From Nocardioides houyundeii (GTDB lineage Bacteria > Actinomycetota > Actinomycetes > Propionibacteriales > Nocardioidaceae), in contig NZ_CP025581.1 in NCBI RefSeq assembly GCF_002865585.1, positions 434,001 through 498,000 of the forward strand: a stretch of 64,000 bases of DNA. The letters are read 5' to 3'. Both the position numbers and the translations under genes were made by a program. Every line of letters begins with the position of its first letter. Positions within the stretch are counted from its first letter, which is position 1. Below are positions 1-64,000 of this stretch, in pieces. The notes under the pieces are model-generated. The model did not search any database. It worked only from the letters and a program-made list of their open reading frames with translations, and was not told where the DNA came from.

Positions 1-1
1 C

Positions 2-181
2 GAGGCCCGGCAGTGGCTCGCCGAGACCGGCTACGACCCGGCGTACGGCGCCCGGCCGCTGCGCCGGCTGATCCAGACCGCCATCGGCGACCCGCTCGCC
101 CGGATGCTGATCGCCGGCCAGGTCACCGACGGCGGCACCGTGCGCGTCGAACGGGGCGAGGACGGGCTCGTGCTCGTCTGA
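2..181 (+). CDS. clpB: ClpB disaggregase, C-terminal end (partial)
   Basis: The last 59 codons of a gene that enters from the left edge. The reading frame ends in a TGA at 179-181. The peptide runs from a GYDPAYGARPLRR segment through IQTAIGDPLARMLIAG to a short acidic/valine tail. This is the conserved D2 small domain (Clp D2-small) of the Hsp100 AAA+ ATPase ClpB; the GARPLRR stretch carries the sensor-2 arginine. ClpB works with DnaK to resolubilise aggregated proteins in the cytosol. ClpC has a similar D2 domain, but the wording here and the short tail fit ClpB better. Nothing can be said about its start or promoter. Confidence 0.85.
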   Translation, partial: EARQWLAETGYDPAYGARPLRRLIQTAIGDPLARMLIAGQVTDGGTVRVERGEDGLVLV

Positions 182-272
182 GGCCTGGCCTCCCGACACC
201 TCGTCTGCCCGGCACCCCGGTGCCCCGCAGGCGAGGTGTCGCGCATTTTGTCCCCCATGATGAGATGAGCGG

Positions 273-1355
273 GTGAGTTCTCCCGCGCTGCCCAGACCCC
301 CTCAGGTGACGTTGGCTGCGTGGATGATCATCGTGGGGTCCTTCCTCGTGGTGGTCTCCGCGGTCGAGGTCGTCACCGGACTGCGCTCCCTGGAGACGCG
401 GGAGAGCGTCGAGACCTTCCTCTCCGAGGCACCCAGCACGCTGGGGCTCGACGTCGAGCAGGTGCTGCAGATCCTGCGCGCGACCGCCCTGGTCACCGCG
501 GCGTGCGCGGCGGCGGCCGCCGTCCTGGGATGGCACGTGCTGCAGCGCAACCGCGGCGCGCGGGTGGGTCTCACCGTGCTCGCCGTCCCGCTGTTCCTCA
601 GCGGGCTCGTCACCGGCGGGTTCACCTCCTCCCTGGTCGCCGCGGCCTCGCTGCTGCTGTGGCTGCAGCCGGCGCGCAACTGGTTCGCCGGCAAGCCCGC
701 CCCCGCGGTCCCCGACCAGCGGGTGCCGTGGCCGCCGGTGCAGGCCTCGGTCGAGTCCTCGGCGCCGCCCGCCGAGAACGGTTCCGGCACGACCGGAGCC
801 GACCCCGAGGTCCCGGACCAGGGTGCCCGCCCGGTGCACGGCTTCGGGGACCAGCCCAGCTGGGAGGCCCCCGGCGCCGTGTCGCTCACCAAGCCGGCCG
901 CGCCCGGCGCCGCCGCCCCCGGCGGCCGGCCCGGTGCCGTGGTGGCGGCCGCCGTGCTCACCTGGGTCTGCGCCGGCTTCACCCTGCTCTCCACGGTGGG
1001 CAGCATGGTGCTGGTCGGCACCTCCCCGGACGCGGTGATGGAGGAGCTGGAGAAGCAGCAGCCCGACCTGCTCGAGCAGGAGGGGGTGACCCAGGACCTG
1101 GTCGTCAACACCGTGCTGGGCGTCGGTGCCGTGGTCGCCCTGTGGTGCCTGGTCGCGATCGTGGCCGCGGTCCTGGTGATGCGCCGCCGCCCCGGCGGGC
1201 GCAGCCTGCTCCTGGGCTCGGCCGTGGCCACCGCCGTGTTCGGCCTGGTGGGCGCCCTGAGTGCGCCGCCGATGATCCTGGCGGTGCTGGCCGGGGCCGT
1301 GGTGTTCGTGCTGCTGCGCCGCCCGGACGTCCAGGCCTGGTTCCAGAGCCGCTGA
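273..1355 (+). CDS. Multi-pass membrane protein of unknown function
   Basis: A 360-residue protein with a GTG start. About three hydrophobic segments lie in the first 130 residues (near 14-37, 68-88 and 100-125). A proline/glycine-rich soluble linker follows at about 135-215. At least three more membrane segments lie in the last 140 residues (near 220-245, 288-312 and 318-355). The loop between the C-terminal segments is acidic and glutamine-rich. No enzyme motif is visible and I do not recognise the family. The gene follows clpB by about 90 bases in the same direction but need not be cotranscribed. It is convergent with the broken aminotransferase, 28 bases apart. Confidence 0.75.
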   Translation: MSSPALPRPPQVTLAAWMIIVGSFLVVVSAVEVVTGLRSLETRESVETFLSEAPSTLGLDVEQVLQILRATALVTAACAAAAAVLGWHVLQRNRGARVGLTVLAVPLFLSGLVTGGFTSSLVAAASLLLWLQPARNWFAGKPAPAVPDQRVPWPPVQASVESSAPPAENGSGTTGADPEVPDQGARPVHGFGDQPSWEAPGAVSLTKPAAPGAAAPGGRPGAVVAAAVLTWVCAGFTLLSTVGSMVLVGTSPDAVMEELEKQQPDLLEQEGVTQDLVVNTVLGVGAVVALWCLVAIVAAVLVMRRRPGGRSLLLGSAVATAVFGLVGALSAPPMILAVLAGAVVFVLLRRPDVQAWFQSR

Positions 1356-1383
1356 CCCCGCCGCCTCAGGCGCGCCTGCTGCC

Positions 1384-2545
1384 TCAGGCGCGCAGCTCGG
1401 CGGCGACCAGTCGACGTACCCCTTCGGCGACGACGTCCGGCTGCTTGCAGAACGCCCACCGCACCAGGTGGCGCCCCGCGTCGACGTCGTCGTAGAAGGC
1501 CTGGGTGGGGATCGCCACCACCCCGGCCCGTTCCGGCAGGGCCTCGCAGAAGGCCAGGCCGTCGGTCCAGCCCAGCGCCGAGATGTCGGTGGTGACGAAG
1601 TAGGTGCCCTCGGGGATCCGGGGGACAGTCCCGCCGCGGCCAGCCCCTCGCAGAGCAGGTCGCGGCGTGACTCCAGGGAGCGCGCCAGCTCGCGCGGCCA
1701 CTCCGGCTCGGCGTCCAGGGCGTGCGCGATCGCGGGCTGCAGCGGGGAGCCGGAGGTGAAGGTCAGCCACTGCTTGGCCGACAGCAGGGCGCCCACCAGG
1801 TCGGCCGGCCCGGTCGCCCAGCCGATCTTCCAGCCGGTCAGCGAGTAGCTCTTGCCCGAGCTGGACAGCGTCAGGGTCCGCTCGGCCATCCCGGGCAGCG
1901 TGGCGATCGGGACGTGGGTGTGGCCGGAGTAGGTCAGGTGCTCGTAGACCTCGTCGGTGACCACCACCAGGTCGTGCTCGATGGCCACGTCGGCGACCAA
2001 CTGCAGCTCGGCGCCGGTGAGCACCGTGCCGGTCGGGTTGTGCGGACTGTTGAGCAGCAGCACCTTGGTCCGGGGCGTGATCGCGGTGCGCAGCGTCTCG
2101 GCGTCGAGGCGGAAGTCGGGGCGCGCAGGGTGACCGGTCGGCGCACCCCGCCGGCGATCTGGATCATCGCCAGGTAGGAGTCGTAGTAGGGCTCGAGCAC
2201 CGCCACCTCGTCGCCGGGGTCGACCAGGCCCAGCAGGGCCGCGGCGATCCCCTCGGTGGCGCCGGTGGTGACCACCACCTCGCGCTCGGGGTCCAGCTCG
2301 ATCCCGTAGTGGCGCTGCTGGTGCCGGGCGATCGCCGCGCGCAGCTCGGGGGTGCCGGGACCGGGCGCGTACTGGTTGCGGCCCTGCGCCAGCGCGCTGC
2401 GCGCCGCCTCCACCACGCTCGCCGGGCCGTCGGAGTCGGGGAAGCCCTGCCCCAGGTTCAGCGCTCCGGTGCGCACCGCCAGCGCCGACATCTGGGTGAA
2501 GATCGTGGGCGGGATGCCGTCCAGCCGAGTCGCGTGGGAGTGCAT
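1384..2545 (-). pseudogene. Class I/II PLP aminotransferase broken by two frameshifts
   Basis: Three adjacent reading frames together give one aminotransferase of about 387 residues. The start is ATG at 2545, with an N-terminal stretch containing LNLGQGFPDSDGP. The frame changes in a C-run (G-run 2118-2121 on the plus strand) between VTLRAP and DFRLDAETL. The second frame carries NSPHNPTG, the TDEVYEH PLP-aspartate region and the SSSGKSYSLTGWKIGW PLP-lysine motif. The frame changes again in a C-run (plus 1620-1624), after which PEGTYFVTTDISALG continues to the stop at 1384. Each break is repaired by restoring one base in a homopolymer. The family contains DapC-type succinyldiaminopimelate and kynurenine/methionine aminotransferases; the substrate cannot be fixed here. 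Either a decayed gene or, more likely, two homopolymer sequencing errors. Confidence 0.85.
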
Positions 2546-2587
2546 GCCTGCGAGCGTAGCCCGCAGCCCGGGTGCAAGGATCGCCTC

Positions 2588-3127
2588 ATGAGCGACTCCC
2601 TCCAGGACCCGGCCCTCGCCGCCGACATCGACGCCTGCTGCCGCCTCACCGGAGAGTTCACCCTCCGCTCGGGCCAGCAGGCGACCGAGTACTTCGACAA
2701 GTACCTCTTCGAGTCCCAGCCCACCCTGCTCGCCCGCGTCGCCGAGCAGATGGTCGGGCTGCTGCCCGAGGGCACCGAGCTGCTCGGCGGACTCGAGCTC
2801 GGCGGCGTGCCGATCGCCACCATGGTCAGCGCCCGCACCGGGCTCCCGGCGCTGTTCGTGCGCAAGAAGGCCAAGGAGTACGGCACCTGCAAGCTCGCCG
2901 AGGGCCCCGACGTCGCCGGTCGCCGGGTGACGCTGATCGAGGACGTCATCACCACTGGGGGCGCGGTCCGCGACGCCACCCGCGAGCTGCGCGCGGCCGG
3001 CGCGATCGTCGAGGTCGTGGTCTGCGCCATTGACCGCTCGCCCGCCGGTGAGAACCCGCTCGCCGACGTCGGGCTCGAGGTGCGCCCGGTGCTGACGAAG
3101 GCGGAGCTGGACGCCGTCCAGGGGTGA
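2588..3127 (+). CDS. pyrE: Orotate phosphoribosyltransferase
   Basis: A 179-residue protein that converts orotate and PRPP to OMP in de novo pyrimidine synthesis. The PRPP-binding loop is clear: VTLIEDVITTGGAVRDA at about residues 117-133. The lysine-rich KKAKEYGT loop expected of OPRTases lies just before it, and the LGGLELGGVPIAT segment is near residues 63-75. The ATG at 2588 is chosen because the open frame extends upstream only through antisense to the aminotransferase, and the family normally starts near this point. The promoter must lie in the 42 bases shared with the divergent aminotransferase. A palindromic repeat follows the stop. Confidence 0.93.
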   Translation: MSDSLQDPALAADIDACCRLTGEFTLRSGQQATEYFDKYLFESQPTLLARVAEQMVGLLPEGTELLGGLELGGVPIATMVSARTGLPALFVRKKAKEYGTCKLAEGPDVAGRRVTLIEDVITTGGAVRDATRELRAAGAIVEVVVCAIDRSPAGENPLADVGLEVRPVLTKAELDAVQG

Positions 3128-3133
3128 GGCGGG

Positions 3134-3235
3134 GGGTGCAGGGATCCCCGCCTAGGCGGGTGTTCTGCGGGTTAGGGGGGCATGCAAGCCCCTCTAACCG
3201 TCGGGATCCCCGCATAGCCGGGGATCACTGCACCC
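3134..3235. repeat. REP-like palindromic repeat unit after pyrE
   Basis: About 100 bases of nested inverted repeats between pyrE and the PadR gene. The outer arms GGGTGCAG (about 3135-3142) and CTGCACCC (3228-3235) can pair. Inside lie two GGGATCCCCGC-type palindromes and a central segment with GGGGGGCATGC and CCCCTC arms. The same modules recur twice after purB (24765-24932). Possible roles are transcript end/stabiliser and dispersed REP/BIME element. Confidence 0.75.
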
Positions 3236-3271
3236 GCTAGACAGGCTGACTAGGTAGTGAGACCATCTAGC

Positions 3272-3616
3272 ATGCCCGCACCCACCTGGCCCAGCGACTG
3301 GACCCGCGCAGTCCTGACGCTGTGCGTGCTCCGCGCGCTGGCGCCGGGGCCCACCTACGGCTACGCGCTGGCCGGGGTGCTGGAGGACGCCGGCCTGGGC
3401 GCCGTCAAGGGAGGCACCCTCTATCCGCTGCTCGGCCGCCTGGAGGCTGCCGGGTGGGTGAGCGTGGAGTGGCGCGCCGGCGAGGGCGGACCGGGACGCA
3501 AGTACTTCTCGCTGACCCCGCACGGCGTCGAGGAGCTGCGCCGGCAGAGCGAGCTGTGGGACGACTTCACCGGCATGGTGCGCGAGCACCTGCACGAGCA
3601 CCAGGGGGCCTCATGA
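3272..3616 (+). CDS. PadR-family transcriptional regulator
   Basis: A 114-residue protein with the PadR winged-helix signature: TYGYALAGVLEDAGL, then GTLYPLLGRLEAAGWV in the recognition region, then the beta-wing EWRAGEGGPGRKYFSLT and the Y/L-rich dimerisation helix. PadR proteins repress neighbouring genes and are often induced by stress or membrane-active compounds. I use ATG 3272; a GTG at 3257 in frame is possible. The stop overlaps the next start (ATGA at 3613), and that gene overlaps the sulfatase, so the three form one translationally coupled operon. An imperfect inverted repeat with GCTAGA/TCTAGC arms surrounds the start region (about 3235-3271) and may be its operator. Confidence 0.9.
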   Translation: MPAPTWPSDWTRAVLTLCVLRALAPGPTYGYALAGVLEDAGLGAVKGGTLYPLLGRLEAAGWVSVEWRAGEGGPGRKYFSLTPHGVEELRRQSELWDDFTGMVREHLHEHQGAS

Positions 3617-4314
3617 CCACCGATCTCGACAAGGACCACAAGGCGTGGCTCGACGAGCTGACGCTCGAGCTGCGGCTCAAGGACGTGAGCGGCCGGGACA
3701 TCGGGGACGCGGTGGCCACCGCGCGGGAGTTCCTGCGCGACTCCGGGACCAGCGCCGAGGAGGCGTTCGGCAGCCCCCGGGAGTACGCCGACGCGCTCGC
3801 CCTGGCGCCAGCCCCCGACGCGGAGCGGGGGGTGCGGCGGGCGGTCCTCGGCGGCCTCCTCGTGCTCCTCGGCTTCTTCGCGGTCGTGTACGCCGGAGGG
3901 CCCGCGTGGCGCGGTGAGAGCGTGGAGCTCGACGCCAGCACCGTGGCGCTGCTCCTGCTCGCCGCGCTGCTGGTGCTGCTCATCCCGAGGTACCTGTCCA
4001 CGGTGATGCACGCCGCGCCGTGGCGGATCGGCCTGGGCGCGGCGGTCGTCTTCGCCGTTCAGGTGCTCATCGCGTTCACGCTCGGCGACGTCACGGTCGC
4101 CTCCCTCCCGGCGCTGCCGATCGCCCTGGTGGGGGCGGTGGTCCTGGTGGGCGAGGTCGGGTGGCTGGCCCGGCAGGACGACGACCCGCTGCAGGACCCC
4201 CTCGAGCCGCAGGTCAGGACGCACGTCAGTCCGCTGGTCAGAATGCTGCCCGGGCTCGTGTCGTGCGTGGCCGCGGTCGGCTTCGTCGTGCTCGACGTCA
4301 TGGTGGGCGGATGA
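3613..4314 (+). CDS. HAAS-domain membrane protein, PadR partner
   Basis: 233 residues. The first 65 are a soluble helical domain (KAWLDELTLELRLKD, then VATAREFLRDSG and EEAFGSPREYADAL). This is the HAAS sensing domain pattern that commonly sits next to PadR regulators. Five or so hydrophobic segments follow, near 78-98, 108-128, 138-158, 162-182 and 210-230. The family is thought to sense a signal at the membrane and pass it to the PadR partner; that role is inferred from context only. It overlaps PadR by four bases upstream and the sulfatase gene by four bases downstream. Confidence 0.75.
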   Translation: MTTDLDKDHKAWLDELTLELRLKDVSGRDIGDAVATAREFLRDSGTSAEEAFGSPREYADALALAPAPDAERGVRRAVLGGLLVLLGFFAVVYAGGPAWRGESVELDASTVALLLLAALLVLLIPRYLSTVMHAAPWRIGLGAAVVFAVQVLIAFTLGDVTVASLPALPIALVGAVVLVGEVGWLARQDDDPLQDPLEPQVRTHVSPLVRMLPGLVSCVAAVGFVVLDVMVGG

Positions 4315-6029
4315 GCGGGCGGACGCGGGCGGCCGCCGCACTCCTGGCCGGTCTCTGCCTGGTCACCGCGGCCTGCTCGGGCGGGGGGAACCCGGCGGAC
4401 GTCGCCTCGAGTGCGCCGTCGCCCACCGCCGTGGGCAGCGGTCCCGCGGACCCCACCCGGCCCAACCTGCTGGTCATCGAGACCGACGACATGCGCGCCG
4501 ACGAGCTGGTCTGGATGCCCCGCACCTCGCGGCTGCTGGGGGCCAAGGGCCTGCAGTTCCTCAACTCGTTCTCGCCCAACCCGCTGTGCTGCCCGGCGCG
4601 GGCCAGCTTCCTGACCGGCAAGTACTCCCACAACCACCGGGTGCTCAGCCACGAGCCTCCGTACGGCTTCGGCGCCTTCGACGACTCGGTCACCCTGGCC
4701 ACGCAGCTGGCCGACGCCGGCTACTCGACCGCGCTGATCGGCAAGTACCTCAACGGGTACGGCGTACAGCCGACGCTGGCGGGGGAGGACTCCAGCGGCT
4801 ACGTGCCGCCGGGCTGGACCCAGTGGTGGGCCGGGCTGGACAACAAGCGCGGTCGCGCCGGCGGCACCTACGACTACTTCCACCTCACCGCCAACGTCAA
4901 CGGCGAGCAGGTGAGCTGGCCCGGCCGCTACAGCACCGACCTGACCGCAGAGCAGACCGGCGAGGTGGTGGACGCGTTCTCGCAGGACCCCGACCGGCCG
5001 TGGTTCGTGTGGTGGAACCCCGTCGCGCCGCACCACGGCGCCCCGATCGAGGACGACGACCCGGGCACCGTGAAGCGCAGCGACGGCTTCGGGGTGAACT
5101 GGGTCACCCCGGCCCGCCCGGACGAGGTGCGCGGTCGCTTCGACGACGAGATCGGCAAGGGTGCCGGGGTGCCGGCGTCCGGGTCGCCCGAGGCAGACGT
5201 CTCCGACAAGCCCCGCTACCTGCGGCTGCTCCCGGAGCTCAGTGACACCGAGCGCGACGTGCTGCGCACCGTCACCCGGCAGCGTGCCGAGGCGCTCTCC
5301 GTCCTCGACGACCGGATCGCGGAGACGTTCGCACACCTGAAGAAGATCGGCGAGGCGGACGACACGGTCGTGGTCTTCACCTCCGACAACGGCTACTACC
5401 TCGGTGAGCACCGCAAGCGTCAGGGCAAGATCAACCTGCACGAGCCCTCGATCCGGGTGCCGCTGCTGATCCGCGGCCCCGGTGTCCCGCAGGGCACCCG
5501 GTTCGACCCGGTCACCACCCTGGACCTGTCGGCGACGCTGGCGGCGTACGCCGGGGTGGAGCTGCCCGGCGCGGACGGCACGGACCTGCGACCGCTGATT
5601 GCCCAGGGCGACCGGGGATGGTCGCGGGCGGTGGTGATCCAGGGGCGGATGCCCGAGGCCGGCTACGAGGCGGCCGCCGACAGCGAGCCCGACTGGGACG
5701 GCCTCGGCACCGTCGGCGTACGCCTGGGGCGGTGGAAGGTGGTGCGCTACGCCACCGGCGAGCGCGAGGTCTACGACCTCGACCGCGACCCCCTGGAGCT
5801 GGAGAACCTCGCCGCCGGACCGGACACCGCGCTGCTGGCCCGCCTGGACCAGGTCTGGGAGCAGTACGTCGACTGCGCCGGCGCGGGCTGCCGTCAGGCG
5901 CTGCCGGAGCAGCTGAGGCTGGACCCGGCCGAGAACGAGCGGATCACCCGGCAGCAGGACCTGGCCGAGCGCGAGACGTTCGGCGGACCCGGGCGCTCGG
6001 CGTCCGGTCCGCCGACCTCAGCCCCGTAA
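4311..6029 (+). CDS. Secreted lipoprotein sulfatase (GNS-like)
   Basis: 572 residues. The N-terminus is a lipoprotein signal (hydrophobic core, then TAAC lipobox, Cys about residue 22). NLLVIETDDMRADE near residues 50-64 supplies the metal-binding Asp pair. LCCPARASFLTGK near 90-102 contains the C-x-P-x-R motif whose first Cys is converted to formylglycine. TSDNGYYLGEH near 358-368 is the second metal-site motif. The double Cys followed by PARASFLTGKYSHNH resembles N-acetylglucosamine-6-sulfatases, so sulfated glycan or aryl sulfate is a likely substrate. It would act outside the membrane and needs a formylglycine-generating enzyme encoded elsewhere. It is the third gene of the PadR-HAAS operon, an unusual companion. 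Confidence 0.88.
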   Translation: MSGRTRAAAALLAGLCLVTAACSGGGNPADVASSAPSPTAVGSGPADPTRPNLLVIETDDMRADELVWMPRTSRLLGAKGLQFLNSFSPNPLCCPARASFLTGKYSHNHRVLSHEPPYGFGAFDDSVTLATQLADAGYSTALIGKYLNGYGVQPTLAGEDSSGYVPPGWTQWWAGLDNKRGRAGGTYDYFHLTANVNGEQVSWPGRYSTDLTAEQTGEVVDAFSQDPDRPWFVWWNPVAPHHGAPIEDDDPGTVKRSDGFGVNWVTPARPDEVRGRFDDEIGKGAGVPASGSPEADVSDKPRYLRLLPELSDTERDVLRTVTRQRAEALSVLDDRIAETFAHLKKIGEADDTVVVFTSDNGYYLGEHRKRQGKINLHEPSIRVPLLIRGPGVPQGTRFDPVTTLDLSATLAAYAGVELPGADGTDLRPLIAQGDRGWSRAVVIQGRMPEAGYEAAADSEPDWDGLGTVGVRLGRWKVVRYATGEREVYDLDRDPLELENLAAGPDTALLARLDQVWEQYVDCAGAGCRQALPEQLRLDPAENERITRQQDLAERETFGGPGRSASGPPTSAP

Positions 6030-6034
6030 GGCGA

Positions 6035-6772
6035 TCAGTCGACGTCCTGACCCAGGATGTCGCGGTCGGGACGGCCGTCGTGGTCGCGGTCCTCGGCCTC
6101 CGGGGCGTGGGTGCGCTTGTGCCGGATCCACTCGAAGGCGACCGGGATCACCGAGAAGGCGACGACGGCGATGATGATCTTGTCGATGCTGTCGCCCAGC
6201 GCCGGGAAGGTCTTGCCGAGGAAGTAGCCGAGCAGCGTGATGCTCAGGACCCACGCCACGGCGCCCACGGCGCTCCAGGTGAAGAAGCGCTTGCGGTTCA
6301 TCAGCGTCACGCCGGCGACCACGGTGATGTAGGTGCGCACGAACGGCACGAACCGGCCGATCACCAGGGCCTTGTTGCCGTGCTTGTCGAAGAAGACCTG
6401 GGTCTGGTCGAAGTACTTGCGCTTGAGGATCTTGCCGTCACGCTCGTAGAGCGGCGGTCCGAGGGCTCGCCCGATCTCGTAGCCGGTGACGTTGCCCAGG
6501 AACCCGGCCAGGGTGAACAGCAGCAGCGCCGCGAACAGCTCCACCACGGGCGGGCCGGGGAAGACGTCGATCTTCTCGCCGGCGATGAACAGTCCCATCG
6601 CGAAGAGCAGGGAGTCGCCGGGCAGGAACGGGAAGAACAGACCGCACTCGATGAAGATGATCGCCAGGCTCAGCCAGAACAGCTCCTCGCCGAACCTGCT
6701 GAGGAGCCAGTTGGGATCCATCCAGTCCATCCCGAGCAGGAGCGGATGGACGAGTGCGATCAGTTCGGTCAC
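6035..6772 (-). CDS. DedA-family membrane protein
   Basis: 245 residues if started at GTG 6772; an internal ATG giving MDWMDPNWLL is about 13 codons later. The DedA/SNARE-associated pattern is present: ECGLFFPFLPGDSLLFAMG, then GNVTGYEIGRALG, then ALVIGRFVPFVRTYITVVAG with the conserved F-x-R-x-x-P-x-x-R-T core, and a final hydrophobic helix before a charged tail. DedA proteins are polyprenyl-phosphate or phospholipid transporters in the cytoplasmic membrane and affect envelope homeostasis. The gene is convergent with the sulfatase, only 5 bases apart, and divergent from the SpoU methyltransferase. Confidence 0.9.
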   Translation of the reverse strand: MTELIALVHPLLLGMDWMDPNWLLSRFGEELFWLSLAIIFIECGLFFPFLPGDSLLFAMGLFIAGEKIDVFPGPPVVELFAALLLFTLAGFLGNVTGYEIGRALGPPLYERDGKILKRKYFDQTQVFFDKHGNKALVIGRFVPFVRTYITVVAGVTLMNRKRFFTWSAVGAVAWVLSITLLGYFLGKTFPALGDSIDKIIIAVVAFSVIPVAFEWIRHKRTHAPEAEDRDHDGRPDRDILGQDVD

Positions 6773-6809
6773 GGGGCACACCCTATCGGGGGGCACCTAC
6801 CCTTCCCCC

Positions 6810-7514
6810 ATGCCCGACCACCCCACCGACCCCTCCGTCGCCCCGGAACAGCGGGCGCCGTACGACCCGATGCCGCACGGCCCCGCGGAGGTGGGCGTGG
6901 GTCCGTGGCAGGGGGAGTGGCCCACAGGCGCGCAGTACGACGCCCGGCTGCTCGCCGAGGGCGACCGGCGCAACGTGGTCGACCGCTACCGCTACTGGAC
7001 GGTGGAGGCGATCGTCGCCGACCTCGACACCCGGCGCCACGACTTCCACGTCGCGATCGAGAACTGGCAGCACGACTTCAACATCGGCACCATCGTCCGC
7101 TCGGCGAACGCGTTCCTGGCCGCCGAGGTGCACATCGTGGGGCGCAGGCGGTGGAACCGACGCGGCGCCATGGTCACCGACCGCTACCAGCACGTGCGGC
7201 ACCACGAGGACGCCGACGCGCTCGCCGCCTACCTGCACTCGCTGCCGGAGCCGGTGCGGCTGATGGGGATCGACAACCTGCCTGGCTCCTCCCACCTGGA
7301 GACCATGCAGGTGCCGCGCCGGGTCTGCTTCCTCTTCGGCCAGGAGGGCCCCGGGCTCTCCGCCGCCGCGCGCGAGGCGTGCGACGGCACCTTCTCCATC
7401 GCCCAGTTCGGCTCCACCCGCTCCATCAACGCCAGCGCTGCCGCCGCGATCGCGATGCACAGCTGGATCGTGGCGCACGCGGACCTCAGCGACGAGGCGG
7501 CTTGGCGGGGCTGA
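6810..7514 (+). CDS. SpoU/TrmH-family RNA 2'-O-methyltransferase
   Basis: 234 residues. The SPOUT motifs are present: ENWQHDFNIGTIVRSANAF (motif 1 with the catalytic Arg), then FLFGQEGPGLS (motif 2) and FGSTRSINASAAAAIAMH (motif 3, the SAM-binding knot). The first 65 residues are a proline-rich extension. The enzyme transfers a methyl group to a ribose 2'-OH in tRNA or rRNA; the position cannot be told. The ATG lies 6 bases after a TACCCT -10-like hexamer (6798-6803), so the transcript is probably leaderless. Confidence 0.88.
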   Translation: MPDHPTDPSVAPEQRAPYDPMPHGPAEVGVGPWQGEWPTGAQYDARLLAEGDRRNVVDRYRYWTVEAIVADLDTRRHDFHVAIENWQHDFNIGTIVRSANAFLAAEVHIVGRRRWNRRGAMVTDRYQHVRHHEDADALAAYLHSLPEPVRLMGIDNLPGSSHLETMQVPRRVCFLFGQEGPGLSAAAREACDGTFSIAQFGSTRSINASAAAAIAMHSWIVAHADLSDEAAWRG

Positions 7515-7560
7515 GGCCGAGTGGCTCGCGGGTGTCCCCGGCTGGCCCTAGCGTGGACCC

Positions 7561-8241
7561 ATGGCCGGAAACCCTGTCGGAAACCCTGTCGGAACTCCTG
7601 GCGGCACTCCCGAGCGACCCGCGACCTTCTTCCGCGGGCCCGAGGAGTTCCGCGCCTGGCTGGAGGCCAACCACGACACCGCCCCGGAGCTGTGGATGGG
7701 CCTGAGGAAGAAGCACGTGCCCGACCGGGGACTGACGTGGGAGCAGGCGGTCCCCGAGGCGCTCTGCTTCGGGTGGATCGACTCGGTCTCCCAGCCGATC
7801 GACGAGGACTCTCGGCGGCAGCGGTGGACGCCGCGACGCGCGGGCAGCAACTGGAGCAACGTCAACATCGCCCACGTGGAGCGGTTGACCGCCGAGGGGC
7901 GGATGCACCCCGCCGGGCTTGCGGCCTTCCAGCGGCGCCAGGCCGACCGGTCGGGGATCTACTCGTTCGAGAACGGGAACGACGACCAGCTGCCCGCGGT
8001 CATGCAGTCACGACTGGAGGAGACGCCGCCCGCAGCGGACTTCTGGGCGGCCGGGACCCCGTCGTACCGGCGCACCGTGGTCTCGTGGGTGACGTCGGCC
8101 AAGCGTGAGGCGACCGTGGCGAAGCGGCTCGCTGAGCTCGTCGAAGCCTGCTCCAAGGGTCGGCTGGTGAAGTTCCAGCAGTACGGCGAGGAGCCGGCGT
8201 GGGCGCGGAAGGCGCGGGCCGCGTTGGGGATCGACGACTGA
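7561..8241 (+). CDS. YdeI/OmpD-associated family protein
   Basis: 226 residues. After an N-terminal tail of 12-base DNA repeats (encoding GNPVGNPVGTPGGTPE) comes FRGPEEFRAWLEANHDTAPELWMG, then the diagnostic EALCFGWIDS and RRAGSNWSNVNIAHVERL. These belong to the YdeI/OmpD-associated family, whose biochemical role is poorly known; some members are annotated bacteriocin-protection proteins. The C-terminal half contains SYRRTVVSWVTSAKREATVAKRL, the usual helical end. The start is 6 bases after a TAGCGT -10-like box (7549-7554), again suggesting a leaderless mRNA. Confidence 0.85.
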   Translation: MAGNPVGNPVGTPGGTPERPATFFRGPEEFRAWLEANHDTAPELWMGLRKKHVPDRGLTWEQAVPEALCFGWIDSVSQPIDEDSRRQRWTPRRAGSNWSNVNIAHVERLTAEGRMHPAGLAAFQRRQADRSGIYSFENGNDDQLPAVMQSRLEETPPAADFWAAGTPSYRRTVVSWVTSAKREATVAKRLAELVEACSKGRLVKFQQYGEEPAWARKARAALGIDD

Positions 8242-8268
8242 CGCCTCTCGTCAGCGGGGGACCGCCGG

Positions 8269-8637
8269 TCAGTAGTCCTGGAAGAAGCCCAGGACCGCTA
8301 CCACCAGGCCACCCGCGAGCGCCAGCGACCCCAGCACGACGGCGGTCGTGGCCAGGGGCACGGTCAACGGGTCGGGGGACCGGCGCAGCGGAACGGCCAG
8401 CATCACGGCGACGAGGCCGATCAACGCCGGGAGCATGCCGAGCGGCACCATCCAGACCAGCCGCCCTTCCGTCATCACGTCGGAGAGGAACCTGCTGCTG
8501 AACAGCGCCGACAGCGCGTTGGAGAGGCTCCCACCGCCGAGCGCACCGACCAGGCCGACCGCCACCGCCACGAATGCTCGGGTCCGGTCGGCGACGACGT
8601 CGGTCGATCCCACGGTCTGGGTGCTCTGGTCCGTCAT
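8269..8637 (-). CDS. Small membrane protein of unknown function
   Basis: 122 residues with three hydrophobic segments (about 22-42, 60-82 and 92-116) after a polar N-terminus rich in Thr and Asp. A GAGGGGGAG ribosome-binding site sits just before the ATG at 8637. No family recognised. It is convergent with the YdeI-like gene and divergent from fba. Confidence 0.65.
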   Translation of the reverse strand: MTDQSTQTVGSTDVVADRTRAFVAVAVGLVGALGGGSLSNALSALFSSRFLSDVMTEGRLVWMVPLGMLPALIGLVAVMLAVPLRRSPDPLTVPLATTAVVLGSLALAGGLVVAVLGFFQDY

Positions 8638-8730
8638 GACTCCCCCTCGTGGGGCCGCGGGGGCGGCCCTCGACCGTCATCGTAGGGGAACCTGAGCCAG
8701 GCGCCGGAGACCTTCCCGGCGCTGAGTGAC

Positions 8731-8736
8731 TAGGCT
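8731..8736 (+). promoter_or_regulatory. Probable fba -10 box
   Basis: TAGGCT, the same hexamer found in front of purC and purL, 39 bases before the fba ATG. Here a leader with a GAGGAG ribosome-binding site (about 8762-8767) follows. No convincing -35 is seen. Confidence 0.35.
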
Positions 8737-8775
8737 GGTGGCGTCGACCGCGAAGATCACCCGAGGAGCCCGCAG

Positions 8776-9810
8776 ATGCCCATCGCCACCCCCGAGCGCT
8801 ACGCCGAGATGCTCGACGCCGCGAAGTCCAAGGGCTTCGCCTTCCCCGCCATCAACGTCTCCTCGTCGCAGACGCTGAACGCCGCGCTCAAGGGCTTCGC
8901 CGACGCGGGCTCCGACGGCATCATCCAGATCTCCACCGGTGGCGCGGAGTACCTCTCCGGCCCGTCGGTCAAGAACATGGTCACCGGCTCCGTGGCCTTC
9001 GCCGCGTACGCCGCCGAGGTCGCGAAGAACTACCCCGTCAACATCGCGCTGCACACCGACCACTGCCCCCAGGACAAGCTCGACGGCTTCGTCCGGCCGC
9101 TCCTCGACATCTCCGCCGAGCGCGTCGCCCGTGGCGAGCTGCCGCTGTTCCAGTCGCACATGTGGGACGGCTCCGCGGTGCCGCTGGAGGAGAACCTGAA
9201 GATCGCCGAGGAGCTGCTCGCCAAGTGCGCCGCGGCCCACATCATCCTCGAGGTGGAGATCGGCGTCGTCGGCGGCGAGGAGGACGGTGTCGCCAACGAG
9301 ATCAACGACAAGCTCTACACCACCCCCGAGGACGCGCTGGCCACGGTCCGCGCGCTCGGCACCGGTGAGAAGGGCCGCTACATGACGGCGCTGACCTTCG
9401 GCAACGTGCACGGCGTCTACAAGCCCGGCAACGTCAAGCTGCGCCCCGAGATCCTCCAGGCCGCCCAGGAGGCCGTGGTCGCCGAGCTCGGCCTGACCGC
9501 AGGCGCCAAGCCGTTCGACCTGGTCTTCCACGGCGGCTCCGGCTCCACCGCCGAGGAGATCGGCGCGGCCGTCGACTACGGCGTGGTGAAGATGAACGTC
9601 GACACCGACACCCAGTACGCCTTCACCCGCCCGGTCGCGGACCACATGTTCCGCAACTACGACGGCGTGCTGAAGACCGACGGCGAGGTCGGCAACAAGA
9701 AGCACTACGACCCCCGCGCCTGGGGCAAGGCCGGCGAGGCCGGCATGGCCGCCCGGATCGTGGAGGCGTGCCAGAACCTGCGCTCGGCGGGCACCACGCT
9801 GGGCGCCTGA
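8776..9810 (+). CDS. fba: Class II fructose-bisphosphate aldolase
   Basis: 344 residues. It catalyses reversible cleavage of fructose-1,6-bisphosphate into dihydroxyacetone phosphate and glyceraldehyde-3-phosphate in glycolysis and gluconeogenesis. The zinc-site motif is seen as ALHTDHCPQDKLD near residues 92-104. The glutamate-rich ILEVEIGVVGGEEDG near 157-171 and the VFHGGSGST phosphate-binding loop near 252-260 are also present, followed by NVDTDTQYAF. Length matches long class II (FbaA) enzymes. GAGGAG lies 8 bases before the ATG. A large hairpin (9831-9920) follows the stop by 20 bases and may be its terminator. Confidence 0.95.
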   Translation: MPIATPERYAEMLDAAKSKGFAFPAINVSSSQTLNAALKGFADAGSDGIIQISTGGAEYLSGPSVKNMVTGSVAFAAYAAEVAKNYPVNIALHTDHCPQDKLDGFVRPLLDISAERVARGELPLFQSHMWDGSAVPLEENLKIAEELLAKCAAAHIILEVEIGVVGGEEDGVANEINDKLYTTPEDALATVRALGTGEKGRYMTALTFGNVHGVYKPGNVKLRPEILQAAQEAVVAELGLTAGAKPFDLVFHGGSGSTAEEIGAAVDYGVVKMNVDTDTQYAFTRPVADHMFRNYDGVLKTDGEVGNKKHYDPRAWGKAGEAGMAARIVEACQNLRSAGTTLGA

Positions 9811-9830
9811 GCCCGGCGGCTCCGGCCGCG

Positions 9831-9920
9831 CCAAACACATGTAACGCGCTGTTAGACACGCTCTACGTACCCACCGGTGGGGGCGCGGAGCACGTTAAAC
9901 AGCGCGTTACATGTGTTTGG
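9831..9920. repeat. 90-bp hairpin repeat, left copy
   Basis: A near-palindrome. The outer 23 bases are perfectly inverted (beginning CCAAACACATGTAACGCGC, ending in its complement). The inner part is looser around a perfect CCCACCGGTGGG centre. A near-identical element at 11053-11132 lies on the other side of the AbiEi-like/DUF559 gene. It lacks a T-tract, so it is not a standard intrinsic terminator, though it stands between two convergent genes. Confidence 0.85.
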
Positions 9921-9951
9921 GCAGGCGCGAGCAGCTGCCACACGACCGCGG

Positions 9952-10953
9952 TCACCCGTGCCGGGCCCGATCCCGTCGCACCAGGTACGGCGCCAGGTCG
10001 GCCACGTCGGTGCCGTAACGGGCCACGGTGGCCTCGAACTCGCGCAGCACCCGTCTCTTGGCGTGGTCCCAGCCCGAGGTCAGGTCGCGGTGGGTCAGGC
10101 GCGACATCCCGAGGTGGAAGCCGGTGATGAAGTCCTGTCGGAGCTTCTCGGCCCACAGCACGTCCGCCGGCTCCTGGCCCGCGAAGGTGCCGTCGTACTT
10201 GATGCGGCCGTCGATCTCGATGACGTGCCGCCCGACGCGCAGGTCGCACCACACGGTCCGGCGCGCGTCCCTGAGCCCGAACTGGGTCTCGGGCCGACCG
10301 ATCCCCAGCTCGGTCACCAGCAGTCGGCCCAGGGACTCCTGCCAGCTCTCGGCGCCCGGGTCTGCCAGCAGGATTGCCCGGTCCACCGAACGCCGTCCTG
10401 GCCAGCACTTCATCCCGGATGCGGCCTGCCGCAGCTGGGAGCGGGTGACGCCGAGACTGAGCGCGCGGTCGCAGGCGGGCAGTCCGCCTCGGAGCCCGTG
10501 CTCGCGGACCAGGTCCAGACAGGTCCTGGCGGGATCGAGCACCTCGAGGCCGTCGACGTGGCGCACCTGGTCCGGATGGAACGGCGCCCCGTGGTGCTTG
10601 GTCCCGGCGATGAGGCGGGTGCCGTGCACCCCTTCGCGGGTGATGTGGACCAGGCTTGCCCTGGCGTCGGGAAGCCCGAGTCCGTGCACGAGTGAGGCCG
10701 AGTCGTGGCTGAAGACGTGTTCCACCTCGAGGACCAGGGCGGCGGCCCGGACCCGCAGGAGTGGTTTCTCGTCGAACTCGCCCGCCTCGCGCCACTGGTC
10801 GCCGTCGACGTAGACGCCGCGGCGGAGCCGGACCCAGGCTCCGGTGCGCACCAGTCGCGCCACCGCCGGGACGTCGAGCCCGGCCGCGAGGGCCTGGCGG
10901 CTGGTCAAGAGCCCGTGCTGGCGGCGGGCGGGGAGAAAGCCGGTGAGATCCAT
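9952..10953 (-). CDS. AbiEi-type wHTH protein with DUF559 (PD-(D/E)xK) nuclease domain
   Basis: 333 residues. Residues 1-50 form the AbiEi antitoxin-like winged helix (GLLTSRQALAAGLD, then RLVRTGAWVRLRRGVYV). A middle domain carries FSHDSASLVHGLG and CLDLVREHG. Residues 200-300 look like a DUF559/Vsr-type endonuclease fold: AESWQESLGRLL, then Asp237, the E-I-D-G motif at 246-249 and Lys252, then EKLRQDFITGFHLGMSRLTH. Such proteins are abundant in actinobacteria but uncharacterised. Start chosen at ATG 10953, because the longer frame runs into the right-hand hairpin. The gene sits alone between two copies of the same hairpin. There is no AbiEii-type nucleotidyltransferase partner nearby. Confidence 0.85.
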   Translation of the reverse strand: MDLTGFLPARRQHGLLTSRQALAAGLDVPAVARLVRTGAWVRLRRGVYVDGDQWREAGEFDEKPLLRVRAAALVLEVEHVFSHDSASLVHGLGLPDARASLVHITREGVHGTRLIAGTKHHGAPFHPDQVRHVDGLEVLDPARTCLDLVREHGLRGGLPACDRALSLGVTRSQLRQAASGMKCWPGRRSVDRAILLADPGAESWQESLGRLLVTELGIGRPETQFGLRDARRTVWCDLRVGRHVIEIDGRIKYDGTFAGQEPADVLWAEKLRQDFITGFHLGMSRLTHRDLTSGWDHAKRRVLREFEATVARYGTDVADLAPYLVRRDRARHG

Positions 10954-11052
10954 CGCCCCAGGCTCGGGACTTCTCGCGCCCGGTGCGCCGCTGGTGCGAT
11001 CGGCTGTGGACCCGCCGGGACCGGGCCAGCCTGTGCACCTGCCGGGGTCAAC

Positions 11053-11132
11053 CACATGTAACGCGCTGTTAGACACGCTCTACGCCCCCACCGGCGGGTA
11101 CGTGGAGCGTGTCTAACAGCGCGTTACATGTG
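11053..11132. repeat. 80-bp hairpin repeat, right copy
   Basis: Nearly identical to 9831-9920. Arms of 28 perfectly inverted bases begin CACATGTAACGCGCTG and surround a CCGG centre with flanking GGGTACGTGG/CTACGCCCCC segments. It sits 49 bases downstream of the MFS gene and about 100 bases upstream of the DUF559-type gene, so it could also serve as a transcript end for the MFS gene. Confidence 0.85.
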
Positions 11133-11181
11133 CGGGGCGCGGTGGGCGGCGCGGTGAGCAGGGCAGAGCGGGCGGGGCGGA

Positions 11182-12678
11182 TCAGCGCGCGTGCTTCATG
11201 CCCTCGAAGGAGAGCGCGGCCAGCAGCCCGATGACCAGGACGGCGGGGATGATGAGCAGCGACTCGCCCATCGCCTGGGTGAACGGACCCCAGGCGGCCT
11301 CGGGGAGTCCGCCGCCGCCCATCGCGGTCTCGGGGGAGCCGCCGGCGCCCAGGCCCTGGGCGGCCAACCGGGAGTCCATCAGTACGGCGATCGTCGCCGC
11401 GCCCAGGACCGCGCCGACCTGGCGGGTCGCGTTGTAGATCCCCGAGCCGGCACCGGCCTGCTGCACCGGCAGGTTGCGGTTGGCGGTGGTGCTGAGCACC
11501 GCCCACAGGAACGAGCTGCCGATGCCCAGGCAGCCGAGCGCCACCAGCAGCTGCCAGACCGGGGTGTCCGGGGCGAGGATGAGCGCGATCGCGGTCAGCG
11601 CGCCGCCCATCACCACGAAGCCGAACGAGGTCAGGATGCGCGGGTGCACCCGGTCGGCGAGCCGCCCGACCAGCGGGGCCAGCAGGATCGACATCGCGGC
11701 CATCGGGATGAGCAGCATGCCGGCCTGGGTGGGGGACCACCCCCGGACCAGCTGGGCGTAGAGCATCACCGGGAAGCCCATCGCGGTGAAGCCGAAGCTC
11801 ACGGTGCTGATGCCGAGGTTGGCGAGGGAGAAGTTGCGGTCCCGGAAGAGCTCCAGCGGCACCAGCGGCTCGTTGCGGTTGCGGGCCTGCCACCAGATGA
11901 AGACCGCCAGTACCACCAGCCCGGCAGCGATCAGCCGCCACACGGTGAGCGGGCCGGTGATGGTGCCCCAGTCGTACTGCTGGCCCTCCTGGAGCCCGAA
12001 GACCAGCAGGAACATCCCGATGCCGCTGAGCGCCACCCCGAGCCAGTCGAAGCGGTGCTCGTGGGTGGCCAGCGCCGGCACCAGGCGCCAGGCCAGCACG
12101 AAGGCGATGATGCCGACCGGGATGTTGATGAAGAAGATCCACTCCCAGCCGAGGGAGTCCACCAGCACCCCACCCAGGATCGGGCCGACCAGGGTGGCGA
12201 CACCGGCGGTCGCGCCCCACAGCGCCATCGCGCTGCCGCGACGGTCCACCGGGAAGATCCGGGTGATCACGGCCATGGTCTGCGGCGTCATCAGCGCGGC
12301 ACCGAGACCCTGGGCCACCCGGGCGAGCACCAGCCCGGTGATGGAGCCGGTGAGACCGCACCACAGCGAGGCCAGGGTGAAGACGACGAGCCCCACCAGG
12401 TAGAGCCGCTTGGGCCCGTAGCGGTCGCCGAGCCGTCCGGTGATCAGCACCGGTACGGCGTACGCGAGCAGGTAGGCGCTGGTCACCCAGACCACCGAGT
12501 TCACGTCCGCGCCCAGGTCCTCCATGATCGACGGGGTCGCGACCGTGACGATCGTGGTGTCGACCAGGATCATGAAGAAGCCCAGACACAGCGCCCACAG
12601 GGCGGGCCAGGGGTTCTCCGGGAGGGTGGGCGCAGCACTGCGCGGCTGGGTGGTCTGGGTCACTGGAAAATCATGCAC
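11182..12678 (-). CDS. MFS transporter, DHA2 (EmrB/QacA, 14-TM) family
   Basis: 498 residues. Motif A is present as GRLGDRYGPKRLYLVG after the second membrane segment. Motif C-like GATAGVATLVGPILGGVLVD lies in helix 5, and LDTTIV-type wording appears at helix 1 (MILVDTTIVTVATPSI). About 14 hydrophobic helices are visible. DHA2 members are proton-driven drug or metabolite exporters in the cytoplasmic membrane. A GTG at 12678 is used; a GTG at 12663, five codons in, has an AAGGTG sequence upstream and is a realistic alternative. No regulator is adjacent. Confidence 0.9.
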   Translation of the reverse strand: MHDFPVTQTTQPRSAAPTLPENPWPALWALCLGFFMILVDTTIVTVATPSIMEDLGADVNSVVWVTSAYLLAYAVPVLITGRLGDRYGPKRLYLVGLVVFTLASLWCGLTGSITGLVLARVAQGLGAALMTPQTMAVITRIFPVDRRGSAMALWGATAGVATLVGPILGGVLVDSLGWEWIFFINIPVGIIAFVLAWRLVPALATHEHRFDWLGVALSGIGMFLLVFGLQEGQQYDWGTITGPLTVWRLIAAGLVVLAVFIWWQARNRNEPLVPLELFRDRNFSLANLGISTVSFGFTAMGFPVMLYAQLVRGWSPTQAGMLLIPMAAMSILLAPLVGRLADRVHPRILTSFGFVVMGGALTAIALILAPDTPVWQLLVALGCLGIGSSFLWAVLSTTANRNLPVQQAGAGSGIYNATRQVGAVLGAATIAVLMDSRLAAQGLGAGGSPETAMGGGGLPEAAWGPFTQAMGESLLIIPAVLVIGLLAALSFEGMKHAR

Positions 12679-12717
12679 CTTGACTGGTTGGTGCGTGGCT
12701 CCAGGCCTGTGCTCGAC

Positions 12718-13131
12718 TCAGCCCAGGAGTGCGTCGTACGCCGCGGGGCTGGAGTCGCGCAGGAACTCCGAGCAGCGCTCCCACTCCGGGGTCTCGCCGA
12801 TCGCGCGGGCCGAGAGGGCGAGCAGGGCAAGCGCCCGCAGGAAGCCGCGGTTGGGCTCGTGCTCCCACGGCACCGGGCCGTGGCCCTTCCAGCCGTTGCG
12901 GCGCAGCATGTCCAGCGAGCGGTGGTAGCCCACCCGGGAGAAGGCGTAGACGGTGACGTCGTCGTCGCCGTTGTCGCGGGCCTCCTCGGCCAGCGCGGCC
13001 CAGGCGAAGGGGGAGGCCGGGTGGTGGCGCACTGCGGTCGCGGGGGCGGTGCCGGCAGCGAGCTCGGCGGCGGCGGGGTCTTCGGGGAGGAGCGTGGCCG
13101 GGGGGCCAGCCATCAGGTCTTGGTGAGTCAT
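12718..13131 (-). CDS. DUF3151 family protein
   Basis: 137 residues starting at ATG 13131 (MTHQDLMAGPPATLLPEDP). The conserved core HPASPFAWAALAEEARD, then AYAFSRVGYHRSLDMLRRNGWKGHGPVPW (here TVYAFSR) and NRGFLRALALLALSARAIGE is typical of the actinobacterial DUF3151 family. The sequence looks like a TPR-type helical repeat protein. Function unknown. It is downstream of the secreted protein gene on the same strand, and only 39 bases before the MFS start. Confidence 0.88.
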   Translation of the reverse strand: MTHQDLMAGPPATLLPEDPAAAELAAGTAPATAVRHHPASPFAWAALAEEARDNGDDDVTVYAFSRVGYHRSLDMLRRNGWKGHGPVPWEHEPNRGFLRALALLALSARAIGETPEWERCSEFLRDSSPAAYDALLG

Positions 13132-13183
13132 GCCGCCAGCATCGCACGCGACGACGAGCGCCCTGAGGTGGCCGTGGTGTTCC

Positions 13184-14557
13184 TCATCCGACCTGCCACC
13201 CGGACACGTAGGTGTCGGGTGCCGGGTCGTCGTTGTGGGACCAGCCGACCACGAGGCGTCCACGCTCCTGGTCGTAGGCGGCGGACTCGGCCCGGTAGGC
13301 CACGAGCTCGTCGAACCACATCCGCGTCGCGTCCTGCCACACCTTCGTGCCGTTCCACGTATAGGCCGCGACGGTTCGGGCGCCGATCAGCACCAGCCGG
13401 CGCTTCGGGTCGATCTCGATCTGGGCGACGTCGGTCTCGCCACGGGTGTGCTTGATGGTCCGGATCGGCTTGCCGTTGGCGCGCATCACGCGCACCCGGA
13501 CGGTGTTGGCGTAGGTCCCCGCCGCGGCGACGAAGATCCGGTGACTCCTCGGGTCGACCGCGATCGCCTCCGCCCGGTGCGCCCGGTGCGCCCGGTGCGC
13601 CCGCTCGGCGCGCCAGGCCCGGTCGGCCTTGCGGTGCCCGGTGGCGCTCCACGAGACCAAGGTGATCCGGTTGCCACGGTGGGCGCCGGCCGAGTGGTGC
13701 CCCGCTACGTGGATGCGGTGCGATGCGGTGTCCACCGCCAGGGTGACGTCGGTGGTCTTGGTGGTCCCGCGGAGGTCACGGGTCCGTCGCCAGACCCGCT
13801 CCCGCCCCTCGCGGAAGGCCAGCAGCACGGTCCGGGTGTCGCCGCCCTTGAGGTGGGCCCCCGCGAGGTACCAGCGGTTGCGCGTCGGATCGACGGCGAG
13901 TGCGGTGTCGCCGGAGTCGGCGCCACCGTGTCGGAATTCCCGGTTCATCACCGTCGCGCCGTTGCGGTCCACGCAGTCCAGCCGCCAGGCGGTCGGGGTG
14001 CCCCACTTCGCCGACGCCTTGCTCACCCGGGTGACGCAGGCCGTCCCGGTCCGCGGGTTGACCTCGACGTCCTGCAGGGTGCCTGCGCCTCGGCACGGCC
14101 CTTCGCACTCGCGAGCCGACAGCGGGACCGACCACTGCACGGTCCCCTGGAGGTCCAGGGAGTGGACGACCGCGCCGCTGCGCAGGGCGGAGACCAGCAC
14201 GATCCGCTGGCCCGCGGGGTCGATCGCCAGGTCGGCGAGGTCGGACTCCTTGTCGGGGCCCAGGCCGATCTCCCACTCGCTGCTCCCCGTCTCGCCGTCG
14301 AGGCGGCTCACCCTGATGCGCTCGTCGAAGTCGTCGTCGTACCGGGCGGCGAAGACGTCCCCGCTGGTGGGGTCCAGCACCACCCCGGTCCCGTAGACAT
14401 GGCTGTCGTAGGGGCGGTCGCCCTCGAACGGCGTGATCCACAGCGCCTGCCTGTCCTCGGCGGGCTCGCGGGTCTCCGCGCTGGCGGGCACGACGGCTGC
14501 GCTGAGCGCGAGCGCGAGCGCGAGGATCGGGACGGTGACGCGGCTGATGCGGCTCAT
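13184..14557 (-). CDS. Secreted propeller-like protein of unknown function
   Basis: 457 residues with a clear Sec signal peptide (basic start, Ala/Leu core, VPASA cleavage region near residue 27). The rest is a string of about 50-residue units of the type LAIDPAGQRIVLVSALRSG, VNPRTGTACV, LAVDPTRNRWYLAG, LAVDTASHRIHVAG and IAVDPRSHRIFVAA. That is the pattern of a beta-propeller with NHL- or PQQ-like blades. Four cysteines could form disulfides. A 9-base tandem repeat encodes AHRAHRAHRA near residues 312-325. No catalytic motif is seen; a ligand-binding or structural extracellular role is only a guess. Confidence 0.7.
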   Translation of the reverse strand: MSRISRVTVPILALALALSAAVVPASAETREPAEDRQALWITPFEGDRPYDSHVYGTGVVLDPTSGDVFAARYDDDFDERIRVSRLDGETGSSEWEIGLGPDKESDLADLAIDPAGQRIVLVSALRSGAVVHSLDLQGTVQWSVPLSARECEGPCRGAGTLQDVEVNPRTGTACVTRVSKASAKWGTPTAWRLDCVDRNGATVMNREFRHGGADSGDTALAVDPTRNRWYLAGAHLKGGDTRTVLLAFREGRERVWRRTRDLRGTTKTTDVTLAVDTASHRIHVAGHHSAGAHRGNRITLVSWSATGHRKADRAWRAERAHRAHRAHRAEAIAVDPRSHRIFVAAAGTYANTVRVRVMRANGKPIRTIKHTRGETDVAQIEIDPKRRLVLIGARTVAAYTWNGTKVWQDATRMWFDELVAYRAESAAYDQERGRLVVGWSHNDDPAPDTYVSGWQVG

Positions 14558-14639
14558 GCGGTGCTCCCCCGGTGGACGGCGGGTCTCAGGCGTGTGACGC
14601 GCCGAGGTGACGTCTGGTTGCCACCCACCGTAGATCGTC

Positions 14640-16343
14640 TCAGGCGGGAGCGGTGAGCAGTCCCCGCACGGTGTCCGCGCCGAGTGCCACGATCAGCGTC
14701 GGCAGTCGCGGGCCCCGGTCCTTGTCCACGAGGAGGTTGTAGAGGAGCTTGAAGAACTCCTTCTGGTCGGCCTTGACCTCGTCGGTGGGCGCGGCGTCGA
14801 CGGCGAGGCCGTGGGCCAGCTTGGGCACGCCGTAGACCACGGTGGTGACCGAGTCCAGCTCCAGCTCCTCGGGCAGGTGCTCAAGCAGCAGCGACAGCCA
14901 CCGCGCCTCGCGCTCGGTGAGGGCTGCGAGCCGCTCGGTGTCCGGGGCGCTGCGGACGATGGTGCGGTCCTCGGCGGGCACGAACTCCGCGGTCCACTGC
15001 ATCGCCTTGGTCAGCCGGGGCTCCAGGTCGGCCACCGAGTCGTGGGCGAACCCGACCTGGCCGATGACGGCGCTGATCAGCTCCGCGGAGCCAGCGGTCA
15101 CGTCGGCCACCGAGGAGAGGGTGCGGAACGGCACCACGACCCGCGAGGTGGGCAGCGGACCGGAGGCCGGGCCGATCGCCCGGTCGTGGGCCAGCACGGC
15201 GGCGTCGCGCTTGGCGGGGTCGGCGGCCTTGCGGCCCAGGGCGTCCCACTCGTCGTACAGGCGGACGACCTCGGGGCCGAAGTCGATGTTGAAGGTCTGC
15301 TTGGGCGCCCGGCGGACGTAGAGCCAGCGCAGGATCGGCGCCTCGAGGACCCGCAGCGCGTCGCTCGCGGTGGGCACCCCGCCCGCGGAGGAGGACATCT
15401 TCTGCATGCCGGCGAACCCGACGAAGCCGTAGGCCACGAACGACGGGGCGCGGCCGCCGAAGAGCTTCACCACATCCTTGCCGACGGTGTACGACGACCC
15501 GGGCGTCGCGTGGTCGGCGCCGCCGGGCTCGAAGTTGACGTTCTCGAAGGCCCAGCGCATCGGCCAGTCGGCCTTCCACACCAGCTTGCCCTCGTCCTGG
15601 GTGGCCAGGTTGGTGACGCCGGAGAAGGTGCAGGCGGTGCAGGTGTAGGCGAGGTCGGTGCTCTCCTCGTCGTACGCGGTGATCGTGGTGGTGTCGCGTC
15701 CGCAGTCGCGGCAGTAGGGCTTGAACGGGAAGCGAGCGAGGTCGTCGCCGGCCCCGGTGGGCGCGTCGTCGGCCTCGGCGACCGACTCCTCCAGCGACTC
15801 CGCCTCCTGCTCCGAGGTGGGCTCGGGGGCCTTGGCCTTGGTGCGGTAGCGGTCCAGGATCGCCTCGATCTCCCCCCGGCGGCGTACGGCGAGCAGGATC
15901 TGCTCGCGGTAGGTGCCGGCGCGGTACATCTGGGTCTGCGACACCTCCTCCATCTCCACGCCCATCTCGGCCAGCGCCTCGATCAGCGGCGCCTTGAAGT
16001 GCTCGGCCCAGGACTCGTGGCACTCCCACGGGTCGGGCACCGCGGAGAGGGGGCGGCCGATGTGCTGGGCCCACGACGGGTCGACGCCCGCGGGGACCTT
16101 GCGGAAGCGGTCGTAGTCGTCCCAGGAGTGCAGGTGGCGGACCGGGACCCCGCGGCGCCGCAGCTCGTCGGCGACGAAGTGCACGGTGAGGAACTCGCGC
16201 AGGTTGCCCAGGTGCACCGGGCCCGAGGGGGAGGCCCCCGAAGCGCAGGTGACGAGGTTGCCCTCCCCGGCGTGGCGGACGGCCTCGTCGGCGGCGCGGG
16301 TCACCCAGTCGACGGGCTCGGAACGGGCGGCTCCTGCGGACAC
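14640..16343 (-). CDS. lysS: Class I lysyl-tRNA synthetase
   Basis: 567 residues. It charges tRNA-Lys with lysine. The class I signature is visible: SPSGPVHLGNLREF (HIGH-type) near residues 35-50 and QKMSSSAGGVPTASDAL (KMSKS-type) near 320-336. A zinc-ribbon-like insertion with CRDCGRD and CTACT lies at about 215-250. This is the archaeal-type enzyme, found in part of the Actinobacteria instead of the usual class II form. The GTG at 16343 is chosen because AGGAG lies 7 bases upstream; a longer frame exists but lacks this. Divergent genes are absent nearby; the diacylglycerol-kinase gene lies upstream on the same strand. Confidence 0.92.
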   Translation of the reverse strand: MSAGAARSEPVDWVTRAADEAVRHAGEGNLVTCASGASPSGPVHLGNLREFLTVHFVADELRRRGVPVRHLHSWDDYDRFRKVPAGVDPSWAQHIGRPLSAVPDPWECHESWAEHFKAPLIEALAEMGVEMEEVSQTQMYRAGTYREQILLAVRRRGEIEAILDRYRTKAKAPEPTSEQEAESLEESVAEADDAPTGAGDDLARFPFKPYCRDCGRDTTTITAYDEESTDLAYTCTACTFSGVTNLATQDEGKLVWKADWPMRWAFENVNFEPGGADHATPGSSYTVGKDVVKLFGGRAPSFVAYGFVGFAGMQKMSSSAGGVPTASDALRVLEAPILRWLYVRRAPKQTFNIDFGPEVVRLYDEWDALGRKAADPAKRDAAVLAHDRAIGPASGPLPTSRVVVPFRTLSSVADVTAGSAELISAVIGQVGFAHDSVADLEPRLTKAMQWTAEFVPAEDRTIVRSAPDTERLAALTEREARWLSLLLEHLPEELELDSVTTVVYGVPKLAHGLAVDAAPTDEVKADQKEFFKLLYNLLVDKDRGPRLPTLIVALGADTVRGLLTAPA

Positions 16344-16445
16344 GCTGAGTCTCCTGGCGATGATGGGATGGCGATGGGGGCCTGGGGCGGGCTGGCACAC
16401 CAACGCTACCGCTGGCCGCCGACCTCCCGGGTGCTCAGGGCAGGC

Positions 16446-17357
16446 TCAGGGTAGGATCATCGAGTACGCGCCGGACTCGACGTGCCAGGTCCGGGTCCGC
16501 TCCGGGCCGTAGAGCTCGCCGTCGGCCGAGGCGAAGAACTCCTCGCCGGAGACCGAGACCTCCCGGCCGCGCAGGTAGGTGACGTTGTCCTGCTCGTGGT
16601 GGGTGCCGCGGGACAGCCTGGCGACGTAGGCGAACTTGGCCAGCGGGCCCGTGGCGCGCGAGACCATGATGTCGACGAGGCCGTCCTCGGCGTCCGCCTC
16701 CGGGGTCAGCTCCGCGCCGCCGCCGACCGAGGTGCCGTTGCCGACCGCGACCATCAGCACGGGCCGGTCGAAGTCGTTGACCACGCGGCCGTCCACCTCG
16801 ACCCGCACGCGCAGCGAGGGCGGCAGGAAGGCGGCCTGCAGCGCGCCGAGCGGATAGCCGAGCCGGCCCAGGTTGACCTTGCCGATCCCGACCGAGCCCA
16901 GCCGGTTCTTCCAGCGGTGGCCGCGACGACTGGCCTGCGCGCCGGCGCCCACGTGCACGCTGTTGACCACCACCTCGCCGAGCTCGTCGACGATCAGGTC
17001 GACCGGTCGGATGTCGCCGGTGACCAGCACCCGGGCCGCCTCCTGCGGGTCCAGCGGGATCTCCATGTGGCGCGCGAAGTCGTTGCCGGTGCCGAGCGGG
17101 ATCAGGCCGAGCACCTTGTCCTTCAGCTCGTTGCGCCGGTGCAGCACCGAGACCACGGCGTGCAGGCTGCCGTCGCCGCCGGCGACCACGATGCGCCGCG
17201 AGCCGGCGCGGTGCAGGACGCCGTCCAGCTCGCCGGGGTTCGAGGTCGCAGCCACCTCGACGGACGCCTTGCCGTGCAGCACTTCCAGCGCGGCGTCGAG
17301 CGACTGCTGGTCGGCGGTGCCCGCCTCCGAGTTGGTGATGACCAGCAACGATTCCAT
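16446..17357 (-). CDS. Diacylglycerol/lipid kinase (YegS/DagK family)
   Basis: 303 residues. The DAGK catalytic domain is clear: IVVAGGDGSLHAVVSVL near residues 58-74, then IPLGTGNDFARHMEIP, the ATP-binding glycine motif and conserved Asp. The C-terminal half has the two-layer sheet seen in YegS/DgkB (VAVGNGTSVGGGAELTPEADAEDGLVDIM). It phosphorylates diacylglycerol or a related lipid at the membrane face. Start ATG 17357 is preferred over ATG 17369 because the latter lies inside a TATGGT -10 box. Transcription would then begin at the start codon. Confidence 0.9.
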   Translation of the reverse strand: MESLLVITNSEAGTADQQSLDAALEVLHGKASVEVAATSNPGELDGVLHRAGSRRIVVAGGDGSLHAVVSVLHRRNELKDKVLGLIPLGTGNDFARHMEIPLDPQEAARVLVTGDIRPVDLIVDELGEVVVNSVHVGAGAQASRRGHRWKNRLGSVGIGKVNLGRLGYPLGALQAAFLPPSLRVRVEVDGRVVNDFDRPVLMVAVGNGTSVGGGAELTPEADAEDGLVDIMVSRATGPLAKFAYVARLSRGTHHEQDNVTYLRGREVSVSGEEFFASADGELYGPERTRTWHVESGAYSMILP

Positions 17358-17364
17358 GGCACGG

Positions 17365-17370
17365 ACCATA
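17365..17370 (-). promoter_or_regulatory. -10 box of a probably leaderless lipid-kinase transcript
   Basis: TATGGT on the minus strand, 7 bases before the ATG at 17357. The spacing is what a leaderless mRNA would show. It decides between two in-frame start codons. Confidence 0.5.
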
Positions 17371-17405
17371 GCGGAGAGGCTGCACTCAGAGCCGAGCGAA
17401 AATGA

Positions 17406-18824
<1,419 letters not shown>

Positions 18825-18851
18825 GTCGGCACGGCTCGACTCAGGGCCGAG

Positions 18852-20276
18852 TCAGCGGGCCGCCCGCTGCACCCCGCGCGACCACGCGGCCCGCAGCTCG
18901 GCGGCCTGCTCCCCGGTGCCCCGTGACTCGGTGATCTCCGGCCCGGTGGGAGTCATCTCGACGCTGAACCCTACCGAGGGGGTGCGTCCCTCGGGATCGG
19001 TCGCCCGCACCCACAGCTGGTAGCGGTCGGTCTCGCCCTGGTGCCGCGCCAGCACCGAGGCGACCCGGGTCAGCTGCGGGGCCAGGGCAGCGGCGCGCAC
19101 CTCGAGCCCGACGTACGGCGGCTCGTCCTCCTCCTGGGTGATCTCCAGGGTGCCCGTTGGTCCGGGGGAGGTGAGCAGCTCGTGCCCGAGCATCACCAGG
19201 GAGTCGTCTCCTCCGGGCACGATCTCGACCACGTCGCCCACCGCCGTCAGGAAGTGCAGCGTGGTGGAGCCCAGCGCCTCGCCCGCCTCGCGGCGCAGCA
19301 GCTCCATCAGGGGCATCGCGGTGGCCAGGGAGCCCTGGAGCCGCACCTCGACGGCCGGGCCCGCCAGGCGGGCCGACTCGACCCCCGGGCCACCGGACAG
19401 CACCTCGATCACCCGGGTCGGGTCCACCCGCTCCGCCGGGTCCTGGAACGAGGCCGTGAACACGTTGTCGGTGACCACCACCTCCACCGGCCCGAGGCCG
19501 GCGCCGTGCGGTCCAGCCGCCGCGGCCGCCTCGGCGGGGGCGACGGCGCGTGCGTCGGAGACCCCGAGGATCACGCCCTCGGGCTGCACGGCCAGCCCGG
19601 TCAGGGCGAACGCCGTACGCGCGCCGTCGTGCTGCGACTCCACGCTGCGCGCCAGGTCGACCGCGGCGGTCGGGAACTCGCCGGTCGCCCGCAGCAGCCG
19701 GTCCAAGCCGGTGGTGCCCTCCGCGGTGAAGGAGACCTCGAGGCGGGGGCCGGCGGCGGGGGCGACCAGCTCCCAAGCGGTCTCGGCCACGGTCCAGAAG
19801 TCCGCGCGCCGGGTCGGCCGGAGCGTCAGGTCCGCGCGCTCGGGGCCGAGATCGGCCTCGAGCACCGCGACGTCGGGGTTGTCCGCGGCCCAGGCGAGGG
19901 CCGCGCCGACGTAGGAGTCGTCGGCCGCGTCGCTGTCGGCGTCGATCCGGGCGGTCAGGTGCTGTCGCTGGTCGTGGGTGCGAGCGTCCTCCCACAGCGT
20001 CACCAAGATCTCCCGGGGGTCCAGGTCGCGGGCCACCTGGATCGCGTCGCTGATCTGCTCGGCTTCCGCGCCGAGCTGCAGGTCCAGCGAGATCGTGCAG
20101 GAGAACTCGGGGCAGCCGACCGTGGCCTCCTGGACCCCGGGCGCGTCCCGGAACGCCTCCTCGACCGTCTCGTCGCTGATCCCGCAGGCGGCCAGGCTCA
20201 GCAGCGCCAGTACGACGAGCGCCGCCGCGCGAGCTCGCCGGCGGACGGGACGAGGCGGTGCTGCTGGGCGGGGCAT
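18852..20276 (-). CDS. Putative lipoprotein of unknown function
   Basis: 474 residues. A basic, Pro/Arg-rich start is followed by a hydrophobic stretch and a SLAAC lipobox (Cys about residue 31). The mature protein has no recognised domain. It contains two long alpha/beta stretches with repeated AWAADNPDVAVLEADLGPERADLTL-like and VEVRLQGSLATAMPLM-like units, and few aromatic residues. It should be anchored to the outer face of the membrane. It lies 28 bases after the TetR gene on the same strand and may be cotranscribed with it. Convergent with purA. Confidence 0.7.
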   Translation of the reverse strand: MPRPAAPPRPVRRRARAAALVVLALLSLAACGISDETVEEAFRDAPGVQEATVGCPEFSCTISLDLQLGAEAEQISDAIQVARDLDPREILVTLWEDARTHDQRQHLTARIDADSDAADDSYVGAALAWAADNPDVAVLEADLGPERADLTLRPTRRADFWTVAETAWELVAPAAGPRLEVSFTAEGTTGLDRLLRATGEFPTAAVDLARSVESQHDGARTAFALTGLAVQPEGVILGVSDARAVAPAEAAAAAGPHGAGLGPVEVVVTDNVFTASFQDPAERVDPTRVIEVLSGGPGVESARLAGPAVEVRLQGSLATAMPLMELLRREAGEALGSTTLHFLTAVGDVVEIVPGGDDSLVMLGHELLTSPGPTGTLEITQEEDEPPYVGLEVRAAALAPQLTRVASVLARHQGETDRYQLWVRATDPEGRTPSVGFSVEMTPTGPEITESRGTGEQAAELRAAWSRGVQRAAR

Positions 20277-20304
20277 GCCGCAGATCGTGGCAGACGCGCG
20301 GTCT

Positions 20305-20925
20305 TCAGGGGCGCTGCTGCACCGCGTGGAGCAGATCGCTGCCCAGGTCGACCAGCTCGGCGCGGCTCAGCGGCAGCTCCTCGCCCAGCCAGGAGGCGAG
20401 CACCTCAGCGAACCCGGCGGCGAAGAGCAGACCGTGCAGCCGGGCCCGTTCCGGTGGCCACGCCGCCGCTCCGAACACGTGCTGCGCCTCGTCGCCGACG
20501 AGCTCGGCGAAGCCGGCCAGCAGCTGGTGGCGACGGGCGCGGAGCGCGGCGGTGCCGGTGGACTCCACCACCGCCACCCGGCCCTTGGCGGGGGAGTCGC
20601 CGATCAGGTCGACCACCGCGGTGATCGCGGCCCGCACCTGGCGCGAGGGATCGCCCGCGTGCTCGGTCAGCGCTGACAGGGCGGCGGCGGTCATCTCGGT
20701 GGCCACGGAGTCCAGGGCGGCCACCATCGCCTCGTCGCGGTTGCGGAAGGACTCGTAGAAATAGCGCTCGGTGAGCCCGGCCTCGGCGCAGATGGCGGTC
20801 ATGGTGGTGCCGGGCTCGCCGCCGCCGGCCAGCGTCGCGATCGTGGCCGCGACCAGGCGCTCCCGTCGTACGGCGGCGCGCTCGGCCGCCGACCTGCCGC
20901 CGTAGCTCCGCTCCGATTCGCGCAC
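20305..20925 (-). CDS. TetR-family transcriptional regulator
   Basis: 206 residues. The N-terminal helix-turn-helix is seen at about residues 24-67: RLVAATIATLAGGG, then TTMTAICAEAGLTERYFYESFRNRDEAMVAAL. The C-terminal ligand domain has no recognisable ligand signature. The gene is divergent from an SDR oxidoreductase. A perfect 20-bp palindrome between the two (20976-20995) is a natural operator. So it probably represses the SDR gene, and possibly itself, until a hydrophobic ligand binds. Confidence 0.92.
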   Translation of the reverse strand: MRESERSYGGRSAAERAAVRRERLVAATIATLAGGGEPGTTMTAICAEAGLTERYFYESFRNRDEAMVAALDSVATEMTAAALSALTEHAGDPSRQVRAAITAVVDLIGDSPAKGRVAVVESTGTAALRARRHQLLAGFAELVGDEAQHVFGAAAWPPERARLHGLLFAAGFAEVLASWLGEELPLSRAELVDLGSDLLHAVQQRP

Positions 20926-20948
20926 CGCCTCATCCTGCCGTACCGCCC

Positions 20949-20995
20949 TTGACAGTGACCTGTATCACCGCAAAACTGACAGGACGTCCTGTCAG
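20949..20995 (+). promoter_or_regulatory. SDR promoter with palindromic TetR-type operator
   Basis: A consensus TTGACA -35 (20949-20954) is followed, after a 17-base spacer, by AAAACT (20972-20977). A perfect palindrome CTGACAGGAC/GTCCTGTCAG at 20976-20995 overlaps the end of this -10 and the start region. Binding there would block transcription of the SDR gene; the TetR gene starts 24 bases to the left of the -35. Confidence 0.7.
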
Positions 20996-21013
20996 ATGCC
21001 TCGAAGGAGCCCC

Positions 21014-21853
21014 ATGAGCCGCACCTCCCGCACCCCCGGTCCCGGCGCCAGCCCCTTCGCGGGGCGCACCATCGCCATCACCGGCGGGGCCCGCGGTATC
21101 GGTGCCGCCACCGCCCGGCTGCTGCAGGAGCGGGGCGCGGACGTGATCATCGGCGACCGCGACGCGGCCCACCTGGAGGAGACGGCCCGGGAGCTCGGGG
21201 TGCGCTGGCACCCCCTCGACGTCACCTCGGTCGAGGACTGGACCGCCTTCGTCGCCGCGGCGGGGGAGATCGACGTGCTGGTCAACAACGCCGGGATCAT
21301 GCCCGTCGGGCCGTTCCTGGACGAGGACGCGGGCGTCACCCGGCAGATCTTCGAGGTCAACACCTTCGGCGTCATCAACGGCACCCGGGCCGTCGCGCCC
21401 GGGATGGTCGCGCGGGGCCGCGGGCACGTCGTCAACATCGCCTCCGCCGTGGGTCGCGTCGCGCTGCCCAACGGAGCGTCGTACTCCGCGTCCAAGCACG
21501 CGGTGGTCGGCTTCACCGAGGCGATGCGTGCCGAGCTCGGGCCGTCTGGCGTCGAGGTCTCGATGGTGCTGCCGGTGATCGTCAACACCGCGCTCGGCGC
21601 CGGAGTAGCCCGGACCCGGGGGGTGCCCACGCTGGACCCCGAGCAGGTGGCCGCCGTGGTCGTCGACGTGATCCGGCGCCCGGTCCCCGAGGCCTGGGCA
21701 CCGCGCTGGGGTCAGCCGGTCACCAAGGTCTCCCAGGCGCTGCCGCGCCGCTTCCAGGAGGTGGCCCGGCGGCTGATGGGGGCCGACGACGTGCTCACCC
21801 ATGCCGACGCCGGCGTGCGGGCGGCGTACGAGAGCGAGGCCCGCCGCACCTGA
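21014..21853 (+). CDS. Short-chain dehydrogenase/reductase
   Basis: 279 residues. Classical SDR motifs: TGGARGIGAATARL (T-G-x3-G-x-G, residues about 24-37), DVTSVEDW, NNAGIMPVG (N-N-A-G) and the catalytic YSASK (Y-x3-K) with the upstream Ser in NIASAVG. An NAD(P)-dependent oxidoreductase; the acidic residue after beta-2 (GDRD) favours NAD. Substrate unknown. ATG 21014 is chosen because AAGGAG lies four bases before it; an ATG at 20996 abuts the operator. Under probable control of the divergent TetR protein. Confidence 0.92.
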   Translation: MSRTSRTPGPGASPFAGRTIAITGGARGIGAATARLLQERGADVIIGDRDAAHLEETARELGVRWHPLDVTSVEDWTAFVAAAGEIDVLVNNAGIMPVGPFLDEDAGVTRQIFEVNTFGVINGTRAVAPGMVARGRGHVVNIASAVGRVALPNGASYSASKHAVVGFTEAMRAELGPSGVEVSMVLPVIVNTALGAGVARTRGVPTLDPEQVAAVVVDVIRRPVPEAWAPRWGQPVTKVSQALPRRFQEVARRLMGADDVLTHADAGVRAAYESEARRT

Positions 21854-21882
21854 CCCGGTGACCGAGCAGGGGGAGCCGTGCG

Positions 21883-21981
21883 TCAGTCGACGTCGCAGTA
21901 GCTGGTGATCCCGAAGCCCGCGAGGAAGATCCCGACCGTGTCCAGCCCCGGCGTTGTCCGCATGGGCCGATCATGGCGCAT
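21883..21981 (-). CDS. Possible 32-residue small protein
   Basis: A short minus-strand frame between the SDR gene and purD. It begins at ATG 21981, with AGGGGG four bases upstream, or at ATG 21963. It ends in TGA at 21883. The peptide has a hydrophobic GIFLAGFGITSY core and a CDVD end. It does not overlap the coding parts of its neighbours. Codon use is GC-rich at third positions, as expected of a gene here. No family is recognised; it may be chance. Confidence 0.35.
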   Translation of the reverse strand: MRHDRPMRTTPGLDTVGIFLAGFGITSYCDVD

Positions 21982-22026
21982 CGCGCCCCCTTGCGGGCAG
22001 CGTCCTGGGGGCGGCTCGATCGAGAC

Positions 22027-22032
22027 TAGAAT
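22027..22032 (+). promoter_or_regulatory. purD -10 box, leaderless start
   Basis: TAGAAT, 8 bases before the purD GTG at 22041. No ribosome-binding site precedes the GTG, so the mRNA probably begins at or next to it. Confidence 0.55.
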
Positions 22033-22040
22033 CGCTCCAC

Positions 22041-23306
22041 GTGAAGACCCTCGTGATCGGCACCGGCGGCCGTGAGCACGCCCTCGCCCTGGCCCTCGCG
22101 CGCGATCCCGAGGTCACCGAGGTGCACGCCGCACCGGGCAACCCGGGCATCGCCGAGGTCGCCACGCTGCACGAGGTGGACCCGATGGACGGCGCCGCGG
22201 TGGCCGCGCTGGCGGGACGCCTGGGCGTCGACCTGGTGGTCATCGGCCCGGAGGCGCCGCTGGTGGCCGGGGTCGCGGACGCGGTTACCGACGCCGGCAT
22301 CGCCTGCTTCGGTCCCAGCCGGGCCGCGGCGCTCCTGGAGGGGTCGAAGGCCTTCTCCAAGGAGGTGATGGCCGCCGCCGGGGTGCCGACCGCTCGCTCG
22401 TTCACCTGCACCAGCGCCGAGGAGGTCGCGGCCGCTCTCGACGCCTTCGGCCCGCCGTACGTCGTCAAGGACGACGCCCTGGCCGCCGGCAAGGGCGTGG
22501 TGGTGACCAACGACGAGATCGAGGCGCTGGCGCACGCCTCGTCCTGCGAGCGGGTCGTGATCGAGGAGTTCCTCGACGGGCCCGAGGTCTCGCTCTTCGC
22601 CGTCTGCGACGGCACCACGGCGTACCCGCTGCAGCCCGCACAGGACTTCAAGCGGATCTTCGACGGGGGACTCGGCCCCAACACCGGCGGCATGGGCGCC
22701 TACTCGCCGCTGCCGTGGGCCCCAGCCGACCTGGCCGCCCAGGTGCTCGCGGACGTCGTACAGCCCACGCTGGACGAGATGGCCCGCCGTGGGACGGCCT
22801 TCCGCGGCTGCCTGTACGTCGGCCTGGCGCTGACCGCCGCCGGCCCGCGGGTCATCGAGTTCAACTGCCGCTTCGGCGACCCCGACGTGCAGCCGGTGCT
22901 GGCGCTGCTGGAGTCCGGGCTCGGGTCGCTGCTGCTCGCTGCCGCGCAGGGCCGCCTCGGCGAGGTCTCGCCGCCGCGGTTCCGCGACGGTGCCGCGGTC
23001 AGCGTGGTGCTCGCCAGCGCCGGCTACCCCGAGTCCTCCTCCAAGGGCGACGTCATCGTCGGCACCGAGACGCTGGCCGCCGACGCGGACGTCGACGTGA
23101 TCCACGCCGGCACCTCCGGCGGGTCGCCGCTGCTCACCGCCGGCGGCCGGGTGCTCGCCGTACGCGCCGTCGGCACCGACGTCGCCGACGCCCGGGCCAA
23201 GGCCTACGAGGGCGTCGCCATGATCTCGTTCCCCGGCGCCCAGTGGCGCCGGGACATCGCAGCCGAACCGCTGGGCGTCGTCGAGGGCGCCGCCCTCCAC
23301 GCCTGA
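22041..23306 (+). CDS. purD: Phosphoribosylamine-glycine ligase
   Basis: 421 residues. It joins phosphoribosylamine and glycine with ATP to make GAR, step 2 of purine synthesis. It begins KTLVIGTGGREHALALALA, the canonical PurD start. ATP-grasp motifs include PYVVKDDALAAGKGVVV near residues 135-151, then EEFLDGPEVSLFAVCDG, and the LGPNTGGMGAYSP signature near 211-223. The C-terminal EFNCRFGDPDVQPVL supplies metal-binding residues. It starts at GTG 22041, preceded by a TAGAAT -10 box instead of a ribosome-binding site. purB follows 30 bases later, so they are likely one operon. Confidence 0.96.
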   Translation: MKTLVIGTGGREHALALALARDPEVTEVHAAPGNPGIAEVATLHEVDPMDGAAVAALAGRLGVDLVVIGPEAPLVAGVADAVTDAGIACFGPSRAAALLEGSKAFSKEVMAAAGVPTARSFTCTSAEEVAAALDAFGPPYVVKDDALAAGKGVVVTNDEIEALAHASSCERVVIEEFLDGPEVSLFAVCDGTTAYPLQPAQDFKRIFDGGLGPNTGGMGAYSPLPWAPADLAAQVLADVVQPTLDEMARRGTAFRGCLYVGLALTAAGPRVIEFNCRFGDPDVQPVLALLESGLGSLLLAAAQGRLGEVSPPRFRDGAAVSVVLASAGYPESSSKGDVIVGTETLAADADVDVIHAGTSGGSPLLTAGGRVLAVRAVGTDVADARAKAYEGVAMISFPGAQWRRDIAAEPLGVVEGAALHA

Positions 23307-23336
23307 CCTCCGCCCCCTCCCCGAGGAGCCTCCCTG

Positions 23337-24755
23337 ATGACTGTCCCCAACGTGCTCGCGACCAGGTACGCCGGTGCGGACCTGGCCGCGATCTGGTCGC
23401 CCGAGCACAAGATCGTGCTCGAGCGCCAGCTCTGGATCGCCGTGCTGCGAGCCCAGTCCGACCTCGGCATCGACGTGCCCGAGGGCGTCGTCGAGGCCTA
23501 CGAGGCCGTCGTCGACCAGGTCGACCTGGCCTCGATCGCCGCGCGCGAGCGGGTCACCCGGCACGACGTGAAGGCTCGGATCGAGGAGTTCTGCGCGCTC
23601 GCCGGCCACGAGCACATCCACAAGGGCATGACCTCGCGCGACCTCACCGAGAACGTGGAGCAGCTCCAGCTCAAGCAGTCGCTCGAGCTGCTGCGCGACC
23701 GGACGGTGGCCACCTTGGCCCGGCTGGCCCGCCTCGCCGCCGAGCACGAGACCACCGTGATGGCCGGGCGCTCCCACAACGTCGCCGCGCAGGCCACCAC
23801 CCTGGGCAAGCGGTTCGCCACCATCGCGGACGAGATGCTGATCGGCCTGCAGCGCGTCGAGGAGCTGCTGGCGCGCTACCCGCTGCGCGGCATCAAGGGC
23901 CCGATGGGCACCGCGCAGGACATGCTCGACCTGCTCGACGGCGACGCCTCCAAGCTCGCCGACCTGGAGACCCGGGTCGCGGCCCACCTGGGGTTCGACA
24001 ACGTGCTGACCAGCGTCGGCCAGGTCTACCCCCGCTCGCTGGACTTCGACGTGCTCTCCGCGGTGGTGCAGCTGGTGGCGGGTCCCTCCAACCTGGCGAC
24101 CACGATCCGGCTGATGGCCGGGATCGAGCTGGTCACCGAGGGCTTCAAGGAGGGCCAGGTCGGCTCCTCGGCGATGCCGCACAAGATGAACACCCGTTCC
24201 TGCGAGCGGGTCAACGGCCTGGCCGTCATCACCCGCGGCTACCTCTCGATGGTCGGCGAGCTCGCCGGCGACCAGTGGAACGAGGGCGACGTCTCCTGCT
24301 CCGTCGTACGCCGGGTGGCGCTGCCCGACGCCTTCTTCGCCGCCGACGGCCTCTTCCAGACCTTCCTCACCGTGCTCGACGAGTTCGGCGCATTCCCGGC
24401 CGTCATCCAGCGCGAGCTCGACCGCTACCTGCCGTTCCTGGCCACCACCAAGGTGCTGATGGCCGCCGTGCGCAACGGCGTCGGCCGCGAGGTCGCCCAC
24501 GAGGCCATCAAGGAGGCCGCGGTCGGCGTGGCCCTGGACATGCGCAAGGGCCAGGTCGAGAACGACGTCTTCGCCCGTCTCGCCGCCGACACCCGGCTCG
24601 GCCTGACCCAGGACCAGATCGCCAGCCTGGTCGCCGACCCGATCGAGTTCACCGGCGCCGCGGTGGCGCAGGTGCAGGAGGTCTGCCGCCGGGTCGCGGT
24701 GGTGGCGGAGCGGTACCCCGAGGCTGCGGCGTACTCGCCTGGCGCGATTCTGTAA
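23337..24755 (+). CDS. purB: Adenylosuccinate lyase
   Basis: 472 residues. It releases fumarate from SAICAR and from adenylosuccinate, so it acts twice in purine synthesis. Seen: HIHKGMTSRDLTENVE (catalytic His/Thr region near residues 95-110) and the fumarase-superfamily signature GSSAMPHKMNTRSCERVNGL near residues 279-298. An N-terminal YAGADLAAIWSPEHKIVLER is typical of purB. GAGGAG precedes the ATG at 23337. After the stop come two REP-like palindromic units. The product of purD is not its substrate, but both lie in the same pathway. Confidence 0.96.
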   Translation: MTVPNVLATRYAGADLAAIWSPEHKIVLERQLWIAVLRAQSDLGIDVPEGVVEAYEAVVDQVDLASIAARERVTRHDVKARIEEFCALAGHEHIHKGMTSRDLTENVEQLQLKQSLELLRDRTVATLARLARLAAEHETTVMAGRSHNVAAQATTLGKRFATIADEMLIGLQRVEELLARYPLRGIKGPMGTAQDMLDLLDGDASKLADLETRVAAHLGFDNVLTSVGQVYPRSLDFDVLSAVVQLVAGPSNLATTIRLMAGIELVTEGFKEGQVGSSAMPHKMNTRSCERVNGLAVITRGYLSMVGELAGDQWNEGDVSCSVVRRVALPDAFFAADGLFQTFLTVLDEFGAFPAVIQRELDRYLPFLATTKVLMAAVRNGVGREVAHEAIKEAAVGVALDMRKGQVENDVFARLAADTRLGLTQDQIASLVADPIEFTGAAVAQVQEVCRRVAVVAERYPEAAAYSPGAIL

Positions 24756-24764
24756 GCGGGGCTG

Positions 24765-24932
24765 GCAGGGATCCCCGCTCAGCCGGGGATCCCTGCGCCT
24801 AGGGGGGCATGCATGCCCCTCGAACCGTAGGAACACCCCACCAACCTCCTGTGGTGGTGCATGGATACCCGCCTGGGCGGGGATCCCTGCGCCTAGGGGG
24901 GCATGCATGCCTCTCCAGCCGCAAGGAACCCC
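24765..24932. repeat. Two REP-like palindromic units after purB
   Basis: Unit 1 (24765-24819) is a perfect inverted repeat GCAGGGATCCCCG/CGGGGATCCCTGC, then a perfect 16-bp palindrome GGGGCATGCATGCCCC. Unit 2 (about 24858-24920) repeats the order with CCCGCC/GGCGGGGATCCCTGC and another GGGGGGCATGCATGCC. The intervening GCCTAGGGGGGCATGCATGC segment is identical between the units. Related to 3134-3235. Confidence 0.8.
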
Positions 24933-25024
24933 CTCGAACCCGCCCGTACGCCGCCCCGTCGCGCGGTGCGCGTCCCCCGATTTGGGGGTTCCCTGGCAGT
25001 TACCGACCGGTAAGACTGCAGCCC

Positions 25025-25480
25025 ATGCGCCTCCCTCACGCTCTCGCCGCCGTGCTCCTGGTCGGGATGGGCACGGGCCTGGCCGGTTGCGGCAACGACG
25101 ACAAGCCCGTGCAGGGCACCCCGGGGCAGATCGGCTCCACCAGCGAGGACGGCCTCTCCGAGGACTTCCCCCGCGACGACGTGCCCATGCCCGACGGCGA
25201 GGTGAGCGACGCGCTCGGCTCCAAGCACGGCTTCATGTTCGTGCTGACCGTGGACCAGCCGCTCGAGGCCACGATGGGGGAGATCGAGTCGCTGATGTCG
25301 GAGGCGGGGTTCGTCGTCGACTCCGAGGAGAGCTCCGCCGGCACCGCCGAGGCGGTCTACGTCTCCGAGGAGTGGCAGGTCACCGCGGCCGCGCTCACCT
25401 CGGAGAGCGAGAAGGGCCGCGAGCTGGGTCTGCCGGCCGAGGTGACCCGGCTCAACTACGCCGTGACACCCGGCACCTGA
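25025..25480 (+). CDS. Putative lipoprotein of unknown function
   Basis: 151 residues: lipoprotein signal with GLAGC lipobox (Cys about 24). An acidic Ser/Asp-rich linker follows, then a globular C-terminal half of alternating beta and alpha segments (FMFVLTVDQPLEATMGEIESLMSEAGF). No family recognised. ATG 25025 stands 8 bases after a TAAGAC hexamer (25011-25016), so it may be leaderless. It would be anchored to the outside of the membrane. Confidence 0.7.
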   Translation: MRLPHALAAVLLVGMGTGLAGCGNDDKPVQGTPGQIGSTSEDGLSEDFPRDDVPMPDGEVSDALGSKHGFMFVLTVDQPLEATMGEIESLMSEAGFVVDSEESSAGTAEAVYVSEEWQVTAAALTSESEKGRELGLPAEVTRLNYAVTPGT

Positions 25481-25582
25481 GCCGTCCCGCCCGGTACGAC
25501 GGGCGCCTGGCAGACGCCGTGTGACCCAGCCGACGCCCGCCGCAGTTTGGCGCAGCCCGGCCCGAGGACCGATCTTGGGCGG

Positions 25583-26161
25583 ATGACCACCCCCGTGACC
25601 GTCTCCGTGACCCGCCACGTCGACCCCGCCCACACCGAGGAGATGCTGGCCTGGGTCGAGGCCGGATCAACGTTGGCCCAGCGCTTCGACGGCTTCCTGG
25701 GCAGCGGCTGGGTCAAGCCGCAGACCGGCTCGCCGGAGTGGCACATGCTCTACCGCTTCGCCTCCGCCGAGCACCTTTCGGTCTGGGAGGAGTCGCCGCA
25801 GCGGGCGTGGTGGCTGGCGGCCGGTCAGGGACGCATCGAGGAGACCCGCGTCGAGCGCCGTACCGGGATCGAGGGCTGGTTCGACGAGCCGGTGCACTTC
25901 GAGACCCTCGACTCCGCCGTGGCTCCCGTGGCGCCAGCGCCTCCGCGGTGGAAGCAGATGGTCATCATCTTCATGGTGTTCTTCCCGCTGAGCCTGTGCA
26001 CCAACTGGCTCGCGGGGCACCTGATCCCCGACTGGCCGCTGGTGCCGCGGGTGCTGCTCATCATCACGGTGATGACGCCCCTGATGACCTACGTGCTGAT
26101 GCCGTTCGCCACCCGCAAGATGCAGTGGTTCCTGCAGCCGGGCGTCAGGCCGAGGGCTTGA
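25583..26161 (+). CDS. ABM-domain protein with two membrane segments
   Basis: 192 residues. Residues 1-95 have the dimeric alpha-beta barrel pattern of antibiotic-biosynthesis monooxygenase (ABM) proteins: VTVSVTRHVDPAHTEEMLAWVEAG, FDGFLGSGWVKP, WHMLYRFASAEHLSVWEES. Two hydrophobic helices follow (about 127-150 and 160-185), so it is probably held in the membrane with the ABM domain in the cytosol. Reaction unknown. Its last 17 bases overlap the end of a convergent gene that also encodes an ABM protein, an unusual pairing. Confidence 0.75.
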   Translation: MTTPVTVSVTRHVDPAHTEEMLAWVEAGSTLAQRFDGFLGSGWVKPQTGSPEWHMLYRFASAEHLSVWEESPQRAWWLAAGQGRIEETRVERRTGIEGWFDEPVHFETLDSAVAPVAPAPPRWKQMVIIFMVFFPLSLCTNWLAGHLIPDWPLVPRVLLIITVMTPLMTYVLMPFATRKMQWFLQPGVRPRA

Positions 26162-26465
26162 CGTCCAGGACGACGTCGAACTCCAGCAGCTCCGCGCCGG
26201 AGGCGACCGGCTTGGCGGGGGCCTCGCCGGGCTTGGTGGCGTGCGCGGCACGGCTGTCCCCGTCGCGCCACGCGGCGAACGACTCCTCGTCCGCCCAGTG
26301 GGTGACCACGAAGTAGCGCGAGCCGCCGGCCGTGGGGCGCAGCAGCTGGAAGCCCAGGAAGCCCGGCGAGCCCTCGACGGCGCCGGCCCGAGCGGCGAAC
26401 CGCTTCTCCAGCTCCTCGCCGGCGCCGGGAGGAACGGTGATGGCGTTGATCTTCACGACTGACAT
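26145..26465 (-). CDS. Antibiotic-biosynthesis monooxygenase (HmoA/ABM-like)
   Basis: 106 residues, one ABM barrel: [25 protein letters not shown], then [17 protein letters not shown] and [18 protein letters not shown]. Family members are monooxygenases (including haem-degrading HmoA/IsdG types) or structural barrels. The sequence lacks features that settle which. It is convergent with, and overlaps by 17 bases, another ABM-type gene. The start is divergent from purC, 87 bases away. Confidence 0.85.
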
Positions 26466-26538
26466 GCCACGAGCCTAGGCCCGATGCCATAGCCGTCCCG
26501 CCGCCGGCGTCGGTGCTCGGGACGTGCTCGCGCGTCGC

Positions 26539-26544
26539 TAGGCT
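26539..26544 (+). promoter_or_regulatory. purC -10 box, leaderless GTG start
   Basis: TAGGCT, then 7 bases, then the GTG of purC at 26552. The same arrangement (TAGGCT, 7 bases, GTG) stands before purL. Confidence 0.6.
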
Positions 26545-26551
26545 CTGTGAC

Positions 26552-27448
26552 GTGGCTGACCTCAACATTCCCGCTGCTCCCGCGATCGAGGGCACCACGC
26601 ACGTGCACAGCGGGAAGGTGCGCGACCTCTACCGCATCGACTCCGGTGAGCACCAGGGCAGGCTACTGATGGTCGCCAGCGACCGGATCTCGGCCTACGA
26701 CTACGTCCTGGACTCCACGATCCCCGACAAGGGCGAGATCCTCACCCGGATGTCGCTGTGGTGGTTCGGGCAGCTGGCGGACCTGGCGGACAACCACGTC
26801 GTCTCCACCGACGTGCCCGCCCAAGTGGCGGGACGGGCCGTGATCTGCGAGAGCCTGGACATGTTCCCCGTCGAGTGCGTCGCCCGCGGCTACCTGACCG
26901 GGTCCGGACTCGTCGACTACCGCCGTACCGGGGAGGTCTGCGGCATCTCGCTCCCGCCGGGCCTGGAGGACGCCTCCCGGCTCCCCGAGCCGATCTTCAC
27001 CCCCGCCAGCAAGGCCGAGCTGGGCGACCACGACGAGAACGTCTCCTACGACGCGGTCGTCGCGACCATCGGCGACACCACCGCCGCCCAGCTGCGGCGG
27101 CTGACGCTGGAGGTCTACGGCCGGGCCGAGGCGATCGCCCGCGAGCGCGGCATCATCCTGGCCGACACCAAGCTGGAGTTCGGCCGCCGTCCCGACGGTA
27201 CGACGGTGCTCGCCGACGAGGTGCTGACCCCGGACTCCTCCCGCTACTGGCCCGCGGACGAGTGGCAGCCCGGCCGCGCCCAGCGGTCCTACGACAAGCA
27301 GGTCGTGCGCGACTGGCTGACCGGCCCCGACTCCGGCTGGGACCGCACGGCCGGCACCCCGCCGCCCGCCCTGCCCGCCGAGGTCGTGGAGCTGACCCGC
27401 GGCCGGTACGTCGAGGCCTACGAGCGGCTCACCGGCGAGCGGTTCTGA
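26552..27448 (+). CDS. purC: SAICAR synthetase
   Basis: 298 residues. It condenses CAIR and aspartate with ATP to give SAICAR. Motifs: [12 protein letters not shown] near residues 17-28, [23 protein letters not shown] (SDRISAYD signature), [13 protein letters not shown] and [14 protein letters not shown] with the metal-binding Asp/Glu pattern. This is the long (about 300-residue) type. It starts with GTG 26552 without a ribosome-binding site, and a TAGGCT -10 box is 7 bases upstream. An SRPBCC gene follows 4 bases after the stop, probably cotranscribed. Confidence 0.96.
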
Positions 27449-27452
27449 CCTC

Positions 27453-27872
27453 GTGGGCTTCTCCGTGACCGTCGACGTGGAAGCCCCCGTGGACCGGGTC
27501 TTCGACTACCTCTGCGAGCCCGCGAACCGCCCCGCCTGGCAGGCCAGCCTGCGCCGCGTCGAAGTCCTCACCTCCGGTCCTGCCGGCATCGGCACCCGCT
27601 GGTACGACGTCACCTGGCCCGGGGTGCGCCCGCTGATGGAGATCACCGCCTGGGAGCAGAACGTCCGCTGGGTCGAGCACGGCGTCTGGCGCGGCCTGGA
27701 GGTCACCCTCGACCTGGTCTTCGTCCCGCTGGACGAGCACCGCACCCGGGTGCGGGCCACCACCGACGTCCTGGCCCCCGGCTGGCGTCGCCCGCTGGGC
27801 TGGGTGCTGGACCGGCTCGGTCCGCTGGGCGCCCGCGACGACCTGAGGCGCGCGGCCCGGCTCATCCCCTAG
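27453..27872 (+). CDS. SRPBCC-superfamily protein
   Basis: 139 residues with the START/polyketide-cyclase-like layout: VTVDVEAPVDRVFDYLCEPANRPAWQASLRRVE, then WYDVTWPGVRPLMEITAWE and the C-terminal helix. It would bind a small hydrophobic ligand; nothing indicates which. GTG start only 4 bases after purC. The next gene, an acyl-CoA ligase, begins after its stop with its own -10 box. Confidence 0.8.
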   Translation: MGFSVTVDVEAPVDRVFDYLCEPANRPAWQASLRRVEVLTSGPAGIGTRWYDVTWPGVRPLMEITAWEQNVRWVEHGVWRGLEVTLDLVFVPLDEHRTRVRATTDVLAPGWRRPLGWVLDRLGPLGARDDLRRAARLIP

Positions 27873-27875
27873 ATT
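27870..27875 (+). promoter_or_regulatory. -10 box of acyl-CoA ligase gene, leaderless
   Basis: TAGATT, 6 bases before the ATG at 27882. It overlaps the stop codon of the preceding SRPBCC gene, so the ligase gene has its own transcription start. Confidence 0.45.
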
Positions 27876-27881
27876 GACGCC

Positions 27882-29432
27882 ATGACCAATCTCGCCACGC
27901 TCCTCGAGGACTCCGTCGCCAAGTACGGCGACCGCGACGCGATCGTCCTGGGGGACACCCGGCTGACGTACGCCGCGGTCGACCAGTTCGCCAACATGTG
28001 CGCCAACCTGCTCGTCGAGCGGGGCATCAAGCCGGGCGACAAGGTGGCCCTGACCTGCCCCAACCTGCCGTTCTTCTCGATCGTCTACTACGGCATCCTC
28101 AAGGCCGGGGCGACCGTGGTGCCGCTCAACGTGCTGCTCAAGGGCCGTGAGGTCGCCTACCACCTCGACGACGCCGACGTGAAGGCGTACTTCTGCTTCG
28201 AGGGGACCCCCGAGCTGCCGATGGCCAAGGCGGGCCACGAGGGCTTCACCGCCACCGAGGGCTGCGAGCACTTCTTCGTCATCACCGCCGACCTGGGCGC
28301 GGCCTCCCCGATCGAGGGCACCGAGACGATGGCCGGCGCGATGATGACCCAGTCGCCGGAGTTCACCAGCGTGGCGACCGACGACTCCGACACCGCGGTC
28401 ATCCTCTACACCTCCGGCACCACCGGTCAGCCCAAGGGCGCCGAGCTGACGCACAGCAACATGCTCTCCAACGCGCTGTCCGGAGCCGACCTCTTCAACG
28501 CCGACGCGGAGCACCCCGACACCTACCTGTGCGTGCTGCCGCTCTTCCACTCCTTCGGCCAGACCGTGATCCAGAACGGCGCCTTCGCCTACGGCGGCAC
28601 CGTGGTGATGCTGCCGCGCTTCGAGGCCGAGCCGGCGCTGCAGCTGATGGCCCGCGAGAAGGTCACGTTCTTCGCCGGTGTCCCCACGATGTACTGGGGG
28701 CTGCTGGGCGTGCTGGACGACTCCGGCGTCGACGTGCAGGACCTGGCCGCCAACCTGCGGGTGGCGGTGTCCGGCGGTGCGGCCCTCCCGGTGGAGGTGC
28801 ACAAGGAGTTCGAGCGCCGCTTCGGCGTCACCATCCTCGAGGGCTACGGCCTCTCGGAGACCTCGCCGGTGGCCAGCTTCTCGGTGTACGGCGAGCCGGT
28901 GCGGGTCGGCTCCATCGGCCCGGCGATCCCCGGGGTGCAGATGAAGCTGATCAAGGACGACTGGTCGGACTCCGAGCCCGGCGAGATCGGTGAGATCGCC
29001 ATCCAGGGCCCCAACGTGATGAAGGGCTACCACGGCCGCCCCGAGGCCACCGCCGAGGCGATCCACGACGGCTGGTTCCGCACCGGCGACCTGGCCCGGG
29101 TGGACGAGGACGGGTGGTACTACATCGTCGACCGCTCCAAGGACATGATCATCCGCGGCGGCTACAACGTGTACCCCCGCGAGGTCGAGGAGACCCTGCT
29201 CACTCACCCTGACGTCTCCCTGTGCGCGGTCATCGGCGTGCCGCACGACAGCCACGGCGAGGAGATCAAGGCGGTGGTGATCCGCAACCCCGGCGCAAGC
29301 GTGACCGAGGCCGAGCTGGTGGCGTGGGCCAAGGAGCAGATGGCGGCGTACAAGTACCCGCGCATCGTGGAGTTCCGCGACTCGCTGCCCATGACCTCCA
29401 CGGGCAAGATCCTCAAGCGCGAGCTCAGCTGA
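27882..29432 (+). CDS. Long-chain fatty acid-CoA ligase (AMP-forming)
   Basis: 516 residues of the ANL superfamily. It activates a fatty acid with ATP and CoA. Motifs: ILYTSGTTGQPKGAELTHSN (AMP-binding P-loop, near residues 175-194), EGYGLSETSPVASF near 320, then GWFRTGDLARVDEDGWYYIVDRSKDMI near 395-421 and the hinge RGGYNVYPREVEE. The catalytic lysine lies in STGKILKREL at the C-terminus. Short- or medium-chain specificity is possible. Soluble or membrane-associated enzyme. Confidence 0.93.
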   Translation: MTNLATLLEDSVAKYGDRDAIVLGDTRLTYAAVDQFANMCANLLVERGIKPGDKVALTCPNLPFFSIVYYGILKAGATVVPLNVLLKGREVAYHLDDADVKAYFCFEGTPELPMAKAGHEGFTATEGCEHFFVITADLGAASPIEGTETMAGAMMTQSPEFTSVATDDSDTAVILYTSGTTGQPKGAELTHSNMLSNALSGADLFNADAEHPDTYLCVLPLFHSFGQTVIQNGAFAYGGTVVMLPRFEAEPALQLMAREKVTFFAGVPTMYWGLLGVLDDSGVDVQDLAANLRVAVSGGAALPVEVHKEFERRFGVTILEGYGLSETSPVASFSVYGEPVRVGSIGPAIPGVQMKLIKDDWSDSEPGEIGEIAIQGPNVMKGYHGRPEATAEAIHDGWFRTGDLARVDEDGWYYIVDRSKDMIIRGGYNVYPREVEETLLTHPDVSLCAVIGVPHDSHGEEIKAVVIRNPGASVTEAELVAWAKEQMAAYKYPRIVEFRDSLPMTSTGKILKRELS

Positions 29433-29558
29433 ACCGTCCGTACGTAGAACACCGCACCCCCTGCTCGGTGACTCTGCCAAGATGTCGCCGGCAGGGGATC
29501 GTGGAGCGCGCCACGGGGGGTGCGCGGGTCTTCTGCCCACAGGTACGAGGGGCCGAGC

Positions 29559-30863
29559 ATGAGATCGCGACGCGAGACCAGGCAGCACGCACGGCTGCGG
29601 CCGACGTCCGCGACGGCGGTGGCCCTGGTCGCCGTGCTGGGTGCCGGGTTCGTCCCGTCCGCGGGCGCGGCGACCTGGACCGAAGGGGAGCCGTTCAGGA
29701 TCACCGCCGACGACGGCGACCGGGGCAAGGTGCTGCGGCTGCGCTGTACCGGACCCCAGGCCGCGCTGCTCAACGTCTCCGACGGCCGTACGTCGATCGG
29801 CCGGTGCAACCAGATCCGCAGCTTCCAGCTCGTCGGCGGACGTTTCGCCGTGGTCGACCTGCGTGAGCTCGCCCCGGGGTCCCTGGCCCCGGCCGCGGGC
29901 GCGTGGCTGGAGGTGCAGGACGCCCGCGAGACGTGGGGCACCTACACCGACGACCTCATCGGCGGCAGCACGATCGTCGACTCGGGCGCGGGCAACGACA
30001 TCATCTCTTCGGGCTACTCCGCCAACGGCAAGCCCTTCACCTCGGACCTCCGGGTGGCCCAGGTCCGCGGCGGCGCCGGTGTGGACGAGTGGCGCGCCGG
30101 CTTCGAGGCATTCACCCAGGCCACCCGGTTCACCCTGGACGCCGCTCGGCTGCAGGTCACCGACGACCAAGGCCTCTCGATCGCCCCGGCGGTCGACGGG
30201 ATCGAGGCGGCGACGGTGCGGCTCGAGGGTGACAACCACGTCTTCGACGCCTCTGCCTTCCCAGGAGTGCTCAGCATGGAGGCGTCGGGCCAGGTCACGC
30301 TCATCGGGACCCCGGGGCCCGACGTGCTGATGACCCAGGGGGGCAACGACACCATCACCGGCGGGGGTGGCCCCGACACGATCGGAGCCGGAGCGGGCGA
30401 CGACGTCGTCGAGGCCCGTGACGGCGTCGCGGACTCGGTGGACTGCGGCGACGGCTACGACACGGTCCGAGCCGACGCGGTCGACACCGTCGTCAACTGC
30501 GAGACGGTGGTCCTGCCTCCCCCACTGATCGCCCCCACGAGCACCGGGACCCTGACCACGCCCGCGCCGGTGGTGCAGCCGCCCGAGACCAGTGCCATCG
30601 CCGGACCGAAGAAGGTGCGCAAGCCCCGCAAGGCGAAGTTCACCTTCACCTCGGCCACGCCCGGTGCGACCTTCATGTGTCGCCTGGACAAGCGGAAGGC
30701 CAAGCCCTGCACCTCGCCGTACCGGGTGCGGACCAAGAAGCTCAAGCAGGGCAAGCACCGGCTGTGGGCCTGGGCGGTCCTCGGCGCCGACGCGGACCCC
30801 GTCCCGTCCCGGCAGGTCTTCAAGGTCGTGAAGAGGAAGGGCAAGGGCCCCAAGCACCGCTGA
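29559..30863 (+). CDS. Secreted protein with RTX-type calcium-binding repeat
   Basis: 434 residues with an N-terminal signal peptide (Ala/Leu core ending VPSAGA). The first 300 residues are beta-rich and unknown. Near residues 255-300 stand nonapeptide-like repeats GTPGPDVLMTQGGNDTITGGGGPDTIGAGAGDDVV, the pattern of hemolysin-type (RTX) Ca-binding rolls. A Pro/Thr linker follows. The C-terminal 85 residues form a basic, beta-rich domain with two cysteines (FMCRLDKRKAKPCTSPYRV), resembling the Ig-like repeats found at the ends of actinobacterial surface proteins. No enzymatic motif. Confidence 0.75.
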   Translation: MRSRRETRQHARLRPTSATAVALVAVLGAGFVPSAGAATWTEGEPFRITADDGDRGKVLRLRCTGPQAALLNVSDGRTSIGRCNQIRSFQLVGGRFAVVDLRELAPGSLAPAAGAWLEVQDARETWGTYTDDLIGGSTIVDSGAGNDIISSGYSANGKPFTSDLRVAQVRGGAGVDEWRAGFEAFTQATRFTLDAARLQVTDDQGLSIAPAVDGIEAATVRLEGDNHVFDASAFPGVLSMEASGQVTLIGTPGPDVLMTQGGNDTITGGGGPDTIGAGAGDDVVEARDGVADSVDCGDGYDTVRADAVDTVVNCETVVLPPPLIAPTSTGTLTTPAPVVQPPETSAIAGPKKVRKPRKAKFTFTSATPGATFMCRLDKRKAKPCTSPYRVRTKKLKQGKHRLWAWAVLGADADPVPSRQVFKVVKRKGKGPKHR

Positions 30864-30917
30864 GGCGTCCCCCGGCGGAGGGCAGCCGCCCCGGACGGAC
30901 GCCGTACTGTTTCCACC

Positions 30918-31109
30918 ATGGGTCGAATGGTGGGCGTGGGTCTCGGAGTCGTCATGCTCGTCGTGGGGGCGGTCTGGACCTTCCAGGGGCTCGGCTGGTG
31001 GGGCGGCAGCTCGATGAGCGGTGTCGACTTCTGGGCCAAGCTCGGCCCGGCCGTGGCCGGTCTGGGTGTCGCCCTGATCATCGTGGCCGCGCGCGGTCCC
31101 CGTACCTGA
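30918..31109 (+). CDS. Small two-helix membrane protein
   Basis: 63 residues: one hydrophobic helix at about 4-27, a Gly/Trp-rich loop (GLGWWGGSSM) and a second at about 43-60. The ATG is 7 bases after TACTGT (30905-30910), so leaderless. The family is unknown to me; similar small proteins are often found near purS in actinobacteria, but I cannot confirm this here. Confidence 0.7.
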   Translation: MGRMVGVGLGVVMLVVGAVWTFQGLGWWGGSSMSGVDFWAKLGPAVAGLGVALIIVAARGPRT

Positions 31110-31213
31110 GCGGCGTCCGGCTGGTGACCGATCCCACAGCGACGCCGGCGCCCGGTGGCGCGGGTGCGTCGACCTAGACTTGCCGCACCCCGTCGTTCCC
31201 CAAGGAGTGCCCC

Positions 31214-31495
31214 GTGGCCCGAGTCGTCGTTGACGTCATGCCCAAGCCCGAGATCCTCGACCCGCAGGGAAAGGCCGTCCTCGGCGCGCTTCCCCGGCTC
31301 GGCTTCTCCGGTGTCACCGACGTCCGTCAGGGCAAGCGGTTCGAGCTCACCCTGGACGGCGAGATCACCGACGAGGTGCTGGCCGAGGTCGCCAAGATGG
31401 CCGAGACCCTGCTCTCCAACCCGGTGATCGAGGACTTCGAGGTGCACGTGGAGAAGCACTCGGTCGCCGAGGTAGCCGCGGAGGAGGGCCGATGA
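31214..31495 (+). CDS. purS: FGAM synthase subunit PurS
   Basis: 93 residues, the small dimeric subunit that bridges PurL and PurQ and helps pass ammonia between them. It starts with [28 protein letters not shown], the PurS signature. GTG 31214 follows AAGGAG by 6 bases. Overlaps purQ by four bases (ATGA), so subunit amounts are coupled. Confidence 0.95.
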
Positions 31496-32160
31496 AGGTC
31501 GGCGTCGTCACCTTCCCGGGCTCCCTCGACGATGTCGACGCCCGTCGCGCCGTCGGCTTCGGCGGCCACGAGGCCGTGGCGCTGTGGCACGGCGACACCG
31601 ACCTGCACGGTGTCGACGCCGTGGTGCTGCCGGGCGGCTTCTCCTACGGCGACTACCTGCGCTGCGGCGCCATCTCCCGCTTCTCGCCGGTGATGGAGAG
31701 CGTCATCGAGGCCGCCGAGCGCGGCATGCCGGTCCTGGGCATCTGCAACGGCTTCCAGATCCTGTGCGAGTCCCACCTGCTGCCCGGCGCGCTGATCCGC
31801 AACGACCACCGCAAGTTCAACTGCGTCGACCAGCGCCTGCGCATCGAGAACAACCGCACGCCGTTCACCGCGGCGTACGAGCAGGGGCAGGAGGTGACGA
31901 TCGTGCTCAAGAACGGCGAGGGCGGCTACGTCGCCGACAACGAGACCCTCGACCGCCTCGAGGGCGAGGGCCGCGTGGTCGCGCGCTACCTGGGCGGCAA
32001 CCCCAACGGCTCGATGCGCGAGATCGCCGGCGTCACCAACGCCGCCGGCAACGTGGTCGGCCTGATGCCGCACCCCGAGCACGCGGTGGAGGAGCTGACC
32101 GGTCCCGGCACCGACGGACTGGGCTTCTTCACCAGCCTCGCCGCCGGAGTGTTCGCGTGA
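31492..32160 (+). CDS. purQ: FGAM synthase glutaminase subunit PurQ
   Basis: 222 residues of the class I glutamine amidotransferase type. It releases ammonia from glutamine for PurL. Seen: [19 protein letters not shown] near residues 43-61, GICNGFQIL with catalytic Cys near residue 84, and the His/Glu pair MPHPEHA near residue 193. Overlaps purS at its start and the DUF3817 gene at its stop (GTGA at 32157). Confidence 0.96.
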
Positions 32161-32600
32161 GCCCCACCACCCTCTACCGCCGGGTCGCGGTCGCCGAGGC
32201 GATCACCTGGGCGCTGCTGCTGCTCGGCATGTTCCTCAAGTACGTCACCGAGACCACCGAGGTCATGGTCCGGATCGGCGGCATGATCCACGGCGCCGTC
32301 TTCCTGGCCTACTGCCTCACCACGGTTCTGGTCGCGGTCGACCAGCGCTGGTCGCTCAAGAACGTGGTGCTCGGCCTGCTCTGCGCGGTGCCGCCGTTCG
32401 TCACCGTCTGGTTCGAGCGGTACGCCGAGAAGCGCGGCCTGCTCGACTCCCGCTGGCGCCTGCGCGACGAGGCACCGTCCGGCCTCCTGGAGAGGCTGGC
32501 CGCCTGGCTGGTCCGCAAGCCCCTGCAGGGCCTGGTCGTCGGCGTCGTCGCGGTCGCCGTCCTCTTCGCCGGCGCCATGCTCGCCGGTCCGCCGGTCTGA
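32157..32600 (+). CDS. DUF3817 membrane protein
   Basis: 147 residues with about three or four membrane segments: [43 protein letters not shown] and [22 protein letters not shown] wording. A last helix near 122-142 follows. DUF3817 is a short integral membrane domain of unknown role, common in actinobacteria. GTG start overlaps the purQ stop, so it is translated in the same operon although no biochemical link to purines is known. Confidence 0.8.
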
Positions 32601-32635
32601 CCCGCTCGCCGTCCTGGGGGACCGGAGGACGCCGG

Positions 32636-34087
32636 TCAGAAACGACCCTGCTGCAGCCGGGTCCACACGGTCGAGTTGGCGATGCCGCTCTGGGTGGCGC
32701 GGATCCGCGACTGGTACTTCTTCACCGCGGCCTCGGTGGTGAGGTCGAAGACGCCGGTGGCCTTGACCTTGCCGGCCCCGGCCGCGTTCAGCGAGCGCTG
32801 CAGGCGATAGACCGCCGACCCGGCGGAGCCGACCTTGAGCACCGTCGGCTCGCCCTGGGCGTGCAGCCCGATCCAGTGGGCCTTGCGGAACTTCGGTGAC
32901 ACGGTGAATCCGTGCGCGGCCTGCCAGACGTTGGCCGCCGCGCGGGTGCGCTTGGTGTAGCGGCCGTTGATCTTGTAGGTGTACAGGCCCTGCTCGGCGA
33001 GCGCGCACTGCAGCGCCATCACCTTGCCCGCCTTGGGCCGCACCTTGCCGGGCTTGAGCACCGGGTACTTCTGGTAGGACGTACGCACGCCGCCGCAGCG
33101 GCTCTCGCCGTCCGCGACGCCGCCGCGGCCCAGCTCGAGGTAGTTGCTGTCGATGTTGATCGTCACGCCGCCCCAGGTCTCGTTGTGGCCGCCGCGGTAC
33201 TGCTTCATCCGGCCACCCGGGCGCCAGCCGTCCTCACCGATGTAGCTGGTGGAGGTGTTGGCCAGGCCGTCCCAGCGGGCGATCCAGATCTGCTTGGGCA
33301 GCGAGAACTGGCCCGGTCGGCTGACCCGGGCGTCGTCGAGCATCTTGATGCCCGAGCTGGCGCTGGAGTACAGGCCGCTGACGTAGCCGTGGTACTCGAT
33401 GCGCTCCACCCAGGCGGAGACGAAGGCGAGCGCCGACTCGCGGCAGTTGGTGTTGGCGTGGTCGAAGCCCTCGAGGTCGTACCAGATGGTGCTGGTCGGG
33501 CTGATCCCGTAGCTGCGGGCGTCGCCGGCGTTCTTGTCCGCCTCGGCCATGCCCTGGGCGCGGGCGGCGGCGTAGGTCTTGTCGGCTCCCGGGGTGGGGT
33601 TGATCTTGAAGTCGTCGGAGTAGCGCGGGAACCTCGGCTGGCAGGAGGCCTGCGGCCCGAGCGCGATGGGCAGCAGTCGCCAGCCCTTGGCGAGCTGGGT
33701 GCTGATCCAGGTCGGGCTGAGGTTGGGCTGGCTCCGGCAGGCGCGGGAGTCACCGGAGATGTAGATCCCGGCGGCCAGGAACGGCGAGTGCTCCAGCCAG
33801 GCGTCCATCGCCTTCTGCGTGGGCGCGACGCACTGGTCGAAGCCGTAGCCGGTGAAGTCCCCGGGAGTGACCACGTTCTGCTTGCGGGCGGCCTGCTTGG
33901 CCGCGGTGCCGACGGACGTGCCGACCGATGTGCCGACGGACGTGCCGACAGACGCGGTGGCGGACGTGGCGGGCGCGGTGGTGCCGGCGAGCAGCCCGGC
34001 GGTCAGCGCCAGGGTGGCCAGACCGGCCGTGAGACCAGTCTTGAGACGAGCCGTGAGACGGGGGGCGGAGGGGACGGTGAGGCGCAT
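32636..34087 (-). CDS. Secreted DUF1906 glycoside-hydrolase-like protein with peptidoglycan-binding repeats
   Basis: 483 residues. A signal peptide (two hydrophobic Ala/Leu stretches ending PATSATA) precedes a linker of SVGT repeats made by a 12-base DNA repeat. Residues about 70-290 match the DUF1906/Rv2525c-like GH25-type barrel: GYGFDQCVAPTQKAMDAWL, AGIYISGDSRACR, IWYDLEGFD and GYVSGLYSS. Two C-terminal segments near 310-390 and 400-480 (MALQCALAEQG, VYRLQRSLNAAG) resemble peptidoglycan-binding repeats. It probably acts on or binds the cell wall. Divergent from purL. Confidence 0.85.
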   Translation of the reverse strand: MRLTVPSAPRLTARLKTGLTAGLATLALTAGLLAGTTAPATSATASVGTSVGTSVGTSVGTAAKQAARKQNVVTPGDFTGYGFDQCVAPTQKAMDAWLEHSPFLAAGIYISGDSRACRSQPNLSPTWISTQLAKGWRLLPIALGPQASCQPRFPRYSDDFKINPTPGADKTYAAARAQGMAEADKNAGDARSYGISPTSTIWYDLEGFDHANTNCRESALAFVSAWVERIEYHGYVSGLYSSASSGIKMLDDARVSRPGQFSLPKQIWIARWDGLANTSTSYIGEDGWRPGGRMKQYRGGHNETWGGVTINIDSNYLELGRGGVADGESRCGGVRTSYQKYPVLKPGKVRPKAGKVMALQCALAEQGLYTYKINGRYTKRTRAAANVWQAAHGFTVSPKFRKAHWIGLHAQGEPTVLKVGSAGSAVYRLQRSLNAAGAGKVKATGVFDLTTEAAVKKYQSRIRATQSGIANSTVWTRLQQGRF

Positions 34088-34221
34088 GCAGAAGGCTCCA
34101 GACGAGTGGCGGTCCAGGCACCATAACCTCACCAGTCCCACGAGTCCCACGGGTTGAGCAGAACTACAGCCCAGTAGTTCCTCGCTCCGGACTGCGGCGT
34201 CGGGTGGTCCGGGGGGTCGCC

Positions 34222-34227
34222 TAGGCT
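34222..34227 (+). promoter_or_regulatory. purL -10 box, leaderless GTG start
   Basis: TAGGCT, then 7 bases, then the purL GTG at 34235. The promoter is separate from the purSQ operon. Confidence 0.6.
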
Positions 34228-34234
34228 TGGCGAC

Positions 34235-36523
34235 GTGCCCGCAGCCCAGAACCTCGACACCGTCGCCGCCGCCGCCCAGGACCCCGCCCGCGAGCAGCCC
34301 TGGCAGGACCTGGGGCTGAAGGCCGACGAGTACGCCAGCATCCGCGAGATCCTGGGACGGCGTCCCACCAGCAGCGAGCTGGCGATGTACTCGGTGATGT
34401 GGAGCGAGCACTGCTCCTACAAGTCGACCAAGGTGCACCTCAAGCAGTTCGGCGAGCTGCCCCAGGAGACCGCCGCGGGCAAGATGCTGGCCGGCATCGG
34501 GGAGAACGCCGGCGTCATCGACATCGGCCAGGGGTACGCCGTCACGTTCAAGGTGGAGAGCCACAACCACCCCTCCTTCGTCGAGCCCTACCAGGGGGCG
34601 GCCACCGGCATCGGCGGCATCGTGCGCGACATCCTGGCGATGGGTGCGCGGCCCGTCGCGGTGATGGACCCGCTGCGCTTCGGCCCCCTGGACGCCCCCG
34701 ACACCCAGCGGGTGCTGCCCGGGATCGTCGCGGGCGTCGGCGGCTACGGCAACTGCCTGGGCCTGCCCAACATCGGCGGCGAGGCCGTCTTCGACGAGAC
34801 CTACACCGGCAACCCGCTGGTCAACGCGCTCTGCGTGGGCGTGCTGCGCCACGAGGACCTGCACCTGGCCAACGCCACCGGCGTGGGCAACCAGGTCATC
34901 CTGTACGGCGCCCGCACCGGCGGCGACGGCATCGGCGGGGTGAGCGTGCTCGCCTCGGAGACCTTCGACGCCAACGCCGACGGCAGCAGCGGGCCGGCCA
35001 AGCGGCCCAGCGTCCAGGTGGGCGACCCCTTCATGGAGAAGCTCCTCATCGAGTGCACCCTGGAGCTCTTCGCGGCCGGCGTGGTGGCCGGCATCCAGGA
35101 CCTGGGCGGCGCCGGCCTGAGCTGCGCCACCTCCGAGCTGGCAAGCGCCGGGGACGGCGGCATGCACGTCGAGCTGGACCGGGTCCCGCTGCGCGACTCC
35201 ACGCTGGCTCCCGAGGAGATCCTGATGAGCGAGTCCCAGGAGCGGATGATGGCCGTCGTCGAGCCCGGCGACGTCGAGGCGTTCCTCAAGATCTGCGCCA
35301 AGTGGGACGTCGAGGCCGTGGTGGTCGGCGAGGTCACCGACACCGGCCGGCTGCACATCGACTGGCACGGCGAGCGGGTGGTCGACGTACCGCCGCGCAG
35401 CGTGGCGCACGACGGACCGACGTACCACCGGCCCTTCGCCCGCCCGGCGTGGCAGGACGCGCTCCAGGCAGACGGCGCCGAGGCGCTGCCCCGGCCGGGC
35501 ACCGGCGACGAGCTGCGCGAGACGCTGCTGCGCCTGGTCGCCAGCCCCAACCTGTGCGACAAGTCCTGGATCACCGACCAGTACGATCGCTACGTCCGCG
35601 GCAACACCGTGCTGGCCCAGCCCGCCGACTCCGGCATGATCCGCGTCGACGACCAGACCAACCTCGGCGTCGCGGTCTCCACCGACTGCAACGGCCGCTT
35701 CGCCAAGCTCGACCCGTACGCCGGCGCGCAGCTCGCGCTGGCCGAGAGCTACCGCAACGTCGCCACCGGCGGTGCCCGTCCGCTGGCCATCTCCGACTGC
35801 CTCAACTTCGGCAGCCCCGAGGACCCCGACGTGATGTGGCAGTTCGCCGAGGCCTGCCGCGGTCTCAAGGACGCCTGCCTGGAGCTGGGCATCCCGGTCA
35901 CCGGCGGCAACGTCAGCCTCTACAACCAGACCGGCGAGACCGCGATCCTGCCGACCCCGGTGGTCGCGGTGCTCGGTGTGATCGAGGACGTCACCAAGCG
36001 CACCCCCAGCCACTTCGCCGGCGCCGGGGAGCAGGTCTTCCTGCTCGGCGAGACCCGCGAGGAGCTGTCCGGCTCGGAGTGGGCGCACGTCGTGCACGGC
36101 CACCTCGGCGGCACCCCGCCGCGGGTAGACCTGGCGGCCGAGAAGGCGCTGGCCGAGCTGCTCGCCGACGCCGGCCGCGACGGCGTCCTGACCAGCGCGC
36201 ACGACCTCTCCGACGGCGGCCTCGCCCAGGCGCTGGCAGAGGCGACCTTCCGCAACGGCGTCGGGGTCTCGGTCTCGCTGGCCGACGTCGCCGGCGGCGA
36301 CGCGTTCACCGGACTGTTCACCGAGTCCGCGGCCCGGGCCATCGTCACCGTCGCCGACGACCGGGCCGAGGCGCTGCTCGCCCTCGCCGAGCGGTACGCC
36401 GTGCCGGTCACCGCCATCGGCACGACCGGCGGTGACGACCTGGTCGTGGCCGAGCAGTTCAGCATCCCGGTCGCGACGTTGCGCCAGGCGTGGGCGGCCA
36501 CCATGCCGGCGGCCCTGGGCTGA
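34235..36523 (+). CDS. purL: FGAM synthase subunit PurL (small type)
   Basis: 762 residues; the ATP-dependent synthase subunit that works with PurS and PurQ to convert FGAR to FGAM. The AIR-synthase-like domains carry [16 protein letters not shown] near residues 50-65, [24 protein letters not shown] near 110-135, [14 protein letters not shown] near 288-301 and NVSLYNQTG near 562. The length fits the PurSLQ class rather than the 1300-residue fused enzyme. It starts with GTG right after a TAGGCT box. The next gene on the strand is a dehydrogenase, not purF or purM, which usually follow in relatives. Confidence 0.95.
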
Positions 36524-36527
36524 GTCG

Positions 36528-37445
36528 ATGAGCACCGTCGTCGCCCTGGCCACTCCCGCCCTGATCGAGGCGGTGGGGGAGGTGCCGGGTGTCGAGACGG
36601 TGCTCTGGGACGGCACCTCGGTGCCGGAGCGGGCCGCGGAGATCGAGCTGGTGGTGGCGCCGTACAACACCGGCGGCCTGCCCGACCTGAGCGGGCTCCC
36701 GCGGCTGCGGGTGGTCCAGGTCCAGTCCGCCGGGTACGACGGGATGGTCGCCCAGTTGCCCGACGGCGTCGCGCTGGCCAACGCGACCGGCGTCCACGAC
36801 GACGCCACCGCCGAGCTGGCACTCGGCATCACGATCGCCAGCCTGCGCGGCATCGACGACGCGGTCCGCAACCGCGGCCAGTGGCTCCGGGACCTGGGTC
36901 GCCGCTCGCTGGCCGACAGCCGCGTCCTGGTGCTGGGCTACGGGTCGATCGGCCGCGCGGTGGCGGAGCGGATGCTGGCCTGCAAGGCCGTGGTCACCGG
37001 CGTGGCCAGCCGGCCGCGGCCTGACGACCTGCTCGAGAAGGTGCACGGACCCGAGGACTTGGCGCGGCTGCTGCCGGAGACCGACGTGGTCGTCGTGGTG
37101 CTGCCGCTGAGCGAGGCCACCCGGCACGTCGTGGACGACGCCTTCCTCGGCCAGCTGCCCGACGGGGCGCTGGTGGTCAACGTCGGGCGCGGACCCCTGC
37201 TGGACACCGACGCCGTGCTCGCCCACGCCGGACGGCTGCGCTTCGCCCTCGACGTCACCGACCCCGAGCCGCTGCCGCCCGAGCACCCGCTGTGGCAGGC
37301 GCCCGGGGTGCTGATCACCCCGCACCTCGGTGGCGGCACCACCGCGATGCTGCCCCGGATGGCCGCGTTGGCACGCGCCCAGATCGAGGCGTACGTCGCC
37401 GGGGAGCCGTTGCGCAACGTGGTGCACGACCCCGCTGCATCCTGA
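36528..37445 (+). CDS. D-2-hydroxyacid dehydrogenase family protein
   Basis: 305 residues. The NAD-binding Rossmann motif VLVLGYGSIGRAVAERM lies near residues 128-144. DDATAELALGITIASLR precedes it, then VVVVLPLSEATRHVVDD and a GALVVNVGRGPLLDTDAV loop. The catalytic His stands in ITPHLGGGTT near residue 268. It reduces a 2-oxo acid or oxidises a 2-hydroxy acid; glycerate, lactate and formate are all possible substrates. Starts 4 bases after purL, so it is probably cotranscribed. Confidence 0.9.
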   Translation: MSTVVALATPALIEAVGEVPGVETVLWDGTSVPERAAEIELVVAPYNTGGLPDLSGLPRLRVVQVQSAGYDGMVAQLPDGVALANATGVHDDATAELALGITIASLRGIDDAVRNRGQWLRDLGRRSLADSRVLVLGYGSIGRAVAERMLACKAVVTGVASRPRPDDLLEKVHGPEDLARLLPETDVVVVVLPLSEATRHVVDDAFLGQLPDGALVVNVGRGPLLDTDAVLAHAGRLRFALDVTDPEPLPPEHPLWQAPGVLITPHLGGGTTAMLPRMAALARAQIEAYVAGEPLRNVVHDPAAS

Positions 37446-37475
37446 GCCGCGACTGGGAGAGCTCCCGGTCTGGGC

Positions 37476-37640
37476 TCACGGTTGCAGCGATGACCTGCCG
37501 AGGGTGAACTCGTCCCAGGCGTCGATGTACGCGCGGCTCCGCGGGCCCAGCACAGCAGCAAGGGCTGGCCCCGAGAGTCGTCCGTCCGACACGGCATTGG
37601 CGAGGGCTTCGAGTAACCCCGTGGCGATCCCGGTGCTAGT
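37476..37640 (-). pseudogene. Short coding-like fragment
   Basis: A minus-strand stretch reading ATGLLEALANAVSDGRLSGP, then LAAVLGPRSRAYIDAWDEFT, ending at a TGA at 37476. Amino-acid make-up and third-position GC resemble a real protein, but there is no credible start and it lies between a dehydrogenase and an ABC permease. It may be the C-terminal remnant of a lost gene, or chance. No family recognised. Confidence 0.3.
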
Positions 37641-37647
37641 GCGGCGT

Positions 37648-38454
37648 TCAGCTGGAGCGGCGCATCGCCCGGACGCCGACCACCAGCCCCAGGGCGGCCA
37701 CGGCCCCCGCGCCGGCGAACCCGGCTGCGATGGTGTCGGCCGGCCACTGCCCGGCGAAGAGGGCGCGCACCGCCTCCACGACGTACGTCATCGGGTTGAG
37801 GTCGGAGGCGACCTGCAGCCAGCGCGGCGCGTCGTCGATCGGCAGCAGCACCCCGGCCAGCAGCAGCACCGGGAACAGCAGCGTCTGCTGGACGGTCCAG
37901 AACATCCAGTCCTGTCCCTTCGAGGCCAGCGCCAGCGCGAACGACAGCGCACCGACGCCCACGCTGAACAGCGCAAGCACCAGCACGCCGACGAGCACGC
38001 CGCCCAGGTGCAGGTCGAAGCTGAACGGCGTGACCACCGCCAGGATGATCGCGGTCTGCATCAGCATCGGCACCACCTCCTTGAGGGCCCGGCCGACCAG
38101 CAGCGCCGGGCGGCGCAGCGGCGAGACGAGCTGCCGCTCGTGTGAGCCGGTCTGCATCTCCTCCATCAGGTTGGCCCCGGTGAAGGAGCCGCCCATCAGG
38201 CAGGTCATGGTGACGATGCCCGGCACGAACCACTGCAGCGCCGACCCGGTCGCCAGGTCCGGCAGCAGCGGGGCGAACAGCCCCAGGAAGACCAGCGGCT
38301 GGATCATCGCGAAGACGACGGCCATCGGCTCGCGCCAGACCGGCTTGAGCTCGCGGTTCATCACGTTCAGGGTGTCGGCGAGGAAGCTGCTGCGGGGGGT
38401 GTCCGCCGCCTGCAGTCCGGTCCGGCTCTGGGTTTCTGTCGTCATCGTGCTCAT
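37648..38454 (-). CDS. ABC-2 type exporter permease (DrrB-like)
   Basis: 268 residues. Six hydrophobic segments and the ABC-2 pattern: REPMAVVFAMIQPLVFLGLFAPL, GGSFTGANLMEEMQTGSHERQLVSPLRRPALLVGRALKEV and a final DLNPMTYVVEAVRALF. That last segment is the consensus ABC-2 signature. It forms the membrane part of an exporter with the preceding ATPase, with which it overlaps by four bases. Antibiotic or lipid export is likely but the substrate is unknown. Confidence 0.88.
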   Translation of the reverse strand: MSTMTTETQSRTGLQAADTPRSSFLADTLNVMNRELKPVWREPMAVVFAMIQPLVFLGLFAPLLPDLATGSALQWFVPGIVTMTCLMGGSFTGANLMEEMQTGSHERQLVSPLRRPALLVGRALKEVVPMLMQTAIILAVVTPFSFDLHLGGVLVGVLVLALFSVGVGALSFALALASKGQDWMFWTVQQTLLFPVLLLAGVLLPIDDAPRWLQVASDLNPMTYVVEAVRALFAGQWPADTIAAGFAGAGAVAALGLVVGVRAMRRSS

Positions 38455-39491
38455 GCCGCCACCTCGGTCTTGTCGTCGGTCTCGGTCGGTGAGTCGTGCG
38501 CCTCGCGCAGGCTGCGGCCCGTCAGGTCCAGGAAGACGTCGTCGAGGGTGGGCCGGACCACCTCGACCCGGGTCACCGGTGCGTGGTCGCCGAACAGGTC
38601 GACCACGAGCCCCGGCACCAGCTCCGCACCCCCGGCCACCCGCAGGGTGATCTCGCTCGCGGTGTGCTCCACCCGGGAGCCCGCGATCCGGCTGGCCCGG
38701 GCGGCGGCCGTGGCCGCGGCGTCGGCGGAGGCGAAGCCCAGCCGGACCAGGTCGCCCAGCCCGGACTTGAGGCGGGTGGCGGTGTCGTCGGCGATCACCA
38801 GGCCGTGGTCGATGACGATCACCCGGTCCGCGATCGCGTCAGCCTCCTCGAGGTAGTGGGTGGTGAGCACGATCGTGCTGCCGGTCTCGGCGTGCAGCCG
38901 CTGCACGATCGCCGCCAGGTTGGCCCGGTTCTGCGGGTCCAGACCCGTGGACGGCTCGTCGAGGAAGAGCACCCGGGGCAGGTGCACCAGGCCCATGGCG
39001 ATGTCGAGGCGGCGCCGCTGGCCGCCCGAGAGCGTGGAGACGTTGCGGTCCACCACGGCCTCCAGGTCGAGCTCGGCGACCAGCTCGTCGGTCCGGCGGC
39101 GGGCCTCGGAGCGGGAGAGCCCGTGGGCCCGGCCCTGGCTGAGCAGCTCGTCGCGGCCGCGCTGCCGGTGACCGGCCCCGTTGCCCTGACCGACGTACCC
39201 GATGGCGCGGCGTACCTCGCGCTGTCCGGTGAGCACGTCGTGGCCGGCCACCGAGGCGCTCCCGGAGGTGGGCGGGATCAGCGTGGTGAGCATCCGCAGG
39301 GTGGTCGACTTGCCGGCCCCGTTGGGACCCAGGAAGGCGACGAGCTCGCCCTGGCCGATCTCGAGGTCGAGGCCGCGGACGGCCTCCACCGGCTGCTTCC
39401 TCTTGGCTGAGCGAGAGGCGAAGTGGCGGGTGAGCCCGCGAGTCACGATCGCCGGCCCGCGGGACGTCTGGGTGTGGGTCGAAGTGGTCAT
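38451..39491 (-). CDS. ABC exporter ATPase (DrrA-like)
   Basis: 346 residues from ATG 39491. Walker A GPNGAGKST near residues 51-59, signature LSGGQRRRLD and Walker B VLFLDEPSTGLD are intact, followed by the TTHYLEEAD switch. The C-terminal 100 residues form a DrrA-type extension. Its permease is encoded next. The ATG is 7 bases after a TAGCGT -10 box on its own strand, so leaderless. The gene is divergent from a WYL regulator, with an inverted repeat between them. Confidence 0.92.
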   Translation of the reverse strand: MTTSTHTQTSRGPAIVTRGLTRHFASRSAKRKQPVEAVRGLDLEIGQGELVAFLGPNGAGKSTTLRMLTTLIPPTSGSASVAGHDVLTGQREVRRAIGYVGQGNGAGHRQRGRDELLSQGRAHGLSRSEARRRTDELVAELDLEAVVDRNVSTLSGGQRRRLDIAMGLVHLPRVLFLDEPSTGLDPQNRANLAAIVQRLHAETGSTIVLTTHYLEEADAIADRVIVIDHGLVIADDTATRLKSGLGDLVRLGFASADAAATAAARASRIAGSRVEHTASEITLRVAGGAELVPGLVVDLFGDHAPVTRVEVVRPTLDDVFLDLTGRSLREAHDSPTETDDKTEVAA

Positions 39492-39498
39492 GACGACC

Positions 39499-39547
39499 AC
39501 GCTAGGAACTCATGCGGTCAGGCTGTGACCTCAATGGAATCTAGTCT
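39499..39547. promoter_or_regulatory. Divergent leaderless promoters with an inverted-repeat operator
   Basis: The 62 bases between the exporter ATPase and the WYL regulator hold TAGCGT (minus strand, 39504-39499) and TAGTCT (plus strand, 39542-39547). Each is 6-7 bases from an ATG. Between them lies GGTCA-N5-TGACC (39516-39530), a natural site for the regulator. Confidence 0.5.
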
Positions 39548-39553
39548 GGGGAC

Positions 39554-40549
39554 ATGAGCACGAGTGCCCGGATGCTGCGGCTGCTGTCCCTGCTGCAGAC
39601 CCACCGCTACTGGCCCGGTGGGGAGCTGTCGCAGCGCCTGGAGGTCAGCCCGCGCACGCTGCGCCGCGACATCGAGCGGCTCCGGGACCTGGGCTACCAG
39701 GTGGACGCGGTCCGTGGGGTCGCCGGCGGCTACCAGCTCCGGGCCGGCGGCTCGCTGCCCCCGCTGCTGCTGGAGGACGAGGAGGCGGTGGCCGTCGCGG
39801 TGGGGCTGCGGTCGGCGGCCGCGGCGTCCGTGGGCGGTATCCAGGACTTCTCGGTGCAGGCGCTGGCCAAGGTGATCGCGCTGATGCCGCCGCGGCTGCG
39901 CCGTCAGCTGGACGCCGTGGCCTCGGAGACCGAGACGCCGGGGCCGTGGGCGGGCGGGCCCGTGGTCGACGCCGGGGTGCTCACCACCCTGGCCCAGGCC
40001 TGCCGCGACCAGGAGCCGGTCACCTTCGACTACTCCGCGGTCGGCGCCGAGACCACGCACCGCCGGGTGGAGCCGCTCAAGATGGTCTCGCTCGGACGCC
40101 GGTGGTACCTGGTGGCCTACGACCGCGACCGGCTGGACTGGCGCAGCTTCCGGCTCGACCGGATCACCGCGCCGGTGCCGGGTGGGCCCCGGTTCCGGCC
40201 CCGGGAGCTGCCCGCCGCCGACGCGCTCTCCTTCGTCCAGGCCGGCATCCGCCGCCGCCCCCAGCGGTACGCCGTCCGGGTGCGCGTCGCCGCCGAACCC
40301 GAGCGGCTGATGGCCCTGACGGGCCGCTGGGCCGAGGTGAGCGCGGTCGAGGGCGGCTGCCTGCTGGAGATGAACACCGACTCGCTCGGCTGGCCGCTGA
40401 TGGTGCTGGGGGAGTGCGGTGCCGACTTCACCGTGGAGTCGCCGCCCGAGCTCGTCACGGCAGTCGCGGAGGTCGCCGCCAGATTCGGCCGCTGTCCCCC
40501 TGACCCACGTTGTGTAACAGCGCCGAGAACTTCCCCGGAAGGCCGTTAA
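39554..40549 (+). CDS. WYL-domain transcriptional regulator
   Basis: 331 residues. An N-terminal winged HTH of the HTH_11 type (RLLSLLQTHRYWPGGELSQRLEVSPRTLRRDIERLRDLGY) is followed by the WYL domain near residues 150-215 (EPLKMVSLGRRWYLVAYDRD, with R-W-Y-L). A C-terminal WCX-like extension comes after it (EPERLMALTGRWAEV). WYL regulators bind nucleotide-like or other ligands. It probably controls the divergent exporter, judged by the shared inverted repeat. Starts 6 bases after TAGTCT, leaderless. Confidence 0.9.
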   Translation: MSTSARMLRLLSLLQTHRYWPGGELSQRLEVSPRTLRRDIERLRDLGYQVDAVRGVAGGYQLRAGGSLPPLLLEDEEAVAVAVGLRSAAAASVGGIQDFSVQALAKVIALMPPRLRRQLDAVASETETPGPWAGGPVVDAGVLTTLAQACRDQEPVTFDYSAVGAETTHRRVEPLKMVSLGRRWYLVAYDRDRLDWRSFRLDRITAPVPGGPRFRPRELPAADALSFVQAGIRRRPQRYAVRVRVAAEPERLMALTGRWAEVSAVEGGCLLEMNTDSLGWPLMVLGECGADFTVESPPELVTAVAEVAARFGRCPPDPRCVTAPRTSPEGR

Positions 40550-40635
40550 TAGGTCGTTACGGGAGGCAGTACGCCCGATTTCGGCTCCTAGGCTCCGTCT
40601 CATCCGAACCGCCGAGCACCCAGGAGGCCGACGCC

Positions 40636-41415
40636 ATGCACGACATCGTGGGACAGTCCACCGGCCACTCGTGGGCCCACACCCGGCCCCGGCCGCTGGT
40701 GGAGTTCCGTGGCGTCGGTCGCTCCTTCGGCGCCGTGGAGGCCCTCGCCCCCACCGACCTGACCGTGCGCCGCGGCGAGCTGGTCTCCCTGATCGGGCCC
40801 TCGGGCTGTGGCAAGTCGACGCTGCTGCGGCTGGCCTCCAAGCTCGACCAGCCGACGGTCGGCTCCGTCGAGTTCACCACCGACTCCGTCGGGTACGTCT
40901 TCCAGGACGCCACCCTGATGCCGTGGCGCACCGTGCGGCGCAACGTCGGGCTGCTCGCCGAGCTCAGCGGCCTGAGCCGCGCCGGCACCGCCGCGCTGGT
41001 GGACGAGGCGCTGGCCACCGTCGGGCTCAGCGACTTCGCCGACCACCTCCCGCACCAGCTCTCCGGCGGCATGAAGATGCGCGCCTCGCTGGCTCGGTCC
41101 CTGGTGCTCAACCCGGAGGTCTTCCTCTTCGACGAGCCGTTCGGGGCGCTGGACGAGATCACCCGCGGCCGCCTCAACCTGGTGCTGCTGGACCTCTTCC
41201 GCGAGCACAGCTTCGCCGGGCTGTTCGTCACCCACTCGGTCGAGGAGGCGGTCTTCCTCTCCACCCGGGTGGTCGTCATGTCCGCCCGCCCCGGCCGGAT
41301 CACCGAGGAGTTCGACGTGCCCTTCGACTTCCCCCGCAGCCTGGACCTGCGCTACACCCCGCAGTTCGCCGAGCTCGCCGGCCGCGTCGCCAAGGCCCTC
41401 GAGGCGGCGTCGTGA
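40636..41415 (+). CDS. Uptake ABC transporter ATPase (nitrate/sulfonate/NMT1 type)
   Basis: 259 residues. Walker A GPSGCGKST near residues 55-63, a Q-loop YVFQDATLMPWRTV, signature LSGGMKMRASLARSL, Walker B VFLFDEPFGALDE and VTHSVEEAVFLSTRV are seen. This is the SsuB/TauB/ThiZ pattern. AGGAGG lies about 9 bases upstream of the ATG at 40636. A TAGGCT -10-like box is about 35 bases further up (40591-40596). Overlaps the permease by four bases. First gene of the unusual catabolic/biosynthetic cluster. Confidence 0.92.
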   Translation: MHDIVGQSTGHSWAHTRPRPLVEFRGVGRSFGAVEALAPTDLTVRRGELVSLIGPSGCGKSTLLRLASKLDQPTVGSVEFTTDSVGYVFQDATLMPWRTVRRNVGLLAELSGLSRAGTAALVDEALATVGLSDFADHLPHQLSGGMKMRASLARSLVLNPEVFLFDEPFGALDEITRGRLNLVLLDLFREHSFAGLFVTHSVEEAVFLSTRVVVMSARPGRITEEFDVPFDFPRSLDLRYTPQFAELAGRVAKALEAAS

Positions 41416-42224
41416 TCGCCCGAGCCTCCGGCCGCGTCCGCTCGCTGGCCGTGGTCGTCGTCCCACCGCTGCTGGTGCTGCTGGCGGCGCTCGGGGTCTG
41501 GTACCTGATGAGCTACCAGGTGCTGGAGGAGACCGAGAAGTTCCTGCTGCCGCCGCCGCACGAGCTGTTCACCGACGCCCTGATGGTCGAGGAGGTCCGG
41601 GCCGACGTGCTGGACGCCCTGTGGGTGACCACCAAGACGGCCCTGGTCGGTCTGGCGGTCTCGCTGGCCATCGGCGTGGTGCTCGCCGTCGCGATGGCCA
41701 AGGCCCGCTGGATCGAGCGCTCGGTCTACCCGTACGCGGTGTTCCTGCAGACCGTTCCGATCCTGGCGATCGTGCCGCTGGTCGGCTTCTGGTTCGGCTA
41801 CGAGATGTTCGCCCGGGTGCTGATCTGCGTGATCATCTCCCTGTTCCCGCTCATCATCAACCCGCTCCAGGGCCTGCTGAGCGCGGACCGCGGCCTGCAC
41901 GACCTGTTCACCCTCTCGGGGGCCTCCGGCTTCACCCGGCTGATCAAGCTGCAGGTGCCCGCGGCGCTGCCCGACGTCTTCGTCGGGCTGCAGGTGGCGG
42001 CCGGCCTGTCGGTGGTCGGCGCCACCGTCGGCGACCTGTTCTTCGGCCGCGGCGCGATCGGTCTGGGCCTGCTGATGCAGCGCTACAGCTCGCGGCTGCA
42101 GTCCGCGGAGCTGCTGGCCACCGTGATGGTCACCTGCCTGCTCGGGCTGGTCGTCTTCTGGATCTTCGGCGCGCTCGGGCGCCGGTTGGTCGGCCGCTGG
42201 TCGCCGGCCTGGGGAGCGCGCTGA
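41412..42224 (+). CDS. Uptake ABC transporter permease
   Basis: 270 residues, GTG start overlapping the ATPase stop. About six membrane segments and the binding-protein-dependent transport signature near residue 180 (GASGFTRLIKLQVPAALPDVFVGLQVAAGLSVVGA), with the EAA-like loop. Family as in SsuC/TauC/ThiX. Completes the membrane half of the importer. Confidence 0.9.
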   Translation: MIARASGRVRSLAVVVVPPLLVLLAALGVWYLMSYQVLEETEKFLLPPPHELFTDALMVEEVRADVLDALWVTTKTALVGLAVSLAIGVVLAVAMAKARWIERSVYPYAVFLQTVPILAIVPLVGFWFGYEMFARVLICVIISLFPLIINPLQGLLSADRGLHDLFTLSGASGFTRLIKLQVPAALPDVFVGLQVAAGLSVVGATVGDLFFGRGAIGLGLLMQRYSSRLQSAELLATVMVTCLLGLVVFWIFGALGRRLVGRWSPAWGAR

Positions 42225-42285
42225 CGCGTCCTGCCCTCTTCTCGGACCCGCCCCACCCCCGCTCGCCCACCCCGAAGGGACATCC

Positions 42286-43437
42286 ATGTCTGCTCGATCG
42301 CTTCCCGCCCGTTCCACCGCCCTCGCCTCGACGCTGCTGCTGGGGTGCCTGGCGCTGACCGCCTGCGGCTCCGACGACGAGCCCGCCGCAGCCGGCTCGG
42401 GCGACGGCGCGCTCTCCGGCGTCTGCCCCGACACCGTGGTCTTCCAGGCCGACTGGGAGCCTGAGGCCGAGCACGGCGGCGTCTACGAGATGCTCGGCGA
42501 GGGCTACGAGATCGACACCGACGCCAAGTCGGTCACCGGTCCGCTGGTCGCCGGCGGGGAGGACACCGGGGTGGCGCTGGAGATCCGCATCGGCGGCAAC
42601 AGCGTCGGCTTCCAGTCGGCCCAGTCCCTGCTCTACCAGGACCGCGACATCCTGCTCGGCTACGGCCGGGTCGGCGACCAGCTGATCGCCCAGCAGGACA
42701 CCCCGGTGACCGCGGTGATGGCGGCGATGGAGAAGAGCCCGTACGCCGTCTACTGGGACGCCCAGACCTACCCCGACGTCAAGACCATGGGTGACCTCAA
42801 GGCGACCGGCGCCACCATCCACGTCGGCAGCCTGCCGGAGACCTGGATCGACTACCTGGTCGCCGAGGGTGTGCTGGACAAGTCCAAGCTGGACCGCAGC
42901 GACGCCCCCAAGCCCGCCACGTTCGTGGCCGCCAAGGGCAAGGACGCCGAGGTCGGGTTCATCACCGCCGAGCCGTTCATGTACGAGGAGGAGATCGCCG
43001 AGTGGGGTCGCCCCGTCGTGGGCGACCTGGTCGCGGACAACGGCTACCCGGAGTACTTCCAGGCCATCTCGGTGCGCACCTCCGACGTGGAGGCGCAGGC
43101 CGACTGCCTCAAGGCGCTGGTGCCGATCATGCAGCAGGCGCACGTGGACTACGCCGAGGACCCGACCGCCACCAACGAGCTCGTCGTCGAGCTGGTCGAG
43201 GCCTACGACACTGGCTGGGTCTACACCCCCGAGGGCGCCGAGTACGCCCACGACAAGGGACTGGAGCTCGGCATCGTCGCCAACGGCGCCGACGGGGCGA
43301 TCGGCTCGTTCGAGGCCGACCGCGTGCAGACCCTGATGGACATCGTGGAGAAGCACGCCGGTGCCGACCTCGACGGGCTGGGCCCCGAGGACATGTTCAC
43401 CAACGAGTTCATCGACCCCTCGATCTCGCTCGGCTGA
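42286..43437 (+). CDS. Lipoprotein substrate-binding protein, NMT1/SsuA-like
   Basis: 383 residues with a lipoprotein signal (LALTAC, Cys about 27). The mature part has NMT1/THI5-like wording: VVFQADWEPEAEHGGVYEMLGEGYEIDTDAKSV, then VALEIRIGGNSVGFQSAQSLL and a GSLPETWIDYLVAEGVLD hinge region. NMT1-type binding proteins carry pyrimidines, thiamine precursors, taurine or sulfonates. The substrate here is probably a nitrogen compound processed by the genes that follow. A strong hairpin (43468-43503) follows the stop. Confidence 0.88.
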   Translation: MSARSLPARSTALASTLLLGCLALTACGSDDEPAAAGSGDGALSGVCPDTVVFQADWEPEAEHGGVYEMLGEGYEIDTDAKSVTGPLVAGGEDTGVALEIRIGGNSVGFQSAQSLLYQDRDILLGYGRVGDQLIAQQDTPVTAVMAAMEKSPYAVYWDAQTYPDVKTMGDLKATGATIHVGSLPETWIDYLVAEGVLDKSKLDRSDAPKPATFVAAKGKDAEVGFITAEPFMYEEEIAEWGRPVVGDLVADNGYPEYFQAISVRTSDVEAQADCLKALVPIMQQAHVDYAEDPTATNELVVELVEAYDTGWVYTPEGAEYAHDKGLELGIVANGADGAIGSFEADRVQTLMDIVEKHAGADLDGLGPEDMFTNEFIDPSISLG

Positions 43438-43467
43438 CCCACCGCCTCGGCGCACCACCACCGGACG

Positions 43468-43503
43468 TCGTGCCCGGGTCAGTCCGTCCCGACCCGGGCA
43501 CGA
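43468..43503. terminator. GC-rich hairpin between transporter and enzyme genes
   Basis: A perfect 13-bp inverted repeat TCGTGCCCGGGTC/GACCCGGGCACGA with a 10-base loop. There is no T-tract, so this is a stabiliser, attenuator or processing site rather than a full intrinsic terminator. It sits in the 132 bases between the binding protein and the ArcS-motif gene. Confidence 0.5.
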
Positions 43504-43569
43504 CCCCGTGACCCACCCGACCCGCACCCGATCCGCACCCGTCGGATCCGCACCGCCAGGAGTACGTCG

Positions 43570-44655
43570 ATGACCACCACTGACCTGCCCCCCTCCGACC
43601 TGCACCCCGACGCACGTCTGACGTCCTCGCGCCGCAAGATCCGCGCGCCGTTCGTGCTGGACGACTCCATGCGCTTCTACTCCCCGCAGACCAACGTCGA
43701 GGCGCTCGAGCACCCGCGGGTCCGCGCCCTGACCGAGCGCGTGCGCGACGAGTGGACCCCCGCCCCGGTCCCCACCGCCGGCTCCGGGACCCGACTGGCG
43801 CTGCTGGTGCCCTGCACCAAGTACAAGCCCTACGTCACCAGCCGCGAGCACCGCGGCATCAACGGCGCCCTGCTGGCCGCCGGTTGGCGTCCGGTCCGCG
43901 GGTACGACGGCCCGGTCGCACTGCTCTCGGTGCTGGACCCCGGGGAGGACCCCGACGTCCTCAACACCGCGCCGCTGGAGCGGGACGGGGTCGTCCTGGA
44001 CCGGTTCGTGATCTCCGAGCCGCTCGCCCTGGTGCCCTACGAGCTGACCATGTACGTCGACGGGGAGCAGTCGCCCGCCACCTCCTACGACGACCCCGGG
44101 CTCTTCGAGGCCCGCGGCACCTCCATCTCTCCCGAGCGTCCCGACTGCACCGCGACCCAGCGAGCCGACGGCACCTGGGCCTGGGGCCCGGCCGAGCGCA
44201 GCGCCTACGTCGCGATGCACAACGCGATGGCTGACACGCTGAGCACGGCGCTGGGCCGGCTGTCGCCGCACTACCGGGCGATCGTCTCCTGGGTCGCGCC
44301 GGGACTGACCCACCGCAGCTTCCTCGCCGACGCCGCCACCCGGCGTACCGACTCCATCCCGTCCACCCGCATGGGGCTCGACGGACGGGCGATGGCGCTG
44401 CGCGGGGTGCTCGACGCGCTGCCCGGTGCGGTGGAGATCCTGCCCACCAAGGAGCAGCAGGGCGCGGCCCGCGAGCAGCTCGCGACCCGGCTGGCCGCCG
44501 AGGGCCGGGCCAGCGGACCGGGCTCGGTGCGGGCCGTCTACGCCCGCGGTGACGGCCACGACACCCCCCTCGGCCTGCCCGAGCTCACCGCGATGCTGGT
44601 GGAGCGCTTGGACCGGCTCGTGGCCGCCACGGCCTCCGAGCCCGGTGCCGCATGA
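43570..44655 (+). CDS. Protein with archaeosine-synthase (ArcS) core motif, DUF5591-like
   Basis: 361 residues. The key feature is PCTKYKPYVTSREH at residues 81-94. This is exactly PC-x3-KPY-x2-S-x2-H, the motif described for the amidinotransferase ArcS, which joins lysine to preQ0 base in archaeal tRNA. No PUA or TGT domain is seen and the protein is shorter than ArcS, so the tRNA function is unlikely to be retained. The C-terminal half contains VAMHNAMADTLSTALGRLSPHYRAI and RTDSIPSTRMGLDG, conserved-looking but unknown. It overlaps the next gene by four bases. Role in this cluster is inferred to be formation of a nitrogen adduct of a nitrile or similar substrate. Confidence 0.7.
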   Translation: MTTTDLPPSDLHPDARLTSSRRKIRAPFVLDDSMRFYSPQTNVEALEHPRVRALTERVRDEWTPAPVPTAGSGTRLALLVPCTKYKPYVTSREHRGINGALLAAGWRPVRGYDGPVALLSVLDPGEDPDVLNTAPLERDGVVLDRFVISEPLALVPYELTMYVDGEQSPATSYDDPGLFEARGTSISPERPDCTATQRADGTWAWGPAERSAYVAMHNAMADTLSTALGRLSPHYRAIVSWVAPGLTHRSFLADAATRRTDSIPSTRMGLDGRAMALRGVLDALPGAVEILPTKEQQGAAREQLATRLAAEGRASGPGSVRAVYARGDGHDTPLGLPELTAMLVERLDRLVAATASEPGAA

Positions 44656-46105
44656 GCGCCGTGGTGGCCGGTGACGTGCGCCAGGTCCGGGCTCCGGCCG
44701 ACGGCGAGCTGCTCGGCGAGGTCGCCGCGCTGGCGGTCCAGGCGGTGCCCGAGGTGGTGTTCACCGCCCGCCGGGCGCTGCCCGACTGGGCCGCCGCGGC
44801 CCCGCACGCCCGGGCCGACCTGCTCCTCGCCGCCGCCGACGAGCTGGCCGGCATGGTGGAGGAGCTCGCCGTCCGGCACGCGAGGGAGTCCGGCAAGATC
44901 GCTCCGCAGGCGCTGCACGAGGTCCGCGGCGCGGTGGCGCTGCTGCGCCGCAACGCCGAGCTGGGCCGGATGGCCGCGGGCGAGCTCGCCCCCACCGGCA
45001 GCCTGCCGGGCGGGGAGCGGGACATCACCCTCGTCGAGCGGGTGCCGCTCGGCGTGGTGGTCGCGGTCATCCCCTTCAACTTCCCCGTCGAGCTGACCAT
45101 GGAGAAGGCCGCGGCGGCGCTCGCGGTCGGCAACGTGGTGGTGGTCAAGCTGCCGCCGCAGAACCCGCTGACCACAGCGGCCGTCCTCGACGTCCTGGCC
45201 CGCCACCTGCCGTCCGGGGTGGTCCAGCAGGTGTACGCCGACGTGCCGGCGTCCGCGGCGCTGTGCAGCGCTCCGGGCGTGGACGCGGTCTCGCTGACCG
45301 GCTCGGTGGCTGCGGGCCAGGCGGTGGCCGCAGCAGCCGCCCCGCTGCTGCGCCCGCTGCACTTTGAGCTCGGCGGCAACGGTGCCGCCATCGTGCGCGC
45401 CGACGCCGACCTGGAGCACGTGGTCTCGGAGTCGCTGCGCGGTCGGCTGCTGATGAACGGCCAGGCGTGCGCGGCCACCAAGCGGCTGATCGTGCACCGC
45501 TCGGTCGCCGCCGAGCTGACCGAGCGACTGGTCGCGGCGCTGGCCCCGGTGATCCCGACCGACCCGCTCGCCGAGGGTGCCCTGCTCGGCCCGCTGATCG
45601 ACGCCGCCTCCGCGGCCCGGGTCGAGACCCAGGTGCAGTGGGCGGTTGACGCCGGGGCCCGGCGGGTGCTCGGGAGGGCGCCCGACGGCGCCTTCTTCGC
45701 GCCCACCGTGCTGGCCGACGTACCGCACCAGGCAGCGGTGCTGCACGACGACGAGATCTTCGGCCCGGTCTTCCCGGTCGCCGTCGTCGACGACGACGAG
45801 CAGGCCCTCGCCCTGGCCAACGACACCCGGCTGCGGCTCACCGCCGCCGTCTTCTCCGCCGACCTGCCCACCGCGCTGGCGATGGCGGGACGGCTGGACT
45901 TCGGGGAGTGGTGGTCAACGGCACCAACAACTACCGGCCGCCGATCGTGCCGTTCGGCGGCGTCGACCTGGCCGGAGCCGGCCGCGAGGGCCTGGGCTGG
46001 ACGCTCTCGGAGCTGACCCGCACCAAGTTCATCGCCCTGCGCGGCGTACGCCCGGCGGGCACCGTCCCGGTGCCCGCGACCCTGAGCACCGGAGGAACCC
46101 CGTGA
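44652..46105 (+). pseudogene. Aldehyde dehydrogenase broken by one frameshift
   Basis: About 484 residues across two frames. The first (to about 45908) carries NFPVELTMEKAAAALA, the FELGGNGAA segment with the general-base Glu near residue 240, and GQACAATKR with the catalytic Cys near 272. It ends in LDFGEW, whereas the second frame continues VVNGTNNYRPPIVPFGGVDLAGAGREG, the typical ALDH end. One missing base near 45906-45912 explains the break. NAD(P)-dependent oxidation of an aldehyde, presumably the semialdehyde made by the next-gene aminotransferase. Overlaps both neighbours by four bases. May be an assembly error. Confidence 0.85.
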
Positions 46106-47352
46106 TCGACCCCGCCCCCACGATGACCGAAGCTGAGGCGGACTCCTACCGCGACCGCTTCGTGGCCCACCTGTCCCAGACCGTGCCGGGTCGCAAGGAG
46201 TTCGTGGTGGCCAGCGCCTCGGGCTGCTGGGTCACCACCACCGACGGCCGCTCCTACCTCGACATGACCTCGGGCATCGGCGTCGCCAACGTCGGCCACT
46301 GCCACCCCGACGTGGTGGCCGCGATCACCGCCCAAGCCGCGCGCTACTCCCACGTCAACGTCTACGGCCGGTTCGTGGTCCCCGAGCAGGTCGAGATGGT
46401 GGAGCGGCTGGTCTCGGTCGCCGGCGGGCTCGACATGGCCTACCTGACCTCCTCGGGCGCCGAGTCCACCGAGTGCGCCCTCAAGCTGGCGCGCAAGCAC
46501 ACCGGGCGGCCCAAGTTCGTCGCGTTCGAGCGCAGCTACCACGGCCGCACCCTGGGGGCGCTGTCGGTGAGCTGGCGCGAGGAGTGGCGCAAGCCCTTCG
46601 AGCCGCTGCTCGAGGAGGTCGCCTTCGCGCCGTACGACGACCTGGCCGCCGCCGCGGCGGTGATCGACGAGCACACCGCCGCGGTGATCGTGGAGCCGAT
46701 CCAGGGCGAGGGCGGCATCCGGGTGCCCTCGGACGACTTCCTGCCCGGTCTGCGCCGACTGTGCGACGAGGCCGGAGCCCTGCTCATCATCGACGAGGTC
46801 CAGGGCGGCATGGGCCGTTCCGGCCAGTGGTTCGCCCACCAGCACTGGGGCGTGCTGCCCGACATCATCACCACCGCCAAGGCGGTCGGCGGCGGACTGC
46901 CGCTGGGTGCGGTGCTGGCCCGCTCGGAGGTCTTCGAGACCTTCACCGACCCGCCGCTGTCGCACCTGACCACGATGGGCGGCAACCCCGTGGCGTGCGC
47001 CGCCGGGATCGCGGCCTTCGACATCATCGCCGACGGACTCCTGGACCACGTCGACTCCGTCGGCGAGCACCTGCGCGGTGCCCTGCGCGGCCTGGCCGCC
47101 GACTTCGGCGGCCTCGTCGTCGACGTCCGCGGCAAGGGCCTGTGGAACGCCATCGAGCTCTCCGTGGACGCCAACCCGGTGGTGCGCCGGCTCCAGGAGC
47201 TGGGGGTGCTGGTCGGCTCGGTGCTCAACCAGTCCGGGACCATCCGGATCATGCCGCCGCTGGTGATCAGCGTGGCCGAGGTCGACCAGTTCGTCGCCGC
47301 CCTGCGCACCGTGCTGGCCGCCGTCGCGGCCCAGGAGGGCACGGCGGCATGA
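46102..47352 (+). CDS. Class III aminotransferase (PLP, omega-amino acid type)
   Basis: 416 residues. PLP-binding features: MAYLTSSGAESTECALKLARKHTG near residues 113-136, then ERSYHGRTLG, IVEPIQGEGGI, LLIIDEVQGGMGRSGQW and the PLP-lysine motif TTAKAVGGGLPLG near 256-268. Typical of 4-aminobutyrate/beta-alanine transaminases. GTG 46102 with GGAGGAA just upstream is preferred over ATG 46123. Coupled by overlap to the aldehyde dehydrogenase and the deaminase. It likely converts a terminal amine to an aldehyde. Confidence 0.9.
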   Translation: MIDPAPTMTEAEADSYRDRFVAHLSQTVPGRKEFVVASASGCWVTTTDGRSYLDMTSGIGVANVGHCHPDVVAAITAQAARYSHVNVYGRFVVPEQVEMVERLVSVAGGLDMAYLTSSGAESTECALKLARKHTGRPKFVAFERSYHGRTLGALSVSWREEWRKPFEPLLEEVAFAPYDDLAAAAAVIDEHTAAVIVEPIQGEGGIRVPSDDFLPGLRRLCDEAGALLIIDEVQGGMGRSGQWFAHQHWGVLPDIITTAKAVGGGLPLGAVLARSEVFETFTDPPLSHLTTMGGNPVACAAGIAAFDIIADGLLDHVDSVGEHLRGALRGLAADFGGLVVDVRGKGLWNAIELSVDANPVVRRLQELGVLVGSVLNQSGTIRIMPPLVISVAEVDQFVAALRTVLAAVAAQEGTAA

Positions 47353-48773
47353 GCACCGAGTTCCTGGTGCGCGGTCGCTACGTGCTGACCATGGCCGGGC
47401 TGCCCGGCCCGGGCGAGCGGGACCGTACGCCGGGGGCGCACCTGGACGGCGTGCTCGCCGACGCGTGCGTGCACGTGCGCGACGGGGAGATCGTCGCGGT
47501 CGACGACGCCGCGCGCCTGGTTGCCGCCCACCCCGCGTTGCCGGTGCACGGTGACGGCACCGGCCTGGTCATCCCCGGTCTGGTCTCCACCCACACCCAC
47601 CTCTCCGAGGGCCTGGCCACCGGGATGGGCTCGGAGCTCTCGCTCTTCGAGTGGGGCGAGGGGATCGTCGGCCCCGTCGGGGCGGTGCTGACCCGCGAGG
47701 ACGCCGCCGAGGGCACCGCCCTCAAGGCGGTCGAGATGCTCATGTCGGGCGTCACCTGCGTCAACGACATGTTCTGCCACAACCACGTGGGCTCCCGGGC
47801 CAGCCTGGGCGTGGTCGACGGGCTGACCCGGGCCGGGCTGCGCGGGGTGGTCTCCTTCGGGGCCGAGGACGTGGGCCTCGCCGAGCCCGGCAGCGAGGCC
47901 GCCGCCGCGGTGGTCGCCGACGTGCTGGCCGAGCAGGTGGACCTGGCCACCCAGGTCGCCGGCGCCCCGCTGCTGGAGTTCAGGTACGGCGTCGGCACCC
48001 TGCTGGGCCAGACGGACGAGCTGCTGGCCGCCGGCGTCGACCTCTGCCGGCAGCGCGGCTGGGGTGTGCACACCCACCTGGCCGAGGTGCGCGAGGAGCT
48101 CACCGCCGCCCGCGCCCGGTGGGGACACCGCACGGTGGAGCACGCCGAGCGCCTGGGGATGTTCGAGCGGCCGCTCATCGCCGGGCACGGGGTCTGGCTC
48201 ACCGAGGCCGACGTCGCCTCGCTGGCGCGCCACGACGTGGCGATCGCGCACAGCCCGGTGGCCAACATGATCCTCGGCTCCGGTGTCTGCCCGGTGCCGC
48301 GGCTGCGTGCCGCCGGCGTGACCGTCGGCATCGGCACCGACGGTGCCGCCTCCAACGACGGCCAGGACATGCTCCAGGCGCTCAAGATGGCGGCGCTGCT
48401 GCAGAAGGTGCACCACCTCGACCCGTTGGTCGTCGACGCCCTCGACGTGCTGACGATGGCCACCATCGACGGTGCCCGCGCCCTGGGCCTGGACCACCTG
48501 GTCGGCTCCCTGGAGCCCGGCAAGCGCGCCGACCTGGTGCTGCTCCAGGACACCGTGGAGGTGGCGGTGCTGCACGACCCGGTCTCCCAGCTGGTCTACG
48601 GCGCCTCGCCGCGGGCGGTCCGCGACGTCTGGGTCGACGGCGTCCAGGTGGTCCTCGACCATGCCTGCGTCTCCGTCGACGAGGCCGCTCAGATCGAGCG
48701 GTGCCGTCCGCTCGCCGCCCGGCTCGGCCGCGACGCGGGGCTGGTGGCCGCGGGGCACTCGGTGATCGGGTGA
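47349..48773 (+). CDS. Amidohydrolase, ATZ/TRZ-type aminohydrolase
   Basis: 474 residues. Metal-site motifs: STHTHLSEG near residues 80-88, HTHLAEVREE near 240, GHGVWL near 278, and IGTDGAASNDGQDML near 328-342. These match the ATZ/TRZ and S-adenosylhomocysteine/5'-methylthioadenosine deaminase group. A zinc- or iron-dependent deaminase (or dechlorinase) of a ring nitrogen base is expected; guanine, cytosine or modified purine substrates are all possible. Overlaps neighbours by four bases on both sides. Confidence 0.9.
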   Translation: MSTEFLVRGRYVLTMAGLPGPGERDRTPGAHLDGVLADACVHVRDGEIVAVDDAARLVAAHPALPVHGDGTGLVIPGLVSTHTHLSEGLATGMGSELSLFEWGEGIVGPVGAVLTREDAAEGTALKAVEMLMSGVTCVNDMFCHNHVGSRASLGVVDGLTRAGLRGVVSFGAEDVGLAEPGSEAAAAVVADVLAEQVDLATQVAGAPLLEFRYGVGTLLGQTDELLAAGVDLCRQRGWGVHTHLAEVREELTAARARWGHRTVEHAERLGMFERPLIAGHGVWLTEADVASLARHDVAIAHSPVANMILGSGVCPVPRLRAAGVTVGIGTDGAASNDGQDMLQALKMAALLQKVHHLDPLVVDALDVLTMATIDGARALGLDHLVGSLEPGKRADLVLLQDTVEVAVLHDPVSQLVYGASPRAVRDVWVDGVQVVLDHACVSVDEAAQIERCRPLAARLGRDAGLVAAGHSVIG

Positions 48774-50350
48774 CCCGCCGTACCGCGGGGATCGTCGGGG
48801 GCGGGCACAACGCCCTCGTCGGCGCCGTCACCCTGGCCCGGGCAGGTCTGGACGTCACCGTGCTGGAGCAGGCTGACGAGGTCGGCGGCTGCCTGTGGAC
48901 CCAGCGGCACGCCACCGGGGTGCTGCTGGAGCGGGGAGCCTGGGAGCACGGCGGGGTGCGCGAGGTGGCCGACGCCCTGCGGCTCGCCGAGCACGGCCTG
49001 GAGTACGTCGACCACCCGCTGCTGGCCGGCTTCGTGTTCGGTGACGGCGAGCGCCGGCTGTTCTGGTCCGACGTGGACCGCACCGCCGCGGAGCTCGGCG
49101 CGGACGGGCCGGCGTACCGGGCACTGGTGGAGCGGGCCGGGTCGCTGTTCGGGATGCTCGACGCCTTCCCGGCGCCGCCGACGCTGACCGAGGTGGCCGC
49201 GGCGCTGGCCGGCCTGCGCGGCGGCGACGACCTCTTCCGCTCGCTGCTGATGCCGGCCGAGACCTTGCTCTCCGCCACCTTCGAGGACCCCCACCTGGTG
49301 ACCGCCCTGGGCCTCTACGCCTCCCACTCCCAGGTGCCGGTGTGGGCACCCGGCTCGGGGATGATGGCGCTGGTCCTGCCCAGCGGGCACGGCCACACCT
49401 CCTGCCGCCCGGTCGGCGGGTCGGGGGCGCTGCCGGCCGCGCTCCGGGCCGCGCTGGAGGCGGCCGGTGGCCGGGTGCGCACCGGCGCGCTGGTGACCGC
49501 GCTGGCGCCCGCAGCAGCGGGTGGCGGGACCGTGACCCTGGCCTCGGGCGAGCAGCTGGCGTTCGACGTGGTCGTCTCCTCGGTCGACCTGCCCCGCACC
49601 TCGGCGCTGCTGGGCGCCGCGGCGCCCCGGATGCAGCGCTCGTCCGTGGGGCTGCACAGCGGCCACTTCAACATCTGCGAGCTCACCGTCTCGCTGGTCT
49701 ACTCCACCCCGCCCGACCTGCCCGCGATGGCGGTCGACCCGGCGGCGGTCTGGTTCGCCGCCGACCGGCTCGAGGACCTGCGTCGCGGCTTCGGCGAGGT
49801 GGTCGCCGGCCGGCTGCCGTCCTCGCCCTGGTCGATGGTGGGCCAGGTCGCCCAGCCCCCGGACGTCGCCGGGGGAGCGGTCTGGCTCTCCTCCATCGTG
49901 CCGCTGCACCGGGCCGACGGCCCCTGGACGCCGGTCGCCGAGCGCGCCGCCGCCGACCACGTCATCGACTCCGTGGCCCGCATCCTGGGGGTCGACCTGC
50001 GAGCGCACCTGGTCGACGTGGTGGTCAGCGGACCGGCCACCTGGGGGGAGCGGCTCGCCGGCGACGGCAACCCCAACCACCTGGACAACACCATCGACCA
50101 GCTGCTCGGCTGGCGTCCGCCGGGCCACGCCGACCTGACCACCGAGCTCGACTGGCTCCACCTCACCGGAGCCGGCCAGAACCCCGGCGGCGGCCTCAGC
50201 GGCGCCTCCGGCCTGGCGGCGGCCGCGAGCGTCCTCTCCGCCGGGCCGGGCCGGCGTACCGGCGCGGTCTCCCGCCTCTCGGCCGAGGTCCGCGGGCTCA
50301 CCCGCGGCCTGTCCGCCTACCGCTCGATGCGCAAAGGAACCCTGCGATGA
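48770..50350 (+). CDS. FAD-dependent oxidoreductase, PYROXD2/phytoene-desaturase-like
   Basis: 526 residues. N-terminal Rossmann motif GIVGGGHNALVGAVTLARAG near residues 7-26, with VLEQADEVGGCLWT after it. Later PVGGSGALPAALRAALEAAGGRVRTGALV and the C-terminal LHLTGAGQNPGGGLSGASGLAAA (second FAD motif) are present. This is the wording of amine-oxidase/CrtI-like NAD(P)/FAD proteins close to PYROXD2. It would oxidise a C-C or C-N bond of the intermediate. GTG start overlapping the deaminase stop. Confidence 0.88.
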   Translation: MTRRTAGIVGGGHNALVGAVTLARAGLDVTVLEQADEVGGCLWTQRHATGVLLERGAWEHGGVREVADALRLAEHGLEYVDHPLLAGFVFGDGERRLFWSDVDRTAAELGADGPAYRALVERAGSLFGMLDAFPAPPTLTEVAAALAGLRGGDDLFRSLLMPAETLLSATFEDPHLVTALGLYASHSQVPVWAPGSGMMALVLPSGHGHTSCRPVGGSGALPAALRAALEAAGGRVRTGALVTALAPAAAGGGTVTLASGEQLAFDVVVSSVDLPRTSALLGAAAPRMQRSSVGLHSGHFNICELTVSLVYSTPPDLPAMAVDPAAVWFAADRLEDLRRGFGEVVAGRLPSSPWSMVGQVAQPPDVAGGAVWLSSIVPLHRADGPWTPVAERAAADHVIDSVARILGVDLRAHLVDVVVSGPATWGERLAGDGNPNHLDNTIDQLLGWRPPGHADLTTELDWLHLTGAGQNPGGGLSGASGLAAAASVLSAGPGRRTGAVSRLSAEVRGLTRGLSAYRSMRKGTLR

Positions 50351-51414
50351 CTGTTCTCCCGCCCGCCGCCCCGACCCCCGCCCCGACCCCCGCCCCGGCC
50401 GCCGACGGCGAGCTCGGTGTCTTCGACGTGATCGACCTGATGACCGGCTACCAGGGCGCAGCCACCCTGACCGCCGCCGCGCGGCTCGGGGTCTTCGACC
50501 TCCTGGTCCAAGGTCCCCGGCTGACCGAGGAGGTCTCGACCCTCCTCGAGCTGGACCCGCTGGCCACCCGTGCGCTGCTGGACTCCCTGGTGGGCCTGCA
50601 CCTGCTCCAGGTCGACGACGACCTCTACTTCGTCACCCCGGTCGCGGCCCGGCTCACCCACGGCGGTGACCTGCGCCTGGTCGCGGAGAAGGAGGCGTTC
50701 TTCGCCCGCGCCTGGCTCGACCTGGAGGAGTCGGTCCGGTCCGGCACCCCGCGGCTCGACCCGTGGGCCTCGCGCCTGGTCTCCGACCCGGCACAGGCCC
50801 GTGAGTTCCTCCGCGCGCTGCTGGTGCTGGCCGACGAGACCGGCCCCGACCTGGCGCGGCTGGTCTCGCCCGGGATGCGGGTGGCCGACCTCGGCGGGGG
50901 CCTCGGGGCGTACGCCGTGCGGCTCGCCGCGGCCGGGGCCTCGGTCACCGTGGCGGACCTGCCGCTGGTCGCGCAGTGGTGCGCCGAGGAGGTCCCGGAC
51001 CGGGTCGCGGCGCTGGGGCTGGGCGCGGAGGTGGCCGGGCTGGTCACGGTGCGCCCGGTCGACCTGCTCGCCGTCGAGGCAGCCTCGACGCTGGGCGCGG
51101 GCTACGACGTGGTCCTGCTCTCCCACCTGCTGCACGACCTCACCGACGAGGACTGCCACCGCGTGCTGTCGCTGGCCGCCACGATCGTGGCACCCGGAGG
51201 GCGGGTGGTGGTCTTCGAGCTGCCAGGGGACCCGCCGGGGGCGTTCGGCCCGATGTTCGACCTGATGATGGAGGTGGAGACCCCGGGCCGGGCCCGGCGG
51301 CTGTCCGAGCTGGTGGGGCTGATGACCGACGCCGGGTTGACCGATGTGGCCGTCGACCCGGCGTACTCGTTGCCGCACGGGGTGGTCGTCGGGCGGCCGG
51401 GGGATACGGTCTAG
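50347..51414 (+). CDS. SAM-dependent O-methyltransferase family protein
   Basis: 355 residues. After a Pro/Ala-rich start comes a dimerisation-type helical domain (GYQGAATLTAAARLGVFDLL, LDPLATRALLDSLVGLHLL). The SAM-binding motif VADLGGGLGAYAVRLAAAGASVTVADLPLV lies near residues 179-208, followed by YDVVLLSHLLHDLTDEDCHRVL. Matches the plant-type/hydroxyneurosporene O-methyltransferase family. ATG overlaps the oxidoreductase stop. Acts last in the coupled run, so it may methylate the product. Confidence 0.9.
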   Translation: MTVLPPAAPTPAPTPAPAADGELGVFDVIDLMTGYQGAATLTAAARLGVFDLLVQGPRLTEEVSTLLELDPLATRALLDSLVGLHLLQVDDDLYFVTPVAARLTHGGDLRLVAEKEAFFARAWLDLEESVRSGTPRLDPWASRLVSDPAQAREFLRALLVLADETGPDLARLVSPGMRVADLGGGLGAYAVRLAAAGASVTVADLPLVAQWCAEEVPDRVAALGLGAEVAGLVTVRPVDLLAVEAASTLGAGYDVVLLSHLLHDLTDEDCHRVLSLAATIVAPGGRVVVFELPGDPPGAFGPMFDLMMEVETPGRARRLSELVGLMTDAGLTDVAVDPAYSLPHGVVVGRPGDTV

Positions 51415-51482
51415 AGGGAGCAGGAGCGACCCGGGGCACGCCGCGGGTCGGGTCCTGAGGGCCACCAACGAGAGGCAACCTC

Positions 51483-52511
51483 ATGCACGTGGGCGTCGAC
51501 AGCTTCGTCTCCACCGTCACCGACCCCAGGACCGGCCACGTGGTCGGCCCGGCGGAGCGGATGGAGCACCTGCTGGAGGAGATCGCGCTCGCCGACCGGG
51601 TGGGGCTGTACTCCTTCGGCATCGGCGAGCACCACCGCAGCGAGTACTACGACTCCGCGCCGCCGGTCATCCTGGCTGCCGCGGCCGCGCGCACCGAGCG
51701 GATCCGGCTGGGCAGCGCGGTGACCGTGCTCAGCGCCGCCGACCCGGTGCGGATCTTCCAGCAGTTCGCCACGCTCGACCTGATCTCCAAGGGCCGCATC
51801 GACCTGGTGGTCGGCCGGGGCTCCTTCACCGAGGCGTTCCCGCTGTTCGGCCTGGACCTGGCCGACTACGACTCGCTGTTCGCCGAGAAGCTGGAGCTGC
51901 TGCTCAAGATCCGGGACGAGACCGAGGTGACCTGGTCCGGGCGGCACCGCCCGGCGCTGCGGCGGCAGCCGGTCTACCCGCGCCCCCTGCAGGACCCGTT
52001 GCCCATCTGGGTCGGGGTGGGCGGCACCCCGGAGTCCTTCGTCCGCGCGGGACTGCTCGGCCTGCCGCTGATGGTGGCGATCATCGGTGGCGAGCCGCGC
52101 CAGTTCGCGCCGCTGGTCGACCTCTACCGGCGGGCGGGCGCCGAGGCGGGGCACCCGCCGGAGCGGCTGCAGGTTGGCATCCACGTCTTCGGCTTCGTCG
52201 CCGAGAGCACCCGGGCGGCCGCCGACACCATCTATCCCGGCTGGGAGGAGATGTTCGCCAAGATCGCCCGGGAGCGCGGGTTCGCCCAGCCCAGCCGGCG
52301 CCAGTTCGACGCCACCTCCGGGCCGGACGGGGCCTTCTTCATGGGTGACCCGGAGACGGTCGCGACCAAGATCCGGCGCGTCTCGGAGCAGCTGGGCGGG
52401 GTGGACCGGCTCTCGCTGCAGATGACCAACCCGCGGCTGGCCCACGAGGACCTGCTCCGCGGCATCGAGCTGCTCGGCACCGAGGTGGCGCCCCGGGTGG
52501 CCTCGGTCTAG
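51483..52511 (+). CDS. LLM-class (luciferase-like) flavin-dependent oxidoreductase
   Basis: 342 residues: a TIM-barrel LLM protein. VGLYSFGIGEHHRSEYYDSAPPVILAAAAARTERIRLGSAVTVLSAADPVRIFQQFATLDLISKGR near residues 40-105 is the conserved F420/FMN barrel. DVVVGRGSF-type wording and GTPESFVRAGLLG follow. No ribosome-binding site is strong (AGAGGCAACCTC precedes ATG 51483). It follows the methyltransferase after 69 bases, so it may or may not belong to the same transcript. Oxidation of an unknown substrate. Its TAG stop shares the bases CTAG with the stop of the convergent fdhD. Confidence 0.88.
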   Translation: MHVGVDSFVSTVTDPRTGHVVGPAERMEHLLEEIALADRVGLYSFGIGEHHRSEYYDSAPPVILAAAAARTERIRLGSAVTVLSAADPVRIFQQFATLDLISKGRIDLVVGRGSFTEAFPLFGLDLADYDSLFAEKLELLLKIRDETEVTWSGRHRPALRRQPVYPRPLQDPLPIWVGVGGTPESFVRAGLLGLPLMVAIIGGEPRQFAPLVDLYRRAGAEAGHPPERLQVGIHVFGFVAESTRAAADTIYPGWEEMFAKIARERGFAQPSRRQFDATSGPDGAFFMGDPETVATKIRRVSEQLGGVDRLSLQMTNPRLAHEDLLRGIELLGTEVAPRVASV

Positions 52512-53347
52512 CGGTCCGCGGCCGGCGGTCCCGTGACCCGGTCGGGATGGGAGTAGAGGTTCACGCTGGCCCCGCGGGAGAACGCCGCCAGCGTCAGGCC
52601 GCACTCCTCGGCGAGCGCGACGGCCAGGGACGAGGGAGCGCTGACGGCCGTGAGCACCGGGATGCCGGCCATGGCGGCCTTCTGCACCAGCTCGAACGAG
52701 GCCCGCCCCGACACCTGGAGCACGCTGTCGCTCAGCGGCAGCCCGCCCTCGCGCAGCGCGGCCCCGACGACCTTGTCCACCGCGTTGTGCCGCCCCACGT
52801 CCTCCCGCACCAGCAGCAGCTCGCCGTCGGGGCTGAAGAGCCCCGCCGCGTGCACCCCGCCGGTGCTGCCGAAGAGCTCCTGCTTGGCCCGCATCGTGTC
52901 CGGCAGGCCCAGCAGCACGCCGAGGTCGATCCTCCCGGCGTCCGGGTCCAGCACGTACGGCGACTTCTTGCGCACCTCGTCGATGGAGCTGGTCCCGCAG
53001 ATCCCGCAGGCCGAGCTGGTCACCACGTTGCGGGCCGAGGCCGGCGGCCGGGCACCGGCTCCCAGGCCTGCCTCGATGACGTTGAACGTCTGGTTGCCCT
53101 CCTCGTCGGTGCCGGCGCAGTAGCGCATCGAGGTGAGGTCGTTGGGGTGGCTCACGATCCCCTCGGCGACCAGGAACCCGGCGACCAGGTCGAAGTCGTC
53201 CCCCGGCGTGCGCATCGTGGTGGTGAACGGCGTCGACCCCAGCCGGATCTCCAGCGGCTCCTCCGCGGCGATGCGCTCCTCCCGGCGCGTCCGGGCACCC
53301 GCCGCGGTCGCCACCACGATGCGCCTGCGAGCAGTCCTGCGTCCCAT
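52508..53347 (-). CDS. fdhD: Formate dehydrogenase accessory sulfurtransferase
   Basis: 279 residues from ATG 53347 (MGRRTARRR, the usual beginning). FdhD passes sulfur from IscS to the molybdenum cofactor of formate dehydrogenase. The SACGICGTSSID motif with C-x2-C near residues 115-126 is present, then DVGRHNAVDKVVG near 200-212 and SGRASFELVQKAAMAG near 225-240. A longer start (53407) lacks support. No formate dehydrogenase gene is in the window. Confidence 0.93.
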   Translation of the reverse strand: MGRRTARRRIVVATAAGARTRREERIAAEEPLEIRLGSTPFTTTMRTPGDDFDLVAGFLVAEGIVSHPNDLTSMRYCAGTDEEGNQTFNVIEAGLGAGARPPASARNVVTSSACGICGTSSIDEVRKKSPYVLDPDAGRIDLGVLLGLPDTMRAKQELFGSTGGVHAAGLFSPDGELLLVREDVGRHNAVDKVVGAALREGGLPLSDSVLQVSGRASFELVQKAAMAGIPVLTAVSAPSSLAVALAEECGLTLAAFSRGASVNLYSHPDRVTGPPAADR

Positions 53348-53443
53348 CCTCGCCACGTACCCTTCTGCCGGGATCTGAGCCCTCGCGGAAGCCTCCGCTC
53401 GAGTCACCCGTCCACGGTAGCCAGCCGCCGGTAGACGTTCGCC

Positions 53444-55042
53444 TCAGCGGCGCCTGGCTCGCAGCACCGAGTCCCGCACGGTGACCTGCTCGCCGTCGTG
53501 GCCCGTCGCGGCGCGGGGCCGGACGTCGGTGACCTCGACCTCCCACTCGGCCGGGTCGAGCGCGGGCAGCAGGTCCTCGGGGGTGAACAGGAAGCCGTGA
53601 CCACCGTGCCGCAGCCCCGTGGCGTGGTCGTCGGGGTGGTGACCGACCACCAGCAGCGTGCCGCCGGGCGCGACCGCGCCGCCGAGGCGCCGAGTCAGGT
53701 CCACCATGGCGCCGTCGGGCAGGTGCATGAACTGCGAGGTGACCAGGTCCCAGCGCTCCGGGCCCGGGTCGAAGGTGCGGACGTCGAGGTGGCGCCACTC
53801 GATCCGGTCCGCGACCCCGGCGGCGCTGGCGTGCTCGGCGGCCCGGGCCAGCCCGGTGGTGCTGAAGTCCACCCCGGTCACCGACCAGCCGTGCCCGGCG
53901 AGCCACACCGCGTCGGCACCCTCGCCGCACCCGATGTCGAGCGCGCGGCCCGGCGCCAGGGTGGCCGCCTCGGTCTCCAGCTGCGGGTTGACCCGGCCGC
54001 TCCAGATCGACTCCCCGGCGTACCGCTCCTCCCAGGCGGGCTGCTCGAAGAGGCTGGCGCGGTGGGCGGCCACGGCTTCCCGGGTCTCCTCCCCGATCAG
54101 GTCGGCGTTGATCATCGCGCCCGCCCGCAGACCGGCGGCCGCGGACGCGACCACCTGGGCCATCGGGTCGGTCACGTTGCCGGCCACCCAGACCCCCGGC
54201 ACGGTGGTCGCGCCGTGCGGGTCGGCGGTTGGGACGCGGGTCCCCAGCACGTGCTCGCCCAGCTGGAACGGCTCGGGCGCCAACCCCAGCGGGGCGAGGA
54301 AGGCGGCGTTGGCCTCGAACCGCGGCGAGACCACCACGGCCCGGCAGTCGAGCTCCGCGCCGGAGGCCAGGCGCAGGCCGCGGATGGCGTCGTCGACGAC
54401 GAGCACCTCGGTCGGCGCGTCGTCGAGCACCCGGATGCCGCGGGCGACCAGCTGCTCCACCTCGTCGTCACCGGGCTGCGGCGCGCCCTCGGCCAGCACG
54501 ACCACGACGTCGTCGCTGAGCTGGCGGAAGAGCGAGGCCTGGTGCGCGGCCATCACGTTGGTGGCCAGCACCACGATCGGCTGGTCCTGGACCTCCCACC
54601 CGTGGCAGTAGGGGCAGTGCAGCACGTCGCGTCCCCAGCGCTCGGCGAGACCGGGGACCTCGGGCAGCACGTCGGTGGAGCCGGACGCCACCAGCAGTCG
54701 GCGAGCCGTGGTCTCGCGGCCGTCGTCGAGGCGCACCACGAACCCGGTCCCGGCGCCGTCCCAGGGGCGTACGTCGCTCACTCGGGCGGCGGCCACCTCG
54801 ACGCCGTACCGGGCGGCCTCCTCGCGACCGATCGCGGTGAGCTCGGCCGGCGGGGTGCTCTCGCGGCCCAGGTAGTTGTGCACATGACCGGCCGTGGCGT
54901 TGCGCGGAGTCCCGGCGTCGAGGACGAGCACGGAGCGGCGCGAGCGACCCAGGGCCACCGCCCCCGCGAGTCCTGCCGCGCCGCCGCCGACGACGACCAC
55001 GTCGAAGTCCTGACCAGGTGCTGAGGGTGTCTGTCGAGTCAT
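53444..55042 (-). CDS. Fused NAD(P)/FAD oxidoreductase - class I methyltransferase
   Basis: 532 residues from ATG 55042. Residues 1-310 are thioredoxin-reductase-like: FDVVVVGGGAAGLAGAVALGRSRRSVLVLD (FAD), HCPYCHGWEV (C-x-x-C disulfide motif), VVLATNVMAAHQASLF and GVWVAGNVTDPMAQVVASA. Residues about 340-525 are a methyltransferase: ALDIGCGEGADAVWLAGHGWSVTGVDFST and DLVTSQFMHLPDGAMVDL. The FAD part lies where TrxR proteins read CAxC; here C-P-Y-C. Role unknown; the two activities may act on one thiol or metal-containing substrate. Divergent from a small CxxC protein. Confidence 0.9.
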   Translation of the reverse strand: MTRQTPSAPGQDFDVVVVGGGAAGLAGAVALGRSRRSVLVLDAGTPRNATAGHVHNYLGRESTPPAELTAIGREEAARYGVEVAAARVSDVRPWDGAGTGFVVRLDDGRETTARRLLVASGSTDVLPEVPGLAERWGRDVLHCPYCHGWEVQDQPIVVLATNVMAAHQASLFRQLSDDVVVVLAEGAPQPGDDEVEQLVARGIRVLDDAPTEVLVVDDAIRGLRLASGAELDCRAVVVSPRFEANAAFLAPLGLAPEPFQLGEHVLGTRVPTADPHGATTVPGVWVAGNVTDPMAQVVASAAAGLRAGAMINADLIGEETREAVAAHRASLFEQPAWEERYAGESIWSGRVNPQLETEAATLAPGRALDIGCGEGADAVWLAGHGWSVTGVDFSTTGLARAAEHASAAGVADRIEWRHLDVRTFDPGPERWDLVTSQFMHLPDGAMVDLTRRLGGAVAPGGTLLVVGHHPDDHATGLRHGGHGFLFTPEDLLPALDPAEWEVEVTDVRPRAATGHDGEQVTVRDSVLRARRR

Positions 55043-55183
55043 GTCCTCGAGTCTGCGCACCCCGCCGTCGATCGACAAACATCTTTGCCATTCCGGCAAG
55101 GCCGACCGTCGCACGTAGGCTGCTTCCCGGCGGTGCTCTCCGCCGACGACGACACCGACGACGACACCGACGAGGAGCCCGAC

Positions 55184-55486
55184 ATGGTCGCCAGCCGATC
55201 CGCCCGCGAGCGGAAGGCCGCCGTGGAGGCCGGCCCCCTGGCCAAGGTGCGGATCGACCTCGACGACGAGCGGCAGTTCGTCTACAAGGTCGCCTGCACC
55301 ACCTGCACCGGCAAGGGTGAGCGCAGCTGGTCGACGTACCGTCCCGGGGAGGACAACGGCTACATGGCGGCGATGGACCGCTGGATCTTCCACCTCGACG
55401 AGAAGCATCCCGGCACCGAGGCGCCGTGCCTGGCCTACCGTGCCGAGGCCCAGCAGCGGCTGCACGAGCGCCGCGAGGGCGACTGA
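55184..55486 (+). CDS. Small cytosolic protein with CxxC, unknown function
   Basis: 100 residues. YKVACTTCTGKGERSW contains a C-x-x-C pair near residues 41-44, and a third Cys lies near residue 84. No known domain; it may bind a metal. GAGGAG lies just upstream of ATG 55184, and the upstream leader contains GACGACACC repeats. Divergent from the fused oxidoreductase-methyltransferase, so they may share regulation. Confidence 0.65.
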   Translation: MVASRSARERKAAVEAGPLAKVRIDLDDERQFVYKVACTTCTGKGERSWSTYRPGEDNGYMAAMDRWIFHLDEKHPGTEAPCLAYRAEAQQRLHERREGD

Positions 55487-55505
55487 GCCGCGAGGCCCAC
55501 CGCCG

Positions 55506-55524
55506 GGTTCAGGCTGGGTTCAGG
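55506..55524 (+). promoter_or_regulatory. Direct repeat box before the response regulator
   Basis: Two GGTTCAGG copies start 11 bases apart (55506 and 55517), the spacing used by OmpR/PhoB-type regulators. The same TTCAGG repeats occur before the PepSY gene at 57711-57736. Likely site of the response regulator encoded at 55575. Confidence 0.6.
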
Positions 55525-55574
55525 TGTCGTGCGGTGGGATGGGCGAGACTGGTCCTGAACCCCGGGAGGCTGCG

Positions 55575-56252
55575 ATGCGCGTGCTGGTCGTCGACGACGA
55601 GAGACGGCTCGCCCGTTCCCTGAAGGTGGGCCTCGAGGCCGAGGGCTTCGCCGTGGACGTCGCGCACGACGGCACCGACGGGCTGTGGCTGGCGCGGGAG
55701 AACGACTACGACGCGATCGTGCTCGACCTGATGCTGCCGGGGATCAACGGCTACAAGGTCTGCGAGACCCTGCGCGCGGAGCAGGACTGGACCCCGATCC
55801 TGATGCTCACCGCCAAGGACGGCGAGTGGGACCAGGTCGAAGGGCTGGACACCGGCGCCGACGACTACCTGACCAAGCCCTTCTCCTTCCCCGTCCTGGT
55901 GGCCCGGCTGCGCGCGGTGGCGCGCCGCGGCGCCCGGGAGCGCCCCACCCAGCTGGAGGTCGGGGACATCACGATCGACCCTGCCGCCCGGCGCGTGTGG
56001 CGGGGGGAGAAGGAGATCGAGCTGACCGCGCGCGAGTTCTCGCTCCTGGCCTTCCTGGGGCGGCACGCCGGCGACGTGGTCTCCAAGCGACAGATCCTCG
56101 ACGCGGTGTGGGACCTCGACTTCGAGGGCGACCCCAACATCGTCGAGGTCTACGTCCGGCACCTGCGCAACAAGCTCGACCGTCCGTTCGGGCGCGAGGG
56201 CATCCAGACGGTCCGGGGCGCGGGCTACCGGTTGGCGAGCAACGGTGGCTGA
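55575..56252 (+). CDS. OmpR/PhoB-family response regulator
   Basis: 225 residues. Receiver domain with MRVLVVDDERRLARSL (acidic pocket), the phospho-acceptor Asp in DAIVLDLMLPGINGY near residue 51, LMLTAKDG and the conserved Lys in DDYLTKPFSFP near residue 100. Winged-helix DNA-binding domain: IELTAREFSLLAFLGRHAGDVVSKRQILDAVWD, then the EVYVRHLRNKLD recognition helix and IQTVRGAGYRL. Overlaps the histidine kinase by 8 bases. The TTCAGG direct repeats upstream of this gene and of the PepSY gene point to autoregulation. Confidence 0.94.
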   Translation: MRVLVVDDERRLARSLKVGLEAEGFAVDVAHDGTDGLWLARENDYDAIVLDLMLPGINGYKVCETLRAEQDWTPILMLTAKDGEWDQVEGLDTGADDYLTKPFSFPVLVARLRAVARRGARERPTQLEVGDITIDPAARRVWRGEKEIELTAREFSLLAFLGRHAGDVVSKRQILDAVWDLDFEGDPNIVEVYVRHLRNKLDRPFGREGIQTVRGAGYRLASNGG

Positions 56253-57687
56253 CCGGGCTGCCGGCGCCCGGTCGCTGCGCGCCTCGGTGCGGCTGCGCAC
56301 CACGGCCGCCGCGGTGGTGGTGGTCGCCCTCGCGCTGCTCGTGGGCACGTTCGTGCTGCTGGCACTGGTGAAGGACTCGCTGCGCGACGGCGTGGAGACC
56401 ACAGCCGAGCAGCGGGTCTCCTCCCTGATCGACCAGATCGAGACCTCGGGGCTACCGGCTCCCGGTGCCGGCGACGGGCGCGGGCGCGGCGGACCGGGCG
56501 GCCCCGGTGATCCCGGTGGTCCCGGCGATGACGGTCCCGACGGCGAGCTGGACGACGACCTCGACGATCCCGAGGAGCCGGACGAGCTGGTGTGGCAGGT
56601 GATCGATGCCTCGGGCTCGGTGGTCAGGTCCTCGGAACCGCTGGAGGGCTCGCTGCCCACCGAGGACACCGACGAGGTGCACCTGCCCGGAGCGGGCCCG
56701 CCGTACCTGGTGGTGGCGGGCGTGGCGCGCACGGAGGGGCGGGAGTACGCGGTCGCGGTGGCCGCCTCGTTGGAGGGGGTGGAGGAGTCCGCGGAGGCGC
56801 TGGTGGGGCCGCTGCTGGTCGGGCTGCCGCTGCTGCTGCTCCTGGTCGGGGGCACCACCTGGGTGGTGGCGACCCGGGCGCTGGCGCCGGTGGAGCGCAT
56901 CCGCCGGGAGGTGGAGCAGATCACCGGCGACCGGCTGGACCGTCGGGTCCCCGTGCCCGCCTCGCGCGACGAGATCCATCGCCTGGCCCAGACCATGAAC
57001 TCGATGCTCGGCCGGTTGGAGAGCTCCCGGCACCGACAGCAGCAGTTCGTCGCCGACGCCTCCCACGAGCTGCGCTCGCCGTTGGCCAGCATCCGGCAGA
57101 CCGCCGAGGTGGCGCAGACCCACCCGGGGGCCCTGCCCGAGGGCGAGCTCGCCGAGGCGGTGCTGGAGGACTCGCTGCGCATGCAGCGGCTGGTGGAGCA
57201 GCTGCTGCTGCTCTCCCGCGCGGACGAGGGGGCCGTGGTGCGGACGCACCAGGAGGTCGATCTCGACGACCTGGCCCTGACCGAGGCCCGCCGGGTACGC
57301 CGTGCCGGGCTGGACGTCGACACCACCGGCGTCGGCGCCGGTCGGGTGCTGGGCGACCGGACCTCGCTCGGCCAGGTGGTGCGCAACCTGGTCGAGAACG
57401 CCGCCCGGCACGCCGAGAAGACCCTCGCGGTCTCCGTCCGCGAGAGCGCCGGCGCGGTCGAGCTGAGCGTCGAGGACGACGGGCCCGGGATCCCCGAGGC
57501 CGACCGGGAACGGGTCTTCGAGCGGTTCGTGCGCCTGGACGAGGCCCGCACCCGGGACGCGGGCGGCAGCGGCCTGGGCCTGGCGATCGTCCGGGAGATC
57601 GTCACCGCGCTGGGTGGCAGCGTCCGGGTGGACTCCTCGCCGCTGGGCGGCGCCCGGTTCGTGGTCCGGCTGCCGGCTGCCCCCTAG
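56245..57687 (+). CDS. Sensor histidine kinase
   Basis: 480 residues, GTG start. Two membrane segments (about 18-40 and 188-212) enclose an extracellular region with a Gly/Pro/Asp-rich stretch (about 70-115). A HAMP domain follows the second segment (ALAPVERIRREVEQI). The H-box QFVADASHELRSPLASIRQTAEV with His near residue 274 and the ATP-binding boxes NLVENAARHA (N), DDGPGIPEADRERVFERF (G1/F) and GSGLGLAIV (G2) are intact. The acidic extracellular region could bind cations. Confidence 0.94.
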   Translation: MADRAAGARSLRASVRLRTTAAAVVVVALALLVGTFVLLALVKDSLRDGVETTAEQRVSSLIDQIETSGLPAPGAGDGRGRGGPGGPGDPGGPGDDGPDGELDDDLDDPEEPDELVWQVIDASGSVVRSSEPLEGSLPTEDTDEVHLPGAGPPYLVVAGVARTEGREYAVAVAASLEGVEESAEALVGPLLVGLPLLLLLVGGTTWVVATRALAPVERIRREVEQITGDRLDRRVPVPASRDEIHRLAQTMNSMLGRLESSRHRQQQFVADASHELRSPLASIRQTAEVAQTHPGALPEGELAEAVLEDSLRMQRLVEQLLLLSRADEGAVVRTHQEVDLDDLALTEARRVRRAGLDVDTTGVGAGRVLGDRTSLGQVVRNLVENAARHAEKTLAVSVRESAGAVELSVEDDGPGIPEADRERVFERFVRLDEARTRDAGGSGLGLAIVREIVTALGGSVRVDSSPLGGARFVVRLPAAP

Positions 57688-57710
57688 GGCCGACCCAACC
57701 TGAACGCCCC

Positions 57711-57736
57711 TTCAGGTGCCTTCAGGTTGGCTTCAG
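57711..57736 (+). promoter_or_regulatory. TTCAGG direct repeats before the PepSY gene
   Basis: TTCAGG at 57711 and 57721 and TTCAG at 57732, spaced 10-11 bases apart, matching the repeats before the response regulator. An inverted CCTGAA copy lies at about 57699-57704. Confidence 0.6.
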
Positions 57737-57803
57737 CGACCTCGTCGCATGCTGGATCCATACCTGGTCCGGAGCCCCGGACGAGCACGAGAAGGGAGAC
57801 AGC

Positions 57804-58553
57804 ATGAACACCGAGAAGCTTCGCACCAAGCGCGTCATCATCCCCGCCGTCGGGGTGCTCGCCGCCGCCGTCATCGGAGGAACCGCCTGGGCGGCCACGT
57901 CCAACGACGACGTGGACGGCTCCGAGCGCGACCGCGTCGCGGAGGCCGCCGTCCAGGCGGTTGGTGGCACGGCGGTCGACGTGGAGACCAGCGACGACCC
58001 GGGCGAGGCCTACGAGGTCGAGGTCGAGCTGGAGGACGGCACCGAGGTCACCGTGGCCCTGGACGACGACCTCAAGGTCGTCGACGTCGAGCGTGACGAC
58101 ATGGACGACGCCGACGGTCGGGACGGGCAGTTCCCCGGCCACGGCCCCGAGGACGGCTACGGCCCCGACGGTGACCGGCCCGACAGTGACCGGCCCGACG
58201 GCGACGAGAGCACCGGACCCGGCGCCGGGCCCCACGACGACGACGGCCACGGTCCGCGCGGCGACGACTTCGGTCGCGGCGACGACAGCCGGGACGACAG
58301 CCGGGACGACAGCCGGGACGACGACCGGGCGCTGAGCGACTCCGAGCGCAAGGCGGCCGAGAAGGCGGCCCTGGCCGCGGTCGACGGTGGCACGGTGCTC
58401 TCCGTCGAGCGCGAGGACGGCCCCGGCGCGGAGGCCTACGAGGTCGAGGTCCGCGACTCCAAGGGTGCCGTCTGGGAGGTGGAGCTGGACACCGACCACA
58501 AGGTGCTGCACAAGCACCAGCACGAGCTGTCCGGCAAGAAGGCCGACTCCTGA
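57804..58553 (+). CDS. Secreted PepSY-domain protein with acidic repeats
   Basis: 249 residues. An N-terminal membrane anchor or signal (RVIIPAVGVLAAAVIGGTAWA) is followed by two PepSY-like domains (about 38-95: AVQAVGGTAVDVETSD, YEVEVELEDGTEVTVALDDDLKVV; and about 185-240: ALAAVDGGTVLSVERED, YEVEVRDSKGAVWEVELD). The linker is Asp/Gly/Pro/Arg-rich and contains three 12-base repeats encoding DSRD units. PepSY domains inhibit proteases or bind at the membrane. It is likely the main target of the preceding two-component system. AAGGGAG precedes the ATG. Confidence 0.85.
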   Translation: MNTEKLRTKRVIIPAVGVLAAAVIGGTAWAATSNDDVDGSERDRVAEAAVQAVGGTAVDVETSDDPGEAYEVEVELEDGTEVTVALDDDLKVVDVERDDMDDADGRDGQFPGHGPEDGYGPDGDRPDSDRPDGDESTGPGAGPHDDDGHGPRGDDFGRGDDSRDDSRDDSRDDDRALSDSERKAAEKAALAAVDGGTVLSVEREDGPGAEAYEVEVRDSKGAVWEVELDTDHKVLHKHQHELSGKKADS

Positions 58554-58601
58554 GCGGTGCGGCGAGGGGCCGACCAGGAGCCCCGCCGCAAGGACGAACC
58601 C

Positions 58602-58637
58602 CGCGAACCCCGTGGACCCCGAGGTCCGCGGGGTTCG
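58602..58637. terminator. Bidirectional hairpin between PepSY and GH81 genes
   Basis: A 16-bp near-perfect stem (GCGAACCCCGTGGACC with its complement, one G-T pair) and a 4-base CCGA loop. It separates two convergent genes. T-tracts are absent, as is usual for high-GC actinobacterial terminators. Confidence 0.65.
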
Positions 58638-58690
58638 CTGCGTTCCGCGTCTCGGACGGGACGTGCGGGACGTGCGGGGCCGAGGCCCGG

Positions 58691-60739
58691 TCAGCGTCGG
58701 GACATCGCGAACGCGATCAGATAGGTGCGGCTGACCGCGTCGTCGATCGCCTGGTCGGGACGCACTCGGGCGGCGGAGAGCGCAGCGTCGGCCTCGGCGT
58801 CGCCGGCGAGTGCGGAGTACATCAGGACGTAGTCCGACAGCGGTCCTTCGAAGCCGTCCACCTCCGCCACGGCCGCCCGGATGCGGGCCGGGTCGCCGGC
58901 GAGGTAGCCCGACGACGGGCTCATCGGGATGAGCTGGATGCCCAGGATCGCCGACGGCTCGGGGGAGAACCAGGTCGCGTAGTCGCGCTTGCCGCCCCAG
59001 CTGATCCCGAAGACCTGGTGCTCGAAGCCGGTCGGAAGGTCGGGCTGCGTCCAGTACGCCCGGGCGCTCGCCGCCTCGGACGACAGCAGCCAGGCCGCCT
59101 GCGTGGCGAGGGCGTCGTCGCCCGTGGCGTCCGCCCACAGCGCGAGCCCGGCCCACGCGGTGACCGCCTCCGAGCTCGACTCCTGGTTGTTGCCGTCGGC
59201 GAAGGGGGCCGTGCCGGAGGCCCAGGAATGGCCTGCGTAGACGTCGAAGACCCGCAGTCGCGGCGTCAGCCCGGTGTCCTCGCCGCCGGCGATGTCGGCC
59301 GCCAGCAGGTCCATCACCGGACGCAGCCGGGCCACCACGGACGGGTCGTGGGCGGCGAGCACACCGGCGGCGTAGAGGAAGTAGCCGTAGTGGAAGTGGT
59401 GGTCGTTGAACTCCTCGGAGCCGAAGGCGGGCGCCAGACCGACCACGCCGCGCCAGGCGGGGTCGTGGACGAAGCACTGCGTGGTGCGCTCCTCGCAGCC
59501 CGCCGGCTCCGCCCACCGCTGCAGGGTCGTGGTGAGGGCCCGCCGTGCCGCCTCCTCCGCGTCGGCCGCGCCGACCTGCGAGGCGATGTCCAGCAGCTGG
59601 GCCTGCCGGTAGAGCCACTTCCCGCCGAAGTAGGTGTCCTCGGGAGCGGGCTCCGACGCGGCGACGTCGGCGGCGACCTGCTCGGCCAGCTCGGCGCGCT
59701 CGGCCGCGTCCAGCCGCGACAGGTCCAGTCCGGCGGTGGCCGGCCGTCGCGGCACCGACCAGGTCAGCGCCGGCCCCCGGCACAGCGCCAGCTGGCCGTA
59801 CACGCTGGGGAAGGTCCCCAGGTCGCAGGTCACCTCCTCGGACAGTCCCGCGGCCTGGGAGGGCAGGACGACGAACGCGGTATCGGTGCCGGCGTCGGTG
59901 CCGCTGTACGACAGCGAGGTCGTCACCTCATCCTGTCCCACGGAGTACGTCGTCGCTGTTGCGGTGAGCGGAGCGGCGAACCGAGCGAGCGTGGCTGCGT
60001 CCTGCCCCCGCGGGACGGGGAAGAAGGTGGCGCTCCCGCCCTCCTCGAGATCGATGGCGCGGCCCGCCACCCGGCCGCTGCGGACGGCCAGGCCCCAGGT
60101 GCCGGTGGGCGTCACCGCGGTCCACCCGTCGTGGTCACCGGACCAGCTCACCGAGGTGGTCAGCCGCTCGGCGCGCACCGCGACGTGGCTGACGAAGGGT
60201 GACCCCTCGGCGACCACCGTGCGGCCGGTCTCCTGCTCGTCCTGGTCCCGCCCGCTGACCGTGACGGAGGCGTCGTCGTACGCCGTGACCACCTGGTCGG
60301 CGACCCCCTCGATCCGCACGCTGAGGTCCTCCTGGTGGCTGCCCACCACCGCGGCGGCCGAGGTGACCACCTGCGGCAGCCCGAACCCGAAGCCGCGGGG
60401 GCCGAGGGTGAAGGCCAGGGGGAGGGGGAACACCGGCTGCGGCTCGTCGCCGAAGACCAGGCCGGAGAACCAGCGGTTGGTGGGCGGGGTGAGACCGTCG
60501 GCGAGCCGGTGCGGCGGCATCGGGGCCACGGTGCGCCGGGGCAGCGCCTCGGCGAGCGGGACGACGGTCGGGGCGGGGAGCGCCCAGGGCGCGTCGAGGG
60601 GCGGGTCGGTGGCCGAGTCGATCGAGCCCCTCGCCTCCGCGTCCGCCGGTGACGTCCCCGGGCCGGCGTCCCGGCAGGCGCTGACCGGGCAGAGCAGCCC
60701 GAGTGCCAGCGCGGCGCCGAGCACGCCCCGGACGGTCAC
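58691..60739 (-). CDS. GH81 endo-beta-1,3-glucanase lipoprotein
   Basis: 682 residues, GTG start, lipobox CPVSAC (Cys about 22). The GH81 wording is strong: PTNRWFSGLVFG near the N-terminus, DTYFGGKWLYRQAQLLDIA, FNDHHFHYGYFLYAAGVLAAHDP near residues 440-462, and GHSWASGTAPFADGNNQESSSEAV near 505-528. The last holds the acidic catalytic residues. It hydrolyses beta-1,3-glucan (laminarin, curdlan). Its start overlaps the stop of the HlyD-like gene, so it is made with the synthase genes and may trim or release the polymer. Confidence 0.9.
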   Translation of the reverse strand: MTVRGVLGAALALGLLCPVSACRDAGPGTSPADAEARGSIDSATDPPLDAPWALPAPTVVPLAEALPRRTVAPMPPHRLADGLTPPTNRWFSGLVFGDEPQPVFPLPLAFTLGPRGFGFGLPQVVTSAAAVVGSHQEDLSVRIEGVADQVVTAYDDASVTVSGRDQDEQETGRTVVAEGSPFVSHVAVRAERLTTSVSWSGDHDGWTAVTPTGTWGLAVRSGRVAGRAIDLEEGGSATFFPVPRGQDAATLARFAAPLTATATTYSVGQDEVTTSLSYSGTDAGTDTAFVVLPSQAAGLSEEVTCDLGTFPSVYGQLALCRGPALTWSVPRRPATAGLDLSRLDAAERAELAEQVAADVAASEPAPEDTYFGGKWLYRQAQLLDIASQVGAADAEEAARRALTTTLQRWAEPAGCEERTTQCFVHDPAWRGVVGLAPAFGSEEFNDHHFHYGYFLYAAGVLAAHDPSVVARLRPVMDLLAADIAGGEDTGLTPRLRVFDVYAGHSWASGTAPFADGNNQESSSEAVTAWAGLALWADATGDDALATQAAWLLSSEAASARAYWTQPDLPTGFEHQVFGISWGGKRDYATWFSPEPSAILGIQLIPMSPSSGYLAGDPARIRAAVAEVDGFEGPLSDYVLMYSALAGDAEADAALSAARVRPDQAIDDAVSRTYLIAFAMSRR

Positions 60740-61470
60740 CGCACGCCCACCCGGTGGAGGAACTGCACGAGGCTGTCCGTGGGGCCCGCGAGGATGCCGG
60801 AGTCGGCGAGCGTCAGCGTGACCGAGACCGGGCTCCCCGGCTGGTTCAGCGAGGCCAGGCTCTCGGACTCCAGGCGCGGCACGGCGAGCTCGACCGTGGT
60901 CACCGCGACCCCCTCGGAGGTCTGCACCGAGACGTCGGAGACCGTCCCCGGCATCCGGCTGCGCGAGGGCAGCTCGACCTGCGCCTCGCCCCCGATGCGG
61001 ATCCGCCCGTACTGCTCGGGCGTGAGCCGGAACTGCGCGGTGACGTACTGCGTGCCGCCATCGGTGATCGTGGCCATCTCGCCCGCGGCCAGGAAGGTGC
61101 CCCGCTCCGCCCTGAGGTCGGTCAGGGTGCCGGCCATCGGGGCCAGGAAGGTCACGCGGCCATGCCTGGCGTCGACCTCGTAGGCCCGCGTGGAGATGGA
61201 CTGGAGGCCGTTGGAGAGGTCGCGCTTGAGGCTCAACGACGAGATCGTGAACAGCTCCTGGCCCAGCTCGACCTCGTCACCCTTCTCGGCGTACTGCTCC
61301 ACCACGACCCCGCCGTACTCCGAGCCGATCGTGGACAGCTCCGCCCCGACCTGGGCGTTGCTGCTGAACGCCTGCCGTGAGCGCTGGTTGACCACCAGGG
61401 TGAGCGCGGCGACCACGCCCACCACCAGCAGCAGTCCGCACCAGAGCCGGAGCCGGTTGCGCCACGTCAT
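60736..61470 (-). CDS. HlyD-like membrane fusion protein
   Basis: 244 residues. One N-terminal membrane helix (LWCGLLLVVGVVAALTLVV), then the periplasmic-adaptor pattern with a lipoyl-like segment (STIGSEYGGVVVEQYAEKGDEVELGQELFTISS), a short helical hairpin and the beta-barrel (ITDGGTQYVTAQFRLTPEQYGRIRIGGEAQVELPS). It resembles the partner (BgsB) of beta-glucan synthase BgsA. Overlaps by four bases both the synthase gene and the glucanase gene. Probably links the synthase to the outside. Confidence 0.88.
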   Translation of the reverse strand: MTWRNRLRLWCGLLLVVGVVAALTLVVNQRSRQAFSSNAQVGAELSTIGSEYGGVVVEQYAEKGDEVELGQELFTISSLSLKRDLSNGLQSISTRAYEVDARHGRVTFLAPMAGTLTDLRAERGTFLAAGEMATITDGGTQYVTAQFRLTPEQYGRIRIGGEAQVELPSRSRMPGTVSDVSVQTSEGVAVTTVELAVPRLESESLASLNQPGSPVSVTLTLADSGILAGPTDSLVQFLHRVGVR

Positions 61471-63182
61471 GCCCGGCCTCCGTCCAGCACCTGCCGGGCG
61501 ACCCGGTCGGGCCGGTGCCGCGGCCTCGGCACCGCGACCGGCACCGGCGGGTCCACCGTCCGGGTGGGAGGGGGCGAACGGCGGGCGGAGCGCACGGCTC
61601 GGCGGTTGCGGCGCGACTCGCCCAACGCGACGACGATGAAGGCGCCCAGCACCAGGGCGTTGGTCACGCACCACGCCGTGCCGAGGGTGAACCGACCGGT
61701 CACCAGGTTCTGCCAGACCCCGACGGCTCCGGTCAGGGCCAGGAAGACGAAGGTCAGCACCTGCGGCACCATGAAGTTGAACGGCGACGCGGTGCGGGTG
61801 GTGCTGCCGGTGACGTGCCACTGCTGCTCCCGCCCGACCAGGGCGTTCACCAGGGCCTTGAGGTAGATCGGGTAGGAGACCGCGGCCAGCATCAGGACCT
61901 CCCAGCGGAAGCTGCCCACGCTGAAGAAGGCCAGCGCCACCTGCAGCAGGTAGAACCCGGCGTACATCAGCAGCCACTGACCCACCCCGACCGTCAGGTT
62001 GACCGGGCGCAGGTCGAAGAAGATCTCCATCGGCGGGACGAAGAGCAGCGCCCCGGGGACGATGCCGGTCAGGTAGTGGGTCGAGGTGATCCCGTACATG
62101 ATCCGCTGGTCCGGCGTCAGCCGGCGCCGCGGCGAGAAGGGATTGGCCCGGAACCAGATCTCGAAGCCGCCGGTGGCCCAGCGCAGCTGCTGCTTGGTGT
62201 AGGCCTCGACGGTCTCCGGGGCGTCGCCGACGGCCAGGGACTTGGCGAGGTAGATGCTGCGCCAGCCCCGCTCGTGCAGCCGCAGCGAGGTCCAGACGTC
62301 CTCGGACTTGGAGTCGACGCAGATGCCGCCGATCTCGTGCACGGCGCTGCGGCGGAACATCACGTTGGTGCCGACGCAGAAGGCGGCGTTGAAGTGGTTC
62401 CGTCCCGGCTGGACGAAGCGGTAGAACATGGTCTGCATGTAGCCCGCGCCGCGGGAGATGAGGTTGGACAGGTTGCCGTAGGTCTGCGGGGTCTGGACGA
62501 AGGCCACGGTGTCGTCGGTGAAGAACGGCAGCGTGTGCTCGATGAACTCCGGGTGCGGCACGAAGTCGGCGTCGAAGATGCAGAAGAAGTCGCCCTTGGC
62601 GATCGACAGCGCGTGGTTGATGTTGCCCGCCTTGGCGCCGGTGTTGCTCAGCCGGCGCAGGTAGAGGCAGCCGAGCTCCTCGGCCAGGTCCCGGATCTCG
62701 TCCGAGCGACCGTCGTCCAGGATCCAGGTGCGGTGCTCGCCGTGGATGGCCAGCGCCGCGGTGGCGGTACGCCGGACGGTCTCCACCGGTTCGCCGTACA
62801 CCGTCACGAAGACCTCCACGCCGGGCCGGCGACCCCGGAGGGACAGCTCCCACCGGGAGGCCGGCTCCTGCCCGCGACGCACGAGCAGGGAGTCCCTCGC
62901 CGCCCAGTAGGCGTAGGTCCGTGGGTCCTTGGTGCCCGAGAGCACCGTCCACATCGCCAGCAGGGTGTGCACCACGAGCACCCCCTCGGCCAGCACCACG
63001 ACCAGCCACGGCACCAGGTCGCCCCGGTTGTTCGGGTTGAGCAGGAAGGACGCGTAGAGCAGCACTCCCAGGGTGGCGAGCAGGGTGAGGACGATCAGGA
63101 GTGGCGAGTGGTGCTGGTCCGAGGCCGCCCGCCGCGTGCTCGGAACATGTCGGTCGAGCTGCAGGATGTCGTCGTGGTGCAT
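61467..63182 (-). CDS. Processive GT2 glycosyltransferase (cellulose/beta-glucan synthase-like)
   Basis: 571 residues. Two N-terminal membrane helices (about 27-48 and 57-80), then the GT-A domain: FVTVYGEPVETV, ILDDGRSDEI (D156-D157), NTGAKAGNINHALSIAKGDF, FDADFVPHPEF (D-x-D at 204-206), SKSEDVWTSLRLHERGW (E-D near 294) and YTKQQLRWATGGF (QxxRW near 331-335). Four to five membrane segments follow to about residue 540. No PilZ domain is seen, so c-di-GMP control is not evident. It should polymerise UDP-glucose into a beta-glucan; the GH81 neighbour points to beta-1,3 or mixed linkage. A hairpin at 63202-63223 precedes it. Confidence 0.9.
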   Translation of the reverse strand: MHHDDILQLDRHVPSTRRAASDQHHSPLLIVLTLLATLGVLLYASFLLNPNNRGDLVPWLVVVLAEGVLVVHTLLAMWTVLSGTKDPRTYAYWAARDSLLVRRGQEPASRWELSLRGRRPGVEVFVTVYGEPVETVRRTATAALAIHGEHRTWILDDGRSDEIRDLAEELGCLYLRRLSNTGAKAGNINHALSIAKGDFFCIFDADFVPHPEFIEHTLPFFTDDTVAFVQTPQTYGNLSNLISRGAGYMQTMFYRFVQPGRNHFNAAFCVGTNVMFRRSAVHEIGGICVDSKSEDVWTSLRLHERGWRSIYLAKSLAVGDAPETVEAYTKQQLRWATGGFEIWFRANPFSPRRRLTPDQRIMYGITSTHYLTGIVPGALLFVPPMEIFFDLRPVNLTVGVGQWLLMYAGFYLLQVALAFFSVGSFRWEVLMLAAVSYPIYLKALVNALVGREQQWHVTGSTTRTASPFNFMVPQVLTFVFLALTGAVGVWQNLVTGRFTLGTAWCVTNALVLGAFIVVALGESRRNRRAVRSARRSPPPTRTVDPPVPVAVPRPRHRPDRVARQVLDGGRA

Positions 63183-63201
63183 GTGCCGTCCCCCCGGACA
63201 A

Positions 63202-63223
63202 GGTGGGCGTCGGATCGCCCACC
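63202..63223. promoter_or_regulatory. Inverted repeat upstream of the GT2 gene
   Basis: A perfect 8-bp inverted repeat GGTGGGCG/CGCCCACC with a 6-base spacer, 20 bases upstream of the GT2 ATG (63182). May be an operator or a 5' hairpin for the beta-glucan operon. An AT-richer stretch (about 63275-63310) nearby probably holds the divergent promoters. Confidence 0.45.
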
Positions 63224-63393
63224 GGCATCACGGTAGGCGGCCTGGACCACGCCTTGTTTTCGCGCACGTGTCCGGCTTGTAACGATCCAATTTTGGGTAT
63301 TCATCACTGGATCCGAGCCGTCCCGCCCTGCTGCTGTCGCATGATCACCCTGGTCGGTTGTGCCGTGCGAGCCCGACCGAGGGGGGACGAGAG

Positions 63394-64000
63394 ATGGCCC
63401 GGATCTGCTTCCAAGACGTGACCCGGCACTTTTCCGGGGCCGACGAGCCGGCGGTCGCCGGGGTCGACCTGGAGATCGCCGACGGGGAGGCGGTGGCCCT
63501 CGTCGGGCCGCCGGGGGCGGGCAAGACCACCCTGCTGCGCCTGGCCGCGGGACTCGAGGTGCCCGACCAGGGGCGGGTGCTGCTGGGCTCCGGGGGTGAC
63601 GGCGAGGGGGGTGACGGCGAGCAGGTCGAGGTCGTGCTGCTCTACCAGAACTACGCGACGTACCCGAACCTCAGCGTGCGGGACAACATCACCAAGACCC
63701 TGCCCGGGAGCCGCTCGCGCCGGGACATCGAGGCGAACCTGGACGAGGTCATCACCCTGCTGGACCTGGGGTCGCTGGTGAAGCGCCCGGTCTCCTCGCT
63801 GTCGGCCAGTGAGCGGATGCGAGTGGCGATGGCACGCTCCCTGGTCCGTCGTCCCGGGGTGCTGCTGATGGACGAGCCGCTGGCCAACCTCGAGCCAGGG
63901 GTGCGCACGGACCTGCGCGATCGCCTGGTCGCGGCTCAGCGGGCGCTGCGGGTCACCGCCCTCTACGCCACCGAGGACCTCGAGGAGGCGAGCGCGGTGG
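63394..64000 (+). CDS. ABC transporter ATPase, MalK/UgpC-like (partial)
   Basis: The first 202 residues, cut off by the window end. Walker A GPPGAGKTT near residue 43, Q-loop LYQNYATYPNLSV, Walker B VLLMDEPLANLEPG and D-loop are recognisable and resemble sugar-importer ATPases. But the signature reads LSASERMRVAMAR rather than LSGGQ, and the H-loop region reads YATEDLEEA, with no histidine. GGGGG precedes ATG 63394. Divergent from the GT2 operon. The two altered motifs make a functional ATPase uncertain. Confidence 0.8.
   Translation, partial: MARICFQDVTRHFSGADEPAVAGVDLEIADGEAVALVGPPGAGKTTLLRLAAGLEVPDQGRVLLGSGGDGEGGDGEQVEVVLLYQNYATYPNLSVRDNITKTLPGSRSRRDIEANLDEVITLLDLGSLVKRPVSSLSASERMRVAMARSLVRRPGVLLMDEPLANLEPGVRTDLRDRLVAAQRALRVTALYATEDLEEASAV

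Follow-up and report, generated by a model that had tools for sequence, protein, structure and literature searches.

What does a bacterium do with an operon that joins an ABC importer to a protein carrying the signature motif of archaeosine synthase (ArcS), and that places both among enzymes acting on amines, aldehydes and nitrogen-containing rings? The question is raised by nine genes on the + strand at positions 40636-51414 of the window, that is, of the whole 64-kb stretch of DNA analysed here, where open reading frames together with Pfam and NCBIfam matches give three importer genes followed by six enzyme genes:

40636-41415, + strand: ATPase of the ABC importer, nitrate/taurine/sulfonate-like (Pfam ABC_tran, 2e-29; NCBIfam ntrCD/TauB-like, below cut-offs)
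41412-42224, + strand: permease of the ABC importer (Pfam BPD_transp_1, 3.9e-19)
42286-43437, + strand: substrate-binding lipoprotein of the importer, weakly NMT1-like (NMT1 18.2 bits, cut-off 20.5)
43570-44655, + strand: ArcSL, a DUF5591/ArcS-core-like protein of 361 aa and the hallmark of the cluster (ArcS motif; predicted AF0587 fold)
44652-46016, + strand: aldehyde dehydrogenase, frameshifted near its 3' end (Pfam Aldedh, 5.4e-105, residues 11-427)
46102-47352, + strand: class III aminotransferase of acetylornithine/putrescine type (Pfam Aminotran_3, 1.1e-109)
47349-48773, + strand: TRZ/ATZ-type amidohydrolase of the purine/triazine deaminase superfamily (Pfam Amidohydro_1, 4.2e-55)
48770-50350, + strand: FAD oxidoreductase, CrtI/CrtO/amine-oxidase-like (Pfam Amino_oxidase, 4.6e-17)
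50347-51414, + strand: O-methyltransferase, Methyltransf_2 with a dimerisation domain (Pfam Methyltransf_2, 5.1e-11; Dimerisation, 2.1e-10)

The importer and six enzyme genes had been recognised in a sequence-only reading of this DNA, which the ORFs and the Pfam and NCBIfam matches bear out with corrections: it placed the transaminase before the dehydrogenase, whereas the dehydrogenase (44652) comes first, and it had all six enzyme genes overlapping by four bases, which holds exactly at four of the five junctions and fails at the fifth, between dehydrogenase and aminotransferase, where such an overlap exists only when the dehydrogenase is followed into a second frame. The dehydrogenase ORF stops at 46016, and its usual C-terminal stretch lies in the other frame, running to a stop at 46105 that overlaps the aminotransferase GTG at 46102; this frameshift, which the earlier reading had passed over, is either an assembly error or a true lesion. 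Its 454 aa compare with a median of 471 aa for the homologous ORFs of other loci, and intact copies therefore exist. The permease and ATPase ORFs also overlap by 4 bases.

Judging from the homologies of these genes and their neighbours elsewhere, we lean, with slightly more confidence than doubt, towards an operon that would serve the nutrient-scavenging breakdown of an imported, nitrogen-rich heterocycle, most likely a guanine-type compound with a ring guanidine unit, for which a 7-substituted 7-deazaguanine (queuine, preQ1 or preQ0) is the first candidate. We infer this catabolic role and guanine-like substrate, together with the step order and the ArcSL chemistry proposed below, against a background of observed gene content, conservation of the set, homologies and island-like distribution. 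The importer ATPase and permease both exceed their Pfam cut-offs and resemble nitrate/taurine/sulfonate types, none of them over a curated NCBIfam cut-off; of the earlier description as an NMT1-type importer, the importer stands and the NMT1 label fits weakly, the binding protein scoring somewhat below the cut-off of that family and having no Pfam match at 0.001. Binding proteins 51-70% identical to it occur in 8 related loci. The aminotransferase finds its best NCBIfam match in acetylornithine transaminase (404 bits, cut-off 457), and acetylornithine and putrescine aminotransferases are among the types resembled in the PDB. The deaminase scores 187.8 bits for Amidohydro_1 (cut-off 25), 291 bits for the NCBIfam TRZ/ATZ family (cut-off 540) and 229 bits for the 8-oxoguanine deaminase model NF006055 (cut-off 532); none of the 25 NCBIfam models listed reaches its cut-off, which leaves the protein outside the function-named equivalogs (guanine, 8-oxoguanine, MTA/SAH deaminase), and in the PDB comparison, with 4f0r and 7ww2 among its relatives, it is nearer to MTA/SAH-type than to guanine deaminases. 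The FAD enzyme reaches 96.5 bits for NCBIfam CrtO, far below the cut-off, and has weak PDB relatives, including a weak match to putrescine oxidase.

The core enzyme had been credited with the ArcS motif PC-x3-KPY-x2-S-x2-H, which is indeed present at ArcSL residues 81-94 (PCTKYKPYVTSREH). On the alignments the motif is not a chance occurrence, because its residues P, C, K-x-KPY, S, E and H are invariant in 29/29 and 20/20 ArcSL homologues, in sets hand-picked from the search lists; in alignment A2 the row for locus L031 lacks its C-terminal end, cut off by the coordinates chosen. ArcSL itself scores 23 bits against Pfam DUF5591 (PF17884; gathering score 26), all 29 members of alignment A1 match DUF5591 at E<=0.1 (best 3e-8), and the predicted structure of ArcSL has the fold of the solved DUF5591 protein AF0587 (2q07). 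The worry that the motif might sit in an unrelated family devoid of the catalytic residues is thus answered by the shared motif and predicted fold. At E<=0.001, one search places bacterial relatives of ArcSL in 525 protein clusters and another, of possibly overlapping content, in 669; among the matches listed they are mostly annotated as hypothetical proteins, and the second list names the alphaproteobacteria Bradyrhizobium, Kaistia and Martelella. No paper on DUF5591 was found in the literature searched, and among the matches listed for ArcS, AF0587, deazaguanine or queuine catabolism, and enamidase with isochorismatase, a description of the cluster is absent.

Whether the genes belong together can be judged from their company in other genomes, and the suspicion that they might not be conserved together elsewhere is dispelled by the order ArcSL, aminotransferase, deaminase, FAD enzyme and methyltransferase, which is kept in 16 of 26 loci. 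These loci comprise 24 from Actinomycetota and related MAGs, obtained by scanning genome contigs with two exact peptide patterns that under-sample distant relatives, and two added from a phylum survey in which ArcSL occurs in 3 of 396 genomes, namely the window's own and two more. Counted by tblastn at an identity of at least 38%, over 26 loci that include the query suppliers L005, L006, L007 and L020 and many truncated contigs, the neighbours are the aminotransferase (20), a DUF1989 protein (20), an enamidase-like protein (19), the FAD enzyme (17), the methyltransferase (17), a class II aldolase (17), the deaminase (16), a hydantoinase-like protein (13), AA_synth (13), an isochorismatase-type protein (13), a nitrilase-family protein (12), a second deaminase (12), the binding protein (11), the ATPase (9), the permease (8), the aldehyde dehydrogenase (8), an HDAC-like protein (7) and GntR (6). 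Where ArcSL is preceded by 7 kb or more of sequence and followed by 6.5 kb or more (n = 16), the aminotransferase is found in 14 loci, the FAD enzyme and the methyltransferase in 13 and the deaminase in 12. As a chance control, 21 loci, 18 of them of 3-4 kb and three of 25 kb chosen for an enamidase-like gene, and too short for a strong control, gave matches at 38% identity or more to the enamidase (3), AA_synth (2) and the ABC ATPase (2) and to nothing else; across the remainder of the 64-kb window, ABC ATPases alone matched the cluster proteins.

The partner enzymes are, by homology, of types that strip nitrogen from rings, ureas and guanidines. The enamidase-like protein corresponds over its full length to the solved enamidase 2vun (3.8e-108); the hydantoinase-like protein matches L- and D-hydantoinases and reaches no NCBIfam cut-off; the isochorismatase-type protein has its nearest relatives in two unnamed hydrolases and in N-carbamoylsarcosine amidohydrolases, and the nitrilase-family protein in NIT2 and N-carbamoylputrescine amidohydrolase. 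DUF1989 takes in a carboxyguanidine deiminase (PMC11271267) and a TMAO demethylase domain (NCBIfam; PMC12560246). Two versions of the cluster can be told apart: a compact one, seen in the window, L002 and L017, and larger ones that also carry ring-opening genes, L006 being the fullest example. Among five genomes searched, only that of L006 holds close homologues of its hydantoinase and enamidase; the other four give partial matches of 28-32% to the hydantoinase and short stretches of the enamidase, and the genomes with the compact form are without close homologues of either. In the Thermomicrobium locus L052 (11326-13110) and the Agrobacterium vitis locus L053 (11351-13146), both plasmid-borne, AA_synth and enamidase-like genes lie adjacent, with other catabolic genes beside the pair and no ArcSL match, and the two may form a smaller module acting together. 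In L008, the enamidase-like and DUF1989 genes are separated by eight kilobases (921-9244), whose ORFs resemble, by eye, type III CRISPR-Cas (Cmr/RAMP) genes.

The combination reaches beyond the Actinomycetota. On the Rhizobium plasmid locus L050, an ArcSL of 42% identity lies in a packed gene run that begins with an HpaB monooxygenase (11088) and ends with an ABC ATPase (28771); the locus also has an amidase over the PRK08310 cut-off, a flavin reductase and a PuuE-allantoinase-like protein (317 bits, below the cut-off of 424.6), and one gene downstream of ArcSL stands an 8-oxoguanine deaminase over its NCBIfam cut-off (618.3 versus 532 bits). Compared with their actinobacterial counterparts, the deaminases are 30-32%, the aminotransferase 27%, the dehydrogenase 32% and an HDAC-like segment 35% identical; since the relationship is so distant, the gene combination seems to have been retained, or reassembled, across a long evolutionary distance. 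Further downstream in L050 lie an adenosine deaminase over its cut-off, a BiuH-like protein and an NMT1 binding protein, which may be outside the cluster. In locus L031 a divergent ArcSL (46%) is accompanied by HDAC-like and nitrilase-family genes and by an ABC importer of the PnrA-like (Bmp) kind; such importers are known to serve purine nucleosides, which is no proof of a nucleoside substrate here.

In the route that we propose, the ABC importer would bring in a guanine-type base or a nucleoside-like compound, and ArcSL would act on a C-N centre of this substrate, probably through the motif cysteine, by analogy with enzymes acting on the nitrile of preQ0. For one of these, QueF-like, a thioimide band at about 376 nm has been reported with preQ0 (PMC5485725). 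The aminotransferase and the aldehyde dehydrogenase could then take an amine through the aldehyde to the acid, and the TRZ/ATZ deaminase would remove the ring amino group. In the fuller clusters, the enamidase would open a lactam-enamide ring and the hydantoinase-like enzyme a ureide ring, with the N-carbamoyl amidases, the DUF1989 protein and the nitrilase-family amidase releasing nitrogen; because close hydantoinase and enamidase relatives are missing, the compact version may harvest only part of the nitrogen or pass the ring on to other enzymes. A guanine-type ring would explain at once the 8-oxoguanine deaminase, the PuuE-like protein, the hydantoinase and the relation to ArcS, and the enzymes found next to ArcSL in related loci are in line with the earlier suggestion that the cluster takes up and converts a modified base. 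Several points count against such a ring: the deaminase appears nearer to MTA/SAH-type relatives and stays below all NCBIfam cut-offs; the genomes with the compact form (the window's own and those of L002 and L017) have no close homologues of the ring-opening enzymes; no purine, preQ1 or guanidine riboswitch was found in the window or in 27 loci at the Rfam gathering thresholds; and the studied ArcS needs a nucleoside and not the free base, being inactive on the preQ0 base, slow on the nucleoside and good on its 5'-phosphate (PMC11298593). The sole riboswitch in the window and these 27 loci is a glycine aptamer in L002 (688-786, - strand, 55.2 bits), near one end of the locus and far from the cluster.

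A more specific form of this proposal, which we hold only tentatively, is a dedicated breakdown of 7-deazaguanines (queuine, preQ1, preQ0 or their nucleosides), the first of its kind, in which ArcSL, the aminotransferase and the dehydrogenase would process the 7-side chain, the 8-oxo form would arise through an oxygenase or the FAD enzyme, an 8-oxoguanine-deaminase-like enzyme would take the ring amine and the enamidase would open the lactam-enamide; on chemical reasoning, an 8-oxo-7-deazaguanine would present precisely the kind of lactam-enamide on which an enamidase acts. The operon could also be read as degrading an arginine- or polyamine-derived guanidino or amidine compound, such as an imidazolone or an agmatine-like alkaloid, in which case the amidine would be the target of ArcSL and the deaminase would split off an alkylamine. 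The aminotransferase resembles acetylornithine and putrescine aminotransferases, the nitrilase-family protein resembles N-carbamoylputrescine amidase, the FAD enzyme weakly matches putrescine oxidase and an HDAC-like protein accompanies 7 of the 26 loci; indeed, the HDAC-like, aminotransferase and nitrilase-family enzymes would suit a polyamine-like substrate equally well. We nevertheless consider this unlikely, as the enamidase, the hydantoinase and the two TRZ/ATZ deaminases, together with the 8-oxoguanine deaminase above its cut-off in the Rhizobium locus, point to a purine- or pyrimidine-type ring.

The FAD enzyme and the methyltransferase do not easily fit breakdown, neither having a step assigned in the general route, which counts against catabolism and is where a small biosynthetic cluster, one that turns an imported base into an O-methylated natural product, would draw its strength: an O-methyltransferase and a CrtI-like FAD enzyme lie in the operon, and each is found near ArcSL in 17 of the 26 loci. 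The building of a natural product, which the sequence-only reading had offered as an option, is less likely than breakdown because the enzyme types accompanying it in other genomes are hydrolases and deaminases such as serve to open nitrogen rings and strip them; these dominate the wider neighbourhood, no PKS, NRPS or similar core biosynthetic enzyme was found among the proteins scanned, and by Pfam the genes of 40636-51414 encode an importer and no exporter, all of which makes biosynthesis improbable. Least probable is that ArcSL modifies preQ0, as the base or in tRNA or DNA, in the manner of archaeal ArcS, its neighbours supplying or processing the lysine adduct. The motif and predicted fold are held in common, but the full-length ArcS model NF040592 gives ArcSL 20.1 bits against a cut-off of 440, aligning positions 271-320 of 575, the neighbours look catabolic, and the complete host genome of 3.84 Mb has no match to QueC (TIGR00364) or tRNA-guanine transglycosylase (TGT; TIGR00430), which argues against home-made preQ0 and tRNA modification. 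The nitrile or lysine-coupling chemistry suggested earlier is not supported by these findings, and the studied ArcS did not act on free preQ0 base (PMC11298593). Among six ArcSL genomes searched, of which the host's is stated to be complete, QueC exceeds its cut-off in one and TGT in two, the L002 genome having both.

Of known systems, four come closest to the cluster. With archaeosine synthase, ArcSL shares the motif and, in its predicted structure, the core DUF5591 fold of AF0587, whereas it is shorter (361 aa against a model of 575 positions) and belongs to a catabolic-looking operon in a genome without QueC or TGT matches. Creatinine breakdown employs a deaminase, a hydantoinase and an N-carbamoyl amidase in sequence, and the creatinine/N-methylhydantoin and reductive pyrimidine pathways have a ring deaminase, hydantoinase, N-carbamoyl-amidase, class III aminotransferase and aldehyde dehydrogenase in common with the ArcSL loci; these add ArcSL, the enamidase, DUF1989, the aldolase, the FAD enzyme and the methyltransferase, and the window is without the ring-opening enzymes. 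The enamidase of nicotinate fermentation (2vun) resembles its counterpart in the related loci, which is not in the window and stands in another pathway context. The window deaminase belongs to the superfamily of 8-oxoguanine deaminase without reaching that model, whereas the member in the Rhizobium locus does. A large ArcS-related bacterial family thereby gains a testable setting, namely a conserved uptake and ring-degrading gene set in Actinomycetota and Alphaproteobacteria. Should the substrate prove to be a 7-deazaguanine, this would show where such abundant modified bases end up in nature, and the ArcS core fold would represent a C-N enzyme for deazaguanines that serves tRNA modification in archaea and nutrition in bacteria; should it be a different cyclic guanidine, the operon would still define a new way of scavenging nitrogen and give the ArcS core a new role.

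Within its genus the cluster is island-like, because its flanks match same-genus relatives while its interior matches few. ArcSL is missing from all 36 other same-genus and all 21 same-order genomes searched; in 39 other same-genus genomes, the left flank (about 37645-40490) and the gene to the right (about 51480-52500) match several relatives at 73-87% DNA identity, and between 40.65 and 51.4 kb the matches listed cover only the ATPase, the aminotransferase and an amidohydrolase paralogue from the window's own genome. Gene transfer is the simplest explanation. Among the matches listed, the two flanks do not lie side by side in any same-genus genome, as they would at an empty site. Directly after the cluster, at 51483-52511, lies a luciferase-like monooxygenase of the Atu2307/SP_0267 family (TIGR03858, 481 bits, cut-off 462), whose DNA is 84-87% identical in several same-genus genomes and which therefore looks like flank and not cluster. 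On the other side, 37648-40549 holds, in divergent arrangement, an ABC-type ATPase (- strand), a likely permease (- strand) and, by eye, a WYL-type regulator (+ strand), in DNA common to same-genus genomes.
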